A DNA stretch of 64,000 bases from Rhizobium jaguaris (GTDB lineage: Bacteria > Pseudomonadota > Alphaproteobacteria > Rhizobiales > Rhizobiaceae), in assembly GCF_003627755.1 (NCBI RefSeq), contig NZ_CP032694.1, positions 4,212,501-4,276,500 on the forward strand, written 5' to 3'. Positions 1 to 64,000 of this stretch are shown here, in pieces. Numbering within the stretch: the first letter of the stretch is position 1; each line of letters starts with the position of its first letter. Below the pieces are notes generated by a model. It did not search any database, had not been told where the DNA came from, and was given only the letters and a program-made list of their open reading frames with translations. Both the position numbers and the translations under genes were made by a program.

Positions 1-816
1 ATCCTTCGGCATCTTCTCGGCGATCTCGGCACCGGAATGGGTATTGATGAAGCGCAGCGTCTTGACGAAGGCGTTTGCAAGCTTCTGCACATCTTCCTTG
101 TGAGCAGCGACCCAGGCGGCGTCCATATAGAGCGAGGCTGCCGGATAGGTACCTCCGAGCGCGGCTTCAGTACCCTTCAGGGTTCTGAGATCGACGAGAA
201 CCGTAGCTTCTCCGGTCTTCAGCATGCGCGAGATCGTCGGTTCGGTGGTCATGCCGGCCTGGATGGCGTCCTGTTGCATGGCGGCGATGAAGGTCTGGCC
301 GGCGCCGACCGGAACCGGGGTGACATCAGCTGGCGACAGTCCAGCCTTGGACGCCATATAGAGCGTCAGAAAGTTGGTGGAAGAACCGAGGCCGGTAACG
401 CCGACGCTCTTGCCCTTCAAATCGGCGAAGGACTTAATTTCCGGATGCTTGGTCGACACCAGCTCGACTTCGCCCGGCGCCTGGCTGAATTGTACGACGG
501 ACTCAATGAACTTGCCCTTGGCCTGCAGGTCGACGCAGTGATCGTAGAAACCGACAACGCCCTGGACGGCGCCTGCGAGAAGCTGGTTTTCGGCGTCGAC
601 ACCGGCTGATTCATTCAGAAGCTCGACATCGAGACCTTCATCCTTGAAGTAGCCGAGAGATTCAGCGAGCTTGGCCGGCAGATAGATCTGCTTTTCGTAG
701 CCACCCACCATGATGGAGATCTTGTCGGCAGCATGAGCTGCCGTGGCGCCGAGGGAAGCGGCGGTCATGACGAGAGAAAGGGCTACGGTATGAAAAAGCG
801 TGCGCGATGAACGCAT
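1..816 (-). CDS. ABC importer substrate-binding protein, NMT1/THI5-like, copy 1 (partial)
   Basis: Periplasmic ligand-binding protein of the NMT1/THI5-like (SsuA/TauA/ThiY) class; the ligand cannot be read from sequence. The gene runs off the left edge, so 272 codons from the ATG at 816 are visible and the C-terminus is missing. Residues 1-29 form a Sec signal peptide (MRSSRT, hydrophobic core, AAHA-A cleavage site). The segment LAESLGYFKDEGLDVEL is typical of the family. Hand comparison with the downstream paralogue at 1065-2078 gives about 39 substitutions over the visible part, roughly 85% identity, so this is one copy of a tandem duplication. A GGAGGAGAC Shine-Dalgarno (SD) sequence lies just upstream of the ATG. 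No permease or ATPase gene is visible; they may lie left of the window. Confidence 0.9.
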   Translation of the reverse strand, partial: MRSSRTLFHTVALSLVMTAASLGATAAHAADKISIMVGGYEKQIYLPAKLAESLGYFKDEGLDVELLNESAGVDAENQLLAGAVQGVVGFYDHCVDLQAKGKFIESVVQFSQAPGEVELVSTKHPEIKSFADLKGKSVGVTGLGSSTNFLTLYMASKAGLSPADVTPVPVGAGQTFIAAMQQDAIQAGMTTEPTISRMLKTGEATVLVDLRTLKGTEAALGGTYPAASLYMDAAWVAAHKEDVQKLANAFVKTLRFINTHSGAEIAEKMPKD

Positions 817-980
817 AAATGTCTCCTCCTACTAAGGTGCCTGCGTCGCATTATCGTCGCATGGCAAATGCTTCCTCCAAGAAGCTAGGCGAACCTAGCG
901 CGGGCAACCTTTCAGTCAGCTTTCATTGGGAAATCTCACAGGTTGTTATCGCGATTTTATTCACGCCGCCACCGGCAAGA
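817..980 (-). promoter_or_regulatory. Upstream region of SBP copy 1, homologous to 2079-2240
   Basis: The sequence upstream of copy 1 resembles the sequence upstream of copy 2 over about 160 bases. Both share the GGAGGAGAC SD, a GCTTCCTCC block, an AACCTTTCAG(T/C)CAGCTTTCA block and the TTTTATTTCA/CGCCGCC end. The duplication therefore included the promoter region, and the conserved blocks are candidate regulatory sites. No exact -35/-10 is assigned. Confidence 0.55.
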
Positions 981-1011
981 TCGCGTCGACCCCGCTGGGC
1001 CGAAATGGAAA

Positions 1012-1050
1012 TTCCGAAACAAGACCGCCTCCGGCATTTGCCGGAAGCGG
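1012..1050 (-). terminator. Rho-independent terminator after SBP copy 2
   Basis: On the minus strand an 11-bp stem (arms 1040-1050 and 1025-1035, one G-U pair) closes a 4-base loop and is followed by TCTTGTTTC. It lies 15 bases past the stop of the 1065-2078 gene, so it separates the two tandem copies into independent transcripts. Confidence 0.7.
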
Positions 1051-1064
1051 CGTGCTGAATCGCC

Positions 1065-2078
1065 CTACTTGGCGTTCTTGACGAACGCGGTCGTATAGGT
1101 CTTCGAAAGGTCGATTGTCTTGCCCTGGACGTTCTTGGAGAACTCGGAGAGTACGGCAAGAACGGTCTTCGGACCATCTTCCGGCATTACGCCATCAGCC
1201 GTAAACATCGCCTTGCCGTTTTCGAGCGCCTTCACGTAACCCTCCTTGTCGCCGACATAAAAGTCTTTCGGCATCTTGTCGGCGATTTCGGCGGCGGAAT
1301 GGGTATTGATGAAGTGCAGCGTCTTGACGAAGGCATTCGCGAGCTTTTGCGTCTCCTCCTTATGGTCATCGACCCAGGAGGTCTGCATATAGAGCGAAGC
1401 GGCCGGATAGGTGCCGCCGAGAACGGCCTTGGTCCCGTCCATGCTGCGCATATCGATGAGTACCTTGGCTTCGCCGGTCTTCAACAGACGCGAGATCGTA
1501 GGCTCGGTGGTCATGCCGGCCTGAATGGCATCCTGCTGCATGGCGGCAATGAAGGTCTGACCGGCTCCGACCGGGACGGATGTGAAGTCACCAAGCTTCA
1601 AACCGTTTTTGACCGCCAGATATTGCGTCAGGAAATTGGTGGACGAGCCCAGCCCCGTCACGCCAAGGCTTTTGCCCTTGAAATCGGCAGGCGACTTGAT
1701 CTCGGGATGTTTGCTGGACACCAGTTCCACTTCGCCAGGCGCCTGGCTGAACTGTACGACGGATTCGACGAATTTACCCTTGCCTTGAAGGTCGATGCAA
1801 TGATCGTAAAAGCCGACGACGCCCTGAACGGCGCCGGCAAGCATTTCGTTTTCCGCATCGACGCCGGCCGGCTCGTTGAGAAGTTCGACATCAAGACCTT
1901 CATCCTTGAAGTAACCAAGGGATTCCGCGAGCTTGGCCGGTAAATAGATCTGCTTTTCATAGCCGCCCACCATGATGGAGATCTTGTCGGCAGCATGTGC
2001 CGCTGTGGCGCCGAGCGAGGCGGCAGTCATGACGAGAGAAAGGGCTGCGGTATGAAAAAGCGTGCGCGATGAACGCAT
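1065..2078 (-). CDS. ABC importer substrate-binding protein, NMT1/THI5-like, copy 2
   Basis: Full-length 337-residue paralogue of the partial gene at 1-816. Residues 1-29 are a Sec signal peptide cut after AAHA; the mature protein begins ADKISIMVGG and carries the NMT1/THI5-like fold seen in SsuA, TauA and ThiY. The family binds small organic ligands in the periplasm and hands them to an ABC permease; the ligand here is unknown. Start chosen at the ATG at 2078 because of the upstream GGAGGAGAC SD and the signal peptide. It is followed by a strong terminator. Divergence from copy 1 is concentrated around residues 150-165 and 190-235, so ligand specificity could differ. Confidence 0.92.
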   Translation of the reverse strand: MRSSRTLFHTAALSLVMTAASLGATAAHAADKISIMVGGYEKQIYLPAKLAESLGYFKDEGLDVELLNEPAGVDAENEMLAGAVQGVVGFYDHCIDLQGKGKFVESVVQFSQAPGEVELVSSKHPEIKSPADFKGKSLGVTGLGSSTNFLTQYLAVKNGLKLGDFTSVPVGAGQTFIAAMQQDAIQAGMTTEPTISRLLKTGEAKVLIDMRSMDGTKAVLGGTYPAASLYMQTSWVDDHKEETQKLANAFVKTLHFINTHSAAEIADKMPKDFYVGDKEGYVKALENGKAMFTADGVMPEDGPKTVLAVLSEFSKNVQGKTIDLSKTYTTAFVKNAK

Positions 2079-2240
2079 TGGTGTCTCCTCCTGTTTGGAT
2101 GCCGCGGCGGCATTTGATCACCGCGTCGGCATAGGCTTCCTCCACGAAGCCGAGCAAGCCTAACGTGGCCAACCTTTCAGCCAGCTTTCAGTAGGAAGCT
2201 CTCACAAGACAGTATTGCAGTTTTATTTCACCGCCGCCAA
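2079..2240 (-). promoter_or_regulatory. Upstream region of SBP copy 2, homologous to 817-980
   Basis: Counterpart of the 817-980 block: same SD and the same ordered conserved blocks, ending at TTTTATTTCACCGCCGCC. It probably holds the promoter of copy 2. Conservation outside the coding region points to a shared regulator or simply a recent duplication. Confidence 0.5.
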
Positions 2241-3085
2241 CCACCAGCGCTTGATCGCCGTTTCGACCCATGCCTCTCCCGAAGCCGAGTAGATTTGCAC
2301 CAACAACCATCCAGTGAACTGAAGGGCTATCGGCCACCTAGTTAAGCTGTAAATGAGCGTCCGCTCCCAATGCAAATTTTTGCACGCACAGGTATTTTGC
2401 AATGCTTGTGCGAGTTGCATCGATGGCAATTAACGCAGTGGTTTGTGGACGAGGGCAAAGTTCTGGTTGATCGTCTTGCGGCCGTGCTTGGACGGCCGGG
2501 GCTCGCTGACCCCCCTGCTTTGTAGGCATGGCGGGCCCCGCAGGAAATGAGAAGAAATGAAAAGAAAAAAGGACCCGCCGTTCTTGGTCCAGCGGGCCTA
2601 AAGATTCCAGCAACTTGTCCGGGCGCGGGCACGACCGAACAGGTGGCATTAAGACCATCTAATATAACAGGGTCAAGACGCGAATTCGACCAATTTTGGT
2701 TAGGTTTATCAACCAGGAATAGAGTTGGCGCCTGCGTAATACGCTAATCCGTTGATTTCACGATAATAAATATAACCAAGCCTTGTCAAAAAGAATGATG
2801 TCCCGAATAAAAAAATTTCTGCTTTCAGAATAGTTTGGCACCTCCAAACAATAATCAGTTTCCTTATCCACCTCGCGGAAAAGACTAACGTTACGTTAAC
2901 TTAAGAAAATATTAATATGCAACGCACTGAGCGCAACAGGCTCACCTGGTAATAGTGCGAAAACGATCGTCGCCTGCTAAGTCGGCTAACGTGCACGTAA
3001 TACGCTAATGTGCTATCAGTTTCCTCCGGCACTTGCGGGGTACCCGCCTTAGTGGGATCAGCTATTTTCAGCGAGGGGACAATCC
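2241..3085. other. Long intergenic region without a convincing gene
   Basis: About 845 bases. Several open frames of 60-106 codons exist on the minus strand at 2340-2660, but they overlap one another in different frames and none has a recognisable domain or good SD. The part from 2690 to 3000 is AT-rich, unlike the flanking genes, and contains stops in all frames. A terminator-like hairpin is at 2561-2599. The end of the region carries the promoter of the gene at 3086. Confidence 0.5.
2561..2599 (-). terminator. Terminator-like hairpin with no assigned gene
   Basis: On the minus strand the arms 2592-2598 and 2572-2578 pair (7 bp, one G-U), with a 13-base loop, followed by a C and a T-run on 2561-2570. 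This is the form of a Rho-independent terminator for a minus-strand transcript coming from 2600-2900, where no coding gene is seen. It could end a small RNA. Confidence 0.4.
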
Positions 3086-3394
3086 ATGAAAACCGTAGCC
3101 GTAGCCCTGCTTTTGTTGGCGATTGGTACCGCCGGTCCGGCGTTGGCAATCTCCCGCTACGATTCACTCAACCGAAGCTGCGCGTCGGTGCAGCAGATAA
3201 TTTCGAGGGAGCGCTCAGTGCTGCTTCGTTATCCCTCGAGAAGCGGCAATATAGTCCTCTATGACCGTTACGTAGCTGGCGACGGGCAGTGCGGAAGCGG
3301 CTACTATGCGGCTTCCAGCAGCGTACCCACCAAGGACAATCCAAGGTGCCCTGTGTACAATTGCAGATCGTCTTCAGTCTTTAATCCACATTGA
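3086..3394 (+). CDS. Small exported hypothetical protein
   Basis: 102 residues, not recognised. Residues 1-21 (MKTVAVALLLLAIGTAGPALA) are a clear Sec signal peptide apart from one final residue. The mature part is short and contains four cysteines, in NRSCASV, GQCGSG, PRCPVYNC, which suggests two disulfides in the periplasm. GAGGGGAC at 3073-3080 is a good SD. The gene stands alone, between an AT-rich region and the XRE regulator. Function unknown. Confidence 0.75.
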   Translation: MKTVAVALLLLAIGTAGPALAISRYDSLNRSCASVQQIISRERSVLLRYPSRSGNIVLYDRYVAGDGQCGSGYYAASSSVPTKDNPRCPVYNCRSSSVFNPH

Positions 3395-3588
3395 CGCGAA
3401 GCTTCTTTTCTGCCGTTAATCTCCCTGCCGTGGGAGGGAAAAACGCCACTGTCAAGACTTTTGGTTGAAAATTACCGATATTTAATACACACTGAACGGG
3501 CAGATCGGGGACATGTTCTTGCCTCCTCCCCAGGCATCTGTAAGGTGGCGCCCGCTGGGTACCCCCGTTCGAATGAGGAGATTGCGCA

Positions 3589-4047
3589 GTGAGTGCAAAA
3601 GTACCAAATCCGATTGACGCCTATGTCGGCTCACGCGTGCGCATGCGCCGGCTCATGCTCGGTATGAGCCAGGAACGGCTTGCCGAACAGATCGGCGTCA
3701 CCTTTCAGCAGGTGCAAAAATACGAAAAAGGCACCAATCGCATCGGCGCCAGCCGATTGCAGGCGATCGCGGGAGTTTTGGCGGTTCCGGTCGCTTTCTT
3801 CTTCCAACAAGACAACACACAGCCACTGACGACGGAAGGTCTGGGCGCAATCAGCGGCCTTGAGGACCTGTCCGAATTTCTGACGTCCAAGGAAGGTCTC
3901 AGCCTCAACAAGGCCTTCATGAAGATCAACGACCCCAACGTTCGCCAATCCGTGCTGACGCTCATCAAATCGCTGGCCAACGCTTCCGAGCCGGCGGTCA
4001 CGCATGCGCCGCCTGCGGCCGAAGTTCCTTTCGGCCTCAGAAACTGA
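3589..4047 (+). CDS. XRE-family transcriptional regulator, PraR-like
   Basis: 152-residue DNA-binding protein. Residues 17-71 are an XRE/Cro helix-turn-helix (RMRRLMLGMSQERLAEQIGV...FQQVQKYEKGTNRIGASRLQ), followed by a 75-residue tail typical of the PraR/rhizobial XRE group, whose members repress quorum-sensing, biofilm or symbiosis-related genes. The start is the GTG at 3589, preceded by GAGGAG at 3575-3580. Targets are unknown here; it is followed by a hairpin and is probably monocistronic. Confidence 0.88.
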   Translation: MSAKVPNPIDAYVGSRVRMRRLMLGMSQERLAEQIGVTFQQVQKYEKGTNRIGASRLQAIAGVLAVPVAFFFQQDNTQPLTTEGLGAISGLEDLSEFLTSKEGLSLNKAFMKINDPNVRQSVLTLIKSLANASEPAVTHAPPAAEVPFGLRN

Positions 4048-4053
4048 TCTCCA

Positions 4054-4082
4054 CGCCTCGCCCTATAAAATTGGGTGAGGCG
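4054..4082 (+). terminator. Hairpin after the XRE gene, possible terminator
   Basis: Arms 4054-4063 and 4073-4082 (CGCCTCGCCC with GGGTGAGGCG, one G-T wobble) close a 9-base loop seven bases after the XRE stop. There is no T-run, so it may act as a Rho-assisted or 3'-stabilising structure rather than an intrinsic terminator. Confidence 0.4.
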
Positions 4083-4162
4083 CGGATCACGATCGAATGA
4101 TAGGTTTGCCCCCACATCGACGATCGCGGCATCCGCAATCGCTGGAGAGACGAAAGCGCCAT

Positions 4163-4220
4163 GCGTTCATTTGAGCGCGAAGCGGTTCCGGCTCTTTGGA
4201 TCTAGAGCATCTTATCCCCC
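4163..4220 (+). repeat. Dispersed intergenic repeat, copy A
   Basis: Contains GCGTTCATTTGAGCGCG and, 24 bases on, TCTAGAGCATCTTATCC. The same two blocks in the same order and at similar spacing occur on the opposite strand at 55900-55974. The first block is partly palindromic. It looks like a short rhizobial intergenic mosaic repeat. The rest of the 346-base gap 4048-4393 holds only the hairpin above and the regulator's promoter. Confidence 0.6.
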
Positions 4221-4393
4221 TGCGGGTTGATTCACCTCAATGCGGGATGTTCTAGCGATTGCGATAGGATAGCAGTCATCGTAGTATAAAATTCTTGATC
4301 GCAAATAACAGCTGCGATCACCAATGACACAGGTCATCGCAAGCGACACCGGACATCGAGATACCGGCAAGCTGCTGGATGCAGTGGGGACGC

Positions 4394-6343
4394 ATGGATT
4401 TCAGGCTGCTGACATTCGGAGACCTGCGTCTCGTGGACGGAACAGGTACAACCGTGCCTTTTCCCGAAAAGGGCCTGCTATCGGTCTGCTTCCTGCTGAC
4501 GAGTTCCTCGACGCAAAAGCCCCGTGCCGAGCTTGCTGAATTTCTCTGGGGCGATATCCCCATGGACAAGGCGCTGGCCAATTTGCGGCAGACGCTGTCG
4601 CGCGTCAAAAGCCGGCAAGACGAACTCGGAATCGAGCTGCTACGGATCGAGCAGGCGGCTGTCGGCGTGAATGTCCAAGCCTTCACCAACGATCTCGCAT
4701 TCTTGAACGCAGTTTCGCAGACCGACCCTCACGCCGCGCTCAAGGAATTGCTGCAACTTGGCCGCTGGGATTTTCTTGCCCGTACCGAAGTCATCGGCGG
4801 CTTGGCTCGCATGTGGCTGCGCGCGCAGCGGGATCGTATCAAGGCACAGATGCTGGCGACGCTCCGCGATGCCATTGCGGCCATGAGCGAAGATGCGGAC
4901 GCGACCATCGTCAAAGAGGCGGCGCTGCGGCTGTTCGAAGCCCATCCAGAAGATGAGGCGATCTACCAGTTACTGGGTGAGACCTATGCTGGCGAACCCC
5001 AACTCGAAAGCGCCCGTCACATTTTCGAGAGCCGCAGAAAATATAGATGGGGCGAATTGCCGGTTGATCCCGACCCGCAGACGCTCAGCGTCGCGCGGCG
5101 GCTGTTCGAACGCCAGCGCAGCGTCCCGGCACAGCCTCGGGAAGAAGCGGCCCAGCAGGTGGAAATCGCTCCGCCCGTGCTCCGCGGGCCGCCCAAGCTC
5201 GTATTGCTGCCGCCGGTGAACCTAACGAGAAATCATGAGCCGGCTATCTTCCTCGCCGCGGCGCTCCTGGAAGATATCACCGTCGGCCTTTGCGTGTTGA
5301 AGACCGTGACGATGGTGGCGCACTATACGGCGGAAAAGATCGCCCTTCATCTTGATCGGGCGGCAATGCTGGAAAAATACGCCATCAATTACGTGCTGGA
5401 CACCAGGCTCAGCTTCGATGGCAGCGCCTATTGGCTTTTCGCGCAGTTGATTTACGCCGGCAATGATGAAGTCATCTGGGCGGAGCGCTTCGGCATGGAG
5501 GCGCGGGATCTGCCGCGTCAACATCGCGAAATTGCCCAGCGCATCGTCGCGTCGGCGGCCGGCCATATCGAGCGCAACGAATTCTCCCGCGACTATTTCG
5601 AGCGGAATCCGGAAGCCTATCGCCAATATCTGCTCGGCCAGCGCCACCTGAAGCATCTCGATCTTCCGGACATTCGCCGAGCCCGCAAGGCGTTCCAGAC
5701 CGCCCTGAAGGAAAACCCCTATTTCTCGCCCGCCCTAAGCGGCATGGCCCGCACCTATCATCTCGAATGGCTGGTTACCGCGCAGGGCGACACAAAGCTG
5801 TTGAAGCTGGCCGAGGAAGAGGCCGGCAAGGCGATCGCCACCGGCCAGGACATCGTGGGAGGCTATCATCAATTCGGTGTCGCAAAGCTTTACCAGGGGG
5901 CCTTCGACGAAAGTATCGAAACCTTCGAGCTCGCTGAGACCATCAGCCCGCACTATGCCGATGTCATCGCCGATTATGCAGACACGCTGATTCACGCTTC
6001 GAAACCGGCCGAAGCTCTGGAAAAGGTCGAGCGCGCTATCAAGCTCAACCCACTGAGCCCCGATCTATATTTCTGGACCGCCGCCGGGGCCAACTACTGC
6101 CTAGAGCGTTACGACGACGCCAATGCCTATATCGAGCGGATGGCCGACCCCACTCAGGCGGCACGCCTTGCCGCGGCCAGTGCAGCCATGGCCGGCGACA
6201 CACGAAAGGCCAAGACGCTGGCGCGCCGGGTCAAGGAAACCTATCCCGATTTTGAGATTGATACATGGCTCTCGATCGTTCCATTTCGTGAGCAATGGCA
6301 GAAGGACCTATATCGGGAAGGACTTAAACGGGCAGGATTTTAG
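4394..6343 (+). CDS. BTAD/SARP-type regulator with TolB/FlgO-like and TPR regions
   Basis: 649-residue cytosolic regulator. Residues 1-90 resemble an OmpR-like winged helix (FRLLTFGDLRL ... FLWGDIPMDKALANLRQTLSRVKSRQ), residues 95-230 a bacterial transcriptional activation (BTAD) helical domain, about 265-395 a FlgO/TolB-like alpha/beta segment (LVLLPPVNLTRNH), and about 400-630 tetratricopeptide repeats. The ATG at 4394 is preferred over the one at 4379 because GGGGA lies four bases before it. The gene ends 79 bases before the peptide precursor, on the same strand and with no terminator between, so it is likely the pathway-specific regulator of the YcaO/TfuA cluster. That role is inference from position. 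What it senses is unknown. Confidence 0.82.
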   Translation: MDFRLLTFGDLRLVDGTGTTVPFPEKGLLSVCFLLTSSSTQKPRAELAEFLWGDIPMDKALANLRQTLSRVKSRQDELGIELLRIEQAAVGVNVQAFTNDLAFLNAVSQTDPHAALKELLQLGRWDFLARTEVIGGLARMWLRAQRDRIKAQMLATLRDAIAAMSEDADATIVKEAALRLFEAHPEDEAIYQLLGETYAGEPQLESARHIFESRRKYRWGELPVDPDPQTLSVARRLFERQRSVPAQPREEAAQQVEIAPPVLRGPPKLVLLPPVNLTRNHEPAIFLAAALLEDITVGLCVLKTVTMVAHYTAEKIALHLDRAAMLEKYAINYVLDTRLSFDGSAYWLFAQLIYAGNDEVIWAERFGMEARDLPRQHREIAQRIVASAAGHIERNEFSRDYFERNPEAYRQYLLGQRHLKHLDLPDIRRARKAFQTALKENPYFSPALSGMARTYHLEWLVTAQGDTKLLKLAEEEAGKAIATGQDIVGGYHQFGVAKLYQGAFDESIETFELAETISPHYADVIADYADTLIHASKPAEALEKVERAIKLNPLSPDLYFWTAAGANYCLERYDDANAYIERMADPTQAARLAAASAAMAGDTRKAKTLARRVKETYPDFEIDTWLSIVPFREQWQKDLYREGLKRAGF

Positions 6344-6422
6344 ATAACGTCACGTCGAAACAGTGCATGGCTTCCAAAATCTTGCTCTCGGGGTCATGCA
6401 CAACTGGGGAAAGAAATTGAAG

Positions 6423-6764
6423 ATGGGAAATTTCATAGTTTTCGGCATTCCTGGCGATACCCAACTTTACCTCGCCGATCTCGGCGCGGGAACCATATCT
6501 CCGCTCAATGTACCGACGGGCAGTGGCCTCGGTATGGCGGATCAACTGCGCAATTCTGGGGCAACGATCACCAAGGGCGTTAATCTTGCCGTTATGGTCG
6601 GCAGTACCGCCAGCGCCGGCGCAGGCAGAATGGATGAAGCTGCTGCGGGCATCAGGATGGATGAAGGCCCTGCAAGCGGCAGGATGGATGAAAGCCCCGC
6701 AGGCGGCAGGATGGATGAAGGCGCAGCAAGTGGCAGGATGGACGAGGATCCGACCAAACGATAA
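6423..6764 (+). CDS. Candidate RiPP precursor peptide with five RMDE repeats
   Basis: 113 residues; not a known family that I can name. Residues 1-68 would be the leader (MGNFIVFGIPGDTQLYLADL ... GSTASAGAG); residues 69-113 are five consecutive 9-residue units: RMDEAAAGI, RMDEGPASG, RMDESPAGG, RMDEGAASG, RMDEDPTKR, then stop. Arg-Met-Asp-Glu is invariant and positions 5-9 are small residues. Silent changes at third positions (AGA/AGG, GAT/GAC, GAA/GAG) support this frame among three open ones. Start chosen at 6423 because GGGGAAAG at 6406-6413 is a well spaced SD; upstream ATGs at 6363 and 6396 lack one. There is no cysteine anywhere. The YcaO gene begins 12 bases after the stop. Multi-core architecture next to YcaO-TfuA is the basis for the precursor call. 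Confidence 0.85.
   Translation: MGNFIVFGIPGDTQLYLADLGAGTISPLNVPTGSGLGMADQLRNSGATITKGVNLAVMVGSTASAGAGRMDEAAAGIRMDEGPASGRMDESPAGGRMDEGAASGRMDEDPTKR
6627..6761 (+). repeat. Five tandem 27-bp coding repeats (core units)
   Basis: Units begin at 6627, 6654, 6681, 6708 and 6735, each exactly 27 bases, with the stop codon directly after the fifth. The first 12 bases (AGGATGGATGAA with three silent variants) are the conserved part and the last 15 vary. The tract is open in several frames because the unit length is a multiple of three and few stops arise. Confidence 0.95.
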
Positions 6765-6775
6765 CTGACACCGCT

Positions 6776-8044
6776 GTGGTGACAATCGCACCATTGATAG
6801 CCGCATCCCTGTCGGAATTCCTGGAGGGAAATTCCCACAGGGAGCGGATTGCAGCCGCCTCATCGCCTTATTCGGACCGCGCCTGTTCCGCCGAGGAGAC
6901 CTTCCGGCGGATCGAGCCTTGCCTTGCCGCTCACGGCATCACTCGCCTCGGCCGCCTGACCGGGCTCGACAAAATCGGCATACCCGTCTGGCAGGCGGTC
7001 AGTCCGAATGCGCACTCGATCGTCATCAACAATGGCAAAGGCATCACCGATCTCGATGCCAAGGTCTCCGCAGCCATGGAAGCGCTGGAGCGGACCGTTG
7101 CCGGCGCGCCCGCCGTCAAAACCGTAACCACCAGTCGCCGGCAACTGATGGCTGAAGGACATGACGCCGATCCTCTGCCCTCACTGATTGCCAAAGGACA
7201 GGCGGATATTGCCGATGACGAGGACATTGCCTGGGCCGAGGGTTATGATCTCATCGCCGGCAGAAAAGCCTGGATTCCCTTCAATGCCGTGACGCTCGAC
7301 CGCACCATCCGCAATCCGCGCTTCTGGCAATCCTCCGATGGTCTTGCCTCTGGCAATGTACTGGCCGAGGCCATCCTGCACGGCCTGCTCGAACGCATCG
7401 AACGCGACGCGGAAGTCCTCTGGGATATTTCCGAGCCGAAGTTGCGCATGGGGGCCTGTATCGATCCCGCCTGTTTCGCCGATCCGGTGCTGGACGAACT
7501 CATCATGAAGATCACGGCTGCCGGCCTGACGCTGCGGCTCTTCGATATCACCAGCAACATAGGCATACCGGTGATCGTGGCTCTCCTCGGTCCCGGGAAA
7601 ATCGCACAAGCGCGGCGTATCCGCTACCTCGATGTCACTATCGGCAGCGGCGCGCATCCATCGCCGGTGCGGGCGGCTATCCGCGCCGTGACGGAAGCGG
7701 CGCAATCGCGCCTGACCTTCATCAGCGGCGCCCGCGACGACATCCGTCCGGAGAATTTCACGCGCGAACTGCCGGACAGCATCCGCCGCTGTTTCGATGC
7801 CATTCCCAAAACCGTCGTCGGATTGAATGCGATCCTGCCGGATGGCGCCGAGGCACTACTGCACTTTACTGTCGATCGATTGCGCCAGGCCGGCATCACT
7901 TCGGCCATCGCGCTTTCCCTCGGCCACGCCTCGCTTCCTTTTGCCGTCGCCAAACTCGCGGTGCCACAATTGGAAAATCCGGCCGGGGACCGCAAGCGCC
8001 GCTTCGGCTACCGCGCCATCTCGAAAACGTTGCAGCTGCTATGA
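6776..8044 (+). CDS. YcaO-family peptide-backbone modifying enzyme
   Basis: 422-residue YcaO protein. YcaO enzymes use ATP to activate a backbone amide of a peptide, forming azolines, amidines or, with TfuA, thioamides. ATP-site motifs are visible: SAAMEALER at 98-106, ERIERD at 206-211, and the GAHPSPVRAAIRAVTEAAQ block at 292-310 followed by SR and GARDD. The C-terminus (YRAISKTLQLL) lacks the PxPxP tail of azoline-forming YcaOs. The start is the GTG at 6776 (GTG at 6779 is possible); the SD is weak, suggesting coupling to the precursor 12 bases upstream. It overlaps tfuA by four bases (ATGA). No separate E1-like or ocin-ThiF partner is present. Confidence 0.93.
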   Translation: MVTIAPLIAASLSEFLEGNSHRERIAAASSPYSDRACSAEETFRRIEPCLAAHGITRLGRLTGLDKIGIPVWQAVSPNAHSIVINNGKGITDLDAKVSAAMEALERTVAGAPAVKTVTTSRRQLMAEGHDADPLPSLIAKGQADIADDEDIAWAEGYDLIAGRKAWIPFNAVTLDRTIRNPRFWQSSDGLASGNVLAEAILHGLLERIERDAEVLWDISEPKLRMGACIDPACFADPVLDELIMKITAAGLTLRLFDITSNIGIPVIVALLGPGKIAQARRIRYLDVTIGSGAHPSPVRAAIRAVTEAAQSRLTFISGARDDIRPENFTRELPDSIRRCFDAIPKTVVGLNAILPDGAEALLHFTVDRLRQAGITSAIALSLGHASLPFAVAKLAVPQLENPAGDRKRRFGYRAISKTLQLL

Positions 8045-8766
8045 AGATCCTGTTCGTTGGCCCCACGCTTCCCGACGCCGCCGAGATCGCCGATCCCGGT
8101 ATTACCCTGCGCCCACCGGCGCAGAAGGGCGATATCGTCGAAGCCCTCGAAAATGGCGCGAACGTCATTGGCCTGATCGACGGACTTTTCGAAAATGTCG
8201 CGCCCGTCTGGCACAAGGAAATCCTCTTTGCCCTGTCGAAAGGGGTCCATGTCTATGGCGCGGCCAGCATGGGAGCGCTACGCGCCGCCGAATGCGCCGC
8301 TTTCGGCATGGTCGGCATCGGGCGCGTTTTTGAGGCCTATGCTTCCGGTACGGTTGTAGACGATTCCGCCGTCGCGCAGATTCATGGCCCGGCTGAACTC
8401 GGACACCTTCCGCTCAGCGAGCCGCTGGTCAACGTGCAGGCGACCTTGCGCGCTCTGGCCGAGACCGGCGCAATCAGTGAAGCCGAGCAAGCTGTCCTGC
8501 GGGCACGTGCAGAAGCTATGTTCTTCAAATCACTGACCTATCGCGCTCTGGCGAACACTGCGGATCTGCCGGATCCGGCGCGACGACAGGAAATTTCCGC
8601 TCTCCTGCGGGCCAATGCGGTCAATCAGAAACGCATTGACGCCCTGGAATTGCTTCACGCCGTTGCCGACTGCCCGAACGAGCGGCAGCAACCGCCGCGC
8701 GATTGGACCTTCAAAGCCAATAGTTTATGGCATTTCGCCTTCCACCGCCTTGAAATTGCATCGTAA
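8041..8766 (+). CDS. tfuA: TfuA-like protein, partner of YcaO
   Basis: 241 residues. The N-terminal half is a TfuA-like domain (KILFVGPTLP at 2-11; IGLIDGLFENVAPVWHKEI at 43-61; VYGAASMGALRAAE at about 72-85). TfuA was named from the trifolitoxin locus of Rhizobium; in thioviridamide-type clusters and methanogens TfuA proteins work with YcaO to install backbone thioamides, probably by delivering sulfur. It starts inside the last codons of the YcaO gene, a strong sign of a functional pair. Whether this pair makes a thioamide is inference. Confidence 0.93.
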   Translation: MKILFVGPTLPDAAEIADPGITLRPPAQKGDIVEALENGANVIGLIDGLFENVAPVWHKEILFALSKGVHVYGAASMGALRAAECAAFGMVGIGRVFEAYASGTVVDDSAVAQIHGPAELGHLPLSEPLVNVQATLRALAETGAISEAEQAVLRARAEAMFFKSLTYRALANTADLPDPARRQEISALLRANAVNQKRIDALELLHAVADCPNERQQPPRDWTFKANSLWHFAFHRLEIAS

Positions 8767-8898
8767 AACCCGTTCGCAATCTCACCTCGTGTCACGCTGT
8801 ATGTCACGCGCCAATGTGCGCGACTTAGGTTAAGCTCTTCTCATGTTCCTGGCGATGAGTATCTAGTTCTCCAGGAACTGTGGGCAAAGGGGCATGAC

Positions 8899-9141
8899 AT
8901 GACCGCAATTCTTCCTATCGAAATAGCAAGCCAGGATTCAGAGTCGTTGAAAGAACTGGCGTCGATTGCACGATTGATTACCTATGCGCGCCAGAGCGCA
9001 AAGAGTTTGAACGCCGATTTCCCGGTCTGGTGCCTGGATCTCGCACTCGGCGCCGTGTTGCAGGAAATGTACGCAAACGGCCTGCAGATGCCGCTTTTCG
9101 AAGAGGGCGCAGACAAAGTGAATAGGGCTGTCGCACACTAA
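8899..9141 (+). CDS. Small hypothetical protein downstream of tfuA
   Basis: 80 residues, not recognised. No signal peptide; predicted mainly helical (SESLKELASIARLITYARQS, LDLALGAVLQEM). The AAAGGGG SD at 8886-8892 supports the ATG at 8899. It begins 132 bases after tfuA on the same strand with no obvious terminator between, so it could be read in the same transcript, but membership in the peptide cluster is unproven. Confidence 0.6.
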   Translation: MTAILPIEIASQDSESLKELASIARLITYARQSAKSLNADFPVWCLDLALGAVLQEMYANGLQMPLFEEGADKVNRAVAH

Positions 9142-9241
9142 GCGCAGTTTCTCGGATTTCTGGCGGGGGGCCGGAGAAAGATGCCGGTGTGGTTCTTCGG
9201 AGCCATGCCGGCATTGCTCTTTCTGGCCTACGGACTGAAGC

Positions 9242-9925
9242 CTACCGAACCCTCTCACGCACCTGCACGCCCGCCACAAAGATTGCGATGCATTGACGCA
9301 GGTGTCTCAGGCGGGTTTCGCGATCGGGCCAGTCGTTCGGCTTGCCGGGATGCGAAATCATCGCGCCAAAGATCATGTTCATCAGCATGCGTGCGCCGCT
9401 TGATGCATCGGCAATTTCGATCAGACCGCGTTTCTGCTGGAGGCTGAGCCAATCGGCCAGCAATTGCCTGGACTGCTCGGCGCCGTAGGTTCGCAACAGC
9501 GTTGCAATCTCCGGAAATCGCTGCGCTTCACTCATGATGAGATGAATGAAAGCCTCGCGGTCACGTTCCGCCGCTTCACCGATATTGATCATGAAAATCT
9601 GCTCCAGCGCCTCGTCGAGCGGCAGATTTTCTTTGGGATCGCGCGGCAGGGCCAGCATCGAGGCGCGATGCTTGGCGATAATCGCCATGAAAAGTTCCGT
9701 CTTGCTCGAAAACAAGCGATAGAGAGTTTGCTTGGAAATCCTGCACCGTGCCGCTACGAGATCCATGGTCGTACCGCCGTAGCCGAGCTCATGAAATGTC
9801 GCGCGAGCCTCGATGATGATCTCCACCCGCCTTGCATCGTCACTCACCGATTTTGGGCGGCCGCGCGGGCGGCGAGCGACAATTTCTTCTGCGTCCCTTC
9901 TCCTCCCCTCCGTCTGCACTTCCAT
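9242..9925 (-). CDS. TetR/AcrR-family repressor of the adjacent RND pump
   Basis: 227 residues. Residues about 30-75 are the TetR helix-turn-helix (IIIEARATFHELGYGGTTMD, ISKQTLYRLFSSKTELF), followed by an all-helical ligand domain of TetR_C type. The ATG at 9925 is chosen over 9958 because GAGGTGAGG directly precedes it and the earlier ATG has no SD. It is divergent from the RND operon starting at 10009, with a palindromic operator between, the usual arrangement of AcrR-type repressors that respond to pump substrates. Confidence 0.9.
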   Translation of the reverse strand: MEVQTEGRRRDAEEIVARRPRGRPKSVSDDARRVEIIIEARATFHELGYGGTTMDLVAARCRISKQTLYRLFSSKTELFMAIIAKHRASMLALPRDPKENLPLDEALEQIFMINIGEAAERDREAFIHLIMSEAQRFPEIATLLRTYGAEQSRQLLADWLSLQQKRGLIEIADASSGARMLMNMIFGAMISHPGKPNDWPDRETRLRHLRQCIAIFVAGVQVRERVR

Positions 9926-9951
9926 CCTCACCTCAAAAAAGCCAAATGAGA

Positions 9952-9985
9952 TTGACATTTACAACGGTACAAATATTTCTTGTAC
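9952..9985 (+). promoter_or_regulatory. Promoter and TetR operator for the AcrAB-type operon
   Basis: TTGACA at 9952-9957 and TATTTC at 9974-9979 form a plausible -35/-10 with a 16-base spacer. GTACAA-N7-TTGTAC at 9967-9985 is a perfect inverted repeat covering the -10, and GTAC recurs at 9992-9995. The TetR protein bound here would block the pump promoter. Confidence 0.65.
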
Positions 9986-10008
9986 TACTTGGTACTGTAA
10001 TTAAGACA

Positions 10009-11325
10009 ATGGGAAATAGCAACGTGGCAAAGCGAGCCCCCTCCACCCCTGTAATCGTGCGTCCGGCGGCATTCAAACGCCTCCCAGCCGCACGCATGTC
10101 GTTGGTCGCAGCAGGGGTCGCCGCGACGTTGCTGCTAGCAAGCTGCAACGAGCAGAAGGCCGCTCAAAACAATGCGCCTGCCGTCAAGACCGAAGTCAGC
10201 GCCATGACGTTGCACCCGCAATCGGTTGCGATCACGGCAGAGCTGCCCGGCCGCACCAGCGCCTATCTTGTCGCCGAAGTCAGGCCACAGGTCGGCGGCA
10301 TCATCCGCAGCCGCAATTTCAAGGAAGGCAGCGAAGTCAAAGCCGGCGACGTGCTCTACGAAATCGACCCCGCCACCTATCAGGCCGCCTATGACAGCGC
10401 CGCCGCCGCTCTGCAGAAGGCAGAAGGCGCTATACCGAGCGCGCAGGCCAAGATGGACCGTTACAAGGGCCTGAGCGCCCAGAACGCTGTCAGCCAGCAG
10501 GATTACGACAGTGCGCAGGCAACCCTCGTCCAGGCGCAGGCCGACGTCGCCTCCGCCAAGGCCGCGCTCGAAACTGCGCGCATCAATCTCGACTACACCA
10601 AGATGCGCGCTCCGATCGGCGGCCGCGTCGACGCCTCGGCGGTAACCGTCGGCGCTCTCGTCACCGCCGACCAGACGACGGCGCTGACCACCATCCGCCA
10701 GCTCGATCCGATCAATGTCGACGTCACGCAGTCGAGCACCAATCTGCTTGAGTTCCGTCGCGCCATTGCGCAAGGCCGTTTGAAGACCACCGGCGACAAT
10801 GTCTCCGTCCACCTGACGCTGGAAGACGGTTCCGACTACAAGCAGACTGGCAAACTCCAATTTTCGGAGGCCTCTGTCGCCGAGACCGTCGGAACGATCA
10901 CTGTGCGCGCCGTCTTCCCCAATCCGGAACGCGTGTTGCTGCCCGGCATGTATGTTCGGGCCAGCATTGAGGAAGCCGTCGCGGAAAACAGCTTCCTCGT
11001 GCCGCAGCGAGCGGTTACCCGCAATACGAAGGGCGAACCGGTCGCAATGTTCGTCAGCGACGACAACAAGGTTCAGCAGCGGGTGCTGAAGGTGCAGAGA
11101 AGCATCGGCAATAGTTGGCTGGTCAACGAAGGTATGAAGGATGGCGACCGGATAATCGTCGAAGGCGGCCAGCGCGTCCGTGCCGGCCAGGATGTCAATG
11201 TCGCTGCCGTGACCATCGACGATGCGACCGGCGAGCTGAAGCAAGCGGCCGCCGATATCAAGCCCGCCGAACAGGTCGAGCTGGAAAAGACCGATGGCAA
11301 AGCCGCCTCCGGCGCCCAGAAGTAA
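10009..11325 (+). CDS. RND efflux periplasmic adaptor (AcrA/MexA type)
   Basis: 438-residue membrane fusion protein that links an RND pump to an outer-membrane channel. An N-terminal membrane segment ends in the lipobox LLAS-C, so it is probably a lipoprotein. Then come the lipoyl/barrel-sandwich half motif (VRPQVGGIIRSRNFKEGSEV), an alpha-helical hairpin (about 145-210), the second lipoyl half (YTKMRAPIGGRV) and a beta-barrel domain. The frame is open further upstream, but the ATG at 10009 follows the promoter/operator and is used. It is 9 bases from the permease gene, in one operon. No outer-membrane factor gene is next to it. Confidence 0.92.
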   Translation: MGNSNVAKRAPSTPVIVRPAAFKRLPAARMSLVAAGVAATLLLASCNEQKAAQNNAPAVKTEVSAMTLHPQSVAITAELPGRTSAYLVAEVRPQVGGIIRSRNFKEGSEVKAGDVLYEIDPATYQAAYDSAAAALQKAEGAIPSAQAKMDRYKGLSAQNAVSQQDYDSAQATLVQAQADVASAKAALETARINLDYTKMRAPIGGRVDASAVTVGALVTADQTTALTTIRQLDPINVDVTQSSTNLLEFRRAIAQGRLKTTGDNVSVHLTLEDGSDYKQTGKLQFSEASVAETVGTITVRAVFPNPERVLLPGMYVRASIEEAVAENSFLVPQRAVTRNTKGEPVAMFVSDDNKVQQRVLKVQRSIGNSWLVNEGMKDGDRIIVEGGQRVRAGQDVNVAAVTIDDATGELKQAAADIKPAEQVELEKTDGKAASGAQK

Positions 11326-11334
11326 GGTGGTTTG

Positions 11335-14300
11335 ATGTCTCGTTTCTTCATTGACCGGCCGATCTTCGCCTGGGTCATCGCCATTATTATCATGCTGGCG
11401 GGCGCGCTGTCGATCTTCACGCTGTCGATATCGCAATATCCGCAGATCGCGCCGACGACAGTGCGCATCAGCGCAACCTATTCAGGCGCCGATGCCCAGA
11501 CGGTCGAAAACTCAGTGACAAAGGTCATCGAGCAGGGCATGACCGGCATCGACAATCTCGATTACATGGCCTCCACGTCGACGTCGACGGGCCAAGCCTC
11601 GATCTCGCTGACCTTCACCAACAAGGCCAATGCGGACGTGGCCCAGATGCAGGTGCAGAACAAGCTGCAGCTCGTCACCGCGCAATTGCCGCAGTCGGTC
11701 CAGAATACCGGTATCACGGTGTCGAAATCGACCTCGAACTTCCTGATGGTCATCGGCTTCGTCTCGACCGACGGCAAGCTCAATTCCAACGACCTTGCCG
11801 ACTACGTCAACAGCACCCTGAACGACACGCTGAAGCGCGTCCCGGGTGTCGGTGACACGCAGCTCTTTGGCGCCGGTTACGCCATGCGCATCTGGATCGA
11901 TCCTGACAAGCTTGCGAAATACCAGTTGATGACATCAGATGTCGTCTCGGCAATCCAGGCACAGAACACGCAGGTTTCGACCGGCCAGCTCGGTGCATTG
12001 CCACAAATGCCGGGCCAGCAGCTCAATGCGACGGTGACGGCCAAAAGCCGTCTGCAGACGCCCGAACAATTCAACAACATCATCCTGAAGAGCCAGTCCA
12101 ACGGTTCGCTGGTACGCCTCAACGACGTAGCTCGCGTCGAACTGGGCGCCGACAGCTATACCAGCTCGAGTGCCTTCAACAATCAGCCGTCGGCCGGTCT
12201 CGCGGTGATGCTTGCCTCCGGAGCCAACGCCATCAACACGGCCGAGGCGGTGCAGTCGACGATCAACGGCCTGAAGCAGACGCTGCCGCCGAATGTGGAA
12301 GTCGTTTATCCCTATGACACGACGCCCTTCGTCAAGCTGTCGATCGAGGACGTGGTCAAGACGCTGTTCGAAGCCATCGTGCTCGTCTTCATCGTCATGT
12401 TCGTCTTCCTGCAGAACATCCGCGCCACCTTGATTCCGACACTTGCCGTTCCGATCGTTCTGCTCGGCACGTTCGGCGTGCTCTCGGCCTTCGGCTACTC
12501 CATCAATACGCTCACTATGTTCGGCATGGTGCTGGCGATCGGCCTATTGGTGGACGACGCGATCGTTGTGGTCGAAAACGTCGAGCGCGTGATGGAGGAG
12601 GAGGGTCTGTCGCCGCGCGAGGCAACGATCAAGTCGATGCAGGAAATCACCGGCGCCTTGATCGGCATCGCCACGGTTCTGTCGGCGGTGTTCATCCCGA
12701 TGGCCTTCTTCTCCGGCTCGGTCGGCGTCATCTACCGTCAGTTCTCGGTGACGATCGTCTCGGCCATGATCCTGTCGGTCATTGTCGCACTCATCCTGAC
12801 CCCCGCGCTTTGCGCCACCATTCTCAAGAGACCCGAGCACGGCGCCAAGGAGCGGGGCGTCTTTGGCTTGTTCAACCGGAACTTCGATCGCGGCGTCCGT
12901 GGATATCAGCGCAGCGTGCGCGGCATCATCAAGGGAGCGCCCTTCTTCCTTGTCCTGTTTGTGCTGATCGCCGGCGCCGTTGGTTACCTGTTCAACCATC
13001 TTTCCAGCTCGTTCCTGCCGGACGAAGACCAGGGCATCCTCATCACCAGCGTGCAACTGCCGCCCGGTGCAACGGACTACCGCACCAAAGACGTGCTGAC
13101 GCAGGTCAGAAAGTACTATCTCGAAAAGGAAAAGCCCTATGTCGACGCTGTCTTCACCGTCGCCGGATTCGGCTTTAACGGACAGGGACAAAACGTCGGC
13201 CTTGCCTTTATCAAGCTGAAGGATTTCGCTGAGCGTCAGACAAAGGAAAGCAAGGCGCAGGCGATCGCCGGACGTGCCATGGGGGCCTTTTCGAAGATCA
13301 AGGATGGCAGCGTCTTCGCACTCGCGCCGCCGGCGATCCCGGGCTTTGGCAGCTCCTCAGGCTTCGACTTCTTCATCAAGGACATCAACAGCGCGGGGCA
13401 TGATCAGCTCATTGCCGCCCGCAACCAATTGTTGGGCGCCGCCGGGAAAAACCCCAAACTGTTCGGCACGCGCCCGAACGGCCAGGAAGATACACCGCAA
13501 TATTCGGTTGTGATCGACCAGGAAAAGGCAAGCGCCCTCAACATCAGCCTTTCCAATATCGACTCGACACTGTCGACGGCCTGGGGTGGCACCTATGTCA
13601 ACGACTTCATCGACCGAGGTCGCGTCAAGAAAGTCTACGTACAGGCCGACGCCAGGTTCCGTATGCAGCCGGAGGATTTCGACCGCTGGTACGTGCGCAA
13701 CTCCGATGGCGCCATGGTGCCCTTCTCGGCTTTTGCCACCGGCAAATGGACCTATGGTTCGCCACGCCTGGAACGCTATAACGGCTCGTCGGCCGTCGAA
13801 ATTCAGGGTGCTGCCGCCCCAGGCGTTTCGTCCGGCGACGCCATGAACCAGATCGACCAGATCATGGCGAGCCTGCCACCGGGCTTCAGCCATGAATGGA
13901 CGAGCCTCTCGGCCCAGGAAAAACTCTCCGGAAACCAGGCGAGCCAGCTTTACGCGATCTCCATCCTGGTCGTATTCCTGGCGCTGGCCGCCCTTTACGA
14001 GAGCTGGTCGATCCCGCTCGCCGTCATGCTGTCGGTTCCGATCGGCATCTTCGGGGCGCTGCTGGCGGCCACCCTCTTCGGACAGTCGAACGACGTCTAC
14101 TTTAAGGTCGGCCTGCTCACCACGATCGGTCTGGCCGCCAAGAACGCCATCCTGATCGTCGAATTCGCCATCGAGCAGCAGAACAACGGCAAGGACCTGA
14201 TCCCTGCGACGCTGGAAGCAGCCCGCCAGCGCCTGCGGCCGATTCTGATGACATCGCTCGCCTTCATCCTCGGCGTCATGCCGCTGGCTATCGCGAACGG

Positions 14301-14481
14301 TGCTGGCTCCGGCAGCCAGAATTCGATCGGCATCGGCGTCATGGGCGGCATGATCTCGGCGACCGTGCTCGGCATCTTCTTCATCCCGCTGCTCTTCGTC
14401 TCCGTCCGCCGCATCTTCAAGGGCGGAAAGCGACCGACAAGCACCACGGCATCGGAGCCAGCTCCAGACACGGCGCACTAA
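11335..14481 (+). CDS. RND multidrug efflux permease, HAE1 family (AcrB type)
   Basis: 1048-residue inner-membrane proton/drug antiporter, twelve membrane segments with two large periplasmic loops. The N-terminus [20 protein letters not shown] is diagnostic. TM4 has the proton-relay Asp pair in [15 protein letters not shown], and TM10 has the Lys in [14 protein letters not shown]. Start is the ATG at 11335 with AAGGTGG just upstream. Length matches AcrB. It pairs with the adaptor at 10009-11325 and is presumably controlled by the divergent TetR protein. Confidence 0.95.
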
Positions 14482-14518
14482 GAAGCATCACCTGTATGGT
14501 TTAAGGGAGGAGAATGCT

Positions 14519-15541
14519 GTGATCAGAGCTTTGATGATCGAGGCGGAAAACGTCACGCGCTTCCACGACATCGCGGAAGCGCCGCTCGCCGCCGGCCAGG
14601 TCCGCATCGGCGTCCGGCACATTGGCCTCTGCGGCAGCGATCTCAACACCTTCAAGGGCCTCAACCCGCTGGTGAAGCTGCCACGCGTCCCCGGCCATGA
14701 AATCGGCGGCGAGATCATTGCCGTCGGCCCCAGTGTCGATCCCGCCTATGCGCCCGGCCGCCGCGTCATCGTGATGCCCTATACCAATTGCGGCGAGTGC
14801 ACCTCCTGCCGCAAGGGCCGGCTCAACGCCTGCCGCTACAACAAGACGCTTGGTGTGCAACAGGATGGCGGATTAGCCGAGGAGATCGTACTGCCGGCCG
14901 AAAAGCTGATCCTCAACGATACGTTGCCGCCACGCCATCTGGCTCTGGTCGAGCCGCTGTCGGTCGGCTTTCACGCCGTCGAGCGCGGCCGGGTGGCGAA
15001 AGGCGATCGCGTCGTCGTGCTTGGCTGCGGCATGATCGGCATGGGTGTCTTGATCGCTGCCGTCGCCCGTGGTGCGGAGGTCATCGCCGTCGATCTCAGC
15101 GAGGAAAAACGCGCGCTCGCCCGGCAGTTCGGCGCGGTCGAGACGATCGATGCGGGCAGCGAAGATACTGTCGCCAAGGTAAGCCAATTGACCGGCGATG
15201 ATGGTGTCGATATCGCTTTCGAGGCCGTCGGTCTGCCTGCGACCTTTACGCAAGCCATCGATCTCGCCTGCTTTGGCGGCCGCGTCGTCTATGTCGGCTA
15301 TTCCAAGGCGCCGGTCACCTACCAGACGCAGTTCTTCAATCTGAAGGAACTCGACATCATGGGCTCCCGCAACGCCCTGATGCGCGATTTTCAAAACGTC
15401 ATCAGCCATCTCGAGGAAATCGGCGACAAGGCCGACGCGCTGATCTCGAAGGTTTTCCCCTTTGAAGAGGCCGAAAATGCGCTGCCCTACTGGGACAGCC
15501 ACCGGAATGCGCTGAAGATCGTGATTGAGCGCGGCGCCTAG
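14519..15541 (+). CDS. Zinc-dependent medium-chain alcohol dehydrogenase
   Basis: 340-residue MDR-family oxidoreductase, likely NAD(P)-dependent on a sugar alcohol, sugar acid or similar. Catalytic-zinc ligands sit in GLCGSDLNTF (Cys39), PGHEIGGE (His/Glu), structural zinc in CGECTSCRKGRLNAC (four Cys), and the Rossmann glycine motif is VVVLGCGMIGMGVL. This places it with L-idonate/galactitol/threonine-type dehydrogenases. The start is a GTG at 14519 with AGGGAGGAG upstream. It follows the RND permease by 37 bases and converges with the next pump; functional connection to the pump is unclear. Confidence 0.88.
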   Translation: MIRALMIEAENVTRFHDIAEAPLAAGQVRIGVRHIGLCGSDLNTFKGLNPLVKLPRVPGHEIGGEIIAVGPSVDPAYAPGRRVIVMPYTNCGECTSCRKGRLNACRYNKTLGVQQDGGLAEEIVLPAEKLILNDTLPPRHLALVEPLSVGFHAVERGRVAKGDRVVVLGCGMIGMGVLIAAVARGAEVIAVDLSEEKRALARQFGAVETIDAGSEDTVAKVSQLTGDDGVDIAFEAVGLPATFTQAIDLACFGGRVVYVGYSKAPVTYQTQFFNLKELDIMGSRNALMRDFQNVISHLEEIGDKADALISKVFPFEEAENALPYWDSHRNALKIVIERGA

Positions 15542-15568
15542 CGTTACGACATTTGTGTAGCGAGCCGC

Positions 15569-18500
15569 TCAAGTCGGCAGCGAAGATACCGGCGGCGTTG
15601 GCTGTTGCTTCGTCGACCATCTGCTGTGCAGCTTGGCCAGCATCAGGTAGATGATCGGCGTCGTGTAGAGCGTCAGCACCTGTGAGACGATAAGCCCGCC
15701 GACGATGGTAATGCCGAGGGGGCGGCGGAGTTCTGCGCCGGGGCCGGTGGCGATGATCAGCGGAATGGCGCCCATCAAGGCGGCGAGCGTGGTCATCAGG
15801 ATCGGGCGGAAACGCTTCAGACAGGCTTCATAGATCGCCTCTTCCGATGGCAATCCAAGCATGCGTTCGCCCTGCAGCGCGAAATCCACCATCATGATGC
15901 CGTTCTTCTTGACGATGCCGATCAACAGGATGATGCCGATAAAGGCGATGATCGTCAGCTCCGTGCCGCTGATGACCAACGCCAGCAGCGCGCCGAGACC
16001 AGCTGATGGCAGCGTCGAAATGATCGTCAGCGGATGCGCCAGGCTCTCATATAGAATACCGAGGACGATATAGACCGTCAGCAGTGCCGCGAGAAGCAAC
16101 AGCGGCTGGCTGCTCGCGGATTGGGTCACGTTGGCTGCATCGCCGGCAAAATCCGCATGCAGCGTATCCGGCAGATGCATTTCGAGCACCGCCTTCTGAA
16201 TGGCATCATTTGCTGCTTCCAGCACGGTGTTGAGCGCCAGATTGTAGGAGATGGTCACCGACGGATATTGCCCCTGATGGTTGACCACCAGCGGCGCCAG
16301 CGTCCGATCGACCGACGCCACGGCACTCAGCGGAATCTGGATACCGCCCGATGCCGGCACGTAGAGCTTGGAGATATCGTTGGGATCGCGGGCGTAGCTG
16401 GGATCGGCCTCCAGCACGACGCGATATTGATTGCGCTGCGTATAGATGGTCGACACCTGCCGCTGCGCAAAGGCGTTGTTGAGCGCCGCGTCGATCGACT
16501 GGATGCTGACGCCGAGCCGCGAGGCTTCGCTGCGGTTGATATTGACCGTCGCTTGCAGGCCGTTGGGTTGCCGATCCGTGGCGACATCAGTCAGTTCCGG
16601 CAGGGTCTGCAGACGTTGGAGCACTTTCGGCGCCCATTCCACCAGCTCATCATAATTCGCGCCCCAAAGCGTGAACTGATATTGCGACTGAGACTGGCGC
16701 GCCCCGGCGCGGATATCGCCCGGCGAAAACAGGAAGGTGCTGAGCCCGGGCACGGCCGTCAGTTGCTTGCGCAACCGGTCTATCACCTCGTTGGTCGATA
16801 CGCGCTCCGATGCGGGCTTCAGGGAAATGAACAATTGCCCGCGATTGATCGAACTCGAAAAGCCGCCGCCACCCACGGACGACCCGACACCGGAGACAGC
16901 CGGATCCTTGGCAACCATATCGGCCGCCTGCTGCTGCAGCTTGACCATAGCTGGATAGGAAATATCGGTTGCCGCCTCCGTGCCGCCCTGGATGTAGCCG
17001 GTATCATCCTGCGGAATGAAACCCTTCGGGACCTTGACATAGAGATAGCCGGACAGAACGACGCAGGCGAAGACGACGAGGACGGAGAGCACACGATGAT
17101 GCAACACCGCTTTCAGCGTCCGGCCGTAGAAATTGGTGACCGCACTGAGCGTCCCTTCGATGATCCGGCCGAATAGGCCCGGCCGCGCGTCCTTGTCGTA
17201 CGACCGCAGCCGATGGCCGCAGATCATCGGGGTCAGCGTCAGCGACACCAGAGTCGAGACGACGATGGTGAAGCCGAGCGTCAGCGAGAAGGTCTGAAAG
17301 AACCGTCCGACGATGCCGCCCATGAAGAACAGGGGAATGAAAGCCGCGAGCAGCGACAGGCTGATCGAAACAACGGTGAAACCGATCTGCTTCGCGCCCT
17401 CGAGCGCCGCCTTCATCGGCTTCATGCCGGTTTCGAGATTCGCGTAGATGTTCTCGATCATCACGATAGCGTCGTCGACGACAAAGCCGACGGAGACCGC
17501 AAGCGCCATCAGCGACAGATTGTCGATCGACAGCCCGAAGAGCCACATGGCGGCAAAGGTGCCGCAGAGCGACAATGGCACGGTGACACCGGCCGCAAAG
17601 GTCGTCGTGGCGCGCCGGAGGAAGATGAAGACAACGGCCATGACCAGGCAAATCGTGGCGAGCAGCGTCCATTGCATGTCGGTGACGCTGGCATGGATCG
17701 TCGTGGTGCGGTCCGAGAGAACCGCGATGTGGACGCCGGACGGGATCAGGCGCTGCAGTTCCGGGATCAACGCCTTCACGCCATCGACAGTGGCGATGAC
17801 ATTGGCGTCCGCTGCTCTGGTGATGTTGAGTAGCACCGACGGCTTGCCGTCATACCAGGCATCCGAGCGGCTGTTGCGGACGCCAGGCTCAACGGTGGCG
17901 ATATCGGAAAGGCGTACAGCCGTGCCATCGCCGCTGCGCACGACAATCCGCCCATAAGCCTCAGGCGTCCGCAGCTGACTATTCAGGGAAATGGAAAAGG
18001 CGGCGCTGTTGCCGTCGATCGAGCCGATCGGGCCGAGCACATTGGCATTCACGATCGCCGTACGGATGTTGTCCAGCGACAGACCCATTGCGGAAAGACG
18101 GTCGGGATCGAGCCGGACACGCACGGCTGGCTGGTCGGCGCCGCTAACCGTGACACCGCCGACGCCATCCACTTGGGAGATGCGCTGCACCACCACCGTA
18201 TCGGCAGCGTCATAGATGGCGCTCGGCGACACATTGTCCGATGTCAGCGCTAGGATCAGGACCGGCGCGGCCGCCGGGTTGATCTTGCGGAAGGAGGGCA
18301 ATGTCGGTAGGTCGCCGGGCAGATCGGTTGCGGCAGCGTTCAGCGCTGCCTGCACGTCCTCCGCTGCGCCGTCCACGCTGCGCGACAGATCGAATTGCGC
18401 GACGATGCTGCTCGATCCGAGCGAGCTGACCGAGGTCAACTGCGTGATGCCGGCGATGGTGCCGAGATGTCGCTCGAGGGGTGCTGCGACGCTCGCCGCC

Positions 18501-18676
18501 ATGCTGGCAGGGTCCGCGCCCGGGCGACTGGCGGATACGACGATCGTCGGCAGATCGACGGTCGGCAGGCTGGCGACCGGCAGGAAGCGGTAAGCGACGA
18601 TGCCGAGGATCATCAACCCGATCGCCAGAAGCGTCGTTCCAACAGGACGTTTGATGAACGGCTCGGAGAGGCTCAT
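15569..18676 (-). CDS. RND efflux permease 2 of an MdtABC-type pump (MdtC-like)
   Basis: 1035-residue HAE1-family inner-membrane permease. N-terminus LSEPFIKRPVGTTLLAIGLM, TM4 motif VGFVVDDAIVMIENIYANLE with the Asp pair, and the C-terminal half LLIGIVKKNGIMMVDFALQ all match MdtC-like proteins, which form a hetero-trimer with MdtB. Its start overlaps the stop of the gene at 18673-21792 by four bases (ATGA), so the two permeases are translationally coupled. In the TM10 segment it has VKKNGIMM where AcrB has AAKNAILI; this is usual in the MdtB/C branch. Confidence 0.93.
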   Translation of the reverse strand: MSLSEPFIKRPVGTTLLAIGLMILGIVAYRFLPVASLPTVDLPTIVVSASRPGADPASMAASVAAPLERHLGTIAGITQLTSVSSLGSSSIVAQFDLSRSVDGAAEDVQAALNAAATDLPGDLPTLPSFRKINPAAAPVLILALTSDNVSPSAIYDAADTVVVQRISQVDGVGGVTVSGADQPAVRVRLDPDRLSAMGLSLDNIRTAIVNANVLGPIGSIDGNSAAFSISLNSQLRTPEAYGRIVVRSGDGTAVRLSDIATVEPGVRNSRSDAWYDGKPSVLLNITRAADANVIATVDGVKALIPELQRLIPSGVHIAVLSDRTTTIHASVTDMQWTLLATICLVMAVVFIFLRRATTTFAAGVTVPLSLCGTFAAMWLFGLSIDNLSLMALAVSVGFVVDDAIVMIENIYANLETGMKPMKAALEGAKQIGFTVVSISLSLLAAFIPLFFMGGIVGRFFQTFSLTLGFTIVVSTLVSLTLTPMICGHRLRSYDKDARPGLFGRIIEGTLSAVTNFYGRTLKAVLHHRVLSVLVVFACVVLSGYLYVKVPKGFIPQDDTGYIQGGTEAATDISYPAMVKLQQQAADMVAKDPAVSGVGSSVGGGGFSSSINRGQLFISLKPASERVSTNEVIDRLRKQLTAVPGLSTFLFSPGDIRAGARQSQSQYQFTLWGANYDELVEWAPKVLQRLQTLPELTDVATDRQPNGLQATVNINRSEASRLGVSIQSIDAALNNAFAQRQVSTIYTQRNQYRVVLEADPSYARDPNDISKLYVPASGGIQIPLSAVASVDRTLAPLVVNHQGQYPSVTISYNLALNTVLEAANDAIQKAVLEMHLPDTLHADFAGDAANVTQSASSQPLLLLAALLTVYIVLGILYESLAHPLTIISTLPSAGLGALLALVISGTELTIIAFIGIILLIGIVKKNGIMMVDFALQGERMLGLPSEEAIYEACLKRFRPILMTTLAALMGAIPLIIATGPGAELRRPLGITIVGGLIVSQVLTLYTTPIIYLMLAKLHSRWSTKQQPTPPVSSLPT

Positions 18677-21600
18677 GTCCCGCCACCTACAACTTCATCC
18701 AGTTCCGGAGCCGGTACGCCGGTCGGCCGTCCGACGACGCGGGCGCGCAGGCTTTCGAAGGCAAGATAGATCACCGGGGTCGTATAGAGCGTCAGAAGCT
18801 GCGACAGCACAAGGCCGCCGATGATGGTGATGCCGAGCGGAATGCGCAGCTCCGCGCCGGTACCATGCGCCAACGCCAGCGGCAGCGCACCGAAGAGCGC
18901 GGCAAGGGTCGTCATCATGATCGGACGGAAGCGGAGGATCGACGCTTTCAGGATCGCCTCCCGTGGCGCCAACCCTTCCTTGCGTTCGGCCTCCAGCGCG
19001 AAGTCGATCATCATGATCGCATTCTTCTTGACGATGCCCATCAGCAGCACGATGCCGATGAGGGCGATGATCGACAGATCCTGGCCGAACAGCATCAGCG
19101 CCAGCAGCGCGCCGACGCCCGCCGACGGCAAGGTCGAGAGGATCGTCACAGGATGCACGGCGCTTTCATAAAGCAGACCGAGGACGATATAGATCGTCAC
19201 GACAGCCGCCAGGATCAGCCAGGGCTCACCCGCAAGCGAAGAGGCGAACTCCTGAGCATCGCCGGAATAATTGCGCCGAATCGAACTCGGCATGCCGATA
19301 TCGCGTTCGGCCGTCTGGATCTCGGTGACGGCTTCGCTGAGCGACGCGCCCTTGGCAAGATCGAAACTGAGGGTCACGGCCGGGAACTGTTCGTCGTGGC
19401 TGATGACCAACGGCGCCGTCGTGAACGAAGCGGTCGTAAAGGCATTAAGCGGCACCTGCGTGTCGCCGGCGCCTGCGACGTAGAGCTTGTCGAGCGATTT
19501 CGGGTCCGACTGATATTGCGGCGCAGCCTCGAGGATGACGCGATACTGATTGGCCTGGCCGTAAATGGTGGCGATCTGGCGCTGGCCGAAAGCATCGTTC
19601 AGCGTGTCGCTGACGGCCTGCATCGAGACGCCGAGGCGCGAGGCAGTTTCGCGATCGACTTGGACGAAGATGCGGCCGCCGCCCATTTCGACCTCCGAAG
19701 CGACATCGATCAGCTTCGGGCTCTGCTGCAGCCGCTGCACCAGCTTCTCCGCCCAGTCCACCACCGTCGCCGTATCCGTGCCGGTCAGCGTGTATTGATA
19801 GGGCGCACGGCTGGCGCGCGTGCTGATCGAGATGCCGCGCACGCTCTGGAAGGTGACGTGGATGCCGGGCAGATCGGCCACTTCACCACGCATGCGGTCG
19901 ATGATTTCGATCGCCGAAGCCGCGCGCTCGCTCCTCGGCTTCAATATGAGGCTGAGATTGCCGGTGTTGAGCGTCAGGTTGCTGGCGCTTGCACCGATGA
20001 CCGAGACGATACCTGTTACATCAGGATCTTTGCGCAGTCGGTCGGCCACGGTCTCCTGCGTCTGCTTCATCGCTTCGAAGGAGGTGGTGGGCTCCGTCTC
20101 GACGACGGCGGTGATCAGGCCGGTATCCTGCGCCGGCAAGAAGCCTTTGGGAATGACGATGTAAAGAGCGATCGTGGCGGCAAGCGTCACCACCGTGACC
20201 AGCAGCATGAACGCGCTACGGTCCACCGCCCAGACGAGACTACGGCGATAGCCCTCGATCAGCCGGCCCATGACGCGGTCGGTGCCCGCCAGCAAACCGC
20301 CCCGATGCTCCTTCGGCTTGCGCAGGATGCGGGCGCTCATCATCGGCGTCAATGTCAGCGAGATCGCCGCGGACACCACAACCGCGATGGTCAGCGTCAA
20401 CGCGAACTCGCGGAACATGCGCCCGACGATGCCGGTCATGAACAGCAGCGGGATGAAGACGGCGATCAGCGAGAAAGTCAGCGAGATGATGGTGAACCCG
20501 ATTTCGCCGGCACCTTTCAGAGCCGCCTGCATAGGGTTCTCGCCCTCCTCGATATGGCGGGCGATGTTCTCGATCATCACAATGGCGTCGTCGACGACGA
20601 AGCCGGTGCCGATGGTGAGCGCCATGAGCGACAGATTGTCGAGGCTGAAACCGGCGAACCACATGACGCCGAAGGTCGCGATCAGCGACAGCGGCAGCGC
20701 CACGCCGGCGATGAAAGTCGCCGTCACGGTGCGCAGGAACAGCAAAACGACGAGGATGACCAGCCCGATGCTGACGACGAGCGTCCATTGCACGTCATGG
20801 ATCGAAGCGCGGATCGTCTCGGTGCGGTCGTTGACAATGTCGAGCGAGATACCGGCCGGCAGCGCTTGCTTCAGCCGCGGGATCTGCTTCAGCACGCTCT
20901 CGACCGTTTGGATGACGTTGGCTCCCGGCTGGCGCATGATGTCGAGAATGACGGCTGGCTGGCCCTGGTACCAGGCGCCGACACGGTTGTTTTCCAGCCC
21001 TTCGACGACGGTGGCGACGTCCTTCAACTGCACCGGCGCATTGTTGCGGTAGGCGACGATGACAGATTTGTAGATGTTCGGATCGATGATCTGGTCGTTG
21101 GCAGCAAGCGTGAAGCTTTGCTGCGTGCCGTCGAGCGCGCCCTTGGCACCGGCAACACTGGCATTGGTGATCGCCGTGCGCAGATCCTCCAGCGCCAGAC
21201 CATAGGAGGCAAGCCGCGGCAGGTCGGCCTGGATGCGAATGGCGGGTTTGACGCCGCCCTGGATGTTGACATTGCCGACCCCTGAGACTTCGCTGAGCCG
21301 CTGCGCCATCATCGTATCGGCGAAATCGCTGAGTTCACGGATCGAATAGCTGTTGGAGCGCAGAGCCAGCGTGACGATCGGCGTATCGGCCGGGTTCACC
21401 TTCGAATAGGTCGGTGGATAGGGCAGCGTGCGCGGCAGCGTCGAGCCGGCGGCATTGATCGCCGCCTGTACGTCCTGAGCCGCCCCGTCTATATCGCGGC
21501 CAAGATCGAACTGCAGGGTAATCTGGCTGATGCCGAAGGCGCTGGATGAGGTCATCGACGCCAATGACGGAATCTGGCCGAGCGGCCGCTCCAGCGGCGC

Positions 21601-21792
21601 GGTCACCAATGCCGCCATCGTATCCGGATCGGCGCCCGGCAACTGCGTCGTCACCTGGATCGTTGGAAAATCCACCTGCGGCAGCGGTGCGACCGGCAGG
21701 AACAGATAGCCGAGAATGCCGCCCAACAGAACGGCCACCCCGAGAAGCGAAGTGGCGATCGGCCTGGAAATGAAGAGCGACGAGACGTTCAT
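18673..21792 (-). CDS. RND efflux permease 1 of an MdtABC-type pump (MdtB-like)
   Basis: 1039-residue HAE1-family permease. N-terminus VSSLFISRPIATSLLGVAVL, TM4 IGTGFVVDDAIVMIENIARH, TM10 LLMGIVKKNAIMMIDFALE. It is coupled by four-base overlaps to the adaptor upstream (21789-23288) and the second permease downstream. Two different permeases after one adaptor is the MdtABC layout, known for bile salts, novobiocin and metal-stress resistance in enterobacteria; substrates here are unknown. The complementary strand is open for about 800 codons, an effect of codon bias only. Confidence 0.93.
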   Translation of the reverse strand: MNVSSLFISRPIATSLLGVAVLLGGILGYLFLPVAPLPQVDFPTIQVTTQLPGADPDTMAALVTAPLERPLGQIPSLASMTSSSAFGISQITLQFDLGRDIDGAAQDVQAAINAAGSTLPRTLPYPPTYSKVNPADTPIVTLALRSNSYSIRELSDFADTMMAQRLSEVSGVGNVNIQGGVKPAIRIQADLPRLASYGLALEDLRTAITNASVAGAKGALDGTQQSFTLAANDQIIDPNIYKSVIVAYRNNAPVQLKDVATVVEGLENNRVGAWYQGQPAVILDIMRQPGANVIQTVESVLKQIPRLKQALPAGISLDIVNDRTETIRASIHDVQWTLVVSIGLVILVVLLFLRTVTATFIAGVALPLSLIATFGVMWFAGFSLDNLSLMALTIGTGFVVDDAIVMIENIARHIEEGENPMQAALKGAGEIGFTIISLTFSLIAVFIPLLFMTGIVGRMFREFALTLTIAVVVSAAISLTLTPMMSARILRKPKEHRGGLLAGTDRVMGRLIEGYRRSLVWAVDRSAFMLLVTVVTLAATIALYIVIPKGFLPAQDTGLITAVVETEPTTSFEAMKQTQETVADRLRKDPDVTGIVSVIGASASNLTLNTGNLSLILKPRSERAASAIEIIDRMRGEVADLPGIHVTFQSVRGISISTRASRAPYQYTLTGTDTATVVDWAEKLVQRLQQSPKLIDVASEVEMGGGRIFVQVDRETASRLGVSMQAVSDTLNDAFGQRQIATIYGQANQYRVILEAAPQYQSDPKSLDKLYVAGAGDTQVPLNAFTTASFTTAPLVISHDEQFPAVTLSFDLAKGASLSEAVTEIQTAERDIGMPSSIRRNYSGDAQEFASSLAGEPWLILAAVVTIYIVLGLLYESAVHPVTILSTLPSAGVGALLALMLFGQDLSIIALIGIVLLMGIVKKNAIMMIDFALEAERKEGLAPREAILKASILRFRPIMMTTLAALFGALPLALAHGTGAELRIPLGITIIGGLVLSQLLTLYTTPVIYLAFESLRARVVGRPTGVPAPELDEVVGGGT

Positions 21793-23288
21793 TGCTGTCG
21801 TGTCGTTGAACTGGTGGCGGCAGCATCGCTGCCATCTCTATTGGTGTTGGAATTGGCGTTATTGCCGCCGGCACCGTCTGCGTTCTGTCGCCGGTGACCG
21901 CCGTTGCCGCCGCCCTGGCCGTTATGCTGACGGTGCGGCCGTTGGCCGTCACTGGCCGCATTGCCATTGGTTTGAGCCTGATTGTTTTGAGTTGCGTTTT
22001 CGGCAACCGGCTGCCCCTCGGTGACGGGGGTCGTCACAGCGGGTGCGGCCGTGCCGGCCGCGGCGGAAATCTGCACTTTCGAACCATCCTGCAGGCGGGC
22101 AAAGCCCGTCGTCACCACCTTGTCGCCGGGGACCACGCCATCGGCAATGACGGCCTGCACGTCGTCCTGCTGGCGCACCTTCACCGGCTTCATGGCAACA
22201 GTCTGATCCTGTCGGATGATGTAAACGAAGGTGCCGTTCGGTCCGCGCTGCACGGCGGCTGTCGGAATAACCGTCACGCCCTTCAGCGTCTCGACCAGCA
22301 AGCGGGCATTGACGAAGGCGCCCGGCCACAGCGCCAGCTTGTCGTTCGGGAAATTGGCCTTCAATCTCACCGTGCCTGTAGTCGGATCGACCTGATTGTC
22401 GACCACCGCCAGTGTGCCGTTGTCGATCACCGTCTGACCGTCGCTCGCTATCGCCTGGACGGAAAGGGCTCCCGTAGCACTTGCTGCGTTGACGCGGGCA
22501 AGCTGCTGCTGCGGAATGGAAAACAGGACGGAAATCGGCTTGATTTGCGACAGCGTCACGATGCCCGTCGCATCCGACGCGCTGACGAGATTGCCGACAT
22601 CGACATTGCGAATGCCGGTGCGCCCGTCGATCGGCGCCTTGATCGTCGTATAATCGAGCGTCGCCTGCGCACTTTCAATGGCTGCCTGGTCGGACTGGAG
22701 CTGCGCCGTATATTGCGCGACAAGGGATGTCGAGGTATCGACCTGCTGTTGGGTACCGGAAGCGGTCGCCACCATGCGCTGAAAACGTTCGAGATCGCGT
22801 TTCGCGCCGGCCAACAACGCCTCGTCCTGCGCCTTCTTGCCGATGGCCTGGTCGAGCTGAGCCTTATAGACGGCATCGTCAATGCGGGCGATGACATCGC
22901 CCTTCTTGATGTCCTGGCCTTCGCCGAAACCGATTTCGACCACCTTGCCGCTGACCTGGGCGCGCACCGTCACCGTGTTCAGCGCCTTCACGGAGCCGAC
23001 GCCGTCGATATAGACCGGCACATCGGCAGATTTTGCATCCGCCGCCAGCACCGGAACAGGACCGGAAAATTGCGAAAGGCCACCGCGCCGCCTTCCGCCG
23101 GCCTGGCTTGCACCCTGCCCTTGATTGCCACGGCGTTCACCCTGGGCCTGCTCATTGGGCGCAGCCGCGCTCTGATAGCCGAGCAGGCGCTCGGCGCTTC
23201 CAAGCCAGAGATCACGTGTCACATAGGCGCCATAGCCCACGGCGCCAATCACTGCTACCGACATCAGGACCCGAAATGTCCGAGCCAT
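21789..23288 (-). CDS. RND efflux periplasmic adaptor (MdtA type) with Asn/Gly/His-rich tail
   Basis: 499-residue membrane fusion protein. Residues 1-25 (MARTFRVLMSVAVIGAVGYG) anchor it in the inner membrane. Lipoyl halves are VTVRAQVSGKVVEIGFGEGQ and YTTIKAPIDGRTGIRN, with a helical hairpin between. The last 75 or so residues are low complexity, rich in Asn, Gln, Gly and His (HRQHNGQGGGNGGHRRQN), absent from standard MdtA. Start chosen at 23288 because AAGGAAGG lies 7 bases upstream; in-frame starts at 23318 and 23294 are worse placed. First gene of the three-gene operon. Confidence 0.9.
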   Translation of the reverse strand: MARTFRVLMSVAVIGAVGYGAYVTRDLWLGSAERLLGYQSAAAPNEQAQGERRGNQGQGASQAGGRRRGGLSQFSGPVPVLAADAKSADVPVYIDGVGSVKALNTVTVRAQVSGKVVEIGFGEGQDIKKGDVIARIDDAVYKAQLDQAIGKKAQDEALLAGAKRDLERFQRMVATASGTQQQVDTSTSLVAQYTAQLQSDQAAIESAQATLDYTTIKAPIDGRTGIRNVDVGNLVSASDATGIVTLSQIKPISVLFSIPQQQLARVNAASATGALSVQAIASDGQTVIDNGTLAVVDNQVDPTTGTVRLKANFPNDKLALWPGAFVNARLLVETLKGVTVIPTAAVQRGPNGTFVYIIRQDQTVAMKPVKVRQQDDVQAVIADGVVPGDKVVTTGFARLQDGSKVQISAAAGTAAPAVTTPVTEGQPVAENATQNNQAQTNGNAASDGQRPHRQHNGQGGGNGGHRRQNADGAGGNNANSNTNRDGSDAAATSSTTRQQ

Positions 23289-23533
23289 CAACATACCTTC
23301 CTTTACAGCTCCGGCCACAACGGTCTGCCGGCGCGATATTGGCGCGACTTTAGCTTGCAGCGGGTCGCTTAGGAATTTGGTATGCCCATTAAATTTTGTC
23401 CATTTTTGTGTGGCTTAGCGCAACAAACTGTTACATTGGACGAAAACTGGGATTGTGGTTGCAATTGAATGATCAGCAACGCACGCCCTCGCTGTCCTGC
23501 CCCGAGATCGGTCGAACGCATGGCCTTGAAAGA

Positions 23534-24520
23534 CTACATCCGCACGATCAGGCGGCCGCGAACTTGCCCTGCCAGAATGGCCTTGGCCGCCGTCGGCAAT
23601 TCGTGCAGCGTAATTTCCCTGACGAAACTGTCATAGGCCGAAAAATCGAACAATTCGGCGATACGTGCCCAGGCGGCGACACGCCGCTCATAAGGCTGCA
23701 TGACACTGTCGATGCCGAGAAGCGCCACACCGCGCAGGATGAAGGGCAGGACATTGGTCTCAAACGTCACGCCACCGGCATTACCGATGGCAGCGACGGC
23801 GCCGTGATATCTGACCTGCTTCAGGAGTTTGCCGAGCATTGCCCCGCCCACCGAATCGACGGCTGCAGCCCAGCGAGCACTTTCGAGCGGCTTGTCGGCG
23901 GCAGCGAAGAACTCTTCGCGGCTGATGATCGTCTTTGCCCCGAGCGCCTTCAATTCCTCCGACAAATGCGGGCGGCCGGAGATTGCCGCGACTTCATAAC
24001 CGAGCTTCGAAAGCAGATGGATCGCGACCGTGCCGACGCCACCGCCCGCGCCGGTGACCAGCACTTCGCCATCGCCGGGTTTCAGGCCGTTGGCCTCCAG
24101 CCGATCGACCGCCAGCATCGCCGTCAGCCCTGCGGTTCCCATGACCATGGCATCGCGTGTGGAAAGTCCTTCGGCAAGCGGCACCAGCCAATCGCCATAG
24201 ATCCTGGCCTTCTCGGCATAGCCGCCCCAATGGCTCTCGCCGACACGCCAGCCCGTGAGCACGACCTTCTGGCCGGCGCGATAGCGCAGATCGGCGCTCT
24301 CGATCACCGTCCCGGAAAAGTCGACGCCGGCGATATGCGGATAGGTGCGGACGAGACCGCCGGCACCTGTCAGGCACAGGCCGTCCTTGTAGTTGACGTC
24401 GGCCCATTCCACCGCGACCGTGACATTGCCCTCAGGCAGGCGACCTTCGTCGAGCGACTGCACGGACGAGGAGACAACGCCCGCAGCATCGCGCTCGGTG
24501 ACAAGAGCCTTGAAACTCAT
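23534..24520 (-). CDS. acuI: Acrylyl-CoA reductase / YhdH-type quinone oxidoreductase
   Basis: 328-residue medium-chain dehydrogenase without zinc ligands. The sequence VNYKDGLCLTG near residue 45, the ESHWGGYAEKARI segment and the nucleotide motif VLVTGAGGGVGTVAIHLLSKLG are characteristic of the AcuI/YhdH group, which reduces acryloyl-CoA to propionyl-CoA with NADPH, often as a detoxifying step. Full length for the family. It stands between the RND operon and the ABC transporter on the same strand, with gaps of 245 and 66 bases, so it is probably a separate unit or the tail of the ABC operon. Confidence 0.85.
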   Translation of the reverse strand: MSFKALVTERDAAGVVSSSVQSLDEGRLPEGNVTVAVEWADVNYKDGLCLTGAGGLVRTYPHIAGVDFSGTVIESADLRYRAGQKVVLTGWRVGESHWGGYAEKARIYGDWLVPLAEGLSTRDAMVMGTAGLTAMLAVDRLEANGLKPGDGEVLVTGAGGGVGTVAIHLLSKLGYEVAAISGRPHLSEELKALGAKTIISREEFFAAADKPLESARWAAAVDSVGGAMLGKLLKQVRYHGAVAAIGNAGGVTFETNVLPFILRGVALLGIDSVMQPYERRVAAWARIAELFDFSAYDSFVREITLHELPTAAKAILAGQVRGRLIVRM

Positions 24521-24586
24521 CCGACGATCCTTGTGTTCATAGGCGTAAAGTTAGGGCAGAACGACGACAAGTCATCCCACTCTGCC

Positions 24587-25620
24587 TCAAGCGGTCGCCG
24601 GCGTGGCGCTCCGCGGCGCAACCGGTATCGGATTGGGCTTTGCGAAGTGGCAAGCGGCAAAATGGCCGAGCACGGTCTGCGCGAGAGGCGGCCGTTGGGT
24701 CTTGCAGATCGCTTCGGCAATCGGGCAGCGCGTATGAAAGCTGCAGCCGGGCGGCACGTTGGCCGGGCTCGGCACGTCGCCCTTCAGGATGATACGGGTC
24801 TTCGGCGCGTCTGGATCGGGCTCGGGCACGGCCGAGAGCAGCGCTTGCGTATAGGGATGGCTCGGATGGTCGTAGACGCGATCCTTAGGCCCGATCTCAA
24901 CGATGCGGCCGAGATACATCACCGCCACGCGATCAGCGATGTGACGCACAACGGAGAGATCGTGCGCGATGAACAGATAGGAGAACTTGCGCTGCTCCTG
25001 CAGGTCCTGCATCAGGTTGACGATCTGTGCCTGCACCGAGACGTCCAGTGCCGAAACCGGCTCGTCGGCGACGATGAACTGCGGATTGACCGATATCGCC
25101 CGCGCAATGCCGATGCGCTGGCGCTGGCCGCCGGAGAACTGCCGGGGGTAGCGATCCATGAAGGTCGGCGACAGCCCGACCCGGGTCAGAAGTTCTGCTA
25201 CGCGATCGCGGGCCTGTTGTCGCGACTTGACCAGACCGAAGACTTCCAATGGCTCGGCAACGATCTGGGCGATTGAGCGGCGCGGGCTGAGCGACCCATA
25301 CGGGTCCTGGAAGATCATCTGCATCTTTTCGCGCATCGCCCGCATGTCGCCGCGGCTGAATCCGGTGAGATCGACACCGTCCATCAGCACCTGGCCCTCG
25401 GTCGGCTCGATCAGCCTCAGAAGCAGCCGCCCCAGTGTGGACTTGCCGCAACCGGATTCGCCGACCAGCGCCAGGGTCTCGGCGCGCTTGACGGTGAAGG
25501 AGACGCCGTCGACGGCGCGCACGCCGGACGGCGTCTTGCCGAGCGTCAACCCGCCGGCATCGGAAAAGGTCTTGCCCAAATCCCTGACAGTAATCAGGTC
25601 GTCTCGTGCGTTCGTCTCGT

Positions 25621-25624
<4 letters not shown>
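24587..25624 (-). CDS. Oligopeptide/dipeptide-class ABC importer ATPase (DppF-like)
   Basis: 345-residue ATPase. Walker A is [17 protein letters not shown], the signature is [14 protein letters not shown], Walker [12 protein letters not shown], and the C-terminal oligopeptide domain with a Cys-rich end ([15 protein letters not shown]) is typical of DppF/OppF. The start is the ATG at 25624, overlapping the upstream ATPase stop by four bases; the frame is open further upstream but that region codes for the neighbour. Last gene of a five-gene importer operon. Confidence 0.93.
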
Positions 25625-26660
<1,036 letters not shown>

Positions 26661-26664
<4 letters not shown>

Positions 26665-27560
26665 GATGCGGTCTCCGGATCGAGCATGTCGCGCACCGCG
26701 TCACCGGCAAGGTTGAACGAGAGCACCACGCAGGTAATGGCGAAGCCGGCGGCGATGATCGGCCATGGCGAACCGAAAAGATTGTTCAGGCCGTCGCGGA
26801 TGATATTGCCCCAGCTCGGGTTCGGTGGGCGCGTGCCGATGCCGAGGAAGCTCAGCGACGCCTCGAGACGAATGGCGGAGGCGACCCAGAGCGTCATCAG
26901 CACGACGATGGGGGCGGCGATGTTCGGAATGATGTGGCGGAAGATGATGACCGGCGTGCTGAGCCCGATAGCGACGGAGGCTTCCACATAAGGCTCCTGC
27001 TTGACCGCCAGCGTAGAAGCGCGGGCGACGCGGGCAAAACCGGGCACGAAGGCGACCGTGATGACTGCGACAATATTCCAGAAGGCGCCGCCGAGCACCG
27101 CAGCGATCATAATCGCCAGCAGCAGCTCCGGAAAGGAAAGGAGCAGATCGATGACGCGGCTGATCAGGCGATCGACGATACCGCCGAAATAACCGGCGAC
27201 GACGCCGAGCGCCGTGCCGCAAATGGCGGCGAGCGCGGGCGAGATGAGGCCGAACAGCAGCGAGTTGCGCGAGCCATAGATCATGCGCGACAGCACGTCG
27301 CGGCCGAACTGGTCGGTGCCGAGCCAATGCGCTGCCGACGGCGGCTTGTTGACGGCGAGAATGCTCTGCTGCAGCGGATCGTAAGGGGCAAGCAGCGGCG
27401 CGAAAACGGCGATCAAAAAGAAGGCCAACACGATGGCGAAGGCTAAGATGGTAGAGGGCCGGCCAAATATCATCTGGCGAAGCAAGATGCCGAAGCCCGG
27501 TGCGGGCGCCAGATGCGGCGTATCGGCCTGCGACCCGATGGGAGCGGTGATCGTGTTCAT
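26661..27560 (-). CDS. ABC importer permease (DppC-like)
   Basis: 299-residue inner-membrane permease with an N-terminal OppC-type segment (LAPYDPLQQS, HWLGTDQFGRDVLSRMIYGS) and a BPD_transp_1 domain with the EAA-loop sequence at about 200-225 (EASVAIGLSTPVIIFRHIIPN). Coupled by overlaps at both ends. It forms the transport channel with the DppB-like protein. Confidence 0.93.
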
Positions 27561-28495
27561 TATTTCACCCGAATGCGAGGATCGATGACGATATAGAGCA
27601 GGTCCATCATCAGGTTGATCAGCACGACGACTATGGCAAAGACGATGACGCCGCCCTGAATGACACCGTAATCACGCTCATTGATCGCCTGGATCAAAAG
27701 CCTGCCGATGCCGGGCCGGTTGAAGACCAGCTCGATAGCCACCGATCCGGAGAAAGTGGCGAGCAGACTGAGGCCCATGCCAGTCGACAGCGGCAAGAGC
27801 GCATTGCGCAGGCCGTGGCAATAGATGACCCTCGGCTCGCGCGCACCCTTGGCTCGCGCCGTGCGGACATAGTCCTTGCCAAGCACTTCCAGAAGCGACG
27901 CGCGCGTCAGCCGGCCGATGAAGGCCGCCTTGACCATTGCCAGCGTCAAGGCCGGCAGGAAGACATGATACATGCGGTCGGCAAAGCCGTTGCCGGCCCC
28001 ATTGATCGGGAACCAGCGCAGATTGAGCGCGAAGATGATCAAGAGCAGCGCGCCGAGATAGAAATCAGGAACGGCATGACCGAACAGCGAGAAGGCGCGC
28101 ACGCCATTGTCCGGCAGCTTGTCGCGATTGGTCGCCGCCATCACGCCGATCGGCACACCGGCACCGACACCCATGATCATCGCTACCGCAGTCAGTTCGA
28201 TCGTATAGGGCAGGTTCCGGCCGATAAGGTCGAGCACCGAAGCGCCGTTCATGTAGGAGGTGCCGAGATTGAAGGTCACGACCCCGTACAGGAAGTTGAG
28301 GTATTGATGCCAGAGGGGCACATCGAGGCCCATCTTAGCGCGGAACTGGGCGAGCTGCTCCGGGAGAGCGGTGTCCCCCAGAGCAGCTATCGCCGGATCG
28401 CCGGGCAGAATGCGCATCGCAATGAAGACGAGCGTCAGCACCAGCCAGATCGTCGGTATGGCGTCTACGAGCCTTAGGAAGAGATATCTGCCCAT
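27560..28495 (-). CDS. ABC importer permease (DppB-like)
   Basis: 311-residue permease with the DppB/OppB N-terminal motif (RILPGDPAIAALG) and EAA loop DYVRTARAKGAREPRVIYCH. Its stop shares one base with the start of the DppC-like gene. It starts 18 bases after the binding-protein gene. Confidence 0.93.
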   Translation of the reverse strand: MGRYLFLRLVDAIPTIWLVLTLVFIAMRILPGDPAIAALGDTALPEQLAQFRAKMGLDVPLWHQYLNFLYGVVTFNLGTSYMNGASVLDLIGRNLPYTIELTAVAMIMGVGAGVPIGVMAATNRDKLPDNGVRAFSLFGHAVPDFYLGALLLIIFALNLRWFPINGAGNGFADRMYHVFLPALTLAMVKAAFIGRLTRASLLEVLGKDYVRTARAKGAREPRVIYCHGLRNALLPLSTGMGLSLLATFSGSVAIELVFNRPGIGRLLIQAINERDYGVIQGGVIVFAIVVVLINLMMDLLYIVIDPRIRVK

Positions 28496-28513
28496 TGCTT
28501 ACTACCTGTATGA

Positions 28514-30115
28514 CTACGCGGTCTTGGTGGCGCGATGGAAACGCCAGCGGGCGTAACCACTCTTGACGTCGTAGCCGAGATTGACGCGGGCATTGCGCGC
28601 CACGGTGAAGGACAGCGTCGACATGCCGATCAATGGCAAATCACGAAGCACCTGTAGTTCGATCTGTTTGCAATAATCGACGTAGCTCTTGAAGTCGGTG
28701 GACTGCAGCGCCTTGTCGAGCAACCCGTCGATGCCGGGCATGGCAACGCCATAGTGGCTGTAGTTGATGCCGCCCTTGCCGTCGGCCTTGACCTCGGACT
28801 TGGTCGAAAGCTGCTGGAAATAAAGCTGCGTCGGGATCGGCGGATAGCTCGACGAATGTAGCGCGAGCGTGTTCTTGTCCATGTGGTTGTCGGCATGATA
28901 GGCGGTGTGGTCGCCAATATGCAGGTTCATGCGCATGCCGACCGCGCGCAACTGTTCCTGTACGATCAGCATGATCGAGGAATAGTCCTCGCGCTGGCTG
29001 CAATTGCTGTCGAAATCGAAGCCGTTCGGGAAACCGGCTTCGGCAAGCAGCGCCTTCGCCTTGTCCGGATCGTAATTGTATTGCAGTTCGGGCGGCAGGT
29101 CCTCAGTCTTGAAGCCGGCCGGGAAGAAATCCGGCTGCAGGCCGGCCGTAAAACCGCCCATCGGCTTCAATGCATCGGCAACCGCGTGACGGTCGACGGC
29201 ATACATGATCGCCTGGCGTACCTTGAGGTTGTCAAAGGGCTTGCGGTTGAGGTTGACGTGGAGCGTGTTGAACGAGCCCGGTGCAGTCATGTCGAATTTC
29301 AGCGTCGAGTCGCGCTGCAGCATGGAATCGACCCAGCCCGGCGCACGTACCGCCTCGATCATGTCGACATCGCCCGATAGCAGCGCCAGCGTACGCGCGG
29401 TGGTGTCGGCGATGTAGACACATTCGGCGCTGGCGATCTTGGCCTTGTTTTTCGTGTCCCAATAGCCCTCGTGGCGCTTCATCGCGACACCCCACTGATT
29501 GTCAAAGCGGGTGAGTTCGTAGGGACCGGTGCCGACGGCATCGGTGGCGAATTTTTCTGCGCCGATCTTGTCGAAGGCTTTCTTCGAGACGATCGAAGTG
29601 TTGTTGCAGAAGATCGACGTGCCAAGCAGGTTGACGTCAGGCGTCTTCAACTGGATATCGACCTCATAAGGACCCTTGGCAACGACATCGGCGATATTGG
29701 ACAAGATCGTCGTGTTCGTGCCTTCCTTGATCGCGCGCTTGAAGGAGAAGACCACGTCGTCGGAGGTCATCTCGCCATAGCCTTTGTGGAACTGCACGCC
29801 CTGGCGCAGCTTGAACGTCCAGGTCTTGGCGTCCGGCGACGTCGTCCACTCGGTGGCGAGCGTCGGAACATACTGATCCGGCGTCGTGGCGAAAGTGCCG
29901 TCTTCAGGGCGGACAAGCTGTTCGTACATCTGCTCGGTCGCCCAGTTGTCGCCACCCTGCGTCGTCTGGTTCGGATCGCTGGTGCGCGGGCCCGTGGCGG
30001 CGATGCCGACGCGGATCACATCTGCACTCTGCGCGCGAGCCGCCCTTAGCCCGACCATGCTCATCGCCGCCGTCGCAGCCGCCAGCTCAAGGAATTCACG
30101 TCTTTTCAGGCTCAT
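28514..30115 (-). CDS. ABC importer substrate-binding protein, family 5
   Basis: 533-residue periplasmic binding protein of the DppA/OppA class (SBP_bac_5). The N-terminus LKRREFLELAAATAAMS followed by AARA-Q looks like a Tat signal peptide. Conserved family pieces include WTFKLRQGVQFHKGYGEMTSDDVVFSF at about 95-121 (two adjoining motifs) and VRQAIMYAVDRHAV. GGGAGGG lies upstream of the ATG. This class binds peptides but also sugars, opines and other organics; its neighbours suggest an acid or amide substrate rather than a peptide. Confidence 0.92.
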   Translation of the reverse strand: MSLKRREFLELAAATAAMSMVGLRAARAQSADVIRVGIAATGPRTSDPNQTTQGGDNWATEQMYEQLVRPEDGTFATTPDQYVPTLATEWTTSPDAKTWTFKLRQGVQFHKGYGEMTSDDVVFSFKRAIKEGTNTTILSNIADVVAKGPYEVDIQLKTPDVNLLGTSIFCNNTSIVSKKAFDKIGAEKFATDAVGTGPYELTRFDNQWGVAMKRHEGYWDTKNKAKIASAECVYIADTTARTLALLSGDVDMIEAVRAPGWVDSMLQRDSTLKFDMTAPGSFNTLHVNLNRKPFDNLKVRQAIMYAVDRHAVADALKPMGGFTAGLQPDFFPAGFKTEDLPPELQYNYDPDKAKALLAEAGFPNGFDFDSNCSQREDYSSIMLIVQEQLRAVGMRMNLHIGDHTAYHADNHMDKNTLALHSSSYPPIPTQLYFQQLSTKSEVKADGKGGINYSHYGVAMPGIDGLLDKALQSTDFKSYVDYCKQIELQVLRDLPLIGMSTLSFTVARNARVNLGYDVKSGYARWRFHRATKTA

Positions 30116-30134
30116 AAACTACCCTCCCAGGATA

Positions 30135-31247
30135 TCAGCTGCGACGCTTGTTCAGTTCGGCGTCGTTGATTGAAAGGCCCAGCCCCGGGCCAGAAGGCAC
30201 CACAAACTTTCCGTTCTGAGGCTTCGGCAGATTGTCGAAAGCGACATGCATGCGTGTCGACGGATCGGCGAATTCAGCCGGCTTGGTCAGGTGCATGATG
30301 GCGGAAAGGATATGCAGGTTGGCAACATGGCCGATCGTCGGTTGCGTCTGGTGCGGCACCAATTCGACGCCATGGGCGTGGCAGATCGCCATGCACTGCA
30401 TCAGGCCGGTAATGCCGCCCATCTTTATGAGGTCGGGCTGCACCATGCGCACGCCGGCATTGATCATGTCGACGAGGGCTTGCGTCGTATAGGTCTGCTC
30501 GCCGGCCGAAACCGTGATGCTGAGGCGCTGGGCGATCTCGCCCATGGCGCGGACGTTGTAATGCTGCACCGGCTCCTCGAACCAGATGTAGCCTTCCTCC
30601 TCCAGTACGCGGCCGACGCGCATCGCTGTGCCGACGGAGTAAAGATTGCTGGCATCGAAAGCGAGCGGGAAACCATCGCCGACCAGTTTGCGCACCGCCT
30701 TGATCTTGGCGATATCACCGGGAACGTCGACATCCTGGCGCGACCGGTCGCCGTCCTGACGGAACTTGATCAGTGCCGGCGTTTCCGACTTGAAGCGTTC
30801 CTCGACCGCACGCAGCGTCTCGTCGAGAGTGCGGAAGGCGTTGTTGCCGACAGAGGAATAGAAGGGAATTTCCTTGCGCCAGGCACCGCCGAGCAATTGA
30901 TGGATCGGCTGGTTGAAGAACTTGCCCTTGATATCCCAGAGCGCGATATCGAGTGCGGCGAGCGCACCGGTAACCGCGCCTTCCGGCCCGAGCTTGATAT
31001 ATTTGTGCATCAGCCGGTCGAAGATGATGGCGTGGTCGAGCGCGTCGAGGCCAACCAGGGATTCGGCGAAATCCCTGACGACGCCGAGCGAGTGCTCGCC
31101 GCCCATCATCGGTGATGCCTCACCATGGCCGACGATGCCGTCTGTGGTAGTGACGCGAATGAAGGCCGTACGGCGGCCCGGCGGCTCGTTGGGCTCCCAG
31201 CTTACTTGGAAAGCCTCGACGGATTTGATGGTTGTAGAAGTCGGCAC
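30135..31247 (-). CDS. Enolase-superfamily enzyme, mandelate racemase/muconate lactonizing type
   Basis: 370-residue Mg-dependent enzyme that abstracts a proton alpha to a carboxylate (racemase, dehydratase or cycloisomerase). Visible active-site pieces: KFRQDGD (catalytic Lys region, about 160), metal ligands in AFDASNLYS (Asp), WFEEP (Glu) and SAGEQTYT (Glu), and the C-terminal HQTQPTIGH (His). Start is the GTG at 31247 with AAGGA eight bases upstream; the TTG at 31253 is too close to it. First gene of the importer operon, so its substrate is probably what the transporter brings in. The exact reaction is not predictable. Confidence 0.88.
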   Translation of the reverse strand: MPTSTTIKSVEAFQVSWEPNEPPGRRTAFIRVTTTDGIVGHGEASPMMGGEHSLGVVRDFAESLVGLDALDHAIIFDRLMHKYIKLGPEGAVTGALAALDIALWDIKGKFFNQPIHQLLGGAWRKEIPFYSSVGNNAFRTLDETLRAVEERFKSETPALIKFRQDGDRSRQDVDVPGDIAKIKAVRKLVGDGFPLAFDASNLYSVGTAMRVGRVLEEEGYIWFEEPVQHYNVRAMGEIAQRLSITVSAGEQTYTTQALVDMINAGVRMVQPDLIKMGGITGLMQCMAICHAHGVELVPHQTQPTIGHVANLHILSAIMHLTKPAEFADPSTRMHVAFDNLPKPQNGKFVVPSGPGLGLSINDAELNKRRS

Positions 31248-31653
31248 GCCCAAAATCCTTACTGCAACGAAATGTTGAATGGCGGTCCGGCCTGGTGGCC
31301 GGAAAATGTGGGTCGGAGCTGGCGATACGCGGCAAATGGATCAATTTCTGTGCCTGCCACCCCGCTGAAAGGCACAGGTCTCCGTTCAGCCCAAACGGGC
31401 TGCCTTGCTCAGAAAATCCCCATTAACCTCCTGCGACCCTCGCCATACCTGCCACGTTCACCGGGCAGTCACTCTCTCCACGGAACGCACCATTACGCAT
31501 TTTGCATCCGTATGCAATATCGCAAAACGGGCAAATTCGGAAAAACTATGCTGATTGGTAGGATGAATAAGCTAGCACGGGTCCATAGAGCCGCAAAGCC
31601 GCCTTTGCTGGCATGTTGTGGCAATACAGATATTCCCTAATGGAAAAAGCAGT
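31248..31653. other. 406-base intergenic region with promoter of the enolase/ABC operon
   Basis: No gene is supported. It separates the enolase/ABC operon from the dehydratase gene on the same strand and must hold the promoter of the former. The only clear element is the LacI-type palindrome at 31502-31517; a weaker related string TCGCAAAA follows it. Confidence 0.6.
31502..31517. promoter_or_regulatory. Putative LacI-family operator 1
   Basis: Perfect inverted repeat TTGCAT-CCGT-ATGCAA. The same arms with the same 4-base spacer occur at 35129-35144 beside the LacI gene. It lies about 255 bases upstream of the enolase-superfamily gene. Confidence 0.7.
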
Positions 31654-32481
31654 TCAGGCGTAAGCGTAGATCGAAGTCCGAAGGAACCGGGCAACGAGCA
31701 CACCATCGGCCATCATGAACTCCTCGCTCTCGAAATAATATTTACCTTTGCGCAGCGACGCATCGGTTATGCGTCCGGCTGTGGTCAGGCGCTGGCCGGG
31801 ACGGACAAGGCCGAAATGCTGCGCCTCGGCACTGGTCAAAACCACCGGCGCCGGAAAGGCGAAGCTGTTGTTGGTGTCGCCCATGGCGAGCCGCATCAGG
31901 CAGCCGGAATGCACGAAACCGGAATTGCTGTAGAGCGGATGCCGCTCACTGAAAGCCGAAAGCGATTTGCGGAAATCCGTTTCGGTCAACACCCTGTCGG
32001 CTGTCGTCACCGGCATGCCCGGCCGCAACGCACCAGCTGCGACACGCGGCGGCGTCTCCGGCCGCGGCAATATCGCGAAGCCTGAAATATCCGGCGCGAC
32101 AGGTTGCGCATCCCGCAACCCGACCCAGCCGGACGCGACCTCTTCGCCCTCCTCGTTGACGGCGCGGATCTCGGCCCGACGCATCTGAGGATCGTCCGTA
32201 AGTTCGCCGGCCTTGATGGTCAGCACATCGCCATTGTAGACGGGCCGGCGAAAGCGGGCACTCATGCCACCGCGCTCCGCCCATGCCTGCCCCCAGGCTT
32301 CGATCGCCACACGACTGATATGGCCATAGACGAAGGCCCCAGGCACCAGAGCCGCCTTATAACCTCGAGCCCGAGCCACATCGTCGTCATGGATCGACCC
32401 CCTGTAGCGGGGGTCATCATCGAGCTGAACATGAACAGCCAAACTGCGCGGGAAGAGTGCTTTATCGGTAGAGAGGGGCAT
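31654..32481 (-). CDS. MaoC-like acyl-CoA dehydratase / hydratase
   Basis: 275-residue protein with two hot-dog-fold regions. RGYKAALVPGAFVYGHIS near residue 50 and FRRPVYNGDVLTIKAG are MaoC-domain hallmarks; the second half (about 150-270, VHSGCLMRLAMGDTN, VRPGQRLTTAGRI) is a second, more divergent hot-dog unit. Such proteins hydrate or dehydrate CoA thioesters. It follows the double CoA-transferase with translational coupling, so it likely acts on that enzyme's CoA ester. Start chosen at 32481 with GGTGAG six bases upstream; the ATG at 32496, overlapping the previous stop, is also possible. Confidence 0.8.
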   Translation of the reverse strand: MPLSTDKALFPRSLAVHVQLDDDPRYRGSIHDDDVARARGYKAALVPGAFVYGHISRVAIEAWGQAWAERGGMSARFRRPVYNGDVLTIKAGELTDDPQMRRAEIRAVNEEGEEVASGWVGLRDAQPVAPDISGFAILPRPETPPRVAAGALRPGMPVTTADRVLTETDFRKSLSAFSERHPLYSNSGFVHSGCLMRLAMGDTNNSFAFPAPVVLTSAEAQHFGLVRPGQRLTTAGRITDASLRKGKYYFESEEFMMADGVLVARFLRTSIYAYA

Positions 32482-32488
32482 ATCAGGC

Positions 32489-35053
32489 TCACCCATCGGC
32501 AAATGGCACGGTCGCCGTCGCGGCGCTGGCCTGGAGTTGATCGATCTCTTCGTCTGACAGAGTCAGGATATCCCGGAGCACGCGCATATTGTCGCCGCCG
32601 AATTGCGGAGCCGCACTGCGCTGTGTGCCGGGCGTGCGGCTCAGGTGGATCGGCAGGCCCGGATACGGATGCCGCCCGGCATCGGGATGATTGAGTTCGG
32701 TGAAGAAACCGCGATGGGCGAGATAGTCGCTGCCGGCAAGATCGGCAGCGGTTGCGACCGGCGCCGCAGCAACACCAGCCTCCTGTAGCCGCCGCGCTAC
32801 CTCATGCTTGCTGCGTCCACGCGTCCAATCCGCGATGATTCCGGTCAGCAGATCCTCATTGGCACGTCGCGCTGCCAGCGTCGCAAAGCGGCTGTCTTCG
32901 GCCAGATCGGGTCTTTCCATGACTGCACAGAGCGCCCGCCACTGCGTCTCGTCTTCCGCGGCAATCACCACCCATTGGTCTTCGCCGATAGCCGGAAACG
33001 CATCGTGCGGAGCCATATGGGCGACGTGATTGCCGTCGGGCACCGGATCGAGGCCGGTTTCGGTCGCAAGCAGCAGCTCCGCGCCGATGAGCTGCATCGC
33101 CGCCTCCACCTGCGGTACCTCGATATATTGACCCTCGCCGGTTCGCTGCCGGTAGTGCAGCGCGGTCAGAATAGCAGCCGCGGCATTGAAGCCGCCGATC
33201 GGATCGAGATAGGAAGGACCGGTATTCTCCGGCTGGCCATTGCGATAGCCCATCATTGCGGACATGCCGGTCGCCATTTCCATGGTCGGGCCCAGCGCCG
33301 CATAGCCGGACATTGGTCCATGCCGCCCGAACGCCGGCAGTTCCGCAACGATGATATCCGGCTTGATCTTAGTGAGATTGTCATAATCGAGCCCGAGCTT
33401 GGCAAGCGTTCCCGGCCGAAAATTACAGATCAGTACGTCAGCCACGGCCACCAGCCGCCGCAATGTCTGCCGCCCCTCCTCCGTCTTCAGATTGAGAATG
33501 CAGGAGAGCTTGTTGACGTTCTGCGAGTTGAACAGAAAAGATCGGTCGAAGAACCGCTCGCCCGGCTCGCCGTCCGGAAAATTGATCGGATTGGGCTTCT
33601 CCTTGTTCAATCGCCAGGAATTGACCCGGTTCGGCGACTCCACGTGGATCGATTCGGCCCCGAAATAGCAGAGCACCCGCCCTGCCATCGGCCCGGCCCA
33701 GGCTGTGGTGATCTCGATGACCCGGATGCCTTGCAGAGGGAGATGTGGAACTTCTGTCCCTTGCCTGCCCTCGTCCTTCGAGGCTCCGGCCTGCGGCCTC
33801 TGCGCCTCAGGATGAGGGCTATTCCCGAGCTTGGCCGTTGCTTCAATTCCTTTGATGGTTTGCCCTGACGCAACAGCGCCCTGTTTGCTTCTGCCTCCAG
33901 GCACAAAACCGGCTCCATCCTCATTCTGAGGTGGGAGCGCAGCGACCCTCGAAGGACGAGGGTGGCCCATAAATCCGTCCAGATCACGGTTCGCCTCACC
34001 CAGATCGGGCGCACCCGCCCGCACGCGGCGCGGCGTCTCGCTCATGCGAAACGGCGGCCCGAGGATGACCCGGCCGTCGACGCTTTCCCAATAATTGCGG
34101 CTGTTAAGATGGGCATTGCCGAATTGTTCGGACGGACGATAGGCTTTGGCGGCGATCACCTGCGCTTGCTGCAACCGTTCCACTAGGTCTTCGGCGGCAA
34201 GATCCGCAACCTTCTCTTGGATGATGGCAAACATGGCGTCCCAGTTTCGCCGCCGGATGGCCGGATCGGCGAAACGCGCATCGCGCTCCATTTCCGGCAG
34301 ATCGAGAGCCGTACACACCGCATACCAGCGGTGATTATAGATCCAGATGCACACCCAGCCGTCGCGGCATTTCACCTGGCCTGCCGGGATGGTCTGATCA
34401 TTGCGGCGATGGACCGAGCTATTGTAGATGTGCCGGAGCACATAGGGAAAACACATGGCAGCCGCCGTTTCCTCGATATCGACGCTGACCGCTTGCCCCT
34501 TGCCATCGGCGGAGCGCGCAGAAAGCGCCGCCATGATGCCGATATAGGCCGCCACGCCGGCGGCAAACGAAGCGCGGTCGCCGACGCCATACAACGGCTC
34601 GCGCCCGAATTCCCCGTTGTTGTTCATCATGCCCGACAGCGCCTGCAGCACGATTTCCGGTGCCTTCCAATCCTTCAGCGGCCCATCCTTGCCGAAGGGA
34701 CTGACGGTGACGGCGACACATTGTGGATTGATCTTCTCCACCTCGGCCGCATCGAAATCCTCCGGCAGGATCGCGACGTCGGCACTTGCGAGCAGCGCGT
34801 CCAACCGGGCTCGACCTTCGCTGCCTTGGCGGTCGAGGCTGACGGAACGTTTGCCTGTGTTGAGATGCCAGAAGCGCTGCGAAAGCCCGCTGTCCTTCAC
34901 CGGGAAGGGCGGCATGCGCCGGATCCGCGACCCGGCTTCCGGCTCCACCAGGATTACCTCCGCGCCGAAGTCGGCAAACAGGCGCGCGCAATATTGACCG
35001 CCCAAATTGTCCGAGAAATCGACGACTCTGAGATCGTCCAATGCACCGGGCAT
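32489..35053 (-). CDS. Fused double class III CoA-transferase (CaiB/BaiF)
   Basis: 854 residues, about twice the family length of 400. Domain 1 (about 1-360) begins DDLRVVDFSDNLGGQYCARL; domain 2 (about 430-850) begins GIRVIEITTAWAGPMAGRVL. Both have the CaiB layout. Class III enzymes use a catalytic Asp: domain 2 has the expected region LDPIGGF, while domain 1 has VGDRASF there. Between them is a low-complexity linker, residues about 364-428, encoded by two inverted palindromic repeats (33769-33962). Start is the ATG at 35053 with GGAGG eight bases upstream, not the GTG at 35068. It probably activates a carboxylic acid to its CoA ester for the MaoC-like enzyme. Divergent from the LacI gene. 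Confidence 0.88.
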   Translation of the reverse strand: MPGALDDLRVVDFSDNLGGQYCARLFADFGAEVILVEPEAGSRIRRMPPFPVKDSGLSQRFWHLNTGKRSVSLDRQGSEGRARLDALLASADVAILPEDFDAAEVEKINPQCVAVTVSPFGKDGPLKDWKAPEIVLQALSGMMNNNGEFGREPLYGVGDRASFAAGVAAYIGIMAALSARSADGKGQAVSVDIEETAAAMCFPYVLRHIYNSSVHRRNDQTIPAGQVKCRDGWVCIWIYNHRWYAVCTALDLPEMERDARFADPAIRRRNWDAMFAIIQEKVADLAAEDLVERLQQAQVIAAKAYRPSEQFGNAHLNSRNYWESVDGRVILGPPFRMSETPRRVRAGAPDLGEANRDLDGFMGHPRPSRVAALPPQNEDGAGFVPGGRSKQGAVASGQTIKGIEATAKLGNSPHPEAQRPQAGASKDEGRQGTEVPHLPLQGIRVIEITTAWAGPMAGRVLCYFGAESIHVESPNRVNSWRLNKEKPNPINFPDGEPGERFFDRSFLFNSQNVNKLSCILNLKTEEGRQTLRRLVAVADVLICNFRPGTLAKLGLDYDNLTKIKPDIIVAELPAFGRHGPMSGYAALGPTMEMATGMSAMMGYRNGQPENTGPSYLDPIGGFNAAAAILTALHYRQRTGEGQYIEVPQVEAAMQLIGAELLLATETGLDPVPDGNHVAHMAPHDAFPAIGEDQWVVIAAEDETQWRALCAVMERPDLAEDSRFATLAARRANEDLLTGIIADWTRGRSKHEVARRLQEAGVAAAPVATAADLAGSDYLAHRGFFTELNHPDAGRHPYPGLPIHLSRTPGTQRSAAPQFGGDNMRVLRDILTLSDEEIDQLQASAATATVPFADG
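33769..33962. repeat. Inverted pair of rhizobial palindromic repeats inside a coding linker
   Basis: Copy 1 at 33769-33818 begins CCTCGTCCTTCGAGG and ends CCTCAGGATGAGG. Copy 2 at 33919-33962 reads in the opposite direction, with CCTCATTCTGAGG at one end and CCTCGAAGGACGAGG at the other. The 100 bases between are unrelated. The reading frame stays open across all of it. Confidence 0.8.
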
Positions 35054-35128
35054 TCGAATTGCCTCCACCCATCATCATATCATTCGGCGCCCGATCTCCT
35101 CCCGAACGCCAGCACACACTAATATGAC

Positions 35129-35144
35129 TTGCATACGCATGCAA
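35129..35144. promoter_or_regulatory. Putative LacI-family operator 2
   Basis: Perfect inverted repeat TTGCAT-ACGC-ATGCAA in the 194-base gap between the divergent CoA-transferase and LacI genes. Same arms and spacing as the site at 31502-31517. It could control both divergent promoters, including autoregulation. Confidence 0.75.
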
Positions 35145-35247
35145 TATGAACTTCAATCCGAATGAACCGATTGAATGAAATCCATCGGAACGGTATTGAC
35201 GGTGCAGGGGCGAGTAAAACCGCGAGACAAGCAATTCGGGGACGCAG

Positions 35248-36282
35248 ATGGCGCGTGGCGTGGGACCGTCAGATGGAAAGAGAAGGCCGATCACCGCGCG
35301 CGAGCTGGCGCGAATGATCGGGGTCAGTCAGTCGGCTGTCTCACGCGCCTTCACGCCGGGCGCCAGCATTGCGCCGGAGCTGCGCGAAAAAATCCTGAAA
35401 TTCGCCGAGGAGCAGGATTACCATCCGAACGCCATCGCCAGCATGCTGTCGAAGAGCCGCACCAACATCGTCGGCATCGTCGTTTCCGACATGAGTAACC
35501 CCTTCTATCCCGCGCTCATCCAGAAGCTCTCGCAGGGCCTGCAGCGCATCGGCCTGCAAAGCCTGCTGTTCAACATCACCAAGGGCTCGAATATCGAAGA
35601 GCAGCTCTCGGCGCTGCGACGCTACAACGTCGATGCCGTCATCGTCATTTCGGCAACCATGCTCTCGGGAGCGACCCTGCATTGGGCGACCGAGGGCCGT
35701 GCTGCGATCCTGATCAACCGCGTCGTCGACGACGCCGATATCAACTGCGTCTGTTGTGACAACGTCGAGGGCGCGCGCGCCATCGCCGATCATTTCCACG
35801 AACTCGGCCGCCGCCGCGTCGCCTATGTCTCGGGTCTCAGCCATACCACCACCAATCTGGAGCGGCAGAACGCCTTCATCACCCGCGTCGCCGAACTGGG
35901 CATGACGCTGACGGGCCGTGTCGACGCAGGAGAATATAGTTACGACGCCGGCCGCCGCGCGGCACTCGAAATCGCCGCCAAGAACAACACCGATGCTATC
36001 TTCTTTGCCAACGACATTCTCGCAATCGGCGGCATCGATGCGCTGCGCGAGGACAGCGGCAGGCGAGTGCCCGAGGATATTTCCGTCGCCGGCTTCGACG
36101 ACATCCCCATGGCTAGCTGGCCGCATTATGCGCTGACGACGTTTCGCCAGCCGCTGGACGAGATCGTCACCGTCGTCGTCGGCATGCTGGAGGACGGTTC
36201 CTGCCAGCCAGGCCAGCCGTCGAGCATCAAGCGGATATCGGGTGGGCTGATCGTCAGGCAGTCGACGGGGCCGCTGGAATAG
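35248..36282 (+). CDS. LacI-family transcriptional regulator
   Basis: 344 residues. The N-terminal LacI helix-turn-helix is at about 15-65 (TARELARMIGVSQSAVSRAF ... LREKILKFAEEQDYHPNAIA), with the hinge helix SMLSKSRTNIVGIVVSD, then a periplasmic-binding-like ligand domain. ATG at 35248 has GGGGA upstream. Located divergently from the CoA-transferase/MaoC operon; the paired palindromes at 31502 and 35129 suggest it also controls the enolase/ABC importer operon. The inducer is probably the imported substrate or a product of it. Confidence 0.92.
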   Translation: MARGVGPSDGKRRPITARELARMIGVSQSAVSRAFTPGASIAPELREKILKFAEEQDYHPNAIASMLSKSRTNIVGIVVSDMSNPFYPALIQKLSQGLQRIGLQSLLFNITKGSNIEEQLSALRRYNVDAVIVISATMLSGATLHWATEGRAAILINRVVDDADINCVCCDNVEGARAIADHFHELGRRRVAYVSGLSHTTTNLERQNAFITRVAELGMTLTGRVDAGEYSYDAGRRAALEIAAKNNTDAIFFANDILAIGGIDALREDSGRRVPEDISVAGFDDIPMASWPHYALTTFRQPLDEIVTVVVGMLEDGSCQPGQPSSIKRISGGLIVRQSTGPLE

Positions 36283-36285
36283 GCC

Positions 36286-37449
36286 TCACAGCCCTTCCAC
36301 CAGTTCCAGCAATGCGCCATCACTGCCGCGCCGGCCGATGACCGACAGCCCCACAGGTCCGCCATCCATCTTCCCGGCCGGCATGGAAATCTGTGGCAGG
36401 CTGGCATGGCCGGCGACGGAGAGGATGCCGAGGGCCTGCTGGCGGTAGGCCTCGAATATCTCCCGCGATGAATCCCGGAGCGGAGCAGGACCAGGGGCCG
36501 TCGGGATGATCATGACCAGGCCGCCGGCAAGCTCTGCGTCCATTGTCCGGGCAATTTCGCGACGCGTTGCATCGACCCGGGCAAAGGTCTCGTCACTGAT
36601 GGATCGGGCCACGGCGAAACGCGCGGCGATATCGGGACCGAGTTCGGCGTCATGCGCCTCGACCCAATTGCCCAGCACTTTCCATGCATCATAGCCCTGC
36701 CAGAAACGGTAGATTTCGGACCGTTCTTCCGGCCCGACGATCGGCAGCGGATCGGCGACGGTTTTGCTGAACCGCGCTGCGATCTTGTCCGCCATCGGCC
36801 GCAGCAGGGCGGCAAGTCCCGGATCGACACCCGTCCAGATGTCGGAAGGCAGCCACGCCACCGAAAAATCCATCTCACCGGCGACACCAAGAGTGCGGCC
36901 GACACGCGCCAGCGTTCGGGCATCGCGAGCGAACCAGCCGAGCGTATCGAAACCGGGGCCGAGCGGCACCACACCGCCCATGTCGATCATCCCATGACTC
37001 GGCCGCATGCCGAAAATGCCGTTGAAAGAGGCCGGCAGCCGCACCGAGCCGCCTGTATCCGTCCCGAGCGCGAAATCCACCAGGCCGGCGCCGACGGCTG
37101 AAGCGGAGCCGGAAGAGGAGCCGCCGGGCACGCGATCGGGCGCGGCACTATTCAGCGGCGTGCCGTAATGCGCGTTGGTGCCCATCAGGCTGTAGGCAAA
37201 TTCATCCATATGCGTCTTGCCGGCGAGCACTGCCCCCTCGGCCAAGAGGCGGGCGACCACAGGCGCATGTGCCGCCGCCGGGCCATGCGCGCGCCGCCAG
37301 ACCGGATTGCCGTTGCCGGTGATCCGCCCTTCGACATCGATATTGTCCTTGGCGGCAAAGGTCAGCCCGGCCAGCGAGCCGCTCTCCGCAGCGCGAACGG
37401 GCTGCGCGAAAAGCTCGATGAAAGCATTGGCGGTATCGATCAGGGGCAT
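36286..37449 (-). CDS. Amidase-signature hydrolase
   Basis: 387 residues, short for the family. The Ser-Ser-Lys triad is visible: Lys in FAAKDNID, cis-Ser in PGGSSSGSASAVGAG, and nucleophile Ser in GTDTGGSVRLPASFNG. It hydrolyses a C-N amide bond of an unknown substrate. Start chosen at the ATG at 37449 (PLIDTANAF); the frame is open 19 codons further upstream without a good SD. It converges with the LacI gene with a 3-base gap; whether it belongs to that pathway is unknown. Confidence 0.85.
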   Translation of the reverse strand: MPLIDTANAFIELFAQPVRAAESGSLAGLTFAAKDNIDVEGRITGNGNPVWRRAHGPAAAHAPVVARLLAEGAVLAGKTHMDEFAYSLMGTNAHYGTPLNSAAPDRVPGGSSSGSASAVGAGLVDFALGTDTGGSVRLPASFNGIFGMRPSHGMIDMGGVVPLGPGFDTLGWFARDARTLARVGRTLGVAGEMDFSVAWLPSDIWTGVDPGLAALLRPMADKIAARFSKTVADPLPIVGPEERSEIYRFWQGYDAWKVLGNWVEAHDAELGPDIAARFAVARSISDETFARVDATRREIARTMDAELAGGLVMIIPTAPGPAPLRDSSREIFEAYRQQALGILSVAGHASLPQISMPAGKMDGGPVGLSVIGRRGSDGALLELVEGL

Positions 37450-37545
37450 GGGTGCATTTCCGTGAGGTGGGAATACCAGGCTAGCCGCATTCCGCCGGGC
37501 GGACAACGGCGCGACCGTCAGATGAGCAATCTAGAGCTCGCTGCA

Positions 37546-38655
37546 CTAAAGGATACCCCAGCCGCGGTAGCGCCCGCGTCCGGTCATCTCGCGCACGCCG
37601 AGTTCGGCCACCAGATTGAGCGCACCGCGGGAGGTAACGCCGACATGGCGGGCAACCATGCTGGCGGAGACGATAGGCCGGGAAAGCACAATCTCGATGA
37701 CACCCGGCAGGCTACTGCTCGACCGCCGATCCTTCAACCGCCCCTCCATCTGTATCTTGGCAAGCGACAGGCGATCGAGCTCCTTCAGGCCCGCCTCGGC
37801 AGATAGCGCCATGGCTTCAAGAAAGGCGATCAATCGCGTGGTGCGATCCGACGCACGGCGGCGCTCATGCCGGACGGACTTCAGGCCGGTATTGAAGCAG
37901 AGGAGATGTGTGGTGACCTTACCGCGGCTGCGAAGATAGGTGCTGACGAGCTGACTGCCCAGCCAATGTTGCCGCCGCAGCGGTTCGAGCCGCTCCCAGG
38001 CGTCGAACAGCACGGCGGCCCCCAAAGCCGGCGGCAGGAGATCGGCCTGATGGATGACCGCGCGCCAGTTCTCCAGCCGCTCGTTTTCGTCCCAATCGTC
38101 ATCTCGGATCAGGCCGAGCGGATTGTCCGTGTTCACCGCCTTGACCTCCGGAATCTTTCCATCCAGCACTTGGCCGGAGCGGGCGATAACGGCGTCGATC
38201 TCGGCAAAATCCATTCCGAAATCATCGTCGTCATCATCCTCCTCGTCCTCTTCAGTTTCCGACGTTTCGACAGGCATGGGACGTAAAGTGACGCTTTCCT
38301 CGGCATCGCCGATATCGCCGCGCAGGGCTGCAAGACCGGCGGTTCCCAGCCCCCAGGCCGGCTCGCCGTTCCATAGCCTTCGCCGAGCGCGCAGCACCGC
38401 GTGGGCAATGGTCAACTCATGTGTCGGCGCGCGGGCATCCAGATGCGCGTCATGCAGCACCAGATCTTCGATATGCACCAGCTCGCCACCAACCCAGAGC
38501 GCGGCGACAGCATCGAAAAAATGGCCCCGCTCACGAAAACCGTCGCCGACGACATGTCGCAAGACCCGCTCATCCAGACGCGCCAACATATCCTCTGACC
38601 TGGTCATCGCAGGAAGAAGCGTCGTCAGCGGCAGGGTGGCGAGATCATATCGCAT
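37546..38655 (-). CDS. DUF1612/helix-turn-helix protein of rhizobial type
   Basis: 369 residues. It resembles the rhizobial family annotated as RHE_PE00001-like, with a DUF1612 region and a C-terminal HTH region (SASMVARHVGVTSRGALNLVAEL). A strongly acidic stretch, TEEDEEDDDDDDFGMD, lies near residues 135-150. The family is common on rhizobial plasmids and chromosomes and has no established function. ATG at 38655 is preferred to the GTG at 38664. Confidence 0.8.
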   Translation of the reverse strand: MRYDLATLPLTTLLPAMTRSEDMLARLDERVLRHVVGDGFRERGHFFDAVAALWVGGELVHIEDLVLHDAHLDARAPTHELTIAHAVLRARRRLWNGEPAWGLGTAGLAALRGDIGDAEESVTLRPMPVETSETEEDEEDDDDDDFGMDFAEIDAVIARSGQVLDGKIPEVKAVNTDNPLGLIRDDDWDENERLENWRAVIHQADLLPPALGAAVLFDAWERLEPLRRQHWLGSQLVSTYLRSRGKVTTHLLCFNTGLKSVRHERRRASDRTTRLIAFLEAMALSAEAGLKELDRLSLAKIQMEGRLKDRRSSSSLPGVIEIVLSRPIVSASMVARHVGVTSRGALNLVAELGVREMTGRGRYRGWGIL

Positions 38656-38760
38656 TGGAATCACATGATTGATTCTGTCTTGCGGAAGGTAACACCGCCA
38701 ATGGCGTCGCGATAGAAAGCGCCCTCTTTCAATTGTGGACCACCCTCACTATTTTTTCTC

Positions 38761-38792
38761 TTGACCTTCCAGTTACGGGAAGGTTCATAAAC
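38761..38792 (+). promoter_or_regulatory. CueR/HmrR-type copper promoter
   Basis: TTGACC (-35) at 38761-38766 and CATAAA/ATAAAC (-10) near 38786-38792 are separated by 19-20 bases, the stretched spacing of MerR-family promoters. Within it lies the perfect inverted repeat ACCTTCC-N7-GGAAGGT (38764-38784), matching CueR/HmrR operators. Copper-loaded CueR, encoded two genes downstream, should activate it. Confidence 0.88.
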
Positions 38793-38828
38793 TCACCCGA
38801 TGCTCGCTTCCGGGCACTGGAGTTCTCT

Positions 38829-41339
38829 ATGACATTGCATGACGAACATGATCACAGCCGCCATGGCCACGATCAACAACACCATCATCATTACGGCGAG
38901 GCGCAGGATGCGGTTACCCGTGATCCCGTCTGCGGCATGACCGTCGATCCCAAGGCGGACAAACCGTCGCTGGACTATCACGGCCACACATTTCATTTCT
39001 GCAGCGAAGGTTGCCGCAACAAATTCGAGGCAACGCCTGAAAACTATCTGACCGCCAAGGACCCCGTCTGTGGCATGGACGTCGATCGCGCCACCGCGCG
39101 GCATTTTATGAAGCATGAAGGCGAGAAATTCTATTTCTGCTCGGCAGGCTGCAACGCAAAGTTCGAGGCGGATCCATCAGCCTATCTCAGTGGCAACCGA
39201 CCGCCACCAAAGCCGATGCCGAAGGGCACGCTCTATACCTGCCCGATGCACCCAGAGGTCGTCAGCGACCATCCCGGTGATTGCCCCAAGTGCGGCATGG
39301 CTTTAGAACCGATGGGCGTGCCGGCCGCCGACGAGGGCCCGAACCCGGAGCTTATCGATTTCACGCGCCGCCTCTGGGTCAGTGCAGTGCTATCGCTGCC
39401 TCTGCTGATCCTCAGCATGGGGCCAATGTTCGGCCTCATGCTGCGCGACCGGATCGGCGAGCCAACCGCCACATGGGTCGAGCTGGTGTTGGCGACGCCG
39501 GTGGTGCTGTGGGCGGCCCTGCCCTTCTTCCGCCGCGCCTGGAATTCGCTCGTCAACCGCAGCCCCAACATGTGGACGCTAATCGGCCTCGGCGTCGGCA
39601 CGGCCTATCTCTACAGCCTCGTGGCGACGCTGGCGCCTGGTATTTTCCCGATGAGCTTTCGCGGCCACGGTGAGGCTGTGCCAGTCTATTTCGAAGCCGC
39701 TTCAGTCATCGTCGCTCTGGTTTTTGTGGGCCAGGTGCTGGAACTGAAGGCACGCGAGCGCACCGGCTCCGCCATCCGCGCCTTACTCGACCTAGCGCCT
39801 AAGACCGCCCGCCGTATCGGCGCCGACGGCAGCGAGACTGATGTGCCCGTCGACGAGATCCGGGCCGGCGACCGGCTGCGCGTGCGCCCCGGCGAGCGCG
39901 TGCCGGTGGATGGCTCCGTTGCCGACGGACAGTCGACCATCGACGAATCGATGATCACCGGCGAGCCGCTGCCGGTTGAAAAGACCGAAGGCGATGCGTT
40001 GACCGGCGGCACGATCAACAAGAACGGCACGCTGATCATGATCGCCGAAAAGGTCGGCGCGGAAACGACGTTGTCGCGCATTGTCGAGCTGGTCGCCAAG
40101 GCGCAACGGTCTCGTGCACCGATCCAGACGATGGTCGATCGCGTTTCCGCCGTCTTCGTACCCGCCGTCGTGGCCGCCGCCATTATCGCCTTTGCGGTCT
40201 GGGCCTTTGTCGGACCCGAGCCGAGGCTGGCGCATGCCCTGCTTGCCGCCGTCGCCGTCCTGATCATCGCCTGCCCCTGTGCATTGGGGCTTGCGACGCC
40301 GATGTCGATCATGATCGCCACCGGCCGGGGCGCGCAGGAAGGCGTGCTGGTGCGCGACGCCGAGGCGCTGGAGCGCTTCGCCAAGGTCGACACGCTGATC
40401 GTCGACAAGACCGGCACATTGACCGAAGGCAAACCGAACCTGACCGATATCATCCCTGCCGCCGGCGTGGACGAGGCCCAGCTGCTGTCGCTCGCGGCAA
40501 GCCTGGAACGCGGCTCCGAACATCCGCTGGCCGAGGCGATCGTCGCCGGCGCACAGGAGCGCGGCGCAAGCCTTGTCGATATATCCGGCTTCGCGGCAAA
40601 GACCGGCAAGGGCGTGGAGGGCAACGCCGGCGATACGGCGGTCGCCCTCGGCAATGCCGCAATGATGGCCGATCTCGGCGTGTCGACTGACGCGCTGCAA
40701 GCGGAGACCGAGCGCCTGCGCGGTGATGGCAAGACCGTGATGTTCGTCGCCTTCGACGGTCAATTGGCCGGCCTCGTTGCCGTCGCCGACCGGATCAAGC
40801 CGACAACATCGGCCGCCATCAAGGCGCTGCACGACAGCGGCTTGAAAATCATCATGGCGACCGGCGACAATACCCAGACCGCCAAGGCCGTCGCCGCGCA
40901 TCTCGGCATCGATGAAGTGCGGGCCGATATGTTGCCGGAAGGCAAGAAAGCGCTGATCGACGAGCTGCGGGCCAAGGGCAATGTGGTCGCCATGGCCGGC
41001 GACGGCGTCAACGACGCGCCGGCACTAGCGGCCGCCGATGTCGGCATTGCCATGGGCACCGGCGCCGATGTTGCCATGGAAAGTGCCGGTATCACCCTGG
41101 TGAAGGGCGACCTCAACGGCATCGTCCGGGCCCGGCATCTTTCGGAAGCCACGATCCGCAACATCAAGCAGAACCTTGCCTTCGCCTTCGGCTACAATGC
41201 ACTCGGCGTGCCGCTGGCAGCAGGCGTGCTCTACCCGGTCTTCGGCCTGCTGCTGTCGCCGATGATCGCGGCGGCCGCCATGAGCCTGTCCTCGGTCTCG
41301 GTCATCGCCAATGCGCTGCGGCTGAGACTGGCCAAATAA
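38829..41339 (+). CDS. copA: Copper-exporting P1B-type ATPase with YHS-like metal-binding N-terminus
   Basis: 836-residue inner-membrane pump that exports Cu(I) using ATP. The N-terminus is His-rich ([20 protein letters not shown]), followed by two YHS-type domains (DPVCGMTVD...[19 protein letters not shown]...[10 protein letters not shown]) and a heavy-metal domain YTCPMHPEV...[10 protein letters not shown], in place of the usual CxxC HMA domains. Then come eight membrane segments with the actuator [12 protein letters not shown], the metal-site CPC at 482-484, phosphorylation motif DKTGTLT (Asp526) and hinge [14 protein letters not shown] at 38829 follows GGAG by eight bases. It is cotranscribed with cueR. 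Confidence 0.95.
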
Positions 41340-41350
41340 GGAGAGTTCAC

Positions 41351-41737
41351 ATGAATATCGGCGAAGCATCGGGCCGTTCCGGCCTGCCGGCCAAGACGAT
41401 CCGCTATTACGAGGATATTGGCCTAGTCCGCCCCGATCGCGGTGACAACGGCTACCGCGACTACGGCTCCGGCGACGTGCACAAGCTGCGCTTCCTGCAC
41501 CGCTCCCGCAGCCTGGGCTTCTCCGTCGACGAGTGCCGGCAACTGCTGGCGCTTTACGAAGACAAGAGCCGCGCCAGCGCCGACGTCAAGGAGATCGCCA
41601 CGTCGAAGCTCACCGAGATCGACCGCAAGATCCGCGAACTGACCGAACTGCGCCGCACGCTGGAGCATCTGGTGCATGCGTGCCATGGCAACGAGCGGCC
41701 GGATTGCCCGATCCTGGAAGAGTTGTCGGAAGGGTGA
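41351..41737 (+). CDS. cueR: Cu(I)-responsive MerR-family regulator CueR/HmrR
   Basis: 128 residues. MerR winged helix at 1-70 (NIGEASGRSGLPAKTIRYYE), dimerisation helix, and a metal loop with the two cysteines of copper-type regulators in ACHGNERPDCPI. It starts 11 bases after the copper ATPase stop and should activate the operator at 38764-38784, upstream of its own operon. Called hmrR in several rhizobia. Confidence 0.95.
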   Translation: MNIGEASGRSGLPAKTIRYYEDIGLVRPDRGDNGYRDYGSGDVHKLRFLHRSRSLGFSVDECRQLLALYEDKSRASADVKEIATSKLTEIDRKIRELTELRRTLEHLVHACHGNERPDCPILEELSEG

Positions 41738-41744
41738 GGTCTTT

Positions 41745-41999
41745 TCTCGCCCTTGGCGGGCGAGAAAGCAAAAACTTGGGCTTAGATAAGGGCTCGTCCC
41801 TTGTCTAAGTCTTAGTTTTTGCAAGAGAGGGGGTAGGTGGGAACTCACCGAACTCCCCTGCAAAGTTGAGCAAGAAACAAACCCCCCGCTCTTGCAATTT
41901 CAATGGCTTAGAAATTGCGCCGGGTTTCGAGCATGTAGGACTTTCGGTATCGCAATTTCTAAACCAGTGAAATTGCTTTCTCGCCCGCCAAGGGCGAGA
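41745..41999. repeat. 255-bp element with perfect 27-bp terminal inverted repeats
   Basis: The first 27 bases (41745-41771) are the exact reverse complement of the last 27 (41973-41999). Each end is itself a hairpin (CTCGCCC / GGGCGAG). Inside are two more inverted pairs: one around TTAGATAAGGG / CCCTTGTCTAA near 41780-41810, one of GCAATTTC...TTAGAAATTGCG with CGCAATTTCTAA...GAAATTGC at about 41895-41976. GGTCT and AGACC extend the outer repeat with one gap. No open reading frame. It fills most of the 300-base gap between cueR and the thiolase gene and could also act as a bidirectional terminator. Confidence 0.8.
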
Positions 42000-42037
42000 T
42001 AGACCTGCGAATTCGCCGCCCTATCATTCGCACCAAA

Positions 42038-43228
42038 TCAGTTCACCCGCTCCACCGCAATCGCCGTAGCCTCACCACCACCGATGCAGAGCGCGGCGAT
42101 ACCCCGCGTCGCGCCCTGGCGCTCCAGCGCATGCAGCAGCGTCACGATCAGACGCGCGCCAGTGGCGCCAATGGGATGACCGAGGGCACAAGCGCCGCCG
42201 TTGATGTTGAGGCGGTCGCGGTCGATGCCAAGATCCTTGGCGGCGGCCATGGCGACGACGGCGAAGGCTTCGTTGATCTCGAAAAGATCGACATCGCCGA
42301 CCTTCCAGCCGGTCTTATCCAATACTTTGCGGATCGCCGGGATCGGCGCGGTTGTGTACCAGGCGGGCTCCTGGCTGTGGGTGGCATGTGCCTTGATCTC
42401 GGCGAGGATCGGCAGACCTTCGCGCTCGGCGATCGAGCGCCGCGTCAGGACCAGGGCGGCCGCACCATCCGCATTGGCCGATGCGCTGGCCGCAGTGATC
42501 GTACCGTCCTTGCGGAACGCGGGCTTCAGCGTCGGAATCTTTTCCGGTGAGACCTTCTGCGGATGCTCGTCCTTGGCAATTGTCACCGGGCCGCCCTTGG
42601 CAGCAACGGAAATCGGCGTGATCTCGGCCTCGAAGGCCCCGGTTTCGATCGCCTTGCGCGCACGTGTCAGCGTCTCGACAGCATAGGCATCCTGATCGTC
42701 GCGGCTGAACTGATAGGCTTCGACGGCCATCTCGCCGAAATCGCCCATCGAGCGGCCTTTTTCATAGGCATCTTCCAGCCCATCGAGCATCATGTGATCG
42801 AAGATGCGATCGTGGCCCACCCGGTAGCCGCTCCTTGCCTTGGCGAGCATGTAGGGTGCGTTCGACATCGACTCCATGCCGCCGGAGACCGCGATGGAGG
42901 CGGAACCGGCAAGGATCAGGTCATGCGCCAGCATGGTCGCCTTCATGCCCGAACCGCAAACCTTGTTGATCGTGGTGGCGCCCACCGCATCCGGCAATCC
43001 TGCGCCTCGGGCTGCCTGCCGCGCAGGCGCCTGCCCCTGGCCCGCCGGCAGGACGCAGCCGAACAGCACCTCGTCCACCTTTTCCGCGGACAATCCGGCA
43101 CGTTCCAAAGCGGCACGGATGACATGGGAACCAAGCTCCGGCGCCTGCAACGGCGACAACTCACCTTGGAAACGGCCGAGCGGCGTACGGGTAGCGGAGA
43201 CGATAACGACAGGATCAGCAACGGACAT
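42038..43228 (-). CDS. Acetyl-CoA acetyltransferase (thiolase)
   Basis: 396-residue thiolase, usual family length. Active-site Cys91 lies in NKVCGSGMKA, the catalytic His in NGGACALGHPIGATGAR, and the second Cys in LCIGGGEATA. It condenses or cleaves acyl-CoA units (acetoacetyl-CoA with acetyl-CoA). Not next to phaB or a beta-oxidation operon, so the assignment to biosynthetic or degradative use is open. Confidence 0.93.
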   Translation of the reverse strand: MSVADPVVIVSATRTPLGRFQGELSPLQAPELGSHVIRAALERAGLSAEKVDEVLFGCVLPAGQGQAPARQAARGAGLPDAVGATTINKVCGSGMKATMLAHDLILAGSASIAVSGGMESMSNAPYMLAKARSGYRVGHDRIFDHMMLDGLEDAYEKGRSMGDFGEMAVEAYQFSRDDQDAYAVETLTRARKAIETGAFEAEITPISVAAKGGPVTIAKDEHPQKVSPEKIPTLKPAFRKDGTITAASASANADGAAALVLTRRSIAEREGLPILAEIKAHATHSQEPAWYTTAPIPAIRKVLDKTGWKVGDVDLFEINEAFAVVAMAAAKDLGIDRDRLNINGGACALGHPIGATGARLIVTLLHALERQGATRGIAALCIGGGEATAIAVERVN

Positions 43229-43393
43229 GACGGTTCCTCGCGGTCTGCAAGTTAAGTGATCGGGGTTATTGCTATCACGTTAAATGATGTTCGTCATGTA
43301 AATATGTTAGAAACATTTCTTCGGACAAAAACATCCGCTATTGCTCGACTTCGAATCGCCGGAATGATTGTCCTCGTCGTCGACATGAACTAT

Positions 43394-43423
43394 GGATATC
43401 CACAACTCAATAAACGGATATCC
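43394..43423. promoter_or_regulatory. Paired GGATATCC palindromes upstream of vapB1
   Basis: GGATATCC occurs at 43394-43401 and again at 43416-43423, centres 22 bases apart (two helical turns), the second touching the vapB1 start codon region. This spacing suits cooperative binding by an autoregulating VapB-VapC complex. Confidence 0.5.
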
Positions 43424-43424
43424 C

Positions 43425-43655
43425 ATGCCGCTTTACATCAAAGACGATGCCATCGACCGGTTGGCGCGGCGCTACCAGGCGCTGACGAAAACCTCCACCA
43501 AAACCGAAGCTGTGCGACTGGCATTGCAGAGAGCACTGGACGAGGAGCTTGCCAAGCCGTCGCTTGCCGATGTCGCCGTCGCTTTCTGTCGCAATCTGAA
43601 GCAAAAGGCAGCCGGCAAAGAGACGGCCGGTACTCTTCCGGGAGAAGATGCCTGA
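43425..43655 (+). CDS. vapB: VapB-type antitoxin 1
   Basis: 76 residues. MPLYIKDDAIDRLARRYQAL and TEAVRLALQRALDEEL form the ribbon-helix-helix-like N-terminus of the VapB/PSK-operon antitoxin family; the C-terminal tail would wrap the toxin. Start at 43425 rather than the upstream in-frame ATG at 43392, which would place the operator inside the gene. Its stop overlaps the vapC1 start (TGATG). Confidence 0.85.
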   Translation: MPLYIKDDAIDRLARRYQALTKTSTKTEAVRLALQRALDEELAKPSLADVAVAFCRNLKQKAAGKETAGTLPGEDA

Positions 43656-44050
43656 TGTTCGTCGATGCTTCGGTGCTTTCCGCAATGATGACCGACGAGG
43701 AAGAGGCGCGTAACTTCGCCGCCCGCATGCAGGCTGTGACGACGCGCATGACGTCACCCTTGGCAGCCGCCCAGGCTGCAATCGAAGTCGCAGCCCGCCT
43801 CGGCATGACGCCCGCAGACGCCGGTGACGCGGTTCGGGCCTTTCTGGGACTGATGAATATTCAGCTTCTGGCAATTCCCCCACGCGCTGCGTTTCAGGCG
43901 ATCGAAGTCCACGGGCGTTACGGAGAGGGCCGCCATCCGGCGGCTCTCAGCCTCAACGACTGCATGACTTATGCCTGCGCTCGCTATTATCGCCAAGCCC
44001 TGCTCTCTAGGAGTGACGGCTTCGCCCAAACCGATATCGAAGCGGCCTAA
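43655..44050 (+). CDS. vapC: VapC-type PIN-domain toxin 1
   Basis: 131-residue PIN-domain ribonuclease, probably cutting tRNA or rRNA. Acidic Mg-binding residues are at Asp4 (MFVDAS), Glu44, Asp102 (LNDCMTYA) and Asp121 (SDGFAQTD). The frame is open 132 codons upstream through vapB, but the ATG at 43655 coupled to the antitoxin stop is the expected start. Appears intact. Confidence 0.9.
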   Translation: MFVDASVLSAMMTDEEEARNFAARMQAVTTRMTSPLAAAQAAIEVAARLGMTPADAGDAVRAFLGLMNIQLLAIPPRAAFQAIEVHGRYGEGRHPAALSLNDCMTYACARYYRQALLSRSDGFAQTDIEAA

Positions 44051-44162
44051 AGTGCGCGGCGGTTTTACGACAGCGACACGCCCAACATCGGGAGCCTAAA
44101 ACGCAAGGTGCGAATCCTGAAGAACGCGATGCGCTTTAGGGCCGCCCGTGATGGTGTCGCGG

Positions 44163-44456
44163 TTACGGGCACCCTAGGGAGGAACTGTAGGTGTAAGCGC
44201 TTACCATCGCATTCGGCGTGGTGGCGCATTGCAACCGACTGATGTAATCGTCAGAACGGCCCGGGCCGATTACGGATGGGTCGGTATTGATTGTCCCATC
44301 CGGAAGGATCGCGTCCTTGGAATGGTCGATATTGCCGACATCGGCCTGGATTGCCTCCGCCTTGAAGTTGGTGGCGCGATGCTTGTGAACGGGGGCAGCC
44401 ATAGCGGCACTGGACAAGCCAACGACGAGAGCTGAGATGGTGAGAGCCTTGAGCAT
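44163..44456 (-). CDS. Small exported hypothetical protein
   Basis: 97 residues, not recognised. Residues 1-20 (MLKALTISALVVGLSSAAMA) are a Sec signal peptide; the mature chain is polar, with two cysteines near its end. AGGAGGCG is just upstream of the ATG. It stands alone between two toxin-antitoxin pairs. Confidence 0.75.
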   Translation of the reverse strand: MLKALTISALVVGLSSAAMAAPVHKHRATNFKAEAIQADVGNIDHSKDAILPDGTINTDPSVIGPGRSDDYISRLQCATTPNAMVSAYTYSSSLGCP

Positions 44457-44558
44457 GACACGCCTCCTATGAAGTTGAACCGATTTGATTTTATATGAGA
44501 ATTGTAAAAGTAGTTTACACCCTCATATGGTCAGGCGTCACGCTAGTTTGATGGACGA

Positions 44559-44954
44559 TCAGGCCACAATTACATCAGTGTGAACAAAATCATTACCCTT
44601 AAACAACAAGGGCAAATCGTAAGCCTGCGCGCAAGCATAGGCGAAGCAGTCGCCCATGTTCAAACTGGCCTCGTGGCGGCCTTTGCCGTAGCGCACGAAC
44701 GCGGCAATCGCCCGGCGTCCGATATCCTCGTCGATCGCGATTATTCGCGCACGACACTCTTCAGCAAACCCGTCAACGAGTTCTTCGGCATAGTCCATGG
44801 GACAGGCTTTTTTTCGCGCCAATCCCAATTTTGCTTCATAGATCACGATGGGCGAAACAGTGATCGTGTCTGCGTGAGATGCGCGCTCAAAAAGCGACAG
44901 CGCATCTTCTTCATTGCCGATAATCGCAATGATGGCGGAGGCGTCGACGAACAT
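44559..44954 (-). CDS. vapC: VapC-type PIN-domain toxin 2
   Basis: 131-residue PIN-domain ribonuclease, the same length as toxin 1 and a distant paralogue of it. Acidic residues at Asp4, Glu40, Asp102 (MGDCFAYA) and Asp122 (GNDFVHTD). The start overlaps the last base of the antitoxin stop. It faces the first VapBC pair across the exported protein gene. Confidence 0.9.
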   Translation of the reverse strand: MFVDASAIIAIIGNEEDALSLFERASHADTITVSPIVIYEAKLGLARKKACPMDYAEELVDGFAEECRARIIAIDEDIGRRAIAAFVRYGKGRHEASLNMGDCFAYACAQAYDLPLLFKGNDFVHTDVIVA

Positions 44955-45196
44955 CAGTCGCCATCACCCGAGAGATCATCGAAAAAAGCTTTGTCAGCCT
45001 TTAAACCAGTGTCAGGATAATCTCCGTAATGTCCCTGAAGCCGCCTCAGACGCTCGGCCAGAGGAATAGCGGCGCGGTCGCGTTGATATTCGTGTTCCAC
45101 CGCCTCGCGAATAGTGTCCGTCAGGCTCTTGTTCTTCAGTTTGGCCAAGCGTCGCACCGCAGCGTCGGTAGCCTCGTCCTTGATCGAGAAGGCCAT
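44954..45196 (-). CDS. vapB: VapB-type antitoxin 2
   Basis: 80 residues. MAFSIKDEATDAAVRRLAKL and TDTIREAVEHEY are the N-terminal DNA-binding part of the Rv0623-like/VapB family; the C-terminus (YPDTGLKADKAFFDDLSGD) is the toxin-binding arm. First gene of a two-gene operon with toxin 2. Confidence 0.9.
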   Translation of the reverse strand: MAFSIKDEATDAAVRRLAKLKNKSLTDTIREAVEHEYQRDRAAIPLAERLRRLQGHYGDYPDTGLKADKAFFDDLSGDGD

Positions 45197-45240
45197 ATCT
45201 ATACCTCTCCGTCTATACCGATAGATGTAGATATATAGAA
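45197..45240 (-). promoter_or_regulatory. Promoter/operator of vapBC2
   Basis: AT-rich stretch with two direct copies of TCTATACC (45198-45205 and 45212-45219) and an inverted TATAGA further out near 45233-45239. It is the likely binding site for the VapBC2 complex. The -10 is not resolved. Confidence 0.45.
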
Positions 45241-45268
45241 CATCTTGCCCATATCAAGGACGCGTCGA

Positions 45269-46708
45269 CTATGTTCGTGCGTTATGCCGCGACACTTCCG
45301 CGCCCGCATCGTGCGGCAGGTGGAGGAAGCGCAATGATGAGACGACGCCGATCAGCGCGACGACGATGAAGGCCCAGCGGAAATCGACCGGAGAGAGCGT
45401 CGCGCCGCCGTAAACCGTGCGCGAGAGGTTGAGCATTGCGGCACCGACAGCGACGCCCAGCAGCAGCGAAACCTGCTGCAGCATGCTCGAAAGCGTCGAA
45501 GCGGAACTGCGTTGCGTCGCGTGGATATCTGCGAAGGCAAGCGTGTTTAGTGCGGTGAAATTCATCGAGCGGGACAGGCCGGCGCAAAGCAGGAGGATAT
45601 AGGTTAGCCAATCGGGAGTCGACGGCGACAGCAGCGCGAAGCAGGCGATACTCGCAGACGAGATCAGGCCATTGACGACGAGTACGCTACGGAAACCGAA
45701 AGCCTTCAGCGTCGGCGTCGTGATCGCCTTCATGCCGAGATTGCCAGCGAAATAAAACAGCAGATAAGTGCCGGCGTTGATCGCCGTCAGTCCGAAGCCG
45801 ACCTGGAAGAGCAGCGGCAGCAGAAAGGGCGTGGCATTGATCGCCACGCGGCTCGCCGTGCCGGCCGAAAGCGTCGCCAATGCGAAGGTCTGGATCTTGA
45901 AGGCGGAGAGATCGAGCAGCGGTGCCTCGACTCTCAGAAAATGTCTGGTGGCGATGATGGAAAAGACGACGCCGGCGGCAATCAGGCCGACGCTGGCCGC
46001 GAGGCCGGTGGTCCCATGGACGACGAATTCGAGGCCGGCAAGCAGAAACGTCAGGCCCGCCGCCGACTGGAGGAAGCCGGCGAGGTCGAGCCTTGCGACC
46101 TTCTCTTCGCGCTGGTCCGGCACGAAACGCAGGACGAGGCCCAACCCGACGATGCCGATCGGGATGTTGATCAGAAAGTTCCAATGCCAGGTCAGATAGG
46201 TGGTGATGTAGCTGCCGAGGACGGGGCCGAGGACCGGCGCGGTCAATGCCGGCCAGGTGATCATCGACATGGCATGCACGAGATCGGATTTGCGAGCGCT
46301 GCGCAGGACGATGATACGGCCGACTGGCGTCATCAGCGCGCTGCCGACACCTTGCACGGCGCGGGCGAAGACGAATTCGGTCAGATTGCCGGACAGGCCG
46401 CAAAACAGCGACGCGACGGTAAAGATGGTGATCGATGCCAAAAATACCCGGCGGGCGCCGTAGCGGTCGCCGGCCCAACCCGCCAGCGGCACGAAGGCCG
46501 ACATGGTCAGCAGATAGACCGTGATGCCGATGCTCATCGCGACCGGCTCGACGCCGAAGCTCGCTGCCATCTGCGGCAGAGAGGTCGTGACGATCGTGCC
46601 ATCCAGGACCTGCATGAAGAAGGAGACGGCGACGACGAAGGCGATAATGCGGGATTGCCGGCCGAAACTTTCTTCGGATGGCTGCCCTGTGGTCTGAACG
46701 GCGGTCAT
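45269..46708 (-). CDS. MFS drug efflux transporter, DHA2 (14-TM) family
   Basis: 479-residue inner-membrane antiporter. MQVLDGTIVTTSLPQMAASF in TM1 is the DHA2 signature, loop 2-3 has GWAGDRYGARRVF, and PVLGPVLGSYITTYLTWHWNFLINIP corresponds to motif C. It exports drugs or amphiphilic compounds by proton exchange. No regulator or membrane fusion partner is adjacent, so it acts alone. A second open frame on the same strand is a shadow. Confidence 0.92.
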   Translation of the reverse strand: MTAVQTTGQPSEESFGRQSRIIAFVVAVSFFMQVLDGTIVTTSLPQMAASFGVEPVAMSIGITVYLLTMSAFVPLAGWAGDRYGARRVFLASITIFTVASLFCGLSGNLTEFVFARAVQGVGSALMTPVGRIIVLRSARKSDLVHAMSMITWPALTAPVLGPVLGSYITTYLTWHWNFLINIPIGIVGLGLVLRFVPDQREEKVARLDLAGFLQSAAGLTFLLAGLEFVVHGTTGLAASVGLIAAGVVFSIIATRHFLRVEAPLLDLSAFKIQTFALATLSAGTASRVAINATPFLLPLLFQVGFGLTAINAGTYLLFYFAGNLGMKAITTPTLKAFGFRSVLVVNGLISSASIACFALLSPSTPDWLTYILLLCAGLSRSMNFTALNTLAFADIHATQRSSASTLSSMLQQVSLLLGVAVGAAMLNLSRTVYGGATLSPVDFRWAFIVVALIGVVSSLRFLHLPHDAGAEVSRHNART

Positions 46709-46862
46709 AGCATCGGATTTCGGGGAATGGCGTTTGTGGCTCGCCGGATAAATCCGACATCATTCATATGATCAATGCATACGCCCATTGCCGCCGGTTG
46801 CAAAGCCGTAATCAACCTTTACGGTGTCAAAAATCGCGGAGCAACAGGCAACAGCCGAGACC

Positions 46863-47525
46863 TTAGTCGTCCGAATAGCGTTGCTCCCGCCAGGGATCGC
46901 CATACATGTGATAGCCGTTTTTCTCCCAGAAGCCGGCCCTATCGGCGCCGATGAGCTCGATGCGGCTCAGCCACTTGGCGCTCTTCCAGAAATAAAGATG
47001 CGGCACGACAAGACGCATCGGACCGCCATGCTCACGCGTCAGAGGCTGGCCTTCCCAGGCGGTGGCGAGGATCGCATCTTCGGCCGCAAAATCCGAAAGG
47101 GGCAGGTTGGTGGTATAGCCGTCAAAGCTCGTCAGCAGAACATGATGCGCCTCGGCCGTCGGCATGGCGAGATCCAGCAGATCGCGCGTCGAAACCCCTT
47201 CCCACCTGTTGTCATAACGCGACCAGGTCGTCACGCAATGAATATCACTGACACGGGTGCTTTGCGCGATCGCCTGGAAAACGGTCCAATCGAGGCTGAG
47301 CCGCGTTTCCACAAAGCCGAGCACATCGAGCCGCCAGCTCGACAAGGAAACTTGCGGCTGCACACCGAGATCGAGCACCGGCCAATTCTTGACGAGATGC
47401 TGCCCCGGCGGCAAGCGCTCGGCCTCGGGCCGGCTGATGCGCCCCGTCAGAAACTTGCCCTCGGCCGCCCAGCGGCGTTTGGACGTGGTGAGCTTGCTGT
47501 CGGCGGGGATATGATCGTCGCTCAT
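46863..47525 (-). CDS. Sulfite-oxidase-like molybdopterin protein, cytosolic
   Basis: 220 residues, oxidoreductase molybdopterin-binding fold. The Mo-ligand Cys97 is in SDIHCVTTWSRYD, and HGGPMRLVVPHLYFWKSAKW is the conserved second half of the domain. There is no signal peptide, unlike MsrP/YedY, so it probably stays in the cytoplasm. Substrate unknown. Not linked to the hut genes that follow beyond sharing their strand. Confidence 0.87.
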   Translation of the reverse strand: MSDDHIPADSKLTTSKRRWAAEGKFLTGRISRPEAERLPPGQHLVKNWPVLDLGVQPQVSLSSWRLDVLGFVETRLSLDWTVFQAIAQSTRVSDIHCVTTWSRYDNRWEGVSTRDLLDLAMPTAEAHHVLLTSFDGYTTNLPLSDFAAEDAILATAWEGQPLTREHGGPMRLVVPHLYFWKSAKWLSRIELIGADRAGFWEKNGYHMYGDPWREQRYSDD

Positions 47526-47603
47526 ACAGGTATCCTCTCTGCGGCGCGGGAATAGGATAACCGAGGTATGTCCGTGTCAAGTCAAAGAGCAGTTGATAGC
47601 CGA

Positions 47604-48167
47604 CTATATTGCCTCAACAGCGATGCAAAATAGCTGCGCCTTGCCTGAGATCGAGCGCCGCGTGGCGACTTCGTTCGAGACAAGCAGGCAATCACCCGCG
47701 GCAAGCGCCGCACCATCGATCTCGACATCTCCGCGATGGCAAAGGACAAGGCTGGTCCCGCCCTTCAACTCGACTTCGCTGTTTCCATCAACAGAAACGC
47801 GCTGCACCGAATGCGTGAAGCGACCCCGCTGCGTCATCACGTTGAGATCCGTGATCTTCCCGTCGATCAAAGTTGCCGAAGTCGGCGCATCGGCGGGGAA
47901 AGATAGTGGATCGCTCTCCTGCACGAGCCGGACGGGCCTGTGCCCCTCGATGAAGAGGGTCATCCCCTCGCCATCGAGAATGGATAGCGTGCGATCTATG
48001 CCTGGAAAGACCGAGAACGGCCCGTCCGTGGCAACGGTCGCCATGCTGACGCGCCAGTCGAATTCGGCAAGCCCAGCGCCTTCGGGCGAAACGGCGATCT
48101 CCACCGTTTCGCCGCCGCCGTTTTTCCAGGGCATGCGCTTATGGTCACTGGCGCGCAGCAGCTTCAT
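47604..48167 (-). CDS. hutD: HutD family protein
   Basis: 187-residue cupin-like protein found in hut operons; it tunes histidine use, possibly as a governor of pathway flux, and has no proven enzyme activity. MPWKNGGGETVEIAV near the N-terminus is the family signature. Start is the ATG at 48167, one base after the hutU stop. Last gene of hutIHUD. Confidence 0.9.
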   Translation of the reverse strand: MKLLRASDHKRMPWKNGGGETVEIAVSPEGAGLAEFDWRVSMATVATDGPFSVFPGIDRTLSILDGEGMTLFIEGHRPVRLVQESDPLSFPADAPTSATLIDGKITDLNVMTQRGRFTHSVQRVSVDGNSEVELKGGTSLVLCHRGDVEIDGAALAAGDCLLVSNEVATRRSISGKAQLFCIAVEAI

Positions 48168-48168
48168 C

Positions 48169-49854
48169 TCAGTTCCCCAGGATTGCCGGCAGGCGCAGGC
48201 CCTGCTCCTTGGCGCAATCAATGGCGATCTCGTAGCCGGCATCGGCGTGGCGCATGACGCCGGTCGCCGGGTCGTTCCAGAGAACGCGCTCCAGGCGCCG
48301 CGCCGCATCATCCGTACCGTCGGCGCAGATGACCATGCCGGAGTGCTGGGAAAAGCCCATGCCGACCCCGCCGCCATGATGCAGCGACACCCAGGTAGCA
48401 CCGGATGCAGTGTTCAGCAGCGCGTTGAGCAGCGGCCAATCGGAAACGGCATCCGAGCCGTCCTTCATCGCCTCCGTCTCGCGGTTCGGCGAGGCGACCG
48501 AGCCGGAGTCCAGATGGTCGCGGCCGATGACGACGGGCGCCTTCAGCTCGCCATTCCTGACCATCTCGTTGAAGGCGAGGCCGAGACGGTGGCGATCGCC
48601 TAGGCCGACCCAGCAGATGCGCGCCGGCAGGCCCTGGAAGGCGATGCGATCGCGTGCCATGTCCAGCCAGTTGTGCAGATGCTTGTTGTCCGGCAGCAAT
48701 TCCTTCACCTTGGCGTCGGTCTTGTAGATATCCTCCGGATCGCCCGAGAGCGCGGCCCAACGGAAGGGACCGATACCGCGGCAGAAGAGTGGACGGATAT
48801 AGGCCGGTACGAAGCCCGGGAAGGCGAAGGCGTTTTCGAAGCCCTCATCCTTGGCGACCTGGCGGATGTTGTTGCCGTAGTCGAGCGTCGGCACGCCGGC
48901 ATTCCAGAAGGCGACCATGGCTTCGACATGCACCTTCATCGAGGCGCGAGCAGCGGCCTCCACAGCCTTCGGATCGCTCTCGCGTTTGGCCTTCGCTTCG
49001 GCCACAGTCCAGCCGATCGGCAGGTAGCCGTTCAGCGGATCGTGGGCGGAGGTCTGGTCGGTGACGATATCCGGACGCGGGCCGCCGGCCTTCATGCGCT
49101 TCACCAGTTCCGGGAAGATTTCGGCAGCATTGCCGAGCAGGCCGACAGACTTGGCTTCGCCGGCCTTCGTCCACTTGTCGATCATGGCAAGCGCTTCGTC
49201 GAGCGTCTTCGCCTTCTCGTCGACATAGCGAGTGCGCAGGCGGAAATCGATGCGGGTTTCGTCGCATTCGACGGCGAGGCAGCAAGCGCCGGCCATGACG
49301 GCCGCCAGCGGCTGCGCGCCGCCCATGCCGCCGAGGCCACCGGTCAGGATCCACTTGCCCTTGAGGTTGCCGCCGTAATGCTGGCGGCCGGCCTCGGCGA
49401 AGGTCTCGAAGGTGCCCTGCACGATGCCCTGCGTGCCGATATAGATCCACGAGCCGGCCGTCATCTGGCCGTACATGGCGAGGCCCTTCTTATCCAGCTC
49501 ATTGAAGTGATCCCAGGTCGCCCAATGCGGCACCAGATTGGAATTGGCGATCAGCACGCGCGGCGCGTCCTTGTGAGTTCGGAAGACACCGACCGGCTTG
49601 CCGGACTGCACCAGCAGCGTCTCTTCCTCGGTCAGGGTCTTCAGCGTCGCGGCAATGCGGTCAAAATCATCCCACGTGCGGGCGGCGCGGCCGATACCGC
49701 CATAGACGACGAGCTCGTTCGGATTTTCCGCAACGTCAGGATCGAGATTGTTCATCAGCATCCGCAGCGGCGCTTCGGTCATCCAGCTCTTGGCGTTGAG
49801 TTCCGGGCCGCGCGGCGCACGGATTTCACGGATATTATGGCGTGGATTGGTCAT
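48169..49854 (-). CDS. hutU: Urocanate hydratase
   Basis: 561-residue NAD-dependent enzyme converting urocanate to imidazolone propionate, the second step of histidine breakdown. Conserved segments [18 protein letters not shown] (NAD site), [14 protein letters not shown] and [16 protein letters not shown] match urocanase. Start ATG at 49854 lies one base after the hutH stop; the open frame extends upstream only as overlap. Confidence 0.97.
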
Positions 49855-49855
49855 G

Positions 49856-51391
49856 TCATATCTCCAGAGAGGGCAGGATGCCGGCGGATACGGATGCGTT
49901 GAGTGCGCCTGAGGCGATGAGGTCGCTCGCAGCCTTGAGGTCGTTTGCCATATAGCGGTCTTCATCGAGCGTGGGCACGGCGGCGCGGATGGTGGCGATG
50001 GCAAGCGTCAGTTCGGGGCTGGTGGTCAACGGCGCGCGCAGCTCGACGCCTTGCGCCGCGGTCAACGCCTCGATGCCGATGATGCCAAAGAGATTGTCGG
50101 TCATTTGCAGGAGCCGGCGGGCGCCATGACAGGCCATGGACACATGGTCTTCCTGATTGGCTGACGTCGGCGTCGAATCGACGGAAGCCGGATGCGACAT
50201 CTGCTTGTTTTCGCTCATCAGCGCGGCCGACGTCACTTCGGCAATCATCAGTCCCGAGTTCAGACCGGGCTTTTTCGCAAGGAAGGCCGGCAGGCCATAG
50301 CTCAGCGCCGGGTCGACCAAGAGCGCGATGCGGCGCTGCGAGATGGCGCCGATCTCGCAGACGGCGATGGCAATCTGGTCGGCGGCGAAAGCCACCGGCT
50401 CGGCATGGAAATTGCCGCCGGACACAACGGAATTGTCGGACAGGACAAGCGGGTTGTCGGTGACCGCGTTGGCTTCGATTTGCAGCGTGCGGCCGACTGA
50501 GCGCAGCAGGTCAAGGCAGGCGCCGTCGACCTGAGGCTGGCAGCGGATGCAATAGGGATCCTGGACGCGCTCGTCGCCTTCGATATGACTCTCGCGAATG
50601 ACCGAACCGGCGAGCAGGCCGCGAAGAGCAGCGGCGGTGTCGATCTGGCCCCTGTGGCCGCGCAGCGTGTGGATATCCGGATGGAACGGCGCGGATGACC
50701 CCATGGCGGCGTCGGTCGACATGGCGCCGGTGATCAGTGCTGCCTGCGCGGCGCGATGGGCGCGGAAGAGGCCGGCCAGTGCAAGCGCCGTTGACACCTG
50801 CGTACCATTGATCAGCGCCAAACCTTCCTTGGCAGCAAGCACGACCGGCGTCAGTCCGGCCTTTTTCAGCGCCGCGGCGCCATCCAGCCGCTCTCCGGCA
50901 TAAAATGCTTCGCCATGGCCCATCATCACAGCCGTCATGTGCGCGAGCGGCGCGAGATCGCCGGAGGCGCCGACGGAACCCTTTTCGGGGATGACCGGCA
51001 CGACTCCCTTCGCGAGCATCGCCTCGATCAACCTTACTAGCTCCAGGCGTACGCCGGAGGCACCGCGGCCGAGCGAGACCAGCTTCAGCGACATGATCAG
51101 GCGAACGACGTTCTCCGGCAACGGTTGGCCGACGCCGCAGCAATGCGAGAGGATGAGATTGCGCTGTAGGATGGCCACATCGGCGCTATCGATCTTGATC
51201 GAGGCCAGTTTGCCGAAGCCGGTATTGATGCCGTAGACCGGCGCATTGCCAGCGGCGATCCCGGCGATACGGGCAGCGGCTTTGACGATACCGGCATCAA
51301 AGGAGGCATCAAGCTTGGCAGGCTCGCCGGTCCAGTAGATTGCAGCCAATTGTTTCAGCGACACGGAGCCAGGATGGAGAGTGACGGTCAT
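49856..51391 (-). CDS. hutH: Histidine ammonia-lyase
   Basis: 511-residue lyase converting histidine to urocanate and ammonia. The self-cyclising MIO triad Ala142-Ser143-Gly144 is in [14 protein letters not shown], and catalytic Tyr53 in [12 protein letters not shown]. Start at the ATG at 51391, overlapping the hutI stop (ATGA); the upstream in-frame region codes for hutI. Confidence 0.97.
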
Positions 51392-52644
51392 CGGTCGAAT
51401 TTTTCTCCCTTGAAGACGCGGGCATGGAGCGGATTGAAGCCGATGCGATAGACAAGCTCGGCAGGACTTTCGATGTCCCAAATGGCGAAATCGGCAGATT
51501 TGCCAGCCCCTAGCGTACCGGTCTTGGAAAGCAGGCCGAGCGCCCGGGCGCCCTCACGGGTGGCGCCTGCGATGCATTCCTCGACCGTCAGGCCGAAGAG
51601 GGTCGCCGCCATGTTCATCGTCAGCAGCATCGAAGTCAACGGCGAGGTGCCCGGATTGCAGTCGGTAGCGATGGCGATCGGAACACCGGTCTCGCGCAGG
51701 GCTTTGACTGGCGGTTTCTGTTTCTCATGGATGGCATAGAAAGCGCCAGGCAAAAGAACAGCGACGGTGCCGGCCGCGGCCATGGCCTTCACGCCGTCCT
51801 CATCGAGATATTCGAGATGGTCGGCGGAGAGAGCGCCATAGGAGGCGGCAAGCTTGGCGCCGCCGAGATTGGAGAGCTGCTCGGCATGCAGTTTCACCGG
51901 GATGCCGAGCGACTTGGCAAGGTCGAAGACGCGGGCGATCTCGGCCGGCGAAAAGGCGATGCCTTCGCAGAAGCCGTCGACGGCGTCGACGAGACCCTTT
52001 GCACGCGCCTGTTCCAGACCGGATAGGACGACGTCAGTGATGTAATCGCCGTTGCGGCCCCTGTACTCAGCGGGCGTTGCATGCGCGGCGAGATAGGAGG
52101 TGACGACGCGAACAGGACGGGCATCTTCCAGCGCACGAGCGGCTTGCAGCATCTTCAATTCTGATTCGACGCTTAGGCCATAGCCGGACTTCACTTCGAT
52201 CGTGGTGACGCCCTCGGCAAGCAGCGTATCGAGGCGCGGCAGGGCAGCCGCGATGAGATCATTGACGGATAGTGCTCGCGTCGCGTTGACGGAGGAGACG
52301 ATACCGCCGCCGGCCCGCGCGATCTCTTCGTAGCTCGCGCCTTCCAGCCGCATCTCGAATTCGCGAGCACGGTTGCCGCCGTGGACGATGTGCGTGTGGC
52401 AATCGACGAGGCCAGGGGTGACCCAACGACCTTCGAGGTCGACGATTTCGGCATCACCGGTCTCAGGCACATCGCTTTCGCTACCTGCGAAAACGATGTG
52501 GCCATCCTTGATCAGGATCGCACCCTTCTCGACAATGCCGAGCCCAGGCCTGTCTTCTTTCAAGGTCGCGAGACGGGCATTGCGCCAAAGGCGGGTTTTG
52601 CCTTCGAATCTCACGCTATCTTCGGAAGAATTGTTCCCACTCAT
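51388..52644 (-). CDS. hutI: Imidazolonepropionase
   Basis: 418-residue metal-dependent amidohydrolase opening imidazolone propionate to formiminoglutamate. Metal-binding [14 protein letters not shown] at about 80-95 and KLHAEQLSN in the middle are typical. Start at the ATG at 52644 ([10 protein letters not shown]). First gene of the leftward hut operon, transcribed away from hutF. Confidence 0.96.
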
Positions 52645-52674
52645 CAGCTTTACGCCTTTCCTTATGGGTCCATA

Positions 52675-52686
52675 ATGTATATACAT
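52675..52686. promoter_or_regulatory. Putative HutC operator between hutI and hutF
   Basis: ATGTATATACAT is a perfect 12-base palindrome in the 100-base divergent promoter region, matching the TGTATATACA-type sites reported for HutC repressors. It would let the HutC protein encoded at 54171-54890 repress both hut operons until urocanate is present. Confidence 0.75.
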
Positions 52687-52744
52687 AATAAAAGACTGAC
52701 AAGAGGGATTTTGGATTCTGCATCCAAAAGGAAAGGGTTGGACC

Positions 52745-54088
52745 ATGACGAAACTTCACGCACGTTCGGCATTGCTTCGGGATGGCTGGCAACAGAATAC
52801 CCGGCTAACCCTGGCAGATGGTCGCATCACCGAGATCGAGACTGATGTTGCGCCTGAGGTCGGCGACGAGCGCCATGACGTTCTGGTGCCTGCGATGCCG
52901 AATTTGCACAGCCATGCCTTTCAGCGAGCCATGGCCGGGCTTGCCGAAGTCCGAGGCCCGGCAAACGACAGCTTCTGGAGCTGGCGGACCGTCATGTACA
53001 AATTCGCGCTTTCGATGACCCCCGATCATGTCGAGGCGGTGGCCGCGCAGCTTTATATGGAAATGCTGGAAGCCGGCTTTTCCCGTGTCGGCGAGTTTCA
53101 TTATCTGCATCACGACAAGGACGGCAGCCCCTATGCTGACATCGCCGAACTGGCCGGACGCATAGGCGCGGCAAGCGCTGAGACCGGTATCGGCCTGACG
53201 CTGCTGCCGGTCTTCTACGCGCATTCTGGCTTTGGCGGTGCCGCCCCCATCGATGGCCAGCGGCGCTTCATCAATTCGCTCGATCGGTTCGAAGCGCTGA
53301 TGTCCGGCTGCCGGACGGTCGTTGACCGGTTGCCGGGCGCCGAACTCGGTCTTGCCCCGCATAGCCTGCGGGCAGTGACGCCCGAAGAGCTGACACAACT
53401 CGTATCGCTCGCCGGCGACGGGCCTATCCACATCCATGTCGCCGAACAGGTGAAGGAGGTCGAGGATTGCGTCGCCTGGTCCGGTGCACGGCCGGTCGAA
53501 TGGCTGCTGGATCACGCCCCGGTCGACGCGCGCTGGTGCCTGATCCATGCGACCCACATGACCGACGACGAAACCCGGCGGATGGCTAAAAGCGGCGCGA
53601 TTGCCGGTCTTTGCCCGGTAACGGAAGCCAATCTCGGCGATGGCACTTTTCCAGCACCCCTGTTCCTGGAGGAAGGCGGCCGCTATGGCATTGGCTCGGA
53701 TTCCAATATCCTGATTTCCGTCCCCGAAGAACTGCGGCAGTTGGAATATTCCCAGCGCCTGGCGCTGAGGGCCCGCAATGTCGTCGCCACACCGGGCGGT
53801 TCGACCGCGCGCGCACTGTTTGGTCACGCGCTTGCCGGTGGCGGTACGGCATTGAATGCTCCGTCCGGGCTTTCGATCGGACACTACGCCGATATGGTTT
53901 CACTCGACGTGAGCAGCGCTCCCTATCTCTCCGGCGACCAGATCCTCGATCAGTGGATATTTGCGGGCGGCGTGGCCGTGGACAGTGTTTGGGCGCGGGG
54001 CCGCAAACAGGTCGAAGGCGGGCGGCACAACAGACGGGAAACAATTTCCGCACGATTCCGCGCTGCAATGACCGAACTAATCGGTTGA
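52745..54088 (+). CDS. hutF: Formimidoylglutamate deiminase
   Basis: 447-residue amidohydrolase-superfamily enzyme converting N-formimino-glutamate to N-formyl-glutamate and ammonia. [15 protein letters not shown] (metal site), [14 protein letters not shown] and [10 protein letters not shown] fit HutF. Its presence marks the five-step pathway; the final deformylase HutG is not found in the window. AAAGGAAAGGG is upstream of the ATG. Confidence 0.95.
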
Positions 54089-54170
54089 AAAAGAGCTTTT
54101 CCTCACGGCATACTGGAACCTAAACAATAAAGCGGCGAATCCCAGATCTCACGAGGAAGCGGTCGACGGC

Positions 54171-54890
54171 ATGACCACAGGCAAAGAGGCGACCCTGCAT
54201 CAGCGTATCCTGAGCGATATCGAGAGCCGGATCGTTTCCGGCGATTGGCCGCCCGGCCATCGGATTCCCTTCGAGCTTGCGCTGGCGGAACAATATGATT
54301 GTTCGCGCATGACGGTGAACAAGGTGCTGACGCAGCTCGCCCGGGCCGGGTTGATCGAGCGGCGCAAGCGCTCGGGGAGTTTCGTCACACAGCCGCAAGC
54401 GCAGTCGGCGGTGTTGGAAATCCACGACATCAAGTCGGAAATCCTGTCGCTGAATCTGCCCTACTCCCACAGGATCGTGAAGCGTGCCAAGCGCAAGGGT
54501 CGCCCCGAGGATGGGCGGCGACTGCAGTTTGCCGGCGCAGTCCCGGTATTGGAAATCACCTGCATCCACTATGCCGGTCAACGGCCCTTCTGTCTGGAGG
54601 ACCGCGTAATTAATCTCAACGCCGTACCGGAGGCGGAGCAGGTCGATTTCGATGAATTACCGCCCGGGCCGTGGCTAATCAATCAGGTACCCTGGAGCAC
54701 GGCCGAACACCAGATCCGCGCCATTCCCGCGGACAGCGAAGCGGCTGCCAACCTGGATATTGCCAAGGGCACCGCCTGCCTGGTCATCGAGCGACGCACC
54801 TGGAGCGGCCTCGGCCCAATCACCCATGTTCGTCTCACCTACCCCGGCGACCGTCATACGTTGGTGGCGCGTTTCACGCCGTCCAGCTGA
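54171..54890 (+). CDS. hutC: Histidine utilization repressor, GntR/HutC family
   Basis: 239 residues. GntR winged helix at 10-75 (LAEQYDCSRMTVNKVLTQLARAG) and a UTRA ligand domain at about 95-235 that binds urocanate. Located 82 bases after hutF on the same strand. The likely target is the palindrome at 52675-52686. Confidence 0.95.
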   Translation: MTTGKEATLHQRILSDIESRIVSGDWPPGHRIPFELALAEQYDCSRMTVNKVLTQLARAGLIERRKRSGSFVTQPQAQSAVLEIHDIKSEILSLNLPYSHRIVKRAKRKGRPEDGRRLQFAGAVPVLEITCIHYAGQRPFCLEDRVINLNAVPEAEQVDFDELPPGPWLINQVPWSTAEHQIRAIPADSEAAANLDIAKGTACLVIERRTWSGLGPITHVRLTYPGDRHTLVARFTPSS

Positions 54891-55053
54891 AACCTGCGAT
54901 GCTACTGACGCTGCGCAGGCTCGGCCTGCATGGGATAAGATTATCGGATTGACGGATAGGCCGCACGGGATTGACCAACAGGATGCTGAGTGCAACCAGC
55001 ACCAGCGCCAGAATAAGGGTCAGGCCGATCAAAAGTGGACGAATCGCGATCAT
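54874..55053 (-). CDS. Small single-span membrane protein
   Basis: 59 residues from an ATG at 55053 preceded by GGAGG at six bases. Residues 6-27 (PLLIGLTLILALVLVALSIL) are one strong hydrophobic helix, followed by a basic tail (NPVRPIRQSDN). Not recognised. The stop lies 17 bases inside the hutC 3' end on the opposite strand. The good SD and hydrophobic composition support it, but no family could be named. The remaining 54891-55297 gap holds only this and the next promoter. Confidence 0.5.
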   Translation of the reverse strand: MIAIRPLLIGLTLILALVLVALSILLVNPVRPIRQSDNLIPCRPSLRSVSSIAGFSWTA

Positions 55054-55262
55054 TTCGGTCCTCCAATCGTCCGAGTTCGACGTCTACAGATACAGCAAGG
55101 GGATTATCAGGCAACCAGCCTTATGGCTGAAACGTTGTATAAGGTTTGAAAGTTCCAACCGTAGCCCGAGAATTTCCAGGTTTCGTGAAGGCAAGAACAG
55201 CCGGTTCAAAAAACCGATGTCGCTGTACTCTCCCGGTGAGTTCGGTCTGCAGTTCTACAGGC

Positions 55263-55289
55263 TTGACAGGCACCCTACCAATAGGTAGG
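55263..55289 (+). promoter_or_regulatory. Promoter and palindromic operator of the tetR gene
   Basis: TTGACA at 55263-55268 followed by CCTACCAATAGGTAGG at 55274-55289, a perfect inverted repeat placed where RNA polymerase would bind. The half-sites CCTAC and GTAGG with a 6-base spacer recur at 56156-56171, which suggests autoregulation and control of the next operon. Confidence 0.7.
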
Positions 55290-55297
55290 CAAAACGG

Positions 55298-55897
55298 ATG
55301 AGCAATATTTCGACAAAAGCAGACGAAATCGTGCAATCGGCACGCGGCCTGATCATCGCGGGCGGCTACAATAGCTTCAGCTTCGCCGACATTTCCGCAG
55401 AGGTCGGCATTCGCAAGGCCAGCATCCATCACCATTTTCCGACCAAGGCCGATCTCGTTAGGATCGTCGTGGCGCGCTATCGGGAAGAGGCGCGGCAGGG
55501 CCTCGCCAGGGCTGATGCCAATATTGCCGATCCCATCGCCCGCCTTCGGGCCTATACAGGCTTCTGGGAAGCGTGCATCACAGACAACACCGCCCCCTTC
55601 TGCATCTGCGCCATGTTGGCCGCCGAGCTGCCGGTGCTGCCAGCCGATGTCGCCGTCGAAGTACGCGGCCATTTTCGCGATCTCGCAGGCTGGCTTGCGG
55701 CCGTGATGAAACAAGGGGAGGCCGAAGGCCGATTTGTTCTGCCGCGTCCGGCCGCGGAGGAAGCCCTCTCCTTCATGGCGACCGTACATGGCGCCATGCT
55801 CTCGGCGCGAGCCTATGGCGATCCCACAGTCTTTGCCACCGTCGTCGAACCGCTGTTCGACCGGCTAGAGCATCCCGCGTCAGGCGGAATCACCTAA
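55298..55897 (+). CDS. TetR/AcrR-family regulator
   Basis: 199 residues. TetR helix-turn-helix at about 8-55 (IVQSARGLIIAGGYNSFSFA, RKASIHHHFPTKADLVRIV), then a helical effector domain with cysteines in FCICAMLAAELP. The first helix and HHHFPTKADL are typical of the YcdC/AcrR-like branch. Upstream and downstream palindromes of the same type suggest it controls itself and the exported protein/cytochrome/molybdo-enzyme cassette. Confidence 0.9.
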   Translation: MSNISTKADEIVQSARGLIIAGGYNSFSFADISAEVGIRKASIHHHFPTKADLVRIVVARYREEARQGLARADANIADPIARLRAYTGFWEACITDNTAPFCICAMLAAELPVLPADVAVEVRGHFRDLAGWLAAVMKQGEAEGRFVLPRPAAEEALSFMATVHGAMLSARAYGDPTVFATVVEPLFDRLEHPASGGIT

Positions 55898-55899
55898 AA

Positions 55900-55974
55900 G
55901 CGGATAAGATGCTCTAGATTCAAAAGATTAGAGCGACCTTTGCGCGTTCAAATGAACGCGCGGCGCTCTAGCAG
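55900..55974 (-). repeat. Dispersed intergenic repeat, copy B
   Basis: On the minus strand it reads GCGCGTTCATTTGAACGCGC (a palindrome), then TCTAGAGCATCTTATCC, as in copy A at 4163-4220. It lies immediately downstream of the tetR stop and contains extra AGAGCG/CGCTCT inverted pairs. It may double as a transcript end. Confidence 0.6.
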
Positions 55975-56155
55975 TTCGCCATTAAAATTATCAATTTTCC
56001 GTTGTCTTAACGGGTAACGCTACTCTCACGCTTGTTTGATTGGCGGAGCTACCGAGTGGTAGATAGGATCTCGCCGTTGCATTGAGATGAGGATCTTTCC
56101 CAGTTCTCTCATGCAAGGAATTTTGTTGGCTGGCCTCGGCCGCTATCTCGAAAAG

Positions 56156-56171
56156 CCTACCGACTAGTAGG
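56156..56171. promoter_or_regulatory. Second copy of the TetR operator
   Basis: CCTAC-CGACTA-GTAGG, same half-sites and 6-base spacer as the site at 55274-55289, positioned 21 bases before the start codon of the exported protein gene. Together they define a small TetR regulon. Confidence 0.65.
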
Positions 56172-56191
56172 TATAGCAAGGGAGACTATTC

Positions 56192-56815
56192 ATGGATCGC
56201 AAGCTTCTGACGAAGGGCGTATTGGCATTGGCAGCCGGCGCGGTCGTAACGCTCGCCGCCCTGCAGGGCGCCAACGCCGCCGATCGAGTCCGCGTACGCG
56301 GCACGATCGAAAGCCTCGATGGCGATACCCTCAAGGTCAAGTCTCGCGACGGCAAGGACGTCACCGTGATGCTGAAATCCGGCTGGGGCGTCACCGGCGT
56401 AACCAAGGCCTCGGCGGCCGACATCAAGTCTGGCGATTTCGTTGGCATTGCGAACGAGCCGACCGATAGCGGCGTTGCCGGCGCCATCGAGGTCGTGATC
56501 TTTCCAGCCTCGATGAAGGGCACCGGCGAGGGTGACCGCCCCTGGGATTCGAAGCCGAACAGCTCGATGACCAACGCGACGGTTGCCAACGCCGTAAAGT
56601 CGGTCAACGGCCCGACGCTGACGCTGACCTATAAGGGCGGCGAGAAGAAAATCAACATCCCGGACGGAACCCCTGTCGTGACCTTCGCATCGGCCACCAA
56701 GGACGATCTGAAGACTGGCGCCGGCGTCTTTATCACTGGCGAAACCGCAGGCGACGGCATGGTTTCCGCCGATCGCGTTGCCGTTGGCGTCAACGGCACC
56801 ATTCCGCCGATGTAA
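56192..56815 (+). CDS. Exported protein, DUF5666-like
   Basis: 207 residues. Signal peptide at 1-29 (ends GANA-AD). Two repeated beta-rich units follow (RVRVRGTIESLDGDTLKVKS and SVNGPTLTLTYKGGEKKINI), resembling the OB-like DUF5666 repeat. Function unknown; probably periplasmic. AAGGGAGA precedes the ATG. It heads a cassette with a cytochrome b and a molybdopterin oxidoreductase and has the TetR-type site directly upstream. Confidence 0.8.
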   Translation: MDRKLLTKGVLALAAGAVVTLAALQGANAADRVRVRGTIESLDGDTLKVKSRDGKDVTVMLKSGWGVTGVTKASAADIKSGDFVGIANEPTDSGVAGAIEVVIFPASMKGTGEGDRPWDSKPNSSMTNATVANAVKSVNGPTLTLTYKGGEKKINIPDGTPVVTFASATKDDLKTGAGVFITGETAGDGMVSADRVAVGVNGTIPPM

Positions 56816-56979
56816 TCTTCCCGCCAAGGGAAGTTTGCAGGCCCGGCGGCACCCGCCCGCGAGGCTTGCCACGGCGCTCCGCATTCAGCTCTCTCGCTGA
56901 CGGAGCGCCGCGCCTTCTCCGGTCGATTTGTGCTACTATGCAGCCTGGGTTCAGTGAAGATTTCGAGAGGAGCCTAGCG

Positions 56980-57837
56980 ATGGCCGACATCGATGCGACC
57001 GGTGCGCCGCCTGTGCACCCCCGGACGATGTACATTCGTCGGCATTCGATCGTCACCCGCCTGACACACTGGCTGAATGTGCTCTGTCTTTCGCTGCTGC
57101 TGATGAGCGGCATGCAAATATTCAACGCCCATCCCGCCCTGTATTGGGGCCAATATGGCGCCAATGCCGATCCATCGTGGCTGCAGATATCGGCCACCGA
57201 CGGCGACACCCAGCCCTATGGCACCTTCCGTATCGGCAGCCTGACGATCCCGACGACCGGCGTTCTCGGCGCCTCGAAAGAGGATGGTGAATGGACCGTG
57301 CGCGCTTTTCCCGCCTGGGCGACGATCCCGAGTTACCAGGATCTGGCAGCCGGCCGTCGTTGGCACTTCTTCTTCGCCTGGCTCTTCGTCTTCAACGGGC
57401 TGATCTATTTACTCTATGGCTTTGTCGCCGGTCATTTCCGCCGCGACCTGGCACCCTCGGGCGCCGAAGTCTCGCCGCGCAATCTCTGGCATGAGATCGT
57501 CGAGCATGCCCGCCTGCGCTTCCCGAAAGGCGAGAAGGCAAAGCGTTACAATGCATTGCAAAAGCTCACCTATCTGATCGTCATTTTCATTCTGTTACCG
57601 CTGATGCTGGCGACCGGGCTTACCATGTCGCCCGGCATCGATGCCGGCTACCCGTTTCTGCTCGATATTTTCGGCGGGCGGCAGACCGCGCGCGGCATTC
57701 ATTTCATCACCGCCTGGACGATCGTGCTCTTCGTCCTCGTGCATGTGGCGATGGTCATCCTGTCCGGCCTCTGGAACAACATACGCTCCATGGTGACCGG
57801 CCGCTACGCCATCCGCACCGAAGGAGAGGACGCATGA
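56980..57837 (+). CDS. Cytochrome b561-type membrane subunit
   Basis: 285-residue inner-membrane b-type cytochrome. Four hydrophobic segments carry the heme-ligand histidines: VTRLTHWLNVLCL, RRWHFFFAWLF, GIHFITAWTIVLFVLVHVAM. Start at the ATG at 56980 with GAGAGGAG upstream; the frame is open 38 codons earlier. Its last four bases overlap the molybdo-enzyme gene. It likely passes electrons between the quinone pool and that periplasmic enzyme, comparable to MsrQ/MsrP or similar pairs. Confidence 0.9.
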   Translation: MADIDATGAPPVHPRTMYIRRHSIVTRLTHWLNVLCLSLLLMSGMQIFNAHPALYWGQYGANADPSWLQISATDGDTQPYGTFRIGSLTIPTTGVLGASKEDGEWTVRAFPAWATIPSYQDLAAGRRWHFFFAWLFVFNGLIYLLYGFVAGHFRRDLAPSGAEVSPRNLWHEIVEHARLRFPKGEKAKRYNALQKLTYLIVIFILLPLMLATGLTMSPGIDAGYPFLLDIFGGRQTARGIHFITAWTIVLFVLVHVAMVILSGLWNNIRSMVTGRYAIRTEGEDA

Positions 57838-58610
57838 GCAAGATCGTCAGCCGTCGCCGCTTCCTCATCGGCTCCGCCGCCAGCCTCGGCGCCATCGGTC
57901 TTACCGGCTGCGACGACATCACCGAGAACCAGAATGTCCAGAAGGTTCTGGCGCTGGCCGAAGGTCTGACCATGGGCACGCAACGCCTGCTCGTCTCGCC
58001 GCAGGCGCTTGCCCGTGAATATACCGACAAGGACCTCTCGCCGACCTTCCGCTCGAACGGCACGGATAACCCCGGCAGCGAGGACTATGCCGCCATGGTG
58101 GAAAACGGCTTTTCCACCTGGAAGCTGAAAATCGACGGCATGGTCAACAAGCCGATGGAGTTTTCGCTGGCCGACCTGAAGAAACTGCCGTCGCGCACGC
58201 AGATCACCCGCCATGACTGTGTCGAAGGCTGGAGCGCCATCGGCAAATGGACCGGCGTGCCGCTCGGCCTCATCCTCCAGAGCGCCGGGCTGAAACCGGG
58301 CGCGCGCTATGCGGTGTTCTATTGCGCTGACGAGTTGGAGCAGACGCTCGACGGCAGCGGCCGCTACTATGAAAGCATCGACCTGATCGACGCCTTCCAT
58401 CCACAGACGATCCTCGCCTATTCGATGAACGGCAAGGATCTCGAAGTCGCCCATGGCGCGCCGCTGCGTCTGCGTGTCGAACGCCATCTTGGCTACAAGC
58501 ATGCCAAATACGTCATGCGCATCGAAATCCGTGACAAGTTCAGCGACCTCTGGGGCGGCAATGGCGGCTTTTGGGAGGATCGCGGCTATGAATGGTATGC
58601 CGGAATCTGA
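57834..58610 (+). CDS. Periplasmic molybdopterin oxidoreductase (sulfite-oxidase fold)
   Basis: 258 residues. The N-terminus SRRRFLIGSAASLGAIGLTGC is a Tat signal with a possible lipobox (LTGC) apart from one residue; export folded with its cofactor fits this. Mo-ligand Cys129 is in TRHDCVEGWSAIGKW, and LRLRVERHLGYKHAKYV completes the domain. Coupled to the cytochrome b gene by ATGA overlap. Substrate unknown; the reaction could be sulfoxide or related oxyanion reduction. Confidence 0.9.
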   Translation: MSKIVSRRRFLIGSAASLGAIGLTGCDDITENQNVQKVLALAEGLTMGTQRLLVSPQALAREYTDKDLSPTFRSNGTDNPGSEDYAAMVENGFSTWKLKIDGMVNKPMEFSLADLKKLPSRTQITRHDCVEGWSAIGKWTGVPLGLILQSAGLKPGARYAVFYCADELEQTLDGSGRYYESIDLIDAFHPQTILAYSMNGKDLEVAHGAPLRLRVERHLGYKHAKYVMRIEIRDKFSDLWGGNGGFWEDRGYEWYAGI

Positions 58611-58723
58611 ACCGGAATTGCGTTAGTATGGTCTAATTTGTCGCAGGTCTTTCAAGGACGGAACACCTATGCCGCGAATGCGTTTGCTCAAAGGGCAATT
58701 AAGCCCAATCGGAGGAAATGCAC

Positions 58724-58978
58724 ATGCTGAGATCCATTTTGATCGCGGCCGCGTTTGCGGCTGCGGGCGTCGTGCCCGCCTATGCTGCATCCGCGGTGAA
58801 ATGTGATGACGCTTCCATCACGGCCTTGCAGACCAAGGTGGATGGAATGACCGATCAGACGAAAAAAGCAGCCGCCACCAAACAGGTAGCCATGGCGAAG
58901 GATGCCATGAAGGCGCACAAGATCAAAACTTGTGTAACGCATATGGAAAATGCCTCAAAGGGCATGACCAAGATGTAA
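58724..58978 (+). CDS. Small exported protein
   Basis: 84 residues. Signal peptide at 1-22 (MLRSILIAAAFAAAGVVPAY then A-A-S). The mature part is Lys/Ala/Met-rich and helical, with two cysteines (VKCDDAS, IKTCVTHM). Start at 58724: GGAGG is eight bases upstream, whereas the ATG at 58718 is too close. Not recognised. Followed by a strong terminator. Confidence 0.78.
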   Translation: MLRSILIAAAFAAAGVVPAYAASAVKCDDASITALQTKVDGMTDQTKKAAATKQVAMAKDAMKAHKIKTCVTHMENASKGMTKM

Positions 58979-59012
58979 CGGCGCACCCTGGCCTTGGTGG
59001 GATCAGAGCATG

Positions 59013-59041
59013 AGGCCCGGATGTCCGGGCCTTAAGTTTTT
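59013..59041 (+). terminator. Rho-independent terminator
   Basis: AGGCCCGG (59013-59020), loop ATGT, CCGGGCCT (59025-59032), then TAAGTTTTT. A perfect 8-bp GC-rich stem with a T-run, 34 bases after the small exported protein gene. Confidence 0.85.
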
Positions 59042-59156
59042 ATGGCTGCGGCGAAACACCTACTTCGGCGGCTACCGAATCGGCAAGCGGACCGGCGTCT
59101 TGAAAGTCGCCACCAAAAGTAATACTTCTTTTTTGCCAATCATTAGCGGGACACTC

Positions 59157-59389
59157 ATGAGTACGACCGTAACCGCAAAAGGACAGGTGACGATCCCGAA
59201 GGCCGTTCGCGATATCCTCGGAATCGGCCCCGGAGCCCGGTCGATTTTCGTCGTGCTGCCGATGGTAGCATCGTCGTGGTTCCACTGGAAGCGGATAAGC
59301 AGATTAGCCGCTTCGCCAAATTTCGAGGACATGCCGGAAAAGGCCTGAGCACGGACGAGATTATGGCTCTGACGCGTGGCGACGACTGA
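59157..59389 (+). pseudogene. Frameshifted AbrB/MazE-type antitoxin (vapB3 remnant)
   Basis: The ATG at 59157 opens an AbrB-like swapped-hairpin antitoxin, MSTTVTAKGQVTIPKAVRDI, continuing LGIGPGAR. At about 59236-59240 the frame breaks: the next frame continues VDFRRAADGSIVVVPLEADK and ends LSTDEIMALTRGDD with a stop at 59387-59389 overlapping the toxin start, exactly as an intact antitoxin would. Restoring one G in GCCCGGTCG (expected GCCCGGGTCG) gives a normal 78-residue protein. As sequenced, translation runs to 59348 in the wrong frame. Either a real loss of function or a sequencing/assembly error in a G-run. Confidence 0.85.
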
Positions 59390-59798
59390 GGTGATTTTCG
59401 TCGATTCCAACATACTTCTGGATATCATCACGGATGATCCGGTTTGGTATGACTGGTCTGTCGACCAACTCGACAACGCATCGCTCGCCGGTCCCCTCTA
59501 TATCAATGACGTTGTCCATGCCGAGGTTTCAGTTCGCTACGAACGGATTGAAGATCTCGACGATCTGCTTACAGGGACCGGTATCGGCATCCTGTCGATT
59601 CCACGGGCGGCACTTTTTCTTGCCGGCAAAGTTTTCGGCCAATATCGGAGAGCTGGTGGAACGCGCACCGGTGTCCTACCCGATTTCTTTATCGGGGCTC
59701 ATGCAGCCGTCAGCGGTCTCCCGGTACTCACGCGCGACACGAAGCGCTTCCAGACCTACTTCAAGTCACTAACGCTCATCAGTCCGCCGGCTGCGTAA
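59376..59798 (+). CDS. vapC: PIN-domain toxin, VapC type 3
   Basis: Up to 140 residues from the GTG at 59376; a start at the GTG at 59391 (IFVDSNILLDI), just after the antitoxin stop, is equally likely. PIN acidic residues are in FVDSN, the NDVVHAEVSVRYE Glu, PDFFIGAHA Asp and TRDTKRF Asp. Appears intact although its antitoxin is frameshifted. Confidence 0.85.
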   Translation: MATTEVIFVDSNILLDIITDDPVWYDWSVDQLDNASLAGPLYINDVVHAEVSVRYERIEDLDDLLTGTGIGILSIPRAALFLAGKVFGQYRRAGGTRTGVLPDFFIGAHAAVSGLPVLTRDTKRFQTYFKSLTLISPPAA

Positions 59799-59898
59799 GT
59801 GCATCGGCCGGCCCTCTGTTATGGCCCAGAGCGCTCGACCGCGTCTCACCCCTGGATCGGCAGGCGAGTCCTCTTCCACAGATCCTTTGATTTACATC

Positions 59899-59924
59899 GT
59901 AAAAATGGCGCCCAACGGCGCCAT
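59899..59924 (-). terminator. Rho-independent terminator of the RND operon
   Basis: On the minus strand ATGGCGCC (59917-59924 complement), loop of four, GGCGCCAT, followed by a run of five T (59901-59905 complement). Perfect 8-bp stem, 36 bases after the permease stop. Confidence 0.85.
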
Positions 59925-59959
59925 CTCCAAAATCGATATTCGATTGCCGCACTTGGTCC

Positions 59960-62900
59960 CTACTCCGCCGCCTCAGCATGGCCGCGGCTGATCTCTTCCT
60001 CCTCGTCGTCCTCTTCCGGCTTCGGCTGTTTCCAGGCGATCAAGCGGTAGAACATCGGAATGAAGAAGGTGGCTATGAAGGTCGCCGCCAGCATGCCGCC
60101 GATGACGCCGGTACCGATGGCGTGGCGGCTTGCGGAGCCCGCGCCGGTGCTGATCGCCAGCGGCACGACGCCGAGAATGAAGGCGAGCGAGGTCATGACG
60201 ATCGGACGGAAGCGCAGGCGCGCCGCCTCGAGCGCCGCCTCGCCGGCGCTCATGCCGTCCTTTCGTTTCAGGACCGCGAACTCGACGATCAGGATGGCAT
60301 TCTTCGCCGCCAGACCGATGAGCGTCACCATGCCGATCTGGAAATAGACGTCATTGGTGAGCCCGCGCAGATAGGTGGCGAGCAGGGCGCCGAACAGCGC
60401 AAAGGGGATCGCGGTGATGACGGCGAGCGGCAGGCTCCATTTTTCGTACTGCGCGGCAAGAATTAGGAACACCATGATGATGCCGAAAACCATTGCCTGC
60501 GTGCCCGCGCCACCGGTTTCCAACTCCTGATAGGCCGAGCCCGTCCAGGCGATCTGGAACCCATCGGGCAGGGTCTGTGCCGCCACTTCCTGCATCGCCT
60601 TGATCGCGTCGCCCGACGTATAGCCCGGTGCCGGATTGCCGGTGATCTTGGCGGCGTTGAAGGCGTTGTAGCGTTCCAACTGATCCGGCCCGATGACGCG
60701 CGTCACCTTGATCAGCGTATCGAGCGGGATCATTTTGCCACTGTCGGAACGCACGAAGACCTGGCGCAGATCGTCGGGCGATTCACGGAACGGCGCTTCA
60801 GACTGCAGGTTGACCTGATAGTTACGGCCGTAAAGCGTGAAGTCATTGACATAGAGGCTGCCGAAGGTCGCCTGCATGGCGTCGAAAACCGAGTTGATCG
60901 GCACGCCGAGCGCCTTCGCCTTCTCGCGATCGAGGTCGGCACGGAACTGTGGCACGTTGGTGTCGAGCGTGGTGCGTACCGCCGCCAGCTCGGGCCGCTT
61001 GGAAGCGGCCGCCACCAGCTTGTTCGTCTGTTCGGCCAGCCCCTGAACGCTCTTGCCGGTGCGGTCCTGGACATAGACTTCGAAACCGCCCGTGGTCGAA
61101 AGGCCCTGGATCGGCGGCGGATTGAAGGCGAGCACCATGGCGTCCTTGATGCCCATATTGGCGCCGATCAAGGGACCTGCGAGATTGCGGGCGTCCAGCG
61201 CGGGCGTCGTGCGCTGGCTCCAATCCTTGAGCGTCACGAAGGCGACGCCGGCGCTGCTTTTCAGGCCGCCCGAAAGCAGGTCGAAGCCGGAAACGGCGAA
61301 GACGTCTTCGACCCCAGGGATCTTCTTGGTGTTGATCAGCGCCTGATCCATCACCGCTTGCGTGCGGGGCAGCGACGCTGCGGGCGGCAGGATGGCGAGT
61401 TCGAACAGCACGCCCTGGTCTTCATCCGGCACGAGCGATCCCGGCAGCGTATAGAAGAGATAGCCGGTCGCTCCGAGCAGGCCAGCGACGAGCACGCAGC
61501 CGAGCAGGGCACGCTTCAGGAAGAAGGCGACGCCCGCCGTGTAGCCGCGCGTCAGCCGGTCGAAGGCGCGATTGAAGATGCGGAACGGCAACACCGGCTC
61601 ATGATGGCCGGGCTTCAGGATCAGCGCGCAGAGCGCCGGCGTCAGCGTCAGCGCCACGATACCCGACAAAGTGACCGAAATCGCGATGGTGACGGCAAAC
61701 TGCTTGTACATCTGGCCTGCAAGGCCGCCCATGAAGGAGACCGGGATGAACACCGCGCAGAGTACGAGCACAATGGCGATGACCGGGCCGGTCACTTCGC
61801 CCATCGCCTTGATCGCCGCCTTCTTGGGCGACAGTTTCTCGGTCGACATCAGGCGCTCGACGTTTTCGAGCACCACGATGGCGTCGTCCACCACGATGCC
61901 GATGGCAAGCACTAGGCCAAACAGCGTCAGCAGGTTGATGGAGAAGCCGAGCGCATACATGCCGGCAAAGGTGCCGACGATCGAGATCGGCACGGCGATG
62001 ACGGGAATGAGCGTCGCGCGCCAGTTCTGCAGGAAGACGAAGACGACGATGACGACAAGCAGGATTGCTTCGATGAAGGTGTGAATTACCTCCTCGATCG
62101 ACACCTGGATGAACTTGGTCGTGTCATAGGGGATCTGGTAGGAGATCCCTTGCGGGAAGGATTTCTGCAGCTCGTCGAGACGCGCGCGCAGAGCCGACAT
62201 CGTGTTCAGCGCGTTGGCACCCGGCTGCAGATAAACGGCGATCGGGATTGCCGGCGTGCCGTTCAGACTGCTCTGGATCGAGTAGCTCTTGGTGCCGAGC
62301 TCGATGCGCGCCACATCCTTCAGCCGCAGTGTCGCGGCATTGGCATCCGAACGCAGGATGATGTCGCCGAAAGCATCGACATCCGGCAGGCGTCCCTGCG
62401 TCGTCACTGTGTAGGTGAATGGCTGAGCATTGTTGTCGGGTTGGTCGCCGAACCTGCCGGCGGCAAATTGCGAATTCTGCTCCTGGATAGCGGTCGAGAC
62501 ATCACTCGGTGTCAGATTATACTGCGCCAGCTTGTCCGGCCGCAGCCAGATGCGCATGGAGTAGTCGATATCGCCGAGCAGGTTAACGTCGCCGACGCCG
62601 GGAATGCGCTTGAGATCATCGATGACATTGAGCAGCGCGTAGTTGCCGACGAATGCGCGGTCGTAGCGGCTGTCGGTCGAGTACATCGCAACGAAGCCGA
62701 GAATCGAGGTCGAGCGCTTGGTGACGACGACGCCGAGACGGGTCACGTCCTGCGGCAGCGTCGAGACGGCGCGCTGCACGCGGTTGTTGACGTTGATCGC
62801 CGCCTGATCCGGATCAGTGCCGAGCGCAAAGGTGACGGTGATCTGCATCGCGCCGCTGTTGGAGTTCGTCGACTGCATGTAAAGCATGTTTTCGACGCCG

Positions 62901-63115
62901 TTGATCTGCTGCTCCAACGGTGCGGCAACAGTCTGGGCCACCGTCTCGGCGCTGGCGCCGGGATAGCTGGCGGTGACGACCACCTGCGGCGGCGTCAGCT
63001 CGGGATATTGCGCGATCGGCAGGATGCGCAGGCAGACGATGCCCGCAAGCACGATGATGATCGAGATCACCGCCGCAAAAACGGGGCGATCGATGAAGAA
63101 CCTGTTGCCCAACAT
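59960..63115 (-). CDS. RND multidrug efflux permease, HAE1 family (third system)
   Basis: 1051-residue AcrB-type inner-membrane drug/proton antiporter. N-terminus [22 protein letters not shown]4 relay [21 protein letters not shown]10 [16 protein letters not shown]. The C-terminal tail is acidic ([13 protein letters not shown]). The start shares a base with the stop of the adaptor gene (TGATG). The domain composition is close to BepE/MexF-like alphaproteobacterial pumps. Ends in a strong terminator. Confidence 0.95.
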
Positions 63116-64000
63116 CAGTTTTGCGCCACCTTGTTCGCATCATTAGGCGTTGCAGCTTCGGCCGCCTGCACCGGCGCGCCGGGGCGCACCTTGATGATGC
63201 CTTCCGTGATCAGCTTGTCACCGGCATTGAGGCCGGACAGCACCAGCCAGTTGCTGCCGACCTTCTGGCCAAGCGTCACCGGGTTAACACGCGCTTTGCC
63301 GTCCTTGTCGATCGTGTAGACGAACTGGCCCTGCGGGCTCTGCATCAGGGCCACTTCCGGAATGGTGATGGCATTGTCGAGCGAAACACCGGTGACGGTG
63401 GCGCGCACGAACTGGCCGGGCAACAGCCGGCGATTGGGGTTGTCGACCACGGCGCGGGCTTGCAGCGTGCCCGTCGAAACATCGATGGTGGACGAGGTGA
63501 AGTCGACAACGCCGTCATGGTCATAGGTCGTGCCGTCGCCGAAAGAGATCTTCACGCCAAGGTTAGGCGCTTGACCCTTGGCCTTCTTGAGGTCGATTAG
63601 CCGGCGCACTTCGGCGGCTTCCGTATCCGAGAACGAGAAGTTGACATAGACCGGATCGAGCTGCGTGATGCTTGTCAGCAGGCCAGTATCGCCCGTCGTG
63701 CCGATCAGGCTGCCTTCGGAGACCTGTTCCAGGCTGGTGATGCCACCGACCGGCGCCGTGACCTTGGTGTAGCCCAGATTGAGCTGTGCAGTCTGAACCT
63801 GCGCCTGCGCTGCCGCGACCGAAGCCTCCGCCAACTGCCGCGCCGACGTCGCATCGTCTCGCGCCTTTTGTGTGACGGCATTCTGGTCGAAGAGGTTGAC
63901 GTTGCGCTTTTCCTCACGCTGCGCCTGGGTCAATTGCGCCTGGGCTTGCTGCAATTGGGCCTGGGCCTGGGCAAGGGCAGCCTCGTAGGGGGCGGGGTCG
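63115..64000 (-). CDS. RND efflux periplasmic adaptor (partial at right edge)
   Basis: At least 294 residues of a membrane fusion protein whose N-terminus lies beyond the window. The visible part starts in the helical hairpin, with a Gln/Ala-rich heptad pattern ([20 protein letters not shown]), followed by the second lipoyl half [16 protein letters not shown] and a beta-barrel ([16 protein letters not shown]), ending in an Ala-rich tail. Coupled to the permease downstream. First visible gene of the third RND operon; its regulator is outside the window. Confidence 0.92.

Follow-up and report, generated by a model that had tools for sequence, protein, structure and literature searches.

What do the paired YcaO and TfuA proteins of rhizobia modify? 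Over 500 antiSMASH "TfuA-related" clusters were counted in Rhizobium in 2021 (PMC8120280), and despite this number the substrates of most rhizobial YcaO–TfuA pairs are undescribed in the literature searched. We analysed a 64,000-nucleotide stretch of Rhizobium jaguaris DNA (the window), in which such a pair lies directly behind a short gene with a repeated C-terminus, here called PEP and predicted to encode a RiPP precursor.

The genes of the block are all located on the forward strand. A 152-aa HTH (Cro/C1-type) regulator (3589-4047; PF01381, E 8.9e-14) opens the block and is followed by REG (4379-6343), a 654-aa BTAD plus TPR (SARP-like) regulator, whose PF03704 score of 22.4 bits is barely above the cut-off of 22.1 and whose TPR_19 match reached 2.3e-9. 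In R. leguminosarum the regulator is annotated as "peptide antibiotic resistance protein". Then come PEP (113 aa, 6423-6764), the YcaO enzyme (422 aa, 6776-8044; PF02624, E 2.2e-64) and the TfuA-like protein (241 aa, 8041-8766; PF07812, E 8.8e-43). The two enzyme ORFs share 4 nt, and both Pfam scores are well above the cut-off. The block usually ends with a conserved 80-aa protein of unassigned family (ORF80, 8899-9141), which has no match in Pfam or NCBIfam; its HMM matched 55 of 82 loci, and the window genome contains a single copy (one match). The first-pass annotation had proposed a cluster of PEP, YcaO and tfuA, the last two overlapping and recognised by ATP motifs and a TfuA domain. These three genes and their features were all recovered, but the conserved block is larger, with REG, the HTH gene and ORF80 in addition, and PEP and YcaO, close as described, are separated by 11 bases (stop codon to GTG start) instead of 12. 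Among the window proteins traced across loci, none that is conserved in the block was recognised as a protease, an exporter or an immunity protein; other such genes could escape this survey.

The nearest solved sequence of YcaO was MJ1094 (6pe3, E 1.7e-36) and that of TfuA was the TfuA-domain protein 6xp8 (E 2.3e-30), both of which we take to be from methanogens. The McrA-glycine thioamidation pair of methanogens is the nearest solved or curated relative of both enzymes, but the NCBI cut-offs of its equivalogs were missed (TIGR03266, 213.2 vs 365 bits; NF033432, 175.3 vs 235.2 bits). The substrate of that pair is a large enzyme, unlike PEP. ATP-site motifs of the window YcaO are SAAMEALER at 98, HGLLERIERD at 202 and TEAAQSR at 306. 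TfuA-associated YcaO proteins prefer Met in motif 1, His in motif 2 and Ala in motif 3 (PMC8120280, section 15), and by eye the window enzyme appears to carry these residues; among 65 relatives, Met was found in 63, His in 65 and the third motif pattern in just 50. The same article assigns the experimentally known TfuA to its clade 1; most groups from proteobacteria are in its clade 2, which it says needs validation by experiment (PMC8120280).

The C-terminus of PEP contains five 9-residue core units (6612-6746), namely SAGAG, AAAGI, GPASG, SPAGG and GAASG, each followed by RMDE, as the first-pass annotation had read them. RMDE starts at residues 69, 78, 87, 96 and 105, a regular spacing of 9 residues or 27 nt, and Tandem Repeats Finder reported a period of 27 (score 125) and of 54 (score 159). 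After shuffling of residues 61-113, some 4-mer occurred at least three times in 24 of 100,000 trials. The RMDE codons of the five copies differ by synonymous changes only (AGA/AGG, GAT/GAC, GAA/GAG), whereas the linker residues between them vary. Over the 72 N-terminal codons, comparison with 10 relatives gave pN/pS of 0.16-0.43 and 158/100/351 substitutions at the three codon positions; judged from these patterns, the N-terminal part is under purifying selection. A chance origin of the repeat was ruled out by shuffling, Tandem Repeats Finder and purifying selection, and its restriction to one strain by homologue searches. Homology to ThiG, indicated by a Pfam match below the cut-off (E 0.051) and one source name (P0006), found no further support.

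About 65 residues at the N-terminus are conserved, forming a leader-like region (6423-6611) with a predicted beta-beta-beta-alpha order. The AlphaFold2 model is of low overall quality (pLDDT 67, pTM 0.43). Within residues 1-50, block pLDDT is 78-88, with strands at 4-8, 15-19 and 24-28 and a helix at 35-44; the core units have block pLDDT of 46-62 and are probably disordered. Foldseek placed chains of RiPP recognition elements (RRE) in four of the ten best rows (E 0.6-1.1), and VIA-align gave eight rows with RRE in none. By hhalign, the PEP leader scored against RRE barely over shuffled controls. The PqqD-like RRE is defined by three strands plus a three-helix fold and by homology to PqqD; the PEP leader may be of this kind.

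PEP relatives were found in 138 of 148 genomes of the genus, in 49 of 297 sampled in the family and in 16 genomes from six other families of the order; the class-level search of 289 genomes matched the window's own genome only. A family so widespread in the genus and with a clear core makes the substrate question of YcaO–TfuA directly testable. One genome (G000) gave three matches in the genus search, of which two were listed. In 13 of the 25 plasmid records shown, PEP is missing from the annotated genes. The last homologue search (A5; 14 proteins, two of them named) scored the 7989 candidates with most words in common. TfuA was present in all 138 PEP-containing genomes of the genus and in four of the 10 others (Fisher p 1.6e-8), and in the family sample in 49/49 and 37/248, respectively (p 8e-33, a value that overstates the case because of the kinship among genomes). 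A YcaO match at E <= 1e-20 was revealed in 28/28 genomes, comprising G000 and 27 chosen since PEP looked unlinked among the matches listed; an extra set of loci was chosen on the same ground. G143, from the genomes so chosen, also has a linked copy (L149).

Linkage was surveyed in 82 stretches taken non-randomly from the PEP searches (best matches of the genus search, matches of the family search, plus a mixed choice). Two of them (L047 and L108) contain no PEP and L070 carries two, one behind the other; the 81 PEP genes include near-identical copies from related genomes. REG is located upstream (within 600 bases) in 81/81, the HTH gene upstream on the same strand in 64/81, YcaO downstream (within 900 bases) in 65/81 and TfuA downstream in 60/81. 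Loci from the other families have REG–PEP–YcaO in 16/16 and TfuA in 15/16, the remaining locus being a contig end. Two distant precursors found later (L144 and L173) stand ahead of YcaO–TfuA without REG. Adjacency of relatives of residues 1-68 to YcaO/TfuA in other rhizobia, the check proposed at first pass, is therefore seen in most surveyed loci; the outcomes named there as refuting, a consistently different precursor or an unconserved repeat peptide, were not seen, though some YcaO–TfuA pairs have no adjoining PEP.

The set can also be scattered. Sixteen of the 81 PEPs have no adjoining YcaO, which counts against a RiPP reading. Twelve loci have the order HTH–YcaO–TfuA–ORF80 without PEP, which is located elsewhere in the genome, and three of them retain a REG remnant. 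In four genomes TfuA stands beside REG–PEP and the YcaO operon lies elsewhere without TfuA; in G063, G064 and G145 the YcaO, TfuA and PEP genes occupy three separate places. Where REG–PEP has relocated, YcaO and TfuA are kept elsewhere in the genome. Some stretches (L047, L127, L128, L133 and L137) have a YcaO–TfuA pair but lack PEP, which also counts against the RiPP reading; in L133 and L137 an unrelated ORF of ~180 aa lies directly upstream of the pair.

Most PEPs have a single C-terminal copy of a motif SG-x-hydrophobic-D/E-x, and several lineages have tandem cores, as many as eight. A rough count over 85 sequences gave one core in 55, none in six, two in four, three in 15, four in two, five in two and six in one. 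Cores of other lineages include RLDE, QFDE, RFDE, KFDD, GGFFE and SHHYFP. Repetition of the core, as the first-pass annotation supposed, is thus a feature of several lineages, but RMDE is one lineage's version and not the core of the family. Core triplets were identical in 149 of 158 pairs within a gene and in 975 of 6283 pairs between genes. They had been picked out by eye, with a script check for the P ids; five L rows (L003, L059, L065, L076 and L078) stand as read by eye. Core state changed at least six times on a YcaO tree, which was a quick build with long branches and on which L090 (perhaps two cores) was scored as single.

From the conserved N-terminus, the co-occurrence with TfuA, the gene order, the retention of the set when scattered and the homogeneous core expansions that we found, PEP is likely to represent a RiPP precursor family with cores modified by YcaO–TfuA, probably through thioamidation, so that one peptide is made in many copies and is coupled to its regulator. 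As in YcaO–TfuA RiPP clusters, a short gene with a conserved leader and a variable core adjoins the enzymes; a protease or exporter of their own is not a constant part of such clusters. PEP would be made by the ribosome and then processed into a peptide natural product, with the conserved N-terminus as leader and the C-terminal repeats as cores. The adjacent YcaO would use ATP to activate a backbone amide in each core, and TfuA, going by the enzyme families, would bring sulfide to form the thioamide. Each precursor, with its five repeats, would yield one modified peptide in five copies, which cell peptidases may then free; neither a dedicated protease nor an exporter was seen among the genes conserved in the block. 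The BTAD/TPR regulator ahead of PEP may control the product or be controlled by it. The Met and His of the first two YcaO motifs and the absence of Cys from PEP speak for the RiPP reading. PEP is conserved and near-universal in the genus, unlike antimicrobial RiPPs of the typical kind, and this counts against it. So do the missed equivalog cut-offs, the third YcaO motif pattern in just 50 of 65 relatives, the validation called for in TfuA clade 2, and the failure to see a conserved protease, exporter or immunity gene among the proteins traced.

It is unlikely that PEP is a small structured protein whose C-terminus is modified by YcaO–TfuA and which acts without being cut, like uL16 and McrA, instead of releasing a peptide. 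The predicted fold of the first 50 residues and the lack of a visible conserved protease or exporter within the block would suit this, and E. coli YcaO thioamidates folded uL16 (passages of PMC13063428). Against it, the homogenised and probably disordered tandem cores have no obvious use in an uncut protein and resemble VarA, whose cores are released (passages of PMC6511847).

The product might instead be a narrow antibacterial peptide for competition, exported or resisted by means of the neighbouring TetR and RND-like pump genes, which we consider improbable. In the window's clade the block does have TetR-like and RND-like genes, identified by eye, as neighbours, the regulator annotation in R. 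leguminosarum points the same way, and rhizobial azoline antibiotics exist (phazolicin and trifolitoxin; excerpts of PMC9670871). But the pump looks clade-local, with TetR matched in 17 and RND genes in 13-14 of the 82 stretches (some of them short), single cores are conserved from one species to another, and nearly every genome of the genus has PEP.

There is a small chance that YcaO works on the cores and makes azolines or another backbone change, not thioamides. Such enzymes also make azolines and amidines (excerpts of PMC7136475), and the proteobacterial TfuA clade awaits validation (PMC8120280). However, PEP lacks Cys altogether, and its repeat unit 2 (AAAGIRMDE) lacks Ser and Thr as well, so azoline chemistry is disfavoured and a backbone change is suited. 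The solved sequences nearest to the pair, MJ1094 and the TfuA-domain protein, presumably of methanogens, likewise argue against this reading. That PEP serves the BTAD/TPR protein as co-regulator and is no substrate, with YcaO–TfuA acting elsewhere and merely sharing an operon, is very unlikely, for although REG–PEP is the most constant pair (81/81, 16 of them without adjacent YcaO) and some YcaO–TfuA pairs occur without PEP, TfuA is in every PEP-containing genome of both samples, YcaO is in all 28 genomes checked, and the L144 and L173 precursors precede YcaO–TfuA without REG.

Returning to the RiPP precursor, relatives of the set in most examined genomes of the genus and in other families of the order, nearly always with the same regulator type, suggest that a system of modified peptides has been overlooked, one that may serve as a signal. 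In RRNPP-like quorum sensing, a TPR regulator is encoded beside its own peptide; PEP and the BTAD/TPR regulator adjoining it in 81/81 may be such a pair. We tentatively speculate that the thioamidated, protease-resistant core could bind as ligand to the SARP-like BTAD/TPR regulator in most Rhizobium, with core copy number tuning the signal dose. If so, Gram-negative bacteria would have a regulatory circuit that joins a RiPP to a TPR protein. If the RiPP reading is confirmed, a rhizobial YcaO–TfuA peptide would be linked to one regulator type. We consider some of its traits unusual for a RiPP: it is found in nearly all genomes of a genus, its multiple cores evolve in a homogenised way, and the genes for precursor, YcaO and TfuA are separable yet retained as a set.

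No description of the PEP family was found in the openly licensed literature searched. The cluster had been called new at first pass; as far as searched, this holds for the precursor family and its link to a regulator, but not for Rhizobium TfuA clusters as such, since those counted in 2021 probably include the present type (PMC8120280). The main text of that article has no occurrence of "repeat", "btad" or "tetratricopeptide" and names no repeat precursor or BTAD/TPR regulator. The thiovarsolin precursor VarA of Streptomyces varsoviensis resembles PEP in its imperfect core repeats, from non-repeating to five in the family, beside a YcaO–TfuA pair, and varA, varY and varT are enough for thiovarsolin B, from a cluster without a specific protease (passages of PMC6511847). 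Its APR/GPR core is absent from the window PEP, and its actinobacterial cluster adds varO, varL, varP and varS, with no BTAD/TPR regulator mentioned in those passages. Trifolitoxin of R. anhuiense T24 (tfx genes and the original tfuA) is also a rhizobial YcaO peptide, but an azoline antibiotic. A role in its production is attributed to tfuA (excerpts of PMC4603692), and the original tfuA was sequenced as a small separate region (excerpts of PMC9670871).

In the window, the block lies on the plus strand and is composed of a Cro/C1-type regulator gene (HTH, 3589–4047) in first place, a BTAD/TPR regulator (REG, 4379–6343), the predicted RiPP precursor of 113 aa (PEP, 6423–6764), YcaO (6776–8044), TfuA (8041–8766) and an 80-aa protein (ORF80, 8899–9141), which is conserved with the block and matched no Pfam or NCBIfam family. 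The RMDE copies of PEP are spaced by nine residues, starting at residue 69; their codon differences are synonymous only, and the linkers vary. The N-terminal part showed pN/pS of 0.16–0.43 with third codon positions fastest, indicating that it evolves as constrained coding sequence. At 9242–21792, a TetR-like gene and RND-like efflux genes adjoin the block, and beyond them are two more large ORFs on the minus strand (1,035 and 1,039 aa), the first RND-like; all of these were named by eye.

Profiles of the window proteins, searched against 82 stretches, placed REG on the same strand, ≤600 bases upstream, at 81/81 PEP genes. HTH was located upstream in 64/81, YcaO downstream in 65/81 and TfuA downstream in 60/81, all four being in place around 58/81. 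At loci of other families the REG–PEP–YcaO order was found in 16/16, with TfuA next in 15/16 and a contig end at the remaining locus. The most distant PEP matches were weak (E up to 9.8e-4), yet the gene order was the same. R. leguminosarum BIHB 1148 pSK03 (CHY08_RS31335 to RS31310) is a named example of the block; in another named example, S. meliloti Ak57 pSymB, YcaO was present and TfuA was not found in the stretch examined. On pSymB of S. meliloti 1021, HTH and TfuA matches adjoin (L172, 4459–5705), and no YcaO or PEP match was found in the 10.7-kb stretch.

Some REG–PEP pairs have no adjacent YcaO; one of these is an additional copy carried by the window's own genome (G000:C1:1816219-1816434; L114, 10220–10435). 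This second PEP has a single core and ends in SGHLDG, the regulator ahead of it is 47% identical to the window REG, and the 16-kb stretch around it contained no YcaO or TfuA match. Conversely, an HTH–YcaO–TfuA–ORF80 operon without PEP was found at 12 loci, three of which (L116, L139 and L145) retain a REG remnant, and the same genomes carry PEP elsewhere. In four genomes (G045, G105, G106 and G132) a divergent TfuA adjoins REG–PEP, and HTH–YcaO–ORF80 lies elsewhere without TfuA; in three others (G063, G064 and G145) YcaO, TfuA and PEP occupy three separate places. Broken ycaO fragments, divergent from a REG–PEP pair, were detected at L110 (7267–7631) and at the same place in L129.

TfuA was found in 138/138 genomes with PEP versus 4/10 without it in the genus sample (Fisher p 1.6e-8), and in 49/49 versus 37/248 in the family sample (Fisher p 8e-33); these p values are overstated because the genomes are related, and the two samples have five PEP-carrying members in common. 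No PEP-carrying genome without TfuA was found in either sample, which ties PEP to YcaO–TfuA beyond adjacency, with the caveat that the TfuA search is blind to subfamilies and the TfuA of such a genome therefore need not be PEP's partner.

Homologue searches (E ≤ 0.001) gave 17 proteins and later 181. Among the matches listed (120/181), Rhizobium, Neorhizobium, Pararhizobium, Pseudorhizobium, Ensifer, Shinella, Hoeflea and Phyllobacterium were named, and no Pfam domain was found. Through whole-genome search, PEP was revealed in 138/148 genomes of the genus (taken to be Rhizobium), 49/297 of the family sample (five of them from the genus) and 21/297 of the order sample (16 of these in six other families); in the class sample (n = 289) it was found only in the window's own genome. 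Among 25 plasmid records shown, PEP had no listed gene in 13, and five more had no annotation at all, the PLSDB gene table being incomplete.

By a rough pattern count, 55/85 PEPs have one core. The single core is mostly a terminal (A/V)SG-x-hydrophobic-D/E-x (SGHVDG, SGHLDG, SGVFDG, SGFMDG), with SGQFVG, SGHYIT and SSFHES as exceptions. The window clade has two to seven copies (seven in P0003), mostly 9-residue units with the triplets RMD, RLD, QFD, RFD, KFD and RSD. Other lineages carry FSGKLEx (four copies, L059), GGYMDx (three, L065 and L076) and GLHEx (three, L078). Outside the family, where 10/16 loci were counted by pattern, we found GGFFE (four), GGFLE (four), GLFE/GLCE (seven), SGRL (two), SGQFD (two), RSDxAxHxxYG (six), DAAxHHYFP (eight), AASHYYYPS (five), ESLSxxSxxxWxEP (four) and AxHILYG (eight). 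In a quick YcaO tree (64 proteins), with some weak forks and long branches, the single or multiple state requires at least six changes, in either direction. The triplet was identical in 149/158 same-gene copy pairs, the other nine differing by D/E, and in 975/6283 between-gene pairs, related genes included. Core copies within a gene thus look homogenised, which points to the dose of a single product and not to diversity.

All three ATP-site motifs are present in the window YcaO, and their patterns were found in 63/65, 65/65 and 50/65 relatives. Matched by eye, the Met and His in these motifs agree with the residues given for TfuA-associated YcaO (PMC8120280). The nearest solved sequences are MJ1094 (6pe3) for YcaO and a TfuA-domain protein (6xp8) for TfuA. 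Matches to the NCBIfam McrA-glycine thioamidation models were below cut-off, indicating relation to those proteins and not identity. PEP lacks Cys altogether, and one of its repeat units also lacks Ser and Thr, which favours backbone chemistry. The TfuA of known thioamide systems belongs to clade 1; clade 2, mostly proteobacterial and actinobacterial, needs validation (PMC8120280), which counts against certainty on the chemistry.

The AlphaFold2 model of PEP (85 sequences, pLDDT 67, pTM 0.43) placed three strands and a helix in residues 1–50 (pLDDT 78–88), with low confidence for the repeats (pLDDT 46–62). Any likeness between this leader and PqqD-like recognition elements is no more than a lead.

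At the sequence level, a constrained N-terminus, genomic partnership and homogeneous core expansion were demonstrated for PEP. We propose that YcaO–TfuA would thioamidate the cores, peptidases would free the modified cores, and REG would respond to or control the product. Of the worked examples, thiovarsolin is the closest: VarA, VarY and VarT are enough for thiovarsolin B, and the thioamidated tripeptides are thought to be freed by endogenous peptidases (PMC6511847). Given the near-universality and conservation of PEP, a role in physiology or signalling seems likelier for its product than one as an antibiotic. Over 500 TfuA clusters of Rhizobium and 797 precursor clusters were reported in PMC8120280; the PEP family is not described in the main-text parts consulted and may be among the unnamed networks.

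YcaO–TfuA pairs without PEP were found at L047, L127, L128, L133 and L137; in the last two, a similar ORF of ~180 aa, unrelated to PEP, lies directly upstream. At L144 (4032–6338) and L173 (3395–5708), a distant precursor of a second type, its repeated cores being AFSGHxx[RK]TP-like, stands directly before another YcaO–TfuA pair, without a regulator match; in L173 it comes after a PEP–YcaO set whose tfuA matches in pieces only.
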